Part shown: piece by piece, positions 1 to 64,000 of the stretch
How positions within the stretch are numbered: the stretch's first letter is position 1
Layout: every line of letters starts with the position of its first letter
Assembly: GCA_030141605.1 (NCBI GenBank)
Contig: JAQGDQ010000217.1
Coordinates: 309,383-373,382 of the forward strand
Direction of reading: 5' to 3'
From: Tubiluchus corallicola
Taxonomy: Eukaryota > Priapulida > Priapulimorpha > Priapulimorphida > Tubiluchidae
Length of the DNA: 64,000 bases
Position numbers and translations under genes: made by a program
The notes under the pieces: generated by a model
The model's database searches: none
Seen by the model: the letters and a program-made list of their open reading frames with translations, nothing else
Told to the model about the DNA's origin: nothing

Positions 1-702
1 ATGGGTCTCTGTTTTAACTATTATGATTCCTACTGAGTACCCTTTATAAAAGCAAATGCTATTTTTTGCGAACTAGAAAACAACCACAAACCATTATTTA
101 TCCAATATTAGGAAAAATTCTTCAATTTTCGTTGGCAACAATTCACGATATCGCAGAAGATGAAATCAAAGAATTGGCTGTGTTAGTTGTCATTGCAATG
201 CACGGGTGTGAATAGGCCAATAGCTAGTTTAGAAGTGTTCTAATCTCATTTGAATGTGAACTTAATTACTCCCTCTCTGAGTCTCTCCCCCCACCCCGCC
301 CCAAAGAAGTAAACAGCAAGAATCAGTAAGCTGAATGAAACCGGCCATAGACTGAGTCACAAATCGATGCACTAATTAGAATCAGCATTGCTTAACTAGT
401 TATTTTCAGTTCTACGTCTTTACAGTGTCAGTTTGGTACCAGCGTAGAGTTTAATTTGTCAGTCGAAACAGTAGTGAGCTAAAAATAAGCTAAGTAATCG
501 CTTTCTTTACCACGTTTCATTTAATACGCCACCTGCTTGCGATTCGTCTAAGTAAGCAATTAGCTTCGTAACAATTTAACATACTATTTTAGGTTTTTAT
601 CTACAACAACTTGCTGCTGAAATGGAATGGAATGGAATGGAATTATAATTAATAAGTACGTAACTTTGCAGTAATGATTATTACTATGTTTCAATATCTT
701 AC
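1..702. other. Start of the last intron of gene C
   Basis: Sequence downstream of exon 795-703. I looked for the final exon (APSAHD...FPG region) on the minus strand and did not find it. A short GGAAT run sits near 620-641. Nothing else was recognised. Confidence 0.6.
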
Positions 703-3700
703 CTATTGTTCGGCCTACCAGGTAGGCCATTTGGATCTAAGAAAGTCCTTTCTAGTGCCATCATTTGGTCATTAATTCGTCGAATGGTTAACGGGCTGCA
801 AAATGAATATTATACATTTACACACGCTAGGATTAAACTATGAAAGCAAAATTAATTGCAGAGTTAGGTGTTCTCCAATCCCAGTAGGTCTAGTGCTAAC
901 TCTTACAACAAAATACAGATTGACCTAACATTAAATAAGTAGACCTCCTACTGTTACTTCCATGATTTTTAAAGGAGTAAACTATTTTTTCGTCAATCTT
1001 TTTGATAATAATTAAAACAACCGCGGAGTAGTTAAGGCCACCTGTCCACACCGCACACAACCACATCACATCACCGGATTCTGGATCCGGAGGAGGAACC
1101 TAACTGAATTCGGATTTTGGCCGCTTTTCTTCTATCTTCAAGGAACCCTAGAACCCCAACCTAGCTCTGCACATCCTCGTTAGAGTGGAAACGAAACGAA
1201 AGCTGAGCACCTGCCGCTTAATTTCAATTCCTTTTTCTATTACGCACACACACGCACGCACGCACGCGCGCGCACACACACACACACATATATATTTTGT
1301 GTACATATATACGACCCTTTTCTGGTGGCTGATTCGATAACGTATGTTCTTCGCCAACCCTTCCCATTTGATTGGCTATAAGTGTTATTAAATTTTAACT
1401 AATGTTTTATGTAAGGGAAAACAGTAAATTATTTGATAAGCTAATTTAATATAGGTGTATGCCTAACGCAAAGCAATCATACTTATCCATGTTTATGGCC
1501 TTCATGTGTTTAGTAAATTTCTCACTGGTGCGCTTGAAATTTTTAACAGCATTTTCCATAATGACAAGCTTTTCTGTAAATAGATTATTTAAATAATTAA
1601 TTTTTATGTTTGATTACTAAACATCTAATTTCTATTAGTTTGACACAAATTGCCACCTTCTTATTACGTTTGCACTTTGCTATTTTACTAACATGTAGCA
1701 CCAGCCTTACGTAGTAAGCGTATCATGTTAAGCTAGTAAAGAGTTATAAAATATATATATGCACGAAAATCGAAAATTAAAAATGTGCTTCTTAATAAAT
1801 ATTCACCAGTATTTTTAACTGGTATTGGGAGGTGGAGGCAGATGATATAGCATTAGGCCTACTAATGTTATTATCCTGCAAGGGCTGATACGCCACCGAG
1901 ATCATTTAAATCATTATCCACCAGCAAACATTCCTGGATTGGACTATCTGTAAACTTTAAGTCTTTAAGACAAGACCGATTCATTTTGGGCAACGATGTC
2001 AGTATAACTGTAACGTGTGTAGCTAGAATAGGTTACTCATGTTTTTCTTGACACAACCTTAATTCTGTACAGTTTGTATTACCCCTTTCCGGAAAATGTA
2101 ATGCAAAATTGAGCAATTTTACCTTTTTTTATGCCATTATTTAGTAACTCTGCCTCAGCTAAATTCCTGAGATCATTGCAGGATTCCTCTAAGGTGTCAG
2201 CCAATGACATCACATCATATGGAATTATTAGCGATTCAGCTAAATCGCGCACTACTTCTACGCTGACTTGAGCTACGGCTCTGTGGTGCTGAAAAACGAA
2301 TTTTACAATAATAGCGATGAACAGGAATGCTAATAGCGTTTTCGGCAAGTACATAAGAAAGTTGGTAAAATAGTGTACAGTTAACGAAATGCCATTTACT
2401 TTTACCTCCTCTACATTGTAATGGTACAATCCATTATGAAGCCTCTGAGTGTAGACACTGAACAACACACATAAAATTGCCCACAGGCAATGGTTCATTG
2501 TTCAGTAGCAGCGCGGATCACTGCACTTGCTCCGTAGAGCAGTATGGAAGATGCAGGACAAGTTTGTTGACAGGTTTAACTTTAATTCCCACCTCGGAAT
2601 GTTTAATGGAGCAAAATTATGCCTAAGTTCCGAACAGTATAGCTGGTAAAAGGCTTACTAGAAAATTATTTGCATTATATACGCATTTTCAGAATGTTCT
2701 TGAAATCTGTTGAGCGAGCCATGCTTCACTAACGTTACAATCATTAGATAGTATCATAAATGAAAATTTCTAATAGTTTTTTTGTCTAACGTTAGTTTTA
2801 GTTTTAAAGTTAATCAATGAAACTCGTACCTTGAATGTTGGATCAATGATTTTATCCAACAAGAACGTGTTATCATGTGCAGAATGGTACAGCGGATATG
2901 GCGATAGTTGATCATATTTCTCCTTTTATTCATGAAAATAAGAAAAGAGAATCTTGCTATGGTTTTAGAGTAACAGCATACATACATTTAATAACATTTT
3001 ATTTAGTGCGAGTTATAACATTTTAAATGCAGAAGGTTTAATATATTTCACGAGTAAATTGTATAACGTCATCAGTTGTACAACGCAGATTTGCAAATTT
3101 TTGCAGATTTTTTTAAAATTCATTGTTCGTCACTTATTAAACTATTGATTGAACTATGAAAATTATTAATTATATAAAGCTTTCTTACAACTGATAATAA
3201 TTGGAAATTTCTGACAAAAAGTGTTTTTTAATAAGTTTGCCTTGTTGACATCATTTTCACAATGACAACAAAAATTTACAGTATAAAATTCTCCCAGTGT
3301 GTCCAGAAAAGTACACGACCGTTGCCTATATTAGCAAGTATGTCTTTTATTAAAAATGACAAAAATCTTCAAGCTGCACAATTGACGTCTAGCATAATGT
3401 CAATCATTTTCGTTGACTGGCCAATGAGCGTGCAAGTTATTTCACACCCCTGCAGAGCTTAATTAACGCAGGTACGTTCGGGACATTCAACTACAGCTCC
3501 GTCTAATACTGTTATGAAAAATGCTCAACTTTTCATTAGCTAGCAGGAGAAATATTGGCCTGCTTCTAGATTTTATTATTGTTAATTGAAATTGCAAGTG
3601 AACTAGTGGAAATATATAGCTTTGTTTCGTTTATAAGGTAGAAATGCACAACGCTTACGTCTATGAGTTGCTGCTTAAATCATTTTGCAATCAAGAAAAT

Positions 3701-6700
3701 ACGCAGTTTAGTTCAGCTTATGGCTTTGCAAGTTAGATAGCTACACTTATTTGATTAACTTTAAATAAGGACGAAACAAAATGTTTTCTGGTCTGGCTAA
3801 TTTTATAAAACTTAATGAGATCTTCACAGTCAAAACTAATTCAAATGCCGTCAAAACTTATATTATATATCAATGTAATATTGGTTAATTTTACGCTATT
3901 TTTCTTGTTATAAAATCATGCTTAAAATATGCCATTGCGAGTTACGTAACTCGGGCATTCAATATAAGGGTTGTCTATTGGAATGGAACAAGGACATTTA
4001 TTTCATGTCCGTGCCTAACAAACGGAAAAATACAAAAACTGGATAAATCTTGCAGACGAGCACATGATCAGTTAGATATAGAAAAAATACATCGCAGGCA
4101 AAAAGTTCATACGCTCAAAAACTTGAGACACGTAATATTTCTGTTACTCATTTATTTTAAAGCAAGGCTAACTGGCTTAGTTTCTTTATTATACTTAAGT
4201 CTCTGCATTTTGTTGAAATTGCAAACTCATTTTTTGGCTACTTGAAGTGTTAATCTCGTGTAAAAACAACTGATGCTCTGCAAATTTGTGTTTATGAAAA
4301 AGTGCTATCAGTTTATCTGCTGATTAGACATTAGTTGTGACTGTCGTGCTGTTTCGTTTACTAAAGACAGTTGTTATCCAGCTGAGCGCTGTCCCGAATG
4401 CCGCTGAGTGCGTTTACGTCGCAGAGGAGGCGGAGCGATAGACCAATAATCTTGACGTCAACTGCATGGCCGAGTGGGGAATATTCCTGAAGCATCTATA
4501 ATACCACATAGAAGGGCACTTTAAATATTAGCCAGATCTTTTGAATCTAAACCTCATTTGTTTTTCAACTAAGCTCACTTTGATTGTTTGTGATGCTCCT
4601 TTGTAATTCTTCACCGAATTTACTGCAACAAAATGCACAAACTTGAACGTTTAACAGAACAAAAGTTTATCGTAGCTGCAAAGTGCGGTGCAGTTTATTA
4701 TTGAATCAGTCCATTATTGAACTGATTATGCAGATATTTGAGCACTAGACGTTTGGGCCACAGACGTTTAGGCTCTGGATATTTGGTGCCGGGCCACTGA
4801 AATTTGGGTCAGAGCATTTTGATCTCAGACATTTAGGCTCTGCACCTTTGGACCACAGACATCTCTATATAGGTACGTAGATAGCTAAGTAGATAGAGAG
4901 GTAGGTAGCTATGTAGACCGATAGATAAATAGGTAGGTATGTAAGTAGGCAGGTAGTGCTAGTGTGAAAATTTTCTGTAGCACTTGACTCCTTAAAATAT
5001 TCACTACCATAATGTCGCTGTCTTTACAATGACCCAACTGTCCACAGCCTCCATTGTGCACTATTAAATTGCTACTGTCTAAGTGTCCAGCGCCCAAGCG
5101 ACCTAGAACCTACGCTGTAAGTGGAACTGAGTGGCAAAAACTAAATCACAAGCAGAAGATTCTGCTATAGTATTCGAACAACTCGCGTACCCACAGCAAT
5201 TAGCCAAATTTTCTGTTTGGGCGGGTGACCTTAAGCTCACAACTTAAGGCCAAATGTCGTTAAGAGGTTACATTGGTCCTTACCCAGACTGTATACCCTG
5301 TAAGTTTCTTGACTCTAGTTTGCACTCTAGTTTATTGAGTCGGCCTCATTTTCGGACAATTGAAGCCTTACTAGTTACGGGACCTCTCCGGTCGACTTCA
5401 ACTAGGATTTCTATCACAACATCAATTACCCTTGCAGAATCGTAAATTAAAATAAAAAAATTTTGACACTTCGATGAATAAGAAGATTCTAATATTAAAG
5501 TTTTTACGTTCTACACTTCCTGGTGACTTTGCACAAGTGTGATGCACCACTGCAACACATGCTTTGACTTTGACACCTGTAGCCGATTCCAAAACACTCC
5601 GTTTTGCTTTACCATAAAACAAATTTGGTGGCTGTGCGCTTTCCTATTCATATGTTGCACATAGTCACGAAAAGATGCACTCAACCTAGAACTTTCACCT
5701 GAAGTCAATGATAAAAAATGTCTGGTCCCAAAAATCCAGGCCCAAATATTAGCACCTAAGTGTCCTAAAATCATCACTATGTATGTTTTATATTTGATGC
5801 ACTCATAAACGAGTAAATATAAAAACTATTTTCAACAAGACACTAGATGCCATTTGATTGGAATTTGCAGGTAAATTCAGAAGCGATTATTTTCAGGCAA
5901 TAAATTGATAAAATTAATGCTAATACACTTTATATCAATAAAATTTGAAATTTTTTTATATTTATTAGTACACCGATTATGAATTGATGATGCAAGTTGT
6001 TACTTGTAAAATGTTTTGGCGGTTTTCCAACAACATGTTATTATTTACTATTTATTTGAATATAACATACAATTTATTTTTAGTAGATAAATATTTATAA
6101 AACTTACGTAATTCACTTACATGATCGAAAGTATAACTTATGTCTATGCATGGCACTCCAGCTATATAAGCAAAAGCTGCATAATCACTGCTTGCTCCCA
6201 AATCTTTTATCCTAAAAGCATTTAATGTCATAAATAATTCAAGAATCAAAGTAACTTACTCGAGTAGAACATCTTCTTGTAAGCAATGCAGTAGCCCTCT
6301 TTTCAAGACCTGTTTATCTAACTGGAGCAATTTTTCACTGATTTCTTTTTATACAAGAGGAACTGATAGCATTTTCTAAGACAGCAGAAACGGGTTGTTA
6401 TTTAGCTAGTTAAATTTCATTTGTGTTCGCGAGTACATTTCGTATACTAATGCTACGTATATTACGTATGATTCAAAGCGTTGGTAATGGCGTTTTTTAT
6501 AAAAAGGTTAGAATTTTGATTCTACCCATTGATGAATTCTAAGTAACTCGGTTGGAAATCATCCAGGCTGAATTGTCAACTGAGGATTTCTCTTTCTCCG
6601 ACCATGCCAAATATACTGATCTTCTGTACGTTGAATAAAACCGGTGCTCATAATTATATTAGCGCCGTAAACTTTCTTGCCACCACCAGAACGCTGCTTG

Positions 6701-9700
6701 TTACTGCTTTCACTACTGCCTCTGCTGTAGCAACACAGTGACAGCATTGGGGGCACCAGTCTACTGCTGCTGTTATCAACGAGAAATGATGCAGCAACTG
6801 TTACTGTTATTAGTGTAGCCCCAGTTGTAGCATGTTTTACTGCAATAGACCTATAAAACAAAAGACGTCGTGCAACAGCAGCACCACAATAAGCATCAGT
6901 GGCGACAGTGATGATGACGATAAAAAGATAACAAAGATAGCAAACAATAGCAGTAATCAGCAGCTGAAACTGCAACCGTATTTACTTTGGTTTTGTCTTG
7001 CCTAAGCCGGCATCACTGTCCTTAGGGGTAGCATGAAGCCATTGCTTGTAAATGGTTGTGGCTTTCTTGTTTATCCGGGTTTCTTCTGGTTGAGGTACCT
7101 GTAACGAAGTGTATGAAGTTATCATTAAGATAATACTTTTTCTAGCCCAGACCACAGTTACTTACAACACAAAATGCCTATATAGGTATATCCTAGAAGA
7201 CGAAACTCATGAGCGGAAACTGGACGGCGGGTAAGCGAAGGAAACAGCGGTTTGCACATGTTACCCCAACAGTCAAGTGGCATTAAAGTTAAAAGTTTTA
7301 CCTTCTTTGTTGCTTTGTGTAACACGTTGTGCAGCGATGGAAATGCACCGGCCTGAAGCGAGTAATTACCTGTAAAAACAGACGAATTTAAAAAAACTTT
7401 CAAGAAAAAAGTCTCTTGGAATGTAACAAAACTTGGTATCTGGACATTTTGGATTTTTTAGCCATTTTTACAGGCAATCTTCACTAGAATCCCTTATTCC
7501 AAGATTGTAACCCCTTTATACAAGGATGCAAGTCCAATAGAAAACTTTAAATCAGAGTACAGTCCTAAGCCAAGCCTCCCATGACAGACTACGAAGATTT
7601 CGCTAAGGTGTGGACCAAGAGATGACCCCATAGCTACCCAATCAAATTGCAGGTAGAAATGTACCAGATGACTGTGGCCACTGGGGGTAAAGAACTACAC
7701 ACGGTTAGAAAATGAAAATACGAATACAGACCCAGAAAACTATAACTCTCATAAATAATTTGACAGCAGTTATCGACTGATGCTCTGCTTAGAGTAACTA
7801 GTTGTTAAACAACAAATGCATAATCATTTTAATACAGTATGCCTATCAAACAGTTTAAGAATTGTATAAAACACATTGCCTGTTTATATTAATTATTAAT
7901 TAACTGTTATTATTTTATAAAACCTTTTCAAAAATTGTTTCACCTTCGACTGCAATATCCATGTTTATGTAAGCCACCGCTCGATGATAGAGAGTTTTCC
8001 AATGATCCTGCACAAAATTCAGTTTATATGATTCATTTAAAACTACAGTGTATTATTAAAGCTAAAAATAGTCGATTTAACATTAAATTAATCGATCTAA
8101 CAGTCAAGTTAGTTCATCCTCTATTGGTTAAAAAAAAGAAAACAGTTCAAAACACATCACCTCCACCCATTCATAGGATCCTATAGTTCCATGTTCTTTG
8201 GCTCCCCAGCTGCAGAACAAGATAGTCCTGCGGGGTCTCCAGCCTTTTCTTACCATCTTACCCAGTACACGAACAATTTCAAGCAGTACTGCTGTACCAC
8301 TGCATGGATCAACGGCACCAAATACCCAAGCATCGTAGTGATTGCCAACAAGGACATAACGATCTAGTAAAAGAAACTGACGATGTTATTTACAGAAGTT
8401 AATTAGTCCTTGACTAATCAGCCAAAAGTACAGTAAAGTTCTGGTAGGCACAAGGGGTGGCAGGGACCGGGATTGTTATGATTCCGACCCCCGAACCACG
8501 GGATCTTTCTTCAAATCACGATCCCCGTTCCCGAACATCCAATCCCCCCGCGAACTCCGTTCCCGATCTTCTTATCCCGTTTCGATCCCGAGCTCGAGTG
8601 ATACGAAGAAAAGTGAGCTGCTTGATAAGTTATTCATAGCTTAAATTTCATGACAACGTACTACTGCATTGGGCTATTTTTAAAATCTCTTGTAAATAGT
8701 TTTAGGTAAACGCATGATTAGCTTGTTGCGGCTCATACAGTGTGCATTCGTTGCTCTGTGACCGTGACATTCTGCTGGGGTGTATTTGTAATGGTGAAAC
8801 AATTTAGGAAGAATCTTTTGTGTTATTTTTGTCTCACAATACTGCTATTAATATCTTTTTCATCTAAGTATCGTCCAAATAGATACTGGGCGCTTTTTAC
8901 CGCACTAGTCCATATACCGAATAGTGAGGTCCTATACCGCGCCATGTACTTGGGCTGGCCCAAATAGCCTGCACGGTATACGGGCTGCCGAAATATCGCA
9001 ACAGAAACTGAGCTGAGTTTACCTTAGCAGCAGCATTCGTTCTCCTTTATTTAATAATGATAATGACGACGACGACGAAAACAACAATTTAAAATATCAA
9101 TATAAATTAAATAGTTAACTACTTATAATATAATTCTATTATAAAGTATACATTCGATAAAATGAATTATTATTAATTTATTAAGCAATTTGGATGAGCA
9201 ATATTAAATTTAGTTTCGACAGCTAATCTTTTTGGTCAGATTTTTATGCACCTCTAACATAGCGTTAAAGTACGCCACTTTTGTTTTTCCTTGCTTCATA
9301 TTAAAGTATGTCATTTTTGGTTTGCCTCGTTTTATATAGGGTACATAGATGCAGGTGATCTGTTTCACTACCTAGCTTTTCGTCACTATTTTTAAATGTG
9401 GTGTACGGGATGACAGCATACTGTAACTCATGGGTTAGTCTGACGAACCATTGCCGTCATACTTCGAACCATTGCTGTGTACTGCGGGGTAAGTGAACAA
9501 TTTACTTCGCAAGTTTTGCAATATTTGGCTAATGCTGCTAAGATGACACTTCTTCCTCTCAAAAAAAGAATTATATCGCAGTTATCAACAGAGAAAATCC
9601 GTAATTTTAGCTATAATTTTCTTATCCCCATTTATTCATGTATTTGTGGTTCGTGGTTCATCAAATGACGGATGAATTTTTATAATTTTACAAGACCGAA

Positions 9701-12700
9701 ACAAAAAGAATGTGAAAAAGTCGGAACTTTGCCGGGATTGGAATCCTTGAATTATACATCCAGTGTTTGACCACTGAACCAAAACTGATATTAATATAGT
9801 GCCCTCAATTGTACTAATTGATCAAGAGGTCTCTGATCTACGTCCAGACTCAGTTTCGCCTTTCTCATATTATGTCAAGGGTAGAGTGCTGCACTTAGAA
9901 TCACAGGTATAAAAGTGTTAACACCACGATTAAAGCGCATCTGAATTGATCAAACTACCGACTGACTATAGACTGGCCGTTGTTTAATTTAGTCGCGAAG
10001 CACAAGCCATAACAACCCAGCTATTCTTCAACTCTAAAATAATCATTGTCATATAGGTAATCGGAATAACGTCGGTAATACATTGTTAAAGGTTGTCAAA
10101 GTGAGCAATTTTAGTTACATACTTACTATTTCATATTTACTAATGCAATCGAACAGACACAAAATATTTTACCAAACAGTTACAATTTTAACAATGAAAT
10201 GTTACAACACATATACAATACAGAATTTTTTGTGTAGGTATGTATAATTGTACGTGCCAACGTCACAAAAATACCTACTTGAACATTTTTTGCGAGCAAC
10301 AGTATTAAACAGAACAGTCTTGACCAGTTATGCTCACCTGGCTCTAAGGCTCCTTTAATGGCACCGATTACGTTGTAAGTTTCCTTTATTTCCTTATTAT
10401 TGCCAACAATTAAATGAACTATCCTAAAATGAGAAGCTTAGTCAATAAACAGCAACATGGAGAACAGTCTGAACTTAGCCTTTTGTGCAGTATCGTCACT
10501 CAAAAGAAAAGGCGAAACTCTAAAAAGTTAGGCTAATTTTAGTGTTTGGGAAAAATGTTATAAAGTTTCAACAACGAAAATATGATACGCTTTTTGTAAT
10601 TAGTAAAAATCTATATTCATAAATAAGTCTCGCACCAAGCTGCTATTAGTGTCATAGGATTAAGTTAACCAAATTAATATTAATGTCGCATCTAGTGCCA
10701 CAGAATTAAGTTAAACCAAATTAACATTAATGCCGCATAAATAGAGGTGGTTGCTATATTGTGTAATGTTATATTGTATATAATCAAATGAGACGAATAA
10801 ATTTAAAACTAGTAATCTAACATATTGCCTGGCAGTGAATTTCCCAGCGAGTGGTTTAAGTTTTCCATTTCTTTTGCAGTTTTATTCAGTCAGAAGCAAC
10901 ATACTAGTGAACCTTGAAGAAACACGAAATTTGTATTTTTTCTTTACCAGTCGCTTACCACTGCGCATTTGGATCGTAGATCTTGTAAGTGAAGTTCATG
11001 GCTCCATTCCACTCTGGTGGAGCGTCGTTTGTGCCGTTCATTCGCCTACAGAACATACTTTTATACTTACAAAGCATGTTATAACCTTCGGGAATTTCAT
11101 TTGTTGATGATGACGTCAGAGCTTAACAAAACCGATTTTGCCGTTGATAGTAACTAGTGTAGTTCTTAAGTCAAAGAAACGAAAAAATTATTTAGCTGGC
11201 ATTTTAGCTGTGCACGAAGATTGAAGAACCCCGACAGACTTTAAGCAAAACCGGACTCAATTTTAAACTGCAGGTCAAAACAATCTACTCTTTAAAATAT
11301 TGAGAGGAAACATACTACTTTTTCCAAAATGACTTACGTGAAAGAATTATTACTACACAAACACAATTTCGCGTTCGAGCCACTAATTCTTCGCTGTTAC
11401 AGGCATTTCGCCATTCACTAGTTAGACGGGCACCAGCGCCAGCATTTCAGAAACGCATTGCGTAAAAAACAGGTGCTGAACCTCTCAGTTCAGATGTGTT
11501 AGTTTGTGACGTAATGCATGCGTTCCACAGCTCATGCGTGGCACAGCCGTAAATTTGAAATTTTATCTCAAAACTTGCCTAGTTTTAGTACAACATACTG
11601 AATATCTTACAGTAGTGTTCTTCAATTTTCGCTTTCACAAACACGTACAACACGCTCGTGGAGTATTTTTGCTGTTGAAAATTATGTTCGTTTGTGTGAT
11701 GTTATCAATAGTTGAGTTCGCCCGCCGTTAATGAAGCTTTTAGTCTATTATTTAATTAGCAGAAACGCGTTTGCAGTATTAATTATGTTAAAATGTATAC
11801 GTTTTATCGGACTTGAGAATGGGGTAGTATATGAAAAACCATACTGTCTTCCTTAACCATTACCACTGAAAAAATTATGGTTATTACTTTTTTAAGTTTA
11901 CGTCAGCTATTTTATAAACTGATGCATTTTTGTACCAACAGGTGTACTTCTAATTTTCAATTAAATTTTTCAGTCGGTTCGTACGCGTCACATTCAATAT
12001 AAAAAATCAAAGAGTTACATCTAAGTTGCCAAATCTTATGTCATTCATCAATCCACTATGGACGCTATTCGCCACTGTACTGTCCACCAGTTATACTACC
12101 CTAGCCAGTCAATATCAACTAAATACACCTTCCACTTAGACAGGCCATTTGGGTACGGCTGCTTGAGAGCGGCCATTTTGGGCGAAAGATACTGGGGCGC
12201 GAGACATTTCTGCGCCACCCGCGCATACTGAGCTGTTACCTTTCGACCCTATCACACAAGAATGCATGTGTCACGCAGCCTAGTAGGCTAAACTTTTATG
12301 GGCATCCTCGTGACCTCGTCTAATGTATAGTTAATAATTACCATGTAACTTTTAAAACATCTATAGTTCATGTAAGAAAAGAAATAATTATTTTAGTATG
12401 TCCAATCGCTCAGTTAACTAGAAACAACTGTCTCACTTCGTGTGTGAAAAAACAACGCTGTTGCTGGACGCATAATAATACTTGTGTCATGCATTTCGCT
12501 AGAGATACGGCAAAAAATGCAGTTATTGATAATTGTAAAATTGTTTTAATAATTAAATTAATAATTAAATATCTGGCTCATTAATCGGAGCTGGTCATTT
12601 TCGTGTTGGTAGCTGTTTTTGTGACGCACTAGAGTTTTTTTGAAATAAAATGATGTCGTACGTATTTTAATAGAATGCTAATCTAAAGGTTGCTGTGTCT

Positions 12701-15700
12701 GCTCCTACTTCGTTTACTCTATAAACAGCACATTAATATTGAAGTGAAAAGCTAGAAAATGCTAATTAAAGTCAAATGTTAGAGTCATATTAAAGTCAAA
12801 TTAAAGCCTTTCACAGTTTCGTTTTGCGCACGCGCAGTTACTATAGGTCAAAGGTTAAGTGTAACACAGCAACGGGTTTCAACTACAACAAGTCACGTGA
12901 CATTGTTTGTAAAACAAAGCCCTCTGCCGCACCAGTTCAGTAACTTCAATTGTTTTACGTTGAGTTTTACTAGCAGGATCTTGCTTGGGAACAAGAAAAA
13001 ATGAACAAGATAAAGTTCTAGTCAGCTGTTAAAACTGTTATTATTACAATAGCATGGCGTGCGAGGCGTTGTCAAGTGTTCACAAATACGTTGTCTGGTA
13101 CACTTAACCTTCGACCTTTTCACGACCATCAGCAATCGCTGGAATTGTTTTATGACATATAATTATATGTTATGGCATAATTATGTTAAATTTAGTTATG
13201 CAATCTTAAAAATTATTGAGAGTTAGGAAAATCATTAATAGTTCGTAAAGAAAAATAAGAAAGTAGAAACAACATTAAATTTTATTGGTACCCAAATGTC
13301 TCCTGCCAAAGTTTCCCTTGTCGAAATGTCCCAAGTGTCTCACACCCAAATGCCCGGCCCATATGGTCGTGCCCAAGTGTCACACACGTCGATTATTCCA
13401 GAGCGTATATATTCTACTACGACATAATAATCCTTGTAACTTTTTCCAAAAAATTCTGTATAACTCACGATAAAAGCTTATAGGCGTCTTTGTATCCTAT
13501 TGGATGAACGGGTATTTTGGGCATTTCTATGTCTCCTATGTCCAGCCTATGTGCTGCATCTACAAAAAATCGACCCGTTGTTGACCATTGACATTAAAGT
13601 TTGGCTTATATGTAAGATGTGAGGAAGCCAGCAAGCAAAATAAGATTAATTTAGACAAATAAGTTAAAAATATTGATTTATGGAGAGTATAGCTGATGAT
13701 GTTCTGAATATATTCTCTCATTTACGCTGTGATGACGATGTCTGATTTGGTTCTTACGTTCGTAATACTCACCGTTAGCTGGATATCCAGGTGTTAATGG
13801 ATCTCCCGAACCACCTGAAAAAGTTAAAATTTTGAATGCAAGCATCTTGCAGACTCTGATATCGTTGTTCACTCATTTATTTTGCTGTTTAATTTTGTTA
13901 GAAGGTTATTCGTGCTTTCTTAGGTGCTTTCTCTAAGGAAAAACTTGATAAAAGTGAATACCTACACACACACACACTTACTATGGTTAACTGGGTTTTT
14001 CAACTGAAATACCTATGTGAAAAGTTTATAACAGTTTATAACATATAAGTTAAGGCATTTGTAACACATATGAAACCTAAGTTGCAGGTTAAGATATTGT
14101 GAAAATAAACATGCAATTGCATAATGTAAAATTTAATATAGATCAAATACCGATTGTTAGGTCTACTCACGGAAAACTGAACCACGTTGCACAGCTACGT
14201 CTGGCATCCACCATGTATCTGGGAAAACTCCGATATTTGGGTCTCTGTCAGTAGAATCAGCTGGATCTGAATAAAGAATCACTCCTAGAGCACCATAACG
14301 TTCAGCGAATTCCACCTATGGATACTGTAACTTCAGTTTCAGAACGGTACTTGTGCTCCGTTTGTTAGGGGCTATATATTGGTACTGCTGAGTTATATTT
14401 ACAATGTATAATAAATATATGATGTATGATGTATGATATTGGGACAGTATATCGAAATCTGAAGTACCAGATTTAATACTAGTATAAATTGGAATTAATG
14501 GACGTACAGTTGGGACGTCATTCACATTAGACATTATATCATCTTCGGACGACGAAATGTTTATTTTATTTATTTGTAACGAACTAATGTGCTATTTCAA
14601 TTACTGGACGACTAATTTATCTATTTGATTTGGCAGGCATATTGAGTGATGATACAATGAAGCGTTCTTTGAAGATAGATCGTAAATTTTGTATGACTTT
14701 ACTAAAAATAATTTAGTGTAAAACTTCCTGCTTGCGTTAACAGTTTCACAAGAGTTTCTGGCTTGGGTGTAAGAGAAATTTTGTAGTGCCGATGTTTTCT
14801 AAATGCCTTAAGCCGTTCAGAAAATTTGCTTCGCACTTAGACCCAAGAACTTGACTGATTATGTAACTCTTGTCAACACAGGTCGGTGAAACACTGAGAT
14901 TAAAAGGCGACGAATAAGTGGTCAAAAATTTAAGCCGAAAGAATATCATAGACAAAATTTTCTCTTAGAAATTTTCTTCTCAAAAGTCTGCTGCTGTAAC
15001 TGAATTGCATTTATTGACTAATATAATTTTAGCTGACAATTGCTTTTACCAGTATTTTACATGTATTTTTTTAAATGAACATTATTCTGATTAGAATTGA
15101 TTGCAAAGTACCTAAGTGTATTGACGAATGCTAACTCTAATCGAGAGGTCCTCAAGTTTTTTGCCTTTCGCGCTCGTTTCACCATATGTGTGAATGCATC
15201 CACTTTCCAAGTCAGGCTGATTTTTTTTGTACATTGCTCGTGCACCCTTCTATTCAGAATGCCATCCCCTCCCAAGGTTGTCTGGTTACACTTGAGTGCA
15301 TTCTAGTTCGATTATTTTTAGAAGCGATATTTGCAAATTTATCAGTAGCGGAAAATATTGATAAAATTTAAATATATTTAATTTTTATAAATGTTAATCT
15401 GTGCTATTCAATTGTGTGATTTTCTGTAAATTAATTATGCACAATTGCACATTTGTTGTTTGGAGAAAGATCAGCATTTCAATCTGTGATCAATTGCGAT
15501 TTCCCCTTGCAAATCCAAAATTCTTCCCAAAGGAATCCCCCTGCTTGACAACCCTGCTCTAACAGATAGAGCGTGCTCACATAGGACACGAAACTCGGAC
15601 GTTCTGGCCATCACAGAAAAATACACTGTTTTGTATAGGCGTCTTCGATTTGGCCGTTTTACTGCGGAGATTGTGGCAGAATGCCGAGTGCCGAACTCTA

Positions 15701-17294
15701 ACGTCCAGAATATTCGACTGCTTTCTTTAATTTTAGAACATGTCAAGTAAACACTTCAGTTCAAGATTACAGTATTTGTACGCACTTTATTTTTGCCTCT
15801 CTCGTTGTTTGCAGAAATTAAGTCTTTACGTTTAGCACTATTGTTTTTTACATGGTCAAGTAGTTCTGCAATGATATTGCTTATGTACATAACCACAAAA
15901 CAACGGTGTTCTGACGTTGAATTCTGCGCAAGTAGCAGAGGAGTGGATTTGTCAGGATTTCCGAAGACTTTTATACAAAATATAGTTTGCCGACGTTTTG
16001 CATATGTTCATATGCTAACCATAATGGTGGTGCAATATAAAGCAAACAGAGGTCATTATGTGCAGACGTTTAACTGAGAGATAATTTTTTAGGTAGCCCA
16101 TGTAATTGTACATGTAAATTAAACGTAAAATCACGATGAAACTAGAAAGTCAAAGAAAAAAATGACGTGCCTTGTCTCCTTGATAGATTTTCCCGTATCT
16201 GGCTATGACGATAGTTCCATTGACTTTGTAGCCATTTTTGGCGAGGTACTCAAAGTCCTCAAGTCTGCCATAGTTCACATAGACAAGCTCTGCCTACATA
16301 TAATATTTCAAGAAAGAAGAGAAATTATTATTGTAGGTTAGCTCTTTAAGCGACATCGAGAGTTTTAAATAGTTAGCTTATGCCTTATAGAATAATTACG
16401 TTCAGCAAATGAATACTGGGGAGTTAAGTTCTGTTGTTTTCGACGCTAAGATTGTTTGACCATATGGATATTTTGGCAAGACACGCAGAGACATACGATC
16501 ATTAGGATTCTGAGTGTGGTGAAGTAAACACATGACTGTTGAAATTTGGATACATGTGGATTGGGAGCAAGCAAAAAGCGTAAGTAAATTTTATTGTACA
16601 CAAAAAACTTGGACATACTGGACCTGCCTCGTGTCCAAAAGCGTGCGAAAAGTGTGCGAACGCCAAAATATTTTCATTAAACTCACCTTTGGATCACCTG
16701 ATGTGGAGTAAGCATTAAATGGTGGCACGACGTTGGCAAAACTCTGCTGTGCTGTAAGAGGAGGTTCTTCCACTTGTGAAGAAAATAGTTCGTCGTTTGT
16801 TAGCTTATCAAGTATTCTTACCTAGTACAGAAAACGCAAAACAAGTATTCATTTTTACATGCAATATGAATTATTATTATTCAACTTATTATTATTATTA
16901 ATGAATTATTATTGAGTAAATTTACGTCTAGCTGATAACAGAGAGAAGAAGGTCCGATTTGTCTAAATTTATGTTTATGCAGAGCCTACATTTGTAAGCT
17001 TAAGGATAAATTTCGGACAAATTGACTGTGGACTAGCTGCTACATTTAAATTTTTCATTGTATAGGCTAACCTGGTATACATACCCTATTACGATTATCC
17101 AGTTTTGTTTCTGGATAGCTTAGAAGAACATTGTATGGTGTCAATTTCACCCAATCCAGTCCACTAGCACGCCACATTAAGGCTATTCGTTCAGCAAGTG
17201 TCTTGTCTTGAGGCGTTCCAGCTAGATGAGGTTTAGACGCCATCAGTCTGGCAACAGTTAATGTGTAAGTGTATCAAAATTACTAACAAGAACA

Positions 17295-17340
<46 letters not shown>

Positions 17341-17795
17341 TCTTTTGTTTTTTAGCCGCATTTTCTTTATTTTTCACTAATGTTCTGAAGGTAGTTCACA
17401 ATGGCGGACAGAAGCGTCCAGCTTTTTCATTTTTTAATGTGCGATGTTCTATTTATCGTTCCAGTTGTTGTAAAAATTATCTGCATGTTCATATATTAAG
17501 AAGATTTTGAAATGAAAGATCTACGTCGTTGAGATAATTATTTATAATTTTCTGCTTACCTCAAATATCCTCTAATGCTTTCTTTGTTGATAGCTTCAAT
17601 AAACGTACTAGATTTCCATATGGTATCATCGGTTAAAGCCATAGAAATAATTCGATTTCGTCCCTTGTCACCTTCTCCAGCAGGAAGCTTTTTGCTAAAA
17701 TATCCGATGATGACACCAGTTATCAGACATATCACTCCTGCGCACACCCCAGCGGTGATAAGATCTGATCTTGAATACATCTTTATTGGAGCCAT
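703..17795 (-). CDS. GCPII-like M28B metallopeptidase, gene C (catalytic Glu replaced by Lys; last exon outside window)
   Basis: Family of type II membrane zinc carboxypeptidases/aminopeptidases (FOLH1/NAALAD2/NAALADL1). Exons, 5' to 3': 17795-17560, 17247-17085, 16821-16687, 16293-16171, 14315-14171, 13814-13773, 13559-13469, 11045-10959, 10423-10338, 8363-8161, 8007-7944, 7369-7302, 7098-6986, 6211-6121, 2922-2830, 2288-2123, 1573-1483, 795-703: 2090 coding bases, 696 codons, no stop or frameshift. The start gives a short tail and one hydrophobic segment (about residues 12-34); Met6 (17780) is an alternative. A PA domain follows (about 170-270), then the split peptidase core and the start of the helical dimerisation domain. 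Zinc ligands are present: H378, D388, E426, D454, H562. The catalytic base (human E424) is K425, codon AAA at 8197-8199, in the motif [10 protein letters not shown]; genes A and B read AEEFGL there. Intron 4 has a GC donor. The last exon, about 208 bases in A and B, is not found in 1-702. I infer a zinc-binding pseudoenzyme; an unusual active enzyme is the alternative. Confidence 0.9.
1242..1295. repeat. CA/CG dinucleotide microsatellite with TA tail
   Basis: Mixed (CA)n, (CGCA)n and (CG)n run ending in TATATA, in a gene C intron. Confidence 0.9.
4741..4955. repeat. Cryptic repeat of CAGACrTTTrGGC-type units followed by GTAG/GATA run
   Basis: From 4745 to 4865 short words such as CACAGACGTTTAGGCTCTG recur every 20-25 bases with many changes. 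From 4866 to 4955 a degenerate GTAG/GATA tetranucleotide run follows. Both lie in the 3.2-kb gene C intron 2923-6120, which otherwise shows nothing recognisable. Confidence 0.6.
8450..8600. repeat. C-rich degenerate repeat in gene C intron
   Basis: GATCCCGTTCCCGA-like words recur with much higher G+C than the surrounding DNA. The plus-strand open frame here is repetitive and not a gene. Confidence 0.5.
9691..9790 (-). mobile_element. tRNA-derived SINE copy 1
   Basis: On the minus strand there is a tRNA-like A box (TGGTTCAGTGG) and a B box (GATTCCAATCC), then a tail with CGACTTTTTCACATT that matches the copy at 39365. The cloverleaf cannot close, so it is not a working tRNA gene. It lies in a gene C intron. 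Confidence 0.6.
10647..10738. repeat. 44-45 bp tandem duplication
   Basis: Units 10647-10691 and 10693-10738 share ATTAAGTTAA and CATTAATG-type words with a few differences. In a gene C intron. Confidence 0.75.
12808..13158 (-). mobile_element. Non-autonomous inverted-end element (MITE-like), copy in gene C intron
   Basis: This stretch is the reverse complement of 52935-53287 over most of its length. Its two ends carry degenerate inverted repeats: AGGTCAAAGGTTAAGTGTA near 12845 and its partner AGGTCGAAGGTTAAGTGTA read on the minus strand near 13118. There is no coding capacity. No clear target duplication was found, so the family is not assigned. Confidence 0.7.
13282..13388. repeat. Cryptic repeat of CCCAAATGTC-type units
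   Basis: Words such as CCCAAATGTC, AAATGTCCC, CCCAAGTGTC and CCCAAATGCCC recur about every 12 bases. The complement resembles the array at 4745-4865. Confidence 0.6.
16169..16170 (-). other. GC donor, gene C intron 4 (PA domain)
   Basis: AAG/GCACGT at the same codon boundary as the GC donor in gene B intron 4, so the GC dinucleotide predates the B/C duplication. Confidence 0.8.
17298..17335. repeat. (TA)n microsatellite
   Basis: About 18 uninterrupted TA units in gene C intron 1. Confidence 0.95.
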
Positions 17796-19245
17796 AAATG
17801 AGATCTATTTGATGGAATCAAGCGTTCAAAACAGAAGAAACAGAACAAGTGGAACAACTGTTGCAAAATGAAAATCACGTTTCCAATTGTTTTCAGCCGC
17901 AGAAAGAGCTTACACATTGTTTAAATTTATAGCGATTTACTAGAGCTTCAGATGGAATGGTGATTATAATGCTGTTTAAAACAAAACGCGTGCTGACTGG
18001 TGACTACACAATGTACATTTGCAACAATAAACGGAAAGGTTTCGTCAGAGAATGGAGCAAAATGGACGATAGACTAAGAGTATAAAATAGTCCCAAGAAT
18101 AACATGTAGCAAGCCTTACGCTGTATTTGCCGTTTAAGTAACGAATATGAATTAAGTCTCCATCTTGAACTGTAGATTATGAATAATTAATTGCAGATTA
18201 AAATTTTCTAGAGGTTTTAATTTAATTGCAAAAGATAATTGACCTCATTAGTTAGTATTACTTTAGTATTATCCTAGCACTTGGAAATGTTGAACGGTAT
18301 GAGCTATTAAATTAGAATTGAACTCAGATCTTCTCTTATAAGGGCTGCGTGGTAAGGTGCGGATTTGTATAATGGTTTTTTAATTGAAAGGTCTCTGGTG
18401 CATATTCTGGCTCAGCCTTTCATACATATATACATTAGACATCAATAATCGCAGTGATTGATCAGCCACAGGTAATTAACTTTCAATGTTTATAAATTTC
18501 TGTGTTACAAAGTTCTTTTACGTGTTATAGTGTTACGTGATATTATGTTACATTTCATAGTAATAGTGTTCCAAAGGATATTTTTAATTTCTGTGTATTA
18601 ATATACTTTATTTGTTTGTTTTGCTTATCTATGAATTCAAAATAAGGTATGATAAAAATGTGTCCTGCACAGTTTCTAAATAAATGCCAGTATGCATGTT
18701 TATCGTGTCATTGGCGATTTCATTTTAGAACACAGTTATAAGAAAATAAAAACGATTAAGCGGCAGATTATGTAATAACAGTGAGTGCTGGTCTAAATGG
18801 CAAGACAGTTCGGAGAAAGGGAAAGATTGGGTACGAATTAGCCACTAAGAAATAGATGGTTGGAGTAACACAAACTTATAGAATTTATAGAATTACCAGT
18901 TTAAAACGCAGGAGTGCTACTGTGAAAGAGCTGAGACTGACTGCAGTGGCTGCTGATGTTTGCTTCGATAGATGGGGATGATAAAATGGACAAGGAGTAA
19001 AAGGTGAACAATTGCAGAAGTCTATAAATGTTTTGCTGTTTACAAATCTGTACAAGGTATACGTGGGAGTACCTCAGTATAGGATATATTAATACGGTGT
19101 TACTAAAAAGAAATGTGTTTAAAATTAAATTACAGCAGCTTTAACTTTCTTTACCTTATGAACATGAATTAGTAGTAGAAAGCAGACATTTCTTTATCTT
19201 CCTAATGAAAGACTGACCTGGTTAGCAAAGCGTCTGACAACCAAC
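17796..19245. other. Intergenic region between genes C and B
   Basis: About 1.45 kb between the gene B 3' end and the gene C start. AT-rich. No gene, TATA box with clear spacing, or repeat family was recognised. The promoter of gene C must lie here unless the two genes are co-transcribed. Confidence 0.6.
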
Positions 19246-19251
19246 TTTATT
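19246..19251 (-). terminator. Candidate polyadenylation signal of gene B
   Basis: Minus-strand AATAAA about 195 bases past the gene B stop codon. Confidence 0.45.
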
Positions 19252-19443
19252 TTTAAGAATCCAATAAGCAGTTTTTCCTGGTATAATCAACAACATAACT
19301 AAAAGGCTAATTATTTTTAATAAAACCCGTAGGGCTCGCTAAAACGTGACAAGGTTACCTACCTTCTTCAGATACCTGCTATTTCAGATATTAAAATCAA
19401 TTCGTTACTTTACAGACTTTACAAATACATTATAGGAACAGAA

Positions 19444-33097
<13,654 letters not shown>

Positions 33098-33461
33098 GAT
33101 TGAACTCCATTAAATCATAGATTCCATTAAATTGTTATTACGGATCTAAGTCAATACAGTTATTAACCGGGCAATTGTGTTCATTCCGAGGTACGTTCAA
33201 TCTAATTGGAAAACAATATAATTGTTCAAATCGCAAACCTTTCTTTCAAAATCTTATTTCTATCAATTTCATGGATGAGTCCTTTGGAGTTAATATCTAT
33301 TATGAGGACACTACGCTAGTCTGACGTAATAAAAATGGTTTGATTTTTAAAATTTACACCATTTCAGGTTAAAATAGTACTCGACGGTCAACAGATCCTA
33401 TTTCAGGTGGACTTTGCCTGAAAGGTAATACACAGTAAATATACCGCATATCATATACCAA

Positions 33462-33600
33462 TACAAATGCTCATTTCAAATCCCCATTTAAATTCCAGTT
33501 TAAATACCGATGCAAATGCCAATTGTAAATACCCGTTTAAATTGTAGCTCAAATGCACGTGTATTTGTATGTACTTAAACTGGAATTGCATCTTTATGCA
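33462..33600. repeat. Cryptic AAATnCC/TTTAAAT repeat
   Basis: Words like AAATGC, AAATACC and TTTAAATT recur every 11-15 bases, for example AAATACCGATGCAAATGCC. Confidence 0.5.
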
Positions 33601-36600
33601 GCTGGAAAACATCACAATGGAACTACTCTAAAAATTTGCTGCCAATTACCGTCGAGGTAAAAGTTGTGGTTGCACAATGTTCTTATCATGTTCTATCATT
33701 TTCTAATCGTGATATTACAAGGTAAGTATAATAATGGAAATATTTGGGCGTTCAGTTACTGATATCCGTGGTACTCCGAAAAATAAAAAACAGTGAACAT
33801 CATTAATATAACGCTTTCTATAAACGCTGAACATTATTTACCATAATGTGCTTACGTTTGGAATAACTGTGTATAAATTAAATGTCGCTATCAGTATTTT
33901 AGTGATTCACAAATTTCTGTAAGAAACCAAGAGAAAGGTAACAACATTTAAATATTCATAAAACACTGCGACTAATTACAGTAAGGTAACAAAACTGTAG
34001 TCTAATTCCTTGCTCAAAGCAAATTTAAATGCAAATACCATTGTAAACTAATAAACACAGGTTTATACGTTTTATTGCAGATAATATTTTGAGAAAGGCA
34101 TCAAACTAATGTGTAAATCAACTAGTTGCCGATTTGTTGTGAGTGGCACCTTACTTTTAGAAAATGAATCAGTGTCTCTAATGGGGGAAATTAACGAAAG
34201 TACTTGGCTACCGATCTGTCATCTCTTATTAACAAAGTATATTTTGAAGCTGTAATTTAAATCTTTAATATGCATTTTACAAAACAGAATACACATTTGT
34301 ATTTCAAATTTATTTTCAATATTGCGCTATTTTATTTCTTATATGAATTATACGTTGGTGAACCAAACTTGGTGTTCTAAGAAATATAAAAGTTGGCCTT
34401 TTGACTTTGTGTTAAAAAACATTTAGTTGTCCTACAACAGACGCTTCCTTAGTGGCAGTTTCGTGAATATTAATAGAGCAACACAACGTCGATTTCGCTT
34501 CATGATCAGATTACAAGTGATTTTTATTTTTATACAAATTCTTGCAAATTTTATGCACAGCCAGTAGCCATTTTTCGGTTAGGAATAATTATTTTAATTT
34601 TTTACGTCCGCCTAAAAGATTTCATTTTAGACATTTTTTTCGTTCATTTATTTCTTTTCTGTTTGCTTGTTTGTTTGAGTATTTGTTAATCTGTTAGTCA
34701 GTAGGATTATCTAAGAACTACTTAAGTGATTTCTACGAAACTTTTTTGAAGAGTGGGACAAGGTTGCACCTACTAAATCATTAAATTTTGACACCGATAC
34801 CTGGGACATTTGGGGGACGGGTAAAAGGCGAAAATGGACATTTTTTGTTTTTTGTTAACCGAATTCTCGGTGGGAAAACCAAAACAAATCTGCCTATAGC
34901 CTTTGTTTACAGGCTGGCTTCACAATGTAAACGCGATATATCTAGTCTGTTAACAATTCTTTGACAAAACATCAAAGAATTGTAGAAAAACAGCATTGTG
35001 TTAGTATGTTTACGCATTATTAATCACAATTCTGTGTATTTAATTTTTCCTTTTTTTGCTTATTTTTCGACTCAGTGAAAATAATGTAATACGACATTTT
35101 TCTACCTTACCATTTGCGCCTTTTATTCCTGTACCATTTTTACCTATATTCATTAAACCAATCGCATTTTCGAAAACAAATTTCACCAAAAGGCAGAAGT
35201 GTGAAAATCGACCTAAATTTAAACAAGAGACTTTGAATTACCAATCTAATGCCATGACTACTAGATTACCTAGCTCCTTGTGATCACGGCATGTCTTTGT
35301 TTTAATTTTTAACTTGCCTTTTAAGTTTTGCAAAAAATGAAAGTTTGGGCTTCTGTCACAAAAACTGAGCGTATACGTTTCTTGATATTTCTGAGAGGCC
35401 AAGTTTGTAGTATGGCGAAATATTTTCAGTAGCTTACCTACCACAAGCTGTTCTAGGGTTTTTGAATAGAATATTTCAATTTAATTATAGCATGCCAAAA
35501 AGAGAAAGAATTTAACTACAAATTAATATTTGGAAAACATTAATTAATTACAGGTATACATAAGTTTCATTTTTTCAATTAAAATTTGTGTACTGTTTTA
35601 AATTACTGAGAAGAATGAAAAATTAATGCTGATATATAAAATAATATACATAGTGACCAAAACAACAATTAAAATTTGCTACTGAAACTTAAACAAGTTT
35701 TTAAGCATATAACAGCTAAATTTTCACGAATTTTGTGCTTATTTTAAAACGTTTTGTTGTTGCAAAAGTTCTTCGCAGCTGAAAATTTTTCAATCAAAAC
35801 AAATGCATTTTATACGGGCTGGTCATTATCCTTGCATGCACTCAGTCTAAAACACTCTTTTGTCTTCATGCTCTTTATAAAAACAATAATACTTGAAAAA
35901 TGCATACCTTTCCCGTTAAAGCAAATAATTGTCTATTGCCTGAGGTAATGCAGCCACAACAAAATGAGCACTGCTAATTAGGCCTAATTTACACACAGTC
36001 TAAACACGTGTTACGGCCCGGTGTGTCAATAAACAACTAATAAATTGGCAGATGCTTATGTTGGGTATAACACTTTTATTCGCGTAAAAGAGTAGTCACT
36101 GTTAGTTAAATTAATGCCTTTCTTGTCACTGTGAATCACTTTTATTCATAATTTTGCTAAATTGCTGTTACCGACCCAGTGTGCCCCTGGAGAAATGGCT
36201 TAAGTTCGAAGAGAGGTCACGCCATTTTGCGAAGGAGTTTCATGTGAATGGAGAAGAATTAAAAACAAACCCCTGGGGAATAAAATTCCAAAATCCGTTG
36301 TTTGAAAATGACACGCTTCGTTAAATTTAGACCCATCGAGGTGCGCCCTGTGGCGTCTTATTAGCTCTCCTTTTGTGACATAACTCAACGCCTTGAAAAG
36401 TTTAATGGAAAGCACTTTGTGGGCATTCTTGTGAAACCGTTCAAGTGAATATTGCAGTTAAAAAAGCGAAAATTTGTGCATCTCAGTCCTCACGTGACCG
36501 CACCCCTTCTACTTAGTTGCAGGAAAGATTACCAAGTTTGGCTGTGAAATTTTCTCTTATTTCTTTTCTCTAGTTTTTTTCTTTTGTCACGCTTTGCTAT

Positions 36601-37039
36601 TTATATTTTGAAATGCTTTTTGTGTATTTTATGTTGTATTTTATGAAGGAGATACTGTAAATAAATAAATAAACAAATAAATAAATAAATCAATAAGTGA
36701 ATAAACAAATTATCCATTATTTTTGTTACTTCCATTATACAGAAATTTCATGTCTTGAAATTAGAGTTTTCTTTTTTTGGTTTTAGTGATAAGATCAACG
36801 TTTTTAAACAGATTAAACTGTAATGTGTGACTTCGGGTTTGGTCGGCCTTGGGAAATTTACCAACAGAGCCTGGCACGTGTTTTCTCTGTAATTTCTCGA
36901 CTCCCATAATCTAAATCAACTTGTTATGTAATTATTATTTTAACTTGCGTCCACCCATCCTTTCACTAGAATTTAATATTCTTCTTCTTATTATTTTCTA
37001 TGCTACTAACAAATTGAAAATTTTAGGGCAATTTCGAAT

Positions 37040-37092
37040 TAAATAAATGAATAAATAAAAATAAATAAAAAAATAAAATAAAATAATAATAA

Positions 37093-37137
<45 letters not shown>

Positions 37138-37141
37138 CAGC

Positions 37142-37173
<32 letters not shown>

Positions 37174-37360
37174 CCATAATAATAATAATAATAATGCTAA
37201 CAATAATGATGTAATAACAATAACAACAATACTAATAACCACTATGACGACGACAACGACGACGACGATGACGACAACGACGACAACAACAATAGCAACA
37301 ACAAGAACAGCCGCAACCACAACAGCAATAGCAACAACAACAGCAGCAACAACAAATAAC
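37040..37360. repeat. Compound A-rich microsatellite
   Basis: Successive (AAAT)n, (AAT)n, (AAC)n, (AAT)n and degenerate (ACG)n/(AAC)n/(AGC)n blocks. The long minus-strand frame over it (poly-Val/Leu) is an artefact of the repeat. Confidence 0.9.
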
Positions 37361-39364
37361 AAACAATGAAGCATAACACCGAAGATGAGGTGTGATGAGT
37401 TTAAAGAGAGATTAAACTGTCCGTAAATTGAAATTTGAGAACAGAGAACAGCGGACATTACATTCTCTGTTATCATGCAAAACTTGCTCTGTTTATAAGG
37501 AACATTAGCTTGTTTATTTATCTATGACAATGGTAATGATTACCGATGATGACGACGACGTTCATAATTAATAATTAAGAATAATTACGTTGAATGCTTA
37601 CACAGGGGCGTCGTGCACCAAAACAAATTGGGGGGGGGGGACTGTATATAATGGCAGAACTTAACTGTTTAAAAACGTATAATTTTGAAAAAAATTATTT
37701 ATTAGCTGTGTAAGTATTTATTAGCTGTCAGGAATCCGACGCAGAACATCACTCCAGAAGAGCTCAACCACAGACTTCAAGTCCATATTCTTTGTTTTCC
37801 CAGCCTCAACTGCTTTACAGTCAAACGGGATTCTTGTCGTGACTGACTGATGTGTAAGACTAAGACTGTTACCTGTGATTAAATGTTGGGTTCACAGACT
37901 ATCATTTTCTCTGCAACAAACGAATAGCTGTCAAAAAAAGCCAAAATAGCTCGTTCGTCACTGGAAATCAATAAAACTGTTCATCATTTTATCGTAAAAG
38001 TTAGAAATTGCCTAGAGAAAGACCAACCTTCAGTGAAACATAAAGTTGCTAGTTTTATTGCCCACATTTGCATTGAATGCCTGTCACAGTTTCAAAATCT
38101 GTTATAGGCAAAGCAACTCAATGCAGAAACATGCTTAAACGAAGAAGACTATAGGTTACTATACACAATGAAATGAAAATATGAATTCATGTATTTAAGA
38201 ATTGTTTCTGTAATCACTGTGTAGTGTACTTGTAACACCATTATGTACGCTGTCCACAAGTATCGTCATAATTGCAACATTACGCTGTTAAGTGTTTGCA
38301 TTTTTACAGACCAATTTCATCGGCTGAAATGTAAAAAGACCCGCTGCAGTGCCACCCCATTCCTGTCTGGGATATTTGTGTCCACTTTGCAGATGAACCT
38401 CTCGATTCAAAGGTATTAAATAGGAGCGACTATAAGGCAGAGCTTATATCTTAGCTGTCTTACGACAGGGCTTTGTTAGAAATTTAAACGCTGAACAAGT
38501 GCAATTTGAGTTGTTAAGCCACATACTAATGATGTACCTACCATAAATAGTATTTTTAGTGTAATTTCGACTTTTCGACTAATCCGCAAATGATAAACAG
38601 CTGATTGCCGAAGTCTTAGAGCATGACTGAATTGACTGCATCCACTCAACTTGTTGCTAATATTTAGGCGGCCGAAATTGATTACTGGCTGCAAATGTTG
38701 GAAAACGTGTGCCGTGGGCCTGTAAGCCAATTCAGTCTTAAAGTAAGCGCGAAAGTTTCTTGCGCATTTGGTGCTTAAAAAGCCTTGCAATAATAATATA
38801 CCGTGTAGATGGTTAATAATAGCTGCTGCCACTGTGCAGAGTTCAAAGAAGAAAAACAGTTTATTGCAACCAGCCCATTTTAGATATGTAGAGCCTGGAA
38901 AATAAGCCAAGCATACTATGATTTTTTACCCCTTTGCTTTATTTTATACTGTTCTAAGGAATCCTAAAGATACTGTTAATTAATATAATTATATCATGTC
39001 AAGATTATTATTAATGATGGTGCAAACCCGATTTTAATTCATTTTTGATTGAAATAAATTAATTTAAATTAAATTTGATATGCAAAGCAGTTGGAATACA
39101 GCCTGGATTTTCATCGATAATCTTCTTATGAGGCAAATGCTTTAGACCACCGTATTCCCCATTGATGAAGCAAGTCCAAAGTTCTCCTTTATAGCTTTTC
39201 AACCGTATTCAGTGTTAGATCGCTCGCAATAATAGACTGATTTCTAACTAACTAGATTATTGATTATTTTTATTAAGTTTGAGCCTGAACCTTCGTTAGG
39301 AATATTGTTAGTTGTTTTAGTAGGTTGGCTAGCTATAAAGGATGAACTTTGGACTGTCTTGATC

Positions 39365-39480
39365 ACCGGAATTCGCTAGTGATCTAGGGCATCTGCCTTA
39401 TAAGTAGAAAGCCCCTGGTTCAAATCCAACCTGAATTTCGAGTTTTTCACATTTCTTGTCGTTTTTAGTTTGTACTATTT
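39365..39480 (+). mobile_element. tRNA-derived SINE copy 2
   Basis: It has a D-arm-like GCTAGTGATCTAGGGC, an anticodon-like hairpin with a CTTATAA loop (UAU, Ile-like), a B box GGTTCAAATCC, and then the tail CGAGTTTTTCACATTTCTTG shared with 9691-9790. The acceptor and T stems do not pair, so it is not a tRNA gene. Confidence 0.65.
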
Positions 39481-40319
39481 GTCCAAATTTGGACTAATTA
39501 GGAATTAAATTTGTACCATAATTAGAGGGTGCTGTGTATATGAAACAAAGTTTCTATTTGCATTCACCTCTTGCGATCTGCAAAGATTTTCAGAATCTGA
39601 ATCTGAACGCTGCTACCGATATATCTTACAAATATTTCAATTAAAAATGATCCTACTTATCTATATGGCTGAGTATTCTTCCCAACTGAACATTTTCTTT
39701 AACCTAGGGCCATAAAACATATGTTGTCTAATTGTCTATACTATGTAGGCCTACGTGTTTTTAAATTGCATAGAACAAAGGCGTAACAAGATCACCGCAC
39801 ACTGCAGCATTTGTATGTTGAACAAAACCAATGAAACGTTGTAAATAAGTAATTAGAGTTTATTATCTTGCATTCTAGCCTCTGTCTAGTAAATTTTGGC
39901 CGTCTTTCCCCCATGGGACAATAATGGTGTAACCCTAATTAGTAGACCATATAGACCAGGCGACGCATTCTGCTGAGCGTGCTTAGTTACAAACAAACAA
40001 ATGAGAGCCCCAGGAATGTGCAGAGTTGGAAGTTTTACACATGACCCTCATTAACGCCTTTCTGCACAGAAACAAACTTGAACATTGGGAACGTGTAATA
40101 AGTCTGGCGAAGATTTCAATCAAACTTAGGTAAGTACAGTTTTACACTTCTTCTTTGTTTATCCCCTTTTCTTTTTCTCCTTCATTTTTCACATAGCTTC
40201 TCTCTTTCGTTTTACCGTATTGTGTACTTCGATGTTCTTTTTGCTCGCTGCTCTGTCGGGAGTATGCACAAGTACTTTCTTTTAATAATGTCATGAGTTT
40301 TCTTTTTCTAGGTTTCACA

Positions 40320-43300
40320 ATGTCACTGGGTGGAAAATCCGGCGTGATTATTGCTGTCGTCGTTGGGTTCACTTGCGTTGTCGTTGGTGTTCTAATTGGT
40401 TATTTTTCACGTAAACCCGATGCTACTGACCCAGCTTACCTGGCTGCAGTTGCTGAAGCAAACACTGATTTATCACAAAAGCTGATAGATGAAGTAGATA
40501 AAGAAAATATCAGGTTGAACCATAGGTGAGCTTAAACTTGCAGGATAGGTAACTGTATTTTCGCGTTTAATAATATGCCCAGGTGAGAGAAACAGAATAA
40601 CAATCATGGCTGTTTTATTTGTTCACTTTTTTAATTGCTTTGTTTCAATTGTGTTCATGCTTCAGTTTTATTCATTCATGTACAAAAATCAGTTTAGTCG
40701 CATGATTATAGAACGTTTTACCAAATTTCATCACTCACAATTTATAGTACTATTCAGAGTCTGCCCAGTGTTTTTTTAAGATACTATACACTTAGTGTAC
40801 TACTTTTGTTTATTTTATGGTGTGTCATCGAAAGCAAAATATATACCAAGGGTGAAAAAGTATTATGTTACCTGTGTTATCAATGCTAAAATCGGATTCT
40901 AACAACTAACAGCAAAAATATGTTGCTGCCTTTATTTAACGTTTTTTGTTGTAATACGTGATTCTGGTCTATTTGTATTTTTTACCTATGGTGTTCATTA
41001 CAGGCCTGTATAATGACTGCACATGCCTAATAACTAACAAGTAGCAGTCTGCTAATTAGCTTAAAAGTTATGACACTATGTACAATGCTAGAACTCATCA
41101 AGACGATTAATTTTGGATATGGGGTCAGTCAAAAGTCCTCAAATATAGTTGCCATTTTCAAGATGGCTGTAGCTAGCATATTAAGGTCTCATTTTTGCTG
41201 AGAGTATATAAGATTTTGATTTTGGTGTACAAGTGTAATTTTTAAGATTGAGGAATACACTTCTGATACTTAAAATGGCATATTAAAATAAGAACACATA
41301 TGGCAGTTCTTATTTAGGATTTAAGATGGTTGCCAAGATATCTGTAGCCTTTTATGTAATATATTAGCTATAATGTACGTTTTACCGGAGATAGGACGAT
41401 GATTTAATGTCTAAATATAGGTTTTCAGATTACGGATTTAAGATAGTAAGCCTATTATTATTCATAGCCGTAACAGTATCAACAATATCACATGCAACAA
41501 CGTAGGGTCTGATAAAGAAGGCAGCAAAAAAAACATACGGTTCAAATCAGAATTTAAAGTCCTGATTTTTCATTCACAATATTACACCACATTTGCATGG
41601 AGCTGTACAAAAAACACTTGCTTGGACATATATACATCTGCCAAAGAACCCTTTGGTTGTCTGTTCAACAACAATTTTTGTAAGTACTGACATGCTTTAA
41701 ATCTTAATTGCAAAGTGGGTCCCATGTCACGTCAGTGAACTTCTACCAGTTCAAGTCAAATGATAAAGTGATGACAAAGTTGAGACTGTTATAAATGCCT
41801 GGCCTAACAGTATCTTCCCTGATGCATCTAACACATATTTGGTGTGCTCCAACAGTGCGGCTAACTGATATTGAAGGAATTGCCTTCATTGACCTTCTTC
41901 TTGTGAATAACTCTTTACCTGCTTTACTTGTCAAATTACATTAATGTGCTAGCTTTGTCATAAAGGAGTGTAATAAAATGTTCATGCACTGGCAGCTGCT
42001 CAGCTCTAGTAGTAAATATACAATATGCTCTTGTTACTGCCTTAAATGCCATGTGAGCCAAACCATCATTTTCTCATCTCTTTAATTGTTGGAGTCTGGC
42101 TTGGAATGCTGATAGAGTTGATGTTTCAGAGCCCGTAGCATTTACAATTTCATGTGACCTAAGATAGGCCTTTATAAGCTAGCGACAGCCATTCTTCTGG
42201 CTTTCTTGAATATGGTGACCATATTAGCACTCCCCTAAATCCTTGACTTTAAAGACTATATATATATATAAAATGCTTAAATTTTATATGCATGTATATA
42301 GATGTATATCTATATATATATATATAATGTATGTGTGTGTGTGTGTATGCGTATGCGTGTGTGTAGTAAATAGATATTAAACTCATTATCCTATTTGTCT
42401 TAGATCAGCCATCTTGAAAACTTAACTGAGGTAATGTTATAAATGTCATAAGTGTTTTAAGCATCAAATATGGATTCCTTGACTTTGAAGACGTATATTT
42501 AGGCATCGTCATCTAAGCTAAGATAGATGAACTAAAAACTAGCAACAGCCACCTTGTTAGCCATCTTGAACTGGTGATCATATTAGATGATTTTTGATTA
42601 GCCTCATGTGCAGAGTTTTGTAACTTTTAGGCGAAAGGAGAAAATTCTTCACCATTCTGTTACTCTACGTTGGGATTACAGTCGTCCTTTTTGTTTTTTT
42701 GCTTATTGGATTGTTCAAAGCGTTTTGTTTCCTTTTAGGGGTATAGTAGATTTAGATTTAGATTTAGATTCGCGAATTGATTAAAACAACTGTTTTTTGT
42801 TTTTATAATAATAGATCTTTAGGAGAAATAGCTAGTATAAATGTGTGATCTGCTTAATTTCTTTTTTATGTGGCATCCATTTTTGAAATAAATGTAGCAG
42901 AAGCGGATTCCTTAGGTCAGACATCTCTGTAATAGATATATTAATCACCTCTTAATTTTAATTTTATGTTTTTTTTCTGATTTATATTTTTTGTGCAAAA
43001 AATTAGTGGCCATTAGTACTTTTTAGTCATTTCAAAAGCAAGCTTTGCAATAACTCGATGATAATCTATTTGTACATTGTGTCACATTCACATCATTTTG
43101 CCTTTAGATTTTCTGTTAATTTCGTTTTACAAATAAGCACATTTTATGAAGGGTCACCAGCATGGCAAGCAAGCAAGAGACATTTAACATGATGATAATT
43201 ATTGCAGTACCAGGTGCCTGGTAATTAAATTTGTAACAGTAGCATAAGAGAATTAAACTTTGTGCATATAGTGTAGTTGTAGTTGTTTATGTACATTGGG

Positions 43301-46300
43301 AGTTAAAGGAAGTGTGAATTTTTTCGTATAATTTTCGTTGCCAGATGGCAGCACTTTGCAGCAGTTAGCTTAAAGAGTTCAATATGCGCACAACAGTTGG
43401 GCGTATTTATAACCTGTACTCCACAATAATTAAAAAGATTGCGCAAAAGCTTTTCCATGCGGTAAAAAAAGTTTAGTTATCGTAAATTCTGAAAAACGCT
43501 TATCATGGTAAAGTAAACTTTCAACAGACTGATTTGTGAACAAAAATTGGTGTCCTCCTGCAGCACTTATATTGTTTTATACGCTAGTACAAAGACATAC
43601 ATACCTCATCAAGACGGAATAGTAATTTTGTTGTATTGTTATTTCCAGTTATTCAATTATTTTAACAATGGGTAAACATAATAACGACCTATTTTTGTAT
43701 GCTAACTCCAGCTGAACTAATAGTGAACTTATAGAAACTGCTCGTTTCTTGCTTCTATAAATGATGGGAAATAATGGTCTTACAAATAACTTTTTTACTG
43801 TTTCGTGTACGTCAGATTGCTTTCATCTGTCAGAGATGTTGATGATCTCTATATAGGTCTGTGTTTTTGTATTCTGAAATGCTATAAATGTGTAAACGTT
43901 TTGACAGTAATCTGGGCATGTACAAGCTTATGTATACCATATTCATTTCACAATAATTGTTACCAGCTTGGTAAGATGTACTTGTCATGTAGCGACTAAG
44001 CATAATATGTGTAAACAAAACCCACATAGCACAGCTGGTCACCATTGCATAATAATACTTATATTCGAAATGAGTGAAGTTTTCAGAATAAGAGAAGTTT
44101 TTTAAAAGTTGTATACCAGATAACTTTAAACTATAATTTTTACAATAAAAAATACATTTATATACATATACATATACATTTATAAAAAAACTTTGTACAT
44201 TATGTTACAGACTTATGGCTTCTGAACCGCATATGGCTGGGACAGAGCAGGATAAAGTTCTGGCAGAGAAGATCAGGCAGACATGGCTTCTACAAGGTCT
44301 GGACTGGGTAAAATTTACTCCCTACACAGTCATGCTGAATTATCCTGATGCCAGCAAACCTAAAAATCAGGTAAATCTGGCATGTCAGACTATTTGATAA
44401 GGTATAGCAGTAAATTTCTAATAAAGTGCATCAGAAAGTGCAAAATGCATCTGTGGGGTTGCATGTGATCTAGCCTTCTTAAGATGCATGGAATATTACA
44501 TGTGAAAAAACAGTGAGCAAGCTGTCGGGTGGATTATGGATGTGTGAAAGAGAGATGAATGAATAAATGTCAAAAAAGTGAATGAGTAAGTTTCCATGAT
44601 AATCTAATACATGACAGTTAATGGTAATTGGTGAAATGTCAAGATATCGTGCAACAATTAGTACAAAATTTACTATAGATATGAGCTTTAATAATTCAAT
44701 ATTTGCACTTTTTTAGATTCAGGTAATACGCAGGAGCACAGGTGAAGTTCTTTATGAAACACAGACTGATGAGCCACCGCTGCCGTCAGATGCAGATGTG
44801 TCCAGAGTAGTACCTCCTTTCAATGCTTATTCAGCATCCCAGTCACAGGTATATTCAGTTTTTTTAATTTAAGCAGATTCTTAGGATTAAAAAAATTATG
44901 AAAAAATTGTGTTTTATTGTTCTTCTCAGAAAAATATAAGCCCATTTTTTTGTACAAGCAAAAGCAAAGCTTAACAGAAGTTTTAAATTGTAAATGATTA
45001 AATTTGTGAACAAAGAATTGTGTTTGTCTCCACATGACTGAACATAAGTGCTTCCCTCAGTCAAGTTTTTGCCATTCAATTTTTGCCTTTCAATTTTGGC
45101 CATTCTTGTTTGTAAACATTTGCAGCTTGACTTGAACATCTGTAACAATTATTTTTACCATTTCATTTAATGTTATTATGCTAAACTTCTTGCCAGCAAT
45201 TTTCTTGAGCTTATGAAGTTTTACATAATTGCTGCATGATCAATTTGACTTTAATTTGCCTGTCTGTTAAGGCTTTTTAAGTACAAAATGCTTATTATTT
45301 AACTCATTAAGTAATAAATAATAAATAAATTGATAAATTGCAAAATTCATCATTATAATTACAACAAATTTTACATCATTATGTAATAGTTTTTGCCATC
45401 ATTATGTAACAGAAATGATGCCTTTTGCAGCAAACTAATACAGGGTTGGTCGTGGTCTGTGGATGGGCCTAGTCACCATCCGAGTTAGCTCTAATTATTT
45501 GACTCGATCTGATTGTGGCTGATCTGTCTGTTGTGGTTGTTAGAGGTGTTTGAAGCTATGGTGTGGGTATCGAGATCTAGCATGGATATGTATGTACATA
45601 AATGCCTTTTACTTCAATTATTATTAGACCCAATTTGTAAAACTGTAGCTTGCTTTTTCAGGATGATGCAAACTTTGAAGTTGTTTACGCCAACTATGGC
45701 CGAGTTGAAGATTTCGAACATCTTGCTACAATACGTGGTCTGAACTTGGTGAACAAGGTCTTCCTGATCCGGTATGGTCACATTTTTAGAGGTTCCAAGG
45801 TACGAGAAGCTATGAAAGTAGGTGGAAAGGGTGTGATATTTTATTCTGATCCAGCTGATTATGCACAAGATGGTCCAGAAAGTGTCTACCCTAACACGTG
45901 GTGGATGCCGGATGTAGGAGTTCAGCGTGGAACACTGAGTAAGTTTTCTTTAATATGCAATACGTTGTGTGTTACTGTGTCTTAATAAAGTGCATGTTTT
46001 GAAAGCATTGTGCAGTTTGTACTTTTATTTTTCTCTTATTCAGCTATTGTATAGTATTAAATTTTTACTGAGGAAACATTTTGTAACAAGTGAACCAGGT
46101 GGTAGAACAGACAAGATCTTTTTCTTACAATAAAATATGGATTTACACCGAATTGAATAGCAATAGTGAATTCAAAATTTCAGTTTGTTCACACTGAGAC
46201 AGTTTGCTCATTTAGCTAATTTAATGACATAACTTATTTTAGCCATGTTACATAACTTTTATAATTTTATAATACCAAGCACAGTAATGTGTGTACCCTG

Positions 46301-49300
46301 GATATTTTTGCAAAAATGTTGATATACATTAATCTTTCAATCATTATTAATCTAATATATGAGCTTCATCGGCTAGGTAAGAAGATATGACCTCCAAACT
46401 AGAGTTATTGTCACAAGTGTTATTGTTACAAGAAAAATTGTAATGTTTTATGATAGCCCCTTTCTGCTAGGGTTCACTTGTAATTACTGTTAAACTATTT
46501 AAACAAAAGTACGTCCATTATTGCATATGGCTTGCAGCTATGTTGAGTAAGTAAAAGTTGCTAAAGCTAACACTACTACTAATTAGTTAAAGTAGAAACT
46601 ATTTTTCTGAAAGTTCTAAAGCGGTTTTTCACGCTTTTTTAGATTTGGGTGGTGATTATCTTACACCAGGCTACCCATCAAACGGTTTGTATAATTCTGT
46701 GTTTTTACAATACTTTTTGAACTTTAAAGTTAATTAATGTTTTATAGCAAAACAAATGTTTTGCAGTTTAAATCTTTCTATGGAGTTAAGAATTATTAAA
46801 TTTCATCATAGTGGGTGTTTGGAATATTGCATTGACATTACATAATACATATGCACAAGCTCGCAATATCATCATATGCAATTGTCAAACTAAAGTGGTA
46901 CTGTTTAATGGCTATTACCAGATATCCAGAAATACATTACATTAAATAATAGGAATGGCTGCAAAAAAATAACTCAATAATGCAGGTCTGATAAAAAGGT
47001 GCATTGAAAACAATATACTGTAAAGTGATGTCGCATAACACCTTCGGGACACCTGGTAGACTCTGTTTTTGTCTTTGCAGTCATATGTAAACACTATGAG
47101 GTGTCAATATGCAACATACCTTATACCTGCAATATACAAACATTAGGTGTCAGTCTGATAGGACAAAGTATTAGTTGCATCTGCCAACAGTGCAATAAAC
47201 ATATTTGACAAGATAAATATTGACTGCTAAAAGGCAATTAGGCTTGCCTGAAGAGGAGAACTTTTTTGGAACTTCCTCACATATATGAATATATATAGCC
47301 TGCATCTGCTGAATTGTAAGTTTGTATGCAAGGTATTGCAAAATTGTGAGCATGCAGAGCTTGTTTAAAATTTTTGTATCACTTACTTTTATAGTTTAGC
47401 TGTATCTCCTGCTACAGTGCGATTTCAAAATTTCACAAATTCATCAGCAATGTCTATATAGATTTAGGTCAGGTGTGTGTCTAAATCTGTTCAAATGAAA
47501 ATGCATACATTATCATCCATTATAAATGCTATAATTTTTTATGTAAGCATTATGCTTCTTTGTTTTTGTGTACACAGATGCAGGGTTTCGTATTGACGTG
47601 GACAAAGCGAACATGCCAAATATTCCAGTGCATCCTATTAGTTACAGAGATGCTTACAATATTTTAAGGTGTGCATTACACTCGTTATAAACGAAAAGTA
47701 CTTATAATCTACAATCATCTCTAAAAAAATTAAAGAAAAGTTTTCTTGATCATATTTAGGCCATGTCTGTTATCTATTGGCCTTCAGTGTCATTTTTCCT
47801 CAATTTAAGTTTAAGTCAGTTTTGTTTAGAGTAACTTTGAGATTTATCACGAACAAAATCATAGGTCATCCCGACAGTATATCCAGAAAAGGGATTAACA
47901 AGCAGAAACTCCAATGGCAATGGTGAGCATAGTTGGAGAATCCAAATCAGCTTAATATGAGAAATTCGAATGAGCCATCACATGCTGAAACCCAACACAG
48001 AGAAAAAAGTTTTATCGCTTCACCTTAGGGCAGATCCAGAATTGAAATAATTGCGCTAAAGTGTCAGGTTTTGTGACCTACGAAATATAACGTGCAGATA
48101 CTAGATGATTTTGGGTTTGCAAGGAAGGCCTTCAGTGACCTTGGGGCAAAGGCCAAATGTGGGAATCCTAGAACTTGCCAAAAGTGGCAAAAAATCAGCA
48201 TTTACTGGACAAAATTTATATTGAAAACCTTTTACTATTTTTAGCAGGAGGCACCCTAGATAATTATTGCTTTTTGCGTGCATATGATCTTATGTCAAAT
48301 GTCACAATGCCATGTTTGTGGCTTAAAATCTCTGTGGCTAAAACGTATTTGTATTTCATTCCTCTGCTAGTATTGTTTTAACTCTAAACATTGCAGTTTT
48401 GTTGAAAATCGATAATATTTCGGATATGTGGGGCTATTTAGGAGTGTAGATGGTTAGAGGTATTTATAAAAGTAATCACCTTGTAGCTGGCTTTTCCTTT
48501 TCACCAAAAAGCTGTAAATTGTCCTCCAAGAAAATCACCAAGTGCTACTAGGACATTTTTGCTACATTATGCTGTTCTAGCAATTAGCAAAAAAGGTTAT
48601 TTTTATAGTTGTTTCACCTCACCTAGCATTCCTAGAGAAGTACCGTGTAGGAAAAATGCATAGCAGCACTTGGTAGGGACTTGAAGGAAATTTATAGTTC
48701 CTTGGAAGAGGAAGAGGAGGAGAAACCTGGCTATACACTGATGTGCATATATTTTACAAATGTTTTAATCAGAATCAAGGATTACGAGTTAATTTGGGAA
48801 AAACAGTTGTTTGTGGATTACCATGTATAACGATATGTTTTAAGAGAGTACACTTGTGGACCCACCTTTATGTGCTCTGTTAATAAGCAGATTAAAATTC
48901 CGTTGTTACTTAAGGCCTAATTAAAATGATTTTTTATAATCTTTTATAATAGTTTAATTGGTGGCAGTGTTGATGTGCCAACTGAATGGCAAGGAGGCAT
49001 GAACTTCACCTACAAGATTCACAATGAAGCTTCTGATATGTGAGCACATTTGTTTCAATTCAGCTAACAAACAAAAAATTTGGCATTATCAATTATGACA
49101 ATACTGATTCTGTGTGATACATGCTGTTGTGTGTGACAGTTCTTTGTAGAATGTGCAATGCTTTGCAGAGCTTTATTGCCACTTGTGGCTGATGACTTCT
49201 GAAGCTGTTTTTGTATCATTGGCCCTATCACTTTAGCATCTTGTTTCATTTCTTACTTATCCACAATGCAAACAAGATAAGATAATGTGCAGAAAATATG

Positions 49301-52300
49301 ATTCTTTTTACTGTAGTCGAGCATGGGAATTTGAAAGTGAACAATGATATTACATTTGTGGTATAATCATGCTAACTCTGTGAACATTTGTTTTTCCAAG
49401 CCGCATTCGGATGTTTGTCCATAATAAGAATGTTCAGCAGGAAGTAAACAATGTTATTGGAGCTATACGTGGAGCAGTTGAGCCAGGTAATAGTTAAGGA
49501 TTTTATTAAACCATTGATCTTTTTGGATCCTTTTGTTTGATTAAACAAAAGCCACAGAGTGCACTGCTGAAATGAAGAAGTATGTTAACTACACTAACCA
49601 TTACTAAGACTGTGCAAATATTTAGGTCTACTGGTCAGACTTTCATGTATTTTAGTTCTCTTACAATAAGAAGCACAAACTTTGCGGAAAAAACCAAGCA
49701 AAAAGACCTTCCAAATTGGATTTTTGTTCTGTGTTTCTTGTGCAGCCTTAATTAGAAAGGTAAGGATAGAAAACAAGAATCTGGCTGGTGACATTTTGTT
49801 TAATATATACAGAGTCATCAAGACTGCTGATATGTGCTGCTCACATCAGTATGTTCTGCCATATTTTTCCTTATTTATTAAGCTCTTTCCACAATTTAGC
49901 ATCATCTGGAAGAAATGGTAAAGGACAGTGTTGTAGTTTTCATTGATGAAAGCTTGATGCAGCGACCTAAAAGCAGTTTGCAGCAATGTAGGCCCTACAT
50001 GATAGCTAACAGGGCTTAAACGCTGTTTATTGCAGGTTAGGATAAGCAGACAGACAAATAAATTAGGCTGTTTTGTGTTTTAGACAGATATGTTATTGTC
50101 GGCAATCACTACGATGCCTGGACCTTTGGTGGTGCTGATCCTTCGAGTGGTACTGCAGTTATGTTGGAATTGACACGAGTTCTTGGAAGGATGGTTAAAG
50201 ATGGGTGGAGGCCAAGGCGTACAATTTTGTTCTGTGCTTGGGCAGCCGAAGAGTTCGGACTCATGGGTTCTACAGAATGGGTGGAGGTCGGTGTTTTTTT
50301 ATGAAAAAAGTTTTAGTTAATAATTGCTAATTTGTGCCATTCACTACAAAATTTATGATTTATAAATAGCTATTCATTGCATAATTTCGTTGGTTCATTT
50401 ATCTTGTTAGCTTTTCATGCTTAGCACCACAGCACACTGCCTTCATCTCCATGTGCATACACCCTACCTAATGATGTCTCATTCTATTAGTTTCCACTAT
50501 GTTGATCATTCAGTCTGTTATTGCAATAGCTGAATGATCTTTGTGTGTCAGGTTATATAATTTTTTGTTACTCTCAATGCAAGCCTATGCATTTTTGACA
50601 TTAGAGCAGTTAATTGTTTGATATAATTATTATGAGACTATGTAAAAGTGCACTGAGAATAAGGAAGCCTTCAAAATAGTATGGATTTTTATAATGAAAT
50701 AAATCGTAAATATAGTAGTTTGTAGTTTATATTTTTGTTTGAGGCTATACTGAACCTCTTAAACCACAGGACTGGCATACTAAGGGATGAGTGACCCGAT
50801 TTATCACCAGTAGCATAACTTAACTTTGAGAGTACCCCTGCAATCTAATCTTGCAGGCTCTTAGTATTCAAAGTTAAAATTTTTGCAGCCTACAGGTATA
50901 CTACAGTTTTTAAAATCAGTTATGAAACTTCTGCAACTTGGCTTTAATTTTTTTTTTCTTAGTGTTGAGAAGGATGTCTGGATCACTTAATTGTTTATTT
51001 ACTTTGGTGGTTCACATAATTGTTTGTTTACTTTGGCTGCTTTCCTTCACAACCATAGGCCCCTCTAACCCATGGCTCCTTGCAACTGCGAGACCTGCTG
51101 ATGTATAATTAAGCTATTGGTTGTCACCTGAAGAATCAGCAGGCTGAGAGGTCAAGAAGCTATTAATATTTTACTGAGTCACAATTAGCTGTAAGACAAG
51201 TGAACGACTGCAGTCAACTAAATTCAAGGATTACATATCTGAAATCTTACTGAAATTGTTACAAGTTTTATTTTTTCAAATGACTACTTACTTTGCTTTA
51301 TTTTTGTATACCTATAGGAACACTGGAAGACCCTCTATGACAGAGCTGTAGCATATGTGAATGTGGACATAGCTGTGGAAGGTAAAATACAGTGTAAAGT
51401 TAACTATTACTGTGTCCTGGCACACAGAGCCGGTGCTAGGAAGTGCAGGGCCCGATTAGAAAATTGTTAGTGGGTCCCTTTACAGTTACAAAAGATGATG
51501 ATTGATGTTTTGTGCTTCGTCTCAGCTAAAAAATGTTGAGGGCTTGAAGCTCCACCATTAACCGCAACGATATACTAAAAACTGAAAACCCATAATGAAA
51601 GTTTTAATGTTTTATTACTAGTCATGATAACTTCTGACATTCTGTGGGTGCAGGGCCCAATTTGAACAAATCTGTCTAATTGGCTTAAAACCCGACCCTG
51701 CTGGCACATCTTCAGACAATGATGTGTTCAGAAAGCAAAAACATACAGTTACTACAAGGCTACCACATTTATAGTAGATGCAAAGCCTGAGTTCGTTTGT
51801 TGTTTATTTTGCAGGAAATTACACTTTGCAGGGAAAAGCTTTTCCATCCCTGTATAAGTTGCTATATGAGTCCACGAAAAAGGTATGTATCAAAAGCGGG
51901 GCAGTGTTTGCATGTGAAAATTCTTATATTAGCTACTGATTTTATGACTCTTTCTGATGTTGAGAAAGGATATAATATTATATTATACGCATCTTAAGAC
52001 ACCATACCAGTTTAAAATGTCATCCCTGAAAATTATTCATGATAATGAATTAAGTTCTAGTCTTACAACAACCAACTATGCAATAAGTATGCTTTTAGGC
52101 TCTTCTAATTGATGTCAAATTCTAGCTTGCATGCTGTTAAACTATATGTATGTAAAATGTTGACTAATGAATTCCATATTTTACAATGCTGTAAAAGTTT
52201 TTGCAAAGCTGTCTTACAGTTTTGTTGAGTTAAAGTGTTTTGTGGTGTAACTTCAGTGACTTGCATCTTTAGTAACCAACTACTGTGGTTAATGTAATTA

Positions 52301-55300
52301 TTTTCGAACATTAAATGTGTATTTTTATATTATTAAAGGTAATGCAGCCGCCTTCAACTAGGCTCAACAACAGTGTTCGTACAATGTATGATCAATGGTT
52401 GCTAGCTACACCAAAAGATGAAAGTGTGCAATTAAAGAATACTCAGCCATTGTATGTATATTTAGCTATACATTATTAGGTGTATATTTTGTATTTATTG
52501 TAATTTTATGTGCATCACTTTGCAGTGTTATATTCACATTGAAATGATTTGTGAACCTATTTCACTCATTTTAATTGTTTTACTCAGATACACTGATACA
52601 AATAATATATCTCCTACTTGCAATGTATCCAAAAAGAGCTTGTCTAGAGATGATTTGAATCCTATAAACATATGAAACCACCACCTACTAAATCAGAGTC
52701 TGAAAAAATCTGAGCCATGCCAGTTGAATCACGGTCAAAGACCAGATGACTCTTACAACTTAGCAGTCAAAGAAATGACAAAATAGGCTATTATTAACCA
52801 AGTTAGTGGCATTTTATAATGTTTTCATATTACATGATTTCCATTTTTTAACTATGCTAATTTAACCTTAGGTATGACATGCTTCATGTTGTGTTTGTAC
52901 AATACTGTTGTCCTGAAAAGGAGTTTACTTGGAAAAGCCTTTTCACAGTTCCAGCAATTGATGATGATCGTGGAAATGTCAAAGGTCAAGTGTACCAGAC
53001 AACACATTTGTGTACACATGACAAAGCCTCGTAGCCGAAACTATTGTAATATTAACGTTTTTAACAGCTAGCTAAGACCTTACCTAGTTCATTTTTCTTG
53101 TTTTCAAGCAAGATCCTGCTAGTAAATCACTCTACTCATAGACTTATGCATAATTAAGCAAAGTCCACAGAAAACAACTGATGGTACTGAACTAGTGTTT
53201 TACGTTACCCACATGTCACATTGTTGTGCTACACTTAAACTTTGATCTACAGCAACTGCGTGTGCGCACAATGAAACTATGAAAAGGATTATTGTGGTGT
53301 GTTAACAAATTAAATAATGTGATCATTGACGACAGGCTAGATGCAATTAGTTTTTCTTGTTATTAATACTGTTACTATTATTGACATCATTAGTAGTAAA
53401 TACGTAAACTCCACTTTTTTCCAGAATAAAAGATGTTGGCTCAGGAAGTGATTTCACCGCATTCACATATTTTGTTGGCATTCCAGCTTTCGACCTCAGA
53501 TACACATTTGACAAGGTTTTCTTCCACAATTTAGTTGCATGCAATTATATTAGAAAGTCACACGTTTGCCAATCTTTTAAATTATATCTTCTGGGAATAA
53601 TTAGTTCTGAAAAAAGAATGCACAGATTTACCAGAAACAAACATGATATTACTAAGCATAGTGTGGATAGGTTTCACCATTGTGCATGTAGCCATAGCGG
53701 CCTTGATGCAGACGAAAAGTGCATAGGCAAACTGTGAAGAGCCAAAGCTAACAGATGTGCCTTTTAGGTGCAAGAACTCAAATTTATGCAATCGAGGGTA
53801 AATTTGCAGACAATTGTGACATTCTGCTGATATTGTAATTGCCTGTATGTTTTTAGAGTTTTTACATTCCTTCAAATTTTATATTAGAGGTTGTCTCGAT
53901 ATAGAATTTACCAATACTATATTAGTACTATATACTGATCAAGTATTGTATTATTAATGGCACATGATTGTTTAGAGTAACAATATTATTGTAAGAACAA
54001 GATTATTTCGTTTGCTCATTAGTGGTTGCAAAATTTTTTCATATCACAGCTAAATGAACTGTTTTTGTCTAATTTGGTTGCAGAAGAAGTATCCCATTCC
54101 TGGCCTATATCCTTTATATCACACAGCGTATGAAAATGTACACATGATGAATGTGTTGATGGATCCAACATTCGAGGTACTTTCGTTATCAAGAGCGTAT
54201 TAGTTAGATCTGTCTGAGGACCATCTTTCTTATGCTGCATGTTGAAATGTACATTTGCAGGTAGTAATTTCTCACATAATGACTGGAAATAAGGGTAGCC
54301 TGTTCAAGTAAAAAAAACCAAGACATGCTGTGAAGTAAATGTGGTTAGATGAGGTCGTCCTTTTTCAGTTTTTATTGCTTGTATTTATGTATTATTTTCA
54401 ACTAAACATAAAGTGAAATCATTACGCATGACTACATATTTCGTTTTACATAAAATTACAAGGAATGGCTGAAGCTATTCCCACTACTACTTTCACTGCT
54501 CCTCTACCACCACTGTAATATTATAACCTGAAATCTGAAAAAATATGCAGAATTGTGGACTGTTTTTCATTTAGTTTTATATAATTCATTCATGTAATTT
54601 TCTGTTGTTTGGTTTTCAAAACTGATACTGAAAATTATGTTGTTATATACTTACAAAATTCTCTATTGCAATAATAATAATTTCACAGCATCATGCAGCA
54701 ATATGTCAGCTCATGCTGGAAATTGTACGGAGTTTATCAGATTCTCTCATCCTCCCTTACGACTTGGAAGCAGTCGCCACAATACTGCTCCATTCCGTGG
54801 ACGATCTCAACAATCAGTCACGAGTTAGTCTTCTCGACCATGGAATAGGACGAGGTAAATGTTTCCAAGAGAACTGGTACTTAAAGCCTATGTTAAACCA
54901 GAGTGTTCATTGTCTGATAGATAGATAGTAACTAATAAAACTTCGAAATACAGGTTGCGTAGAAAATTTACGTATTTACATATTAAAAGAATACTAGAAT
55001 GATAAATATGGTAAAATTATTTACAGGCCTGTCAAAATCATGTCTATTTTGGGGTATTATATTCCAGATCTGGCATCTGCATCCAGCATCTGGAAGCGAG
55101 AAACAACTTATATATTGTCAATGGCTGATAAAGCGAAAGACTTTTGCAGCAGATGCTGGAAACCAGACTCTTATATTTTCAGAGTACCTAGCATTTACCA
55201 TCTGTTTCTCAGCCATTCAGTAGTGACTGGCCCTGCTAATTATTATGCGAATAATTAACGTAAAAAAGAAACTTTAACTTTGATATCACCCATTCTGTAA

Positions 55301-57771
55301 AGAACATAGATATCTGATGCCAGATGCTTTGTTGTTAACACTGGACACTGTATGCTTGAACCAAGCAGCCAGACTCTGGATGCTGGGCACTTTGGTGTAT
55401 CATGGGCTTAACATTTTGCTTTTACTGAGTGATATTGCAGGTTCCACCCAATGAAAACAAGCTTTAATTTTATGATTTATGTTGATTTACATATTGGTTT
55501 TTATGTTTTATCTTAACATACTGCTAGTAACTTGCTCCCAACCATAGATCACACTGCTTTCTGTTTTACAAACAGCACGAGTGAAGATAAGAACAAAAAG
55601 TAAACTTATGCACTGCAGCCATCGAATCAGTAACTCACCATGTTTAAAGACCTCACCAAATCAGAATTGTCAGAGTTGGACTCAAATTTGTTTTTACATT
55701 CTCTGCCTAACCAGCCTGGTTTACTGGTCGAGTGCTGAAACGAGGTTGGGAAGTGAATTAGTAGGCCTAATAAGTGATAAGAGCAAATAACTTTCGATAT
55801 TTGACTTAAAATTGACAGTACAGTAGTTGCATAGATGTTTATCTTTCTCTCTTTTGTGATAGTAATTATGGCAGTGATGATGCATTTTTAAAATAGTAAC
55901 AATCATTTGAAGGTGTCTTGAAAGCTCTGCCATTTTTGCAGTAGGTGTAATGAACTTTTTAGTCAGTTAATGATGATCATAAATCACTGTAGTAATAACA
56001 TTTCTGGTGCTAAGTATAATCTGAGTAATTTGTTTTTACAGTGGCTTTATTCATACTAAGCTTTAGTCACTTATTACAGCTGCCTCGATTGTATGGTGTT
56101 TTTCTTTCACAGGCAAACTTGATTTGTTATCAACAGCAGTAATGGACTTCAAGAAGGCAGTTTCTGGCTTTCAGGAGCATGTGGCACATGTGAACAGGAA
56201 AGAGTAAGTAGATTATACAACAGTAAATAAATGCATGTCTCCTATAGATGTAAATTCAAAAAATTAATCATTAGTTTAAACAATATTTTTATTTGATAAG
56301 AAGCATTACAGTCATAAGTACTTTTATAGTGAAATAAAGAATGGGCTATTAATCAAATGCTGATTGGCTAACAGGTATAACCTATATAAAAGTCTTTAAG
56401 TGAGTAGGTACGCCATTTATAGGTTTAATAGGCACACAATTGCAAGAACTGTTAATTATGCATTAAGTAAGAGCGAGATTGAGAAAGTTATGCAACTTGT
56501 TTTTTGAATAGCGGGTGTGCAAAAAGGTAGCACAAGTTAGTTGTGATGTGTTTGATGTTGATGTTAAGCTACAAAAATAGAATGAGTGATAATGAAGCTA
56601 ATGAAAGAAAGACGAAAGTGTTGGGGTCACGGGAATGCATAAGTATAAATAATTTGCACTGTAAGGTAGAATTCACAGATTTTAATGTACTATAGATTTA
56701 GTTTTATTAATTAAAGTGCCCACTTTGTATAATAAATGAAATGACAGCAGATACTATAGCATTATTAGAATCAGGCGAAAGTGAGATATCACCACATAGT
56801 AGTATTTGGATATTGTTCCGAGTGAGTTCATTTACAGGATAGATATACTGGATACAGATGTGTCGGTAAAGTGGACAGTGCATAAGAAAATGGTTGGGAT
56901 CTTCATAAGGAGCACTGTGGAGAAGGGGCAATGAAGTTTGAATACATGTGTGTTTTTAGTAAACTGCAATTCTTTCTCAACCATGCAAAATTAAGCATTG
57001 TTGTCACATTTAGTGGTATCATTGTCATTGTAGTTACTAAATTCAAAGAAAACATTAACTATTTTCATTAGCCCATTAGCAGTGCGCAGAATCAATGATC
57101 AGATGATGAAGATGGAACGGGCATTTACAGATCCACTTGGTATTCCTGGCAGACAGACGACAAGGCAAGTTTTATTTACTTTTGTACTCTTAGCCAGTTC
57201 ACACCAAAAACGGTTACCCACAATTTGGCCAAAAATTTAACTTGACCTCAGAAGTAACATTTTATAGTCTATTCACACTGATCATAGTCACCCGGTCATG
57301 CTGTCAGTTTGCTGAGATTGTTTGACTTTAAGTGGTTAAAAAGGGCAGACTTCGTACTCAGGATGTTTATAAGAATGCTGTCAGAATTAATTTGCATCTG
57401 GATTTTTGTCATTTCCTTTTTTATCTAGAAAGTGAACTTAAATTAAGAAAAATCCTTAGTGAAATATTTATGGACCAAACATCAATTCAGAAACTTAATT
57501 AACAGTGATAAAAATGAAATTTCAGTCCAAATTTTTAGTCTTTTTAGGGTTTTTTTTCTGCAGGCACCTGATATATGCACCAAGTGCTCATGACACCTAC
57601 TCTGGCTCACGCTTTCCGGGCGTCGTCGATCTCCTTTACGAAATTGCAAATGCCAGTGACCAGGACACGGTTGAAAAATTAAGAACAGACCTGGGCAAAT
57701 ATGTAGCATCTGTTATACACAGTATACAGTCTGCTGCTCATATGTTGCACGATAATGCTGATATCCTATAG
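40320..57771 (+). CDS. GCPII-like M28B metallopeptidase, gene A (complete, 756 aa)
   Basis: Exons: 40320-40525, 44211-44370, 44717-44848, 45662-45938, 46643-46684, 47578-47668, 48953-49039, 49401-49486, 50084-50286, 51318-51381, 51815-51882, 52339-52451, 53425-53515, 54084-54176, 54689-54854, 56113-56203, 57072-57164, 57564-57771 (2271 bases, stop TAG). Exon 3 could also start at 44723. Length matches human GCPII (750 aa). Order: cytoplasmic tail, membrane helix (about 8-28), PA domain centred on the 277-base exon (residues 167-258), M28 core, dimerisation domain. Zinc ligands H369, D379, E417, D445, H553 and base E416 are present, so activity is expected. Substrate-pocket sites differ from GCPII: Gln at R463, Ser at N519, Asp at R534, Thr at K699; Arg at R536 and Tyr at Y700 are kept. 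The ATG is chosen because a pyrimidine-rich acceptor ends at 40311, eight bases upstream; the in-frame ATG at 40293 lies inside that acceptor tract. The last intron needs a GC donor (57165). It is divergent from gene B and convergent with the dispanin gene. Confidence 0.95.
41140..42600. repeat. Degenerate interspersed modules with GCCATCTTGAA words in gene A intron 1
   Basis: Blocks near 41148, 41320, 42185 and 42403-42580 share words such as GCCATCTTGAA, CTTGACTTTGAAGAC and GGTGATCATATTAG. TA and TG microsatellites lie at 42256-42366. The rest of the 3.7-kb intron 40526-44210 shows nothing recognisable. Confidence 0.5.
51425..51700. mobile_element. hAT-like MITE with 8-bp target duplication, gene A intron 10
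   Basis: The ends are CAGAGCCGG and, read inward from the right on the minus strand, CAGGGTCGG. Flanking bases 51417-51424 and 51701-51708 are the identical octamer CTGGCACA. Sub-terminal GTGCAGGGCCC occurs near both ends. There is no coding capacity in 276 bases. An 8-bp duplication with CAG...CGG ends is the hAT pattern. Confidence 0.8.
52935..53287 (+). mobile_element. Non-autonomous inverted-end element (MITE-like), copy in gene A intron
   Basis: Same family as 12808-13158 in the opposite orientation. It has a shared AGTGTACCAGACAAC left part, a middle TCAAGCAAGATCCTGCTAGT and a right end with TGCGCACA and GAAACT. The inverted ends are degenerate. Confidence 0.7.
55060..55395. repeat. 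Scattered CCAGATGCTGG-like palindromic words
   Basis: CATCTGCATCCAGCATCTGG, GATGCTGGAAACCAGAC, ATGCCAGATGC and CTGGATGCTGGGC recur in gene A intron 15. Confidence 0.45.
56707..56940 (-). pseudogene. Fragment of a non-LTR retrotransposon ORF2 C-terminus
   Basis: The minus-strand frame carries [15 protein letters not shown], the Cys/His knuckle typical of the end of LINE (Jockey/CR1-like) reverse-transcriptase proteins, followed by [11 protein letters not shown]. The Cys expected before it looks lost and no upstream RT domain is present. It lies antisense in gene A intron 16. Confidence 0.6.
57165..57166 (+). other. GC donor, gene A last intron
   Basis: AAG/GCAAGT is the only donor that joins the DPLGIPGR exon to the HLIYAPS exon in phase 2. 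Genes B and C have GTAAAA and GTAAGA here. Confidence 0.85.
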
Positions 57772-58066
57772 ATGTAAGCCAGTATTTTTGTAACGATCAT
57801 AAATCTTGTTGTTGTACTGCCTTGTAGTTTCAATATTTATTCTGATAAAAAAACAAAAGCTCCTTGTCCTAAGATATAGTGGTTTTGATGCCTTGATAAC
57901 ATTTTTGATATCACGAGATCCTAAAGTTTTTTTGATTAAAAATTAATCCTAGCAGTTTTAGATAATTTTTATTAGTAAAGCAAAATCATGTGGCTTCCAT
58001 AAGGTTCTTCTTACTTTTGTAAGTGTAATTATGTAAATCAGTATTAACCCTACTAGCATCATGTTT

Positions 58067-58072
58067 AATAAA
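58067..58072 (+). terminator. Polyadenylation signal of gene A
   Basis: AATAAA 296 bases past the stop codon of gene A, followed by T-rich sequence. It is the first AATAAA after the stop, giving a 3' UTR of about 320 bases. Confidence 0.6.
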
Positions 58073-58290
58073 GATGTATTTTTAAGAGTTATTAAATTTG
58101 TTATTTATTTTGTATTTACGACGTGTTAAGCTCAAATGCTTCTAAACCTCTATTGATTCCAAAAAAGTGAAGTTTCTTTGTTTTATACATAATGACTAAC
58201 AAAATTATCTGTAATGCAAAAGACCTGTGTTCAAATCTTAGAGGAAGAACAAAACTTTTCAGATTCTCTTTTATAGTTAGTTGATAGTTA

Positions 58291-58309
58291 TTTATTGCAT
58301 GTTTTTATT
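58291..58309 (-). terminator. Polyadenylation signals of the dispanin gene
   Basis: Two minus-strand AATAAA hexamers (58291-58296 and 58304-58309) lie about 260-275 bases past the stop. They face the gene A signal about 220 bases away, so the two 3' ends converge in a short AT-rich gap. Confidence 0.45.
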
Positions 58310-58569
58310 GAAATGTTATGTGCCCAATTTGATAAGAATCGGTTGCTACCTAAAGAAACCACAAAATTACTAAAATTAAATGTATATTACTAGGTAATAA
58401 ACTTGACAAATTTGAATGTGAATACATTTGCTGTATTATAGTAACATTTGGAGCATGACAATAGTCACTTTCAACTTAATTAAAACTTTAGCTGCTTTTT
58501 AGCATCATGTAAAATTTCGGTCCACTTCCTTGGGAGCAAATAATTCTTGATAAGTATGTTGGGTCCATT

Positions 58570-59126
58570 TTAATAAGCACTGGGAAAATGTAGCGCTCGA
58601 CATACTTTTATCCCAGTTCTCGTAACATAGCACTTGGCAAAAATGAACCAACCAAAAACTATTCCTGCAATAACCACAGTGCCAACAGTTATACCCATTA
58701 CCCAGAGATTCAAATAAAATGCGCCCTCTGATGCGTCATTCGCTGCCTTTCTATTACCTCTGCGTTTTTCTTCCAGAACCTAAAGCAAAGAAAGCATACT
58801 TATTGGATTTTTGTAGCTTTATAACGTAATTAAGCTTAATCAACAAAGATATAGGTCAAAACATTGTTTATGTCTATGCAGCAACAATGGCTATCAGATA
58901 CAGTTGTTTATCTGACAGTCCATGCAAGTTGTGACAATGTACACTACCAAAACTAACTTTTCTTTGATGTCTTAGCTAATGTCCTCTGTATGAGGGTATT
59001 CTATTCTTATCAATTTTTAACCCTGTATTCATAATCACAGTACTCTAGCAAGGAAATTTCCATAAAACGAAACAAAACCGCAGCACTGCGTTGCTGTTTT
59101 ATGTGCTTTACAGTCATCTATGAGAA

Positions 59127-59216
<90 letters not shown>

Positions 59217-62200
59217 TTCTCATAGATGACTGTAATGCACATAAAACAGCAACTTTATTATTATTATTATTATTATAGAATTATTATTTTGTATTGTGTC
59301 AAAATCTATAGACAACATGACACAATATTCAAAGATGCTTCACAAAAGCATCTAAAATCATCATATAGTATTTTTTAATCGATATCTGAAATAAAATAAA
59401 ATAAAATCAGGAAGCGTTTTATAAGTTTAAGTAACGAAAGGAGTCAGTGAACGTTTGGCATATATGCATTTAATGCCTATATACACTGATACATTTCAAT
59501 GTTTTGTTACACAGCGTTTTTGTGTGCAATAATTACCTAGATCCACCTATAAATATTGGTCTTTCTCTCTCCCACCTTTTCTCAGGAACTATCACATTTT
59601 GCATAGACATAGGAGTTATTAATTATTTATGTGCACTTATTTTCAGATCGTTGTCCAGCGTATGCGAGTGTGCGAGAGAAGTTTATACTTTGTACTTGCA
59701 TTAATTTAATTTTTTCAAAGCGTTATTTCAGGGGCACATTCAAGGGCGTATTTAAGAATGCTCTCAGAACATAATGTATACATTATGAAAACATTCGATT
59801 CACAATATTCAGTGAGTGTGCAGCAGGGAATGTTTTCAGAACATTATGGGAACGTTATCTTCATAGAATATTGTACTAATATCTTTTTTTGGTGCACATA
59901 AAAGTTTTATTTAGTTATGTCAGACAGGCTGATGTTTAAAAAGTTTCAAGTACACAAGAGCGAAAGTTAGACAAAAAGTCTTGTTCATGCAAAATTATAG
60001 GAAGCACTGGTAACTTTCCGGGAACATTTACAAAAGGTTTCAACGAAGTAAACAAAGAGTGAACGTATCGCTAATATTTACCAGCATGTTTTGTGTTTCC
60101 TGGAGAGAACTTTGCATATACAAAAATTGCTTAGATTTTTGACGTTGACGAAATGTTGCCACAGTGGTGGCATCGGTTAATTGAAATGCAGTTACTACGT
60201 AACCGGCCTGTCATTAGCTTCATCACTACTTTTTATAAATGACCGGCAATCCCCACCAAGAACAAAAGTGTTTCAAAGTTTCGAGTGCTGGTTTGGGGTT
60301 ATTTCTTAGTTCTTAGTTCAACTTGAGAAATAGCCGATAGACTGTCAAGTTCGAATCGAACTTCTGGCAGAAGGACTCGCTGAACTCAAAATCGTGGTTC
60401 AGAAAGTGATATCATGCCGGGAACTTGAATTAAAGATAGCAAATGGGAAATCCGAATCAGTCGATTAATGCTGAATTTGTTGTGATGTATTTCTGTAAAG
60501 TTTCATGCCGATCAGCTGCGAATTGGCGCTTTTTTGGAAATTGACGTTGTCACCGCCATCTTGAAATCATCTTGATGCGGGATTTGTTCGAGTATAAACC
60601 TATAAAGCTTCCTGACAAGCTTCCCTGCTACGAATTGCGGAGCTTTGCGATTTTTTGAAATCGACGCTATCGCCGCCACTTTGAATTCAAAATTGCGGGT
60701 CAAAAATCCGACTCGTCAGTCGATGCGAAATTTTTTCCGTTATATATTTCTGCAAAGTTTCCTGATGATGCATTGCGAATCGGCGGAGCCTTAGGTATTT
60801 TCAAAAAATGACATTTTTGCTATAGCCTTGAATTCAAAACGGGGAATCAACACTCCAATTCCGTCGATTGATGCGGAATGCGTTCTAGTATATTCGCAAA
60901 AGTTTCGTGAAGATCTATTACAAAGTGGCAGAGCATGGAGCTTTTCTATAAGTAATTTTATTGTCGCCATCTTGCATTAAAGATGCCAGATAGGAAATCT
61001 ACGAGTTGGTACAGAATTCGTTATAGTATACACGGGTTAAGTTTTGTGATGGTCTATTGCTGTCTATCCATGGAGCCTTAGCGTTTTTCAAAAAGGCTCC
61101 CCCTAAAAACAACAAGAACAACATCCAGACGAATAGCTATTTAAATCGAGCCTCGACTATAGACCTCACGCGGTAATAAGCGACCTATACAGCCTTGTAT
61201 CATCAATTGTCATTGATGTCATACTGCATTGTCATTGGTCATTGGGGCAGACTTCTTAGAAAAACTTTTTTATATGATATACGATATTTTATGTGATCCA
61301 TTTAGCTATCGGCCAGGGTTAAGCTAGAGATCAGCTTTTCTCTTTAATACCTTGCATTGTTTTAGCAGCATGTACTTGATCAAAAATACCTTACATTTTT
61401 GTTAACCGATGGCGCCGTGTACGCGATGATATTTATTCTGGCCATATTTATTTAGTTTACAATGTGCGGTCAGCTTACGTTCTAGTAATAATGTCTTACT
61501 TTGCATGACAAAACGATTGCTCCTATGCTGAGCGGGAGCAAGCAAATTGAGCAGAACAGTGTGACGATCGACAAACAAATCGACAAACCAAGCCATGATT
61601 GAGGATCCATTTCTTGTTTTACTTCAGCTTTTCTGGGCTGAAATGTTAACAAATCCATTGATTATTAAATATACTTCCTTAAAAAGAAATAAGAAATTCA
61701 GGAAAGGTGTTATAATAAAAAAGAAAACTTACACAAAAATATATGCAACACAGAATACAGCTTAGAAAACTTCGAATTGATACAAAAATACTCATGTATT
61801 ATGTTTTCCCCAAAATAAGGGACGAGGTAGCTATAACATTCCGTATGTCGTCTCCTCGATCTTAAGATCCTGTTGTCACTCACTACCACTGCATTCTGTG
61901 AAGAGATGAGTGATGACGAAATGAATAATAGACATACACACAAATATGTAATTCCATTTACCTGTTTAGTTATTGCCGGTTTTCGATAAACTTCTTTTGC
62001 TGCTTTTGGTTCGGGTGGATTTTCTGCAAATGTAAAAAACTGCTATACATGATTCATATTACGTCGCATAGTAGTATTAGTTGATGGCATTCTTGCGTTC
62101 ATACTAGGCTCTTGCTAGTTCCAAAATGTTGAGTCTTTTGGTAATGTTTTATTGTTAAAATAATACGAAACTAAAATGGATCCATTCAACATCACCATAA

Positions 62201-63047
62201 ATTATTAGGCCTGTAATTTTGGCGAGTACAACATTTCATAAAATATAACAATAGCTATAATATCAGCACTTGTGTGACTTGTGTGTCATGCTTGACGTAT
62301 CATTATCATTTTATCTTTCTTATAAATTAATAGTATGCCGGCCTAGCACTTATAATTTATTATTGTAAGCAAGTTGCAACACGACTAGTGACTTGTGGCT
62401 AAATGACCTAAATGGCTGCATGGAGCAAGTTTGGCGGTCAAAATTGGGCTTTGTTAAAACATGTCGTGTTAAAATGTGGGGTTCTAACCCTGAACGGAGA
62501 CTCACTTACTTATACTTTTTTGTATCTGCTGAGGTATTTCCCTCCTGCTTAGGCTGTAATTATGTACAGTTCTTGAGAACCAGAGGTCTTACATTAAATA
62601 CATGTATAAAGAAATAGCAAGACTTTTAAGTAAAAAAGGTATGAAAATTTACAAGCATGTGTTACCGTAGCGAGCTGGTGGTGGAATAAAAGCTGCTGGT
62701 ACGCCATCAGGTTGACCGCCTCTACGATTTTGTCCATCAGCTGCCGCCCCATAATAATTCCCATAATGGGATGGTTGATGGTGAGACATGGTTTGTACCA
62801 CAATGGGTGTTGGGGTATAGCGGGTACCATATTGGGGCGCGACAGTAACTGGTTGATTAGTGCGAGAATGGAGAACGGAGCGTGAGTTTAGCGTTGCGTT
62901 TTGTTCGTCGTTTGGCTCAAGTGGGGGCGCACTGGGTTGACGTTGTGGAATCTCGCTCCCATCAGCGAAGGTTTCACCAGGTAGCTTAAGATGACCTGTA
63001 GATGGCTGCTTTAGACGATGTATTTCTGTATAAAAATTTAGGTTCAT
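58570..63047 (-). CDS. CD225/dispanin (IFITM-superfamily) two-segment membrane protein with proline-rich N-terminus
   Basis: Exons 5' to 3': 63047-62666, 62023-61962, 61637-61500, 58779-58570; phases 1, 0, 0; 792 bases, 263 aa, stop TAA. Residues 1 to about 150 are hydrophilic and rich in Pro, Gln, Asn and Tyr, with SAPPLEP and PPPARY stretches. Then comes a CD225 domain: motif DPQSWLGLSICLSI opens a first hydrophobic segment ending in ...SCK at an exon boundary, followed by a basic loop with the family's spaced Gly/Ala/Ser pattern and a second membrane segment (FYLNLWVMGITVGTVV and on), then a short Cys-containing tail. Intron placement after the Cys-Lys pair fits a genuine gene. Dispanins of this shape include IFITM, PRRT and SYNDIG proteins, mostly membrane-trafficking or fusion modulators, but nothing here assigns a specific role. 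The first codon is less sure: an acceptor-like AG ends at 63050, just upstream of the ATG, and a 5'-UTR exon could end at 63489. Confidence 0.82.
59090..59253. repeat. Near-perfect 160-bp palindrome with (AAT)n/(ATT)n core
   Basis: Left arm 59090-59174 and right arm 59175-59253 mirror each other from GTTGCTGTTTTATGTGC to GCACATAAAACAGCAAC with one mismatch outside the repeat, plus two extra AAT units on the left. It lies in the last intron of the dispanin gene. Confidence 0.9.
60390..61100. repeat. Degenerate tandem array, ~120-150 bp unit, about 5 copies
   Basis: Anchors of the GCCATCTTGAATTCAA type fall near 60420, 60555, 60675, 60825 and 60966. Between them GATGCGGAAT, a TATATTTCTGCAAAGTTTC word, GCGAATCGGCGGAGC and TTTTTCAAAAA recur in the same order. 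In the last intron of the dispanin gene. Confidence 0.75.
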
Positions 63048-64000
63048 AGCTGCAAATCACATGATTTCACACAAAACCTTCTTCCATCCTAGCAATCTTA
63101 ATTCTTGTTACTTAATTAGTTTAATAGGCTGGAAACACAGCTAAGACAACCTAATTAAACATGAATGAGGTCGGTAAATTCCTTGGATACGTCTTATTAA
63201 TTATCTACAATGGATGAAATCTTTCTTGCGTAGTACATACATAAACAATTAGCAACAGGCGGGCTAATTTGTATGGCATCTATAAAATCAGTTTGATTTT
63301 CAAATAGTAACATTGAGAACAATTAAACATAGTTCAAAATAAAAATTTTAGTGTCCTGAGATATTAAATTTAGGCGCTTATTTACTGACAAAGTCTTTAA
63401 AAAAGCCAAAGAGGTCTATCGTGATAAGCTAAAGATAATGGTTTTAACGTACAAGTGAAACAGGGTGTAACAAACACAAAACTCTTACCCGCAGTAGCTT
63501 ACTGATGCAATTGAAAAAGTGTTCCCGGTTTTATACGTTGCTTTACTTAAGCACTTGTATGTCACAGTGGAGAAACTTCGGATACTTCATATCCGAACTT
63601 CTCCTAATCTGTCTAATAAAAACAAGTGTTCCCAATAATTTTATTAAAACGTATTGTTTGAAAACTGATTTAAGGTTCATTAATAGTACTGATATATTAT
63701 TCAATATTCAATATTAGTTTGTATAGACTACATAGATAACTAAAGTCACCGTGCGTATTTGAGTCTTTCTGTGTGGAGTGAAAAATGGGTAATGCACTAT
63801 TGTCTACATAACCATGACAACCAAAACAGCAGCTTCGCAGACGAAAGCAAGCTTGGCTAGTTAGTCAATGTGTGAGTGGAGTTCGCAAAGAGGAAACATA
63901 AATTAAATATCATGCAATTTGTGAGTCAAAGACACCTTTAATTTGCGTGTTTATTTACTGAAAACAGAAAAAGTTCTAAGTCGGGATTTGAACTTCAGAC
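63048..64000. other. Upstream region of the dispanin gene
   Basis: It contains a possible 5'-UTR exon end (63489), a TATA-like box, and at the edge a third SINE-like B box on the minus strand (AGTTCAAATCCCGAC near 63969-63995). No further gene was recognised. Confidence 0.5.
63529..63535 (-). promoter_or_regulatory. Possible TATA box of the dispanin gene
   Basis: On the minus strand TATAAAA lies about 40 bases upstream of a good donor (GG/GTAAGAG, exon end 63489) that could close a short non-coding first exon spliced to the acceptor near 63050. Position and order fit, but no other promoter signal was seen; AT-rich DNA gives many such matches. Confidence 0.25.

Follow-up and report, generated by a model that had tools for sequence, protein, structure and literature searches.

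A GCPII-like gene with lysine at the catalytic glutamate position and a complete zinc shell: a probable retained pseudoenzyme

The locus and its three GCPII-like genes

The window, that is, the whole stretch of 64,000 nucleotides that was analysed, is eukaryotic DNA of 32-37% GC and carries three GCPII-like genes, named A, B and C, the shared exons of which were located by six-frame self-comparison, with splice sites fitted by dinucleotide and phase. Gene A (40320..57771, plus strand; 18 exons, 756 aa) is the more distant paralogue, and gene B (19444..33088, minus strand; 19 exons, 758 aa) is the sister of C; the catalytic Glu is present in both. Gene C (703..17795, minus strand) comprises exons 1-18 of an expected 19, with 696 codons, and is incomplete at the left window edge; B and C are arranged in tandem, both on the minus strand.

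No stop was found in the 696 codons of C exons 1-18, the end phases of which equal those of B exons 1-18. The preliminary description had reported an uninterrupted frame and conserved phases in 18 exons, as was indeed observed, but had omitted two features of the gene model. Exon 19, the exon encoding the end of the dimer domain in A and B, was sought by translation and tblastn in window positions 1-702 and was not found there, and the donor of C intron 4 is a weak GC site (AAG/GCACGT), with one mismatch to its counterpart in B (AAG/GCAAGT). Exon 19 of C may sit further left, past the window edge; introns of this gene reach 3198 nt.

All three genes matched the Pfam families PA, M28 and TFR_dimer above cut-off. 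The three domains followed in that order in C (37.5, 77.0 and 46.1 bits, respectively, each above the Pfam cut-off), the TFR_dimer match being partial because exon 19 lies outside the window, and an N-terminal hydrophobic segment, a predicted membrane segment of type II, was detected (Kyte-Doolittle 19-residue maximum of 2.56, from residue 12).

Several other features of the window were recorded. GC instead of GT follows five exon ends (30518, 29768 and 24717 in B, 16171 in C and 57164 in A), with conserved phases; GC-AG introns are present in A, B and C, three of the five in B. The counterparts of B and C exons 4 and 5 are fused into one exon in gene A (45662-45938), a difference that reflects either intron loss in A or gain in B and C. 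A 213-nt repeat with 96% identity (24095-24307 and 24912-25124) flanks B exons 12 and 13, representing either a recent local duplication or a mobile element, and related sequences of about 350 nt in opposite orientation, probably a dispersed repeat, occur in an intron of C (12809-13156) and an intron of A (52937-53284). Runs of trinucleotides (AAT, ATG, ATA, ATT) lie at 19842-20073, 37054-37238 and 59129-59214, the longest being of 41.7 copies for ATG and 62.7 copies for AAT. An exon-like open frame on the minus strand (62652-63056), 135 codons long and with a high content of Pro, Gln and Tyr, had no Pfam match; among the 40 frames listed, none of the 10 open frames of at least 75 aa outside A, B and C matched Pfam at E 0.01, and neither Rfam nor ARAGORN gave a match anywhere in the window.

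The active site of gene C

Exon 10 of C (8161..8363, minus strand, 203 nt), bounded by an acceptor AG and a donor GT exactly where the preliminary description had placed it, encodes H377, D387, E425 and the motif AKEHGTIG; its B counterpart spans 25834-25632. The Lys that had been reported in place of the catalytic Glu was confirmed: codon AAA (8197..8199, minus strand) stands where GAA is found in A (50248-50250) and B (25670-25668), and the motif reads AEEFGLLG in B and AEEFGLMG in A. In phmmer alignments the C Lys was paired with the first Glu of AEEFG in GCPII, GCPIII and NAALADL1, and Glu424 was present in A, B, human GCPII, GCPIII, NAALADL1 and six bacterial relatives. The GCPII numbering was anchored on Lys699, at the position that we take this residue to occupy; with this anchor, the positions of the zinc ligands named in the literature were occupied by H, D, E, D and H in each of the five sequences. 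Two further substitutions lie within the motif, F426H (8191..8193, minus strand), at a position occupied by Pro in 6/6 bacterial relatives, and L428T (8185..8187, minus strand), where Leu was found in 10/10 relatives. Since each of them requires two base changes with respect to B, a single base error is an unlikely source of AKEHGTIG.

It is very improbable that the Lys is absent from the working protein, either as an assembly or allelic difference or through A-to-I editing of AAA, read as GAA. The codon is one base from GAA, and editing of its first A would yield Glu; even so, R210Q, F426H, L428T and G518S would remain. No long inverted repeat over the exon was found in 7300-9800, the sole pair being at 9088-9145. 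The base preceding the AAA codon is C, and a C before an A is a poor context for A-to-I editing.

The claimed retention of the second Glu and the other four zinc ligands held for all five positions, on the minus strand in every case: H377 (8338..8340), D387 (8308..8310), E425 (8194..8196, GAA), D453 (7957..7959, exon 11) and H553, the last encoded together with Y552 (2884..2889, exon 15).

Changes at conserved columns were counted in an alignment of A, B, C, two human enzymes (GCPII and GCPIII) and six bacterial relatives, up to residue 685; the relatives sampled are few, and among them the six bacterial loci are close to each other. C altered 6/114 columns invariant in its ten relatives (N69S, R210Q, R363K, E424K, L428T and G518S), whereas B altered 0/108 (C versus B, p = 0.029), and A altered 16/124, with 0/6 on the active-site list. 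Four of the six C changes (R210Q, E424K, L428T and G518S) are in or beside the active site, L428, which we take to be a pocket residue, being absent from the tested list. R210Q (16180..16182, minus strand, exon 4) removes the S1' carboxylate anchor, an Arg in 10/10 aligned relatives, NAALADL1 not being among them. G518S is accompanied by S517A (6190..6195 for the pair, minus strand, exon 14), the latter also seen in NAALADL1 and 4/6 bacteria, and R536S (6136..6138, minus strand, exon 14) is non-diagnostic, with Ala in NAALADL1 and Gly in the six bacteria in the joint alignment.

The active-site list was compiled, after E424K was known, from the accessible portions of PMC8538779, PMC12207593 and PMC10794815. 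Changes in C affected 3/9 listed columns versus 3/105 elsewhere (p = 0.006), and 2/8 versus 3/105 when E424 was left out (p = 0.04). Using columns conserved in four references, C changed 16/195, with 4/10 in the active site versus 12/185 in others (p = 0.0048, R536S included; p = 0.11 without E424 and R536). This larger count was set aside as a diagnostic measure, as S517A, F521Y, R536S and F426H fall at positions that are variable in proteins keeping Glu424, and S517A, F521Y and the loss of Arg536 were rejected as signs of inactivity, given that they also occur in NAALADL1-type proteins; for this reason, only R210Q, E424K, L428T and G518S were kept as diagnostic. Among the four-reference columns, zinc ligands were changed in 0/5 cases versus 4/5 of the other active-site columns (two-sided p = 0.048, R536S among the four). 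That the five ligands stayed while 4/5 of the other columns changed points to a continuing need for the metal site, in folding or in binding.

Other substrate-contacting positions differ in the group as a whole. A, B and C all lack Arg534, and the Lys699 column is occupied by Thr in A (57564-57771) and by Ala in B (19651-19444), the Lys699-Tyr700 pair being Thr-Tyr in A and Ala-Tyr in B and, in C, encoded by exon 19, beyond the window. Because Arg534 is missing and Thr or Ala stands at the Lys699 column in A and B, the A/B/C group probably does not share the preference of human GCPII for a C-terminal glutamate. B would itself be an active enzyme.

Descent and selection

In a tree of A, B, C, human GCPII, GCPIII and the six bacterial relatives, B and C were joined with a support of 1.000 and A was placed beside them (0.999). 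C gave similarity scores of 551 bits with GCPIII, 528 with GCPII and 171 with TfR1. Judged from its sequence, C is a member of the GCPII-like family by descent and architecture. Relatives were searched for among viral contigs, where none were found, and among genome contigs, where the six bacterial loci were recovered. B and C share 74% amino acid identity; gene conversion between them was rejected, as dS was at least 0.39 in 17/18 exons where it was computable.

The selection tests compare the paralogues A, B and C, not orthologues. A pairwise codon model for B and C gave a dS of 0.83 and an omega of 0.197, omega = 1 being worse by 99.5 lnL units. In a three-sequence fit with A as the third member and one dS for B and C, an assumption that is reasonable for neighbouring duplicates, omega was 0.157 for B and 0.231 for C (difference, p = 0.07). 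A dN/dS near 1, set beforehand in the preliminary description as the outcome that would speak against its reading, was rejected for C under equal dS (2dlnL = 124.6), as was omega_C = 0.5 (2dlnL = 32.5). Without the equal-dS constraint, omega_C was 0.203 and the rejection of omega_C = 1 was marginal, at a cost of 2.5 lnL units (2dlnL about 5), because A is saturated at synonymous sites (dS 42) and synonymous change can shift from C to B. Overall, C was not significantly faster than B (47 versus 32 changed sites, p = 0.11).

In neutral simulations of C, the probability of no stop was 0.44 for a drift of 0.01 substitutions per site and 0.053 for one of 0.036; once splice hits and indels, at an assumed rate of 0.1 per substitution, were included, the values fell to 0.045 and 0.00001, respectively. 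From these values a prolonged decay of C is unlikely. A gene that died recently, after long selection, with the active-site changes as the first signs of decay and exon 19 maybe gone, is improbable as well. The absence of exon 19 from positions 1-702, the weak donor of intron 4 and the larger number of altered invariant columns in C than in B would all be accommodated by such a death, whereas the 696 codons without stop or frameshift, the splice dinucleotides kept throughout and the five unchanged zinc ligands argue against it; even the drift of 0.01 per site leaves an open frame with the modest probabilities given above, and the two base changes required by each of F426H and L428T are unlikely in a short neutral period.

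A putative pseudoenzyme and its relation to known systems

Taken together, the observations indicate that C is probably a pseudoenzyme within the GCPII (M28B) family, specific to its lineage and retained there, in which the zinc shell is kept. Of the features tested for an active M28B peptidase, C lacks two, Glu424 (Lys) and Arg210 (Gln); the catalytic residue is lost while the domain sequence is kept, and purifying selection was detected, with an omega_C of 0.23 under equal dS and marginal support without this constraint. The zinc-binding pseudoenzyme proposed in the preliminary description is thus favoured in part, by the lost base, the kept ligands, the intact and constrained frame and the further losses at invariant active-site columns, and this reading covers 18/19 expected exons; binding, dimerisation or signalling, as suggested there, would be possible roles.

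The protein encoded by C would fold as a GCPII-like type II membrane dimer and would bind zinc or, failing that, preserve the fold of the site. It would be unable to activate the bridging water, because Lys is no acceptor for the proton and carries a charge that works against the metal site; together, Lys424 and Gln210 would result in poor water activation and a poor hold on the C-terminal carboxylate. Most tentatively, C might be kept for binding, with a ligand or peptide occupying the altered pocket or with B as its partner in a heterodimer.

According to the available text of PMC8538779, Glu424 of GCPII accepts a proton of the bridging hydroxide, which it hands on to the leaving nitrogen. 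The earlier statement that an E424 mutant is inactive applies to E424A, in which activity was abolished, but not in full to E424Q, in which Vmax was 8-fold lower, with about 1/8 kept (PMC8538779, same portion). Some turnover by C is therefore possible, and C could still be an enzyme with an altered pocket, a weaker or different proton acceptor (e.g., His426 or water) and another substrate, although we regard this as unlikely. In its favour, none of the zinc ligands has been lost, nor has the oxyanion Tyr552, a new His lies at 426 beside Lys424, and the residues at 534 and at the Lys699 column suggest that the substrates of the group differ from those of GCPII anyway. In contrast, Glu424 was found in 10/10 aligned relatives and in NAALADL1, and is reported in the C. 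elegans and trematode proteins in the passages available from PMC10794815 and PMC9768917; a positive charge beside two zinc ions would be unfavourable, and Arg210 is lost as well.

Among known systems, human GCPIII and GCPII, M28B di-zinc carboxypeptidases with about 42% identity to C, share with it the PA-M28-TFR_dimer order, the N-terminal hydrophobic segment and the five zinc ligands, and are distinguished by Glu424, Arg210, Leu428 and Gly518, which in C are Lys, Gln, Thr and Ser, respectively, and by Arg534, missing in A, B and C. Human NAALADL1 (4twe), described as an aminopeptidase in the accessible part of PMC10794815, resembles C in the GA.SDY motif, the Asp at the 534 column, a small residue at 536 and a very similar exon 10, but keeps the Glu pair of AEEFG and Gly518. 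The C. elegans and trematode GCP2 orthologues are invertebrate M28B members with altered S1 and S1' pockets that differ from C in the retained Glu424, as far as the available text indicates (PMC10794815, PMC9768917). The wild-type Fasciola protein is described as having no activity in the assays tried, despite its Glu424, so that a negative assay alone would not prove that C is a pseudoenzyme.

C is much less similar to transferrin receptor 1 than to GCPIII, and its identification as a transferrin receptor was rejected by sequence (171 versus 551 bits). TfR1 has lost zinc ligands, which C has not. The comparison with this receptor drawn in the preliminary description was retained as a precedent for a non-enzymatic member of the same superfamily, transferrin receptors being named as its non-enzymatic members in the part of PMC10794815 available, and is otherwise an analogy, C being nearer to GCPIII and GCPII. 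The available text of PMC11094094 states that TfR orthologues occur in vertebrates only. It is conceivable, as a tentative extension, that a receptor or sensor arose independently from a GCPII-type peptidase in an animal lineage, with the catalytic and carboxylate-binding positions changed and the full di-zinc shell kept; zinc would then serve ligand binding, not hydrolysis, and B would be the enzyme and possibly the dimer partner.

On the sequence evidence, C is notable in that four features coincide next to a sister gene with the catalytic residue: the metal shell is complete, the base is lost, the carboxylate anchor is lost as well, and the frame is intact and constrained. No reports on E424K, or on a natural E424K-like member of the GCPII family, were found in the literature searched, which covered few subscription journals. 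Inactivated protease homologues are common in genomes, as illustrated by the 91 non-peptidase homologues described beside 232 putative proteases in Aspergillus niger in the accessible portion of PMC7804941. If the reading of C as a pseudoenzyme is true, it would be a second independent loss of the base, with every ligand kept, which would allow the part played by zinc (fold, ligand site) to be told apart from that of the base; it would provide a natural E424-type variant for study alongside its sister gene B, and it would serve as a warning for annotation, in that conserved zinc ligands do not amount to an active enzyme.
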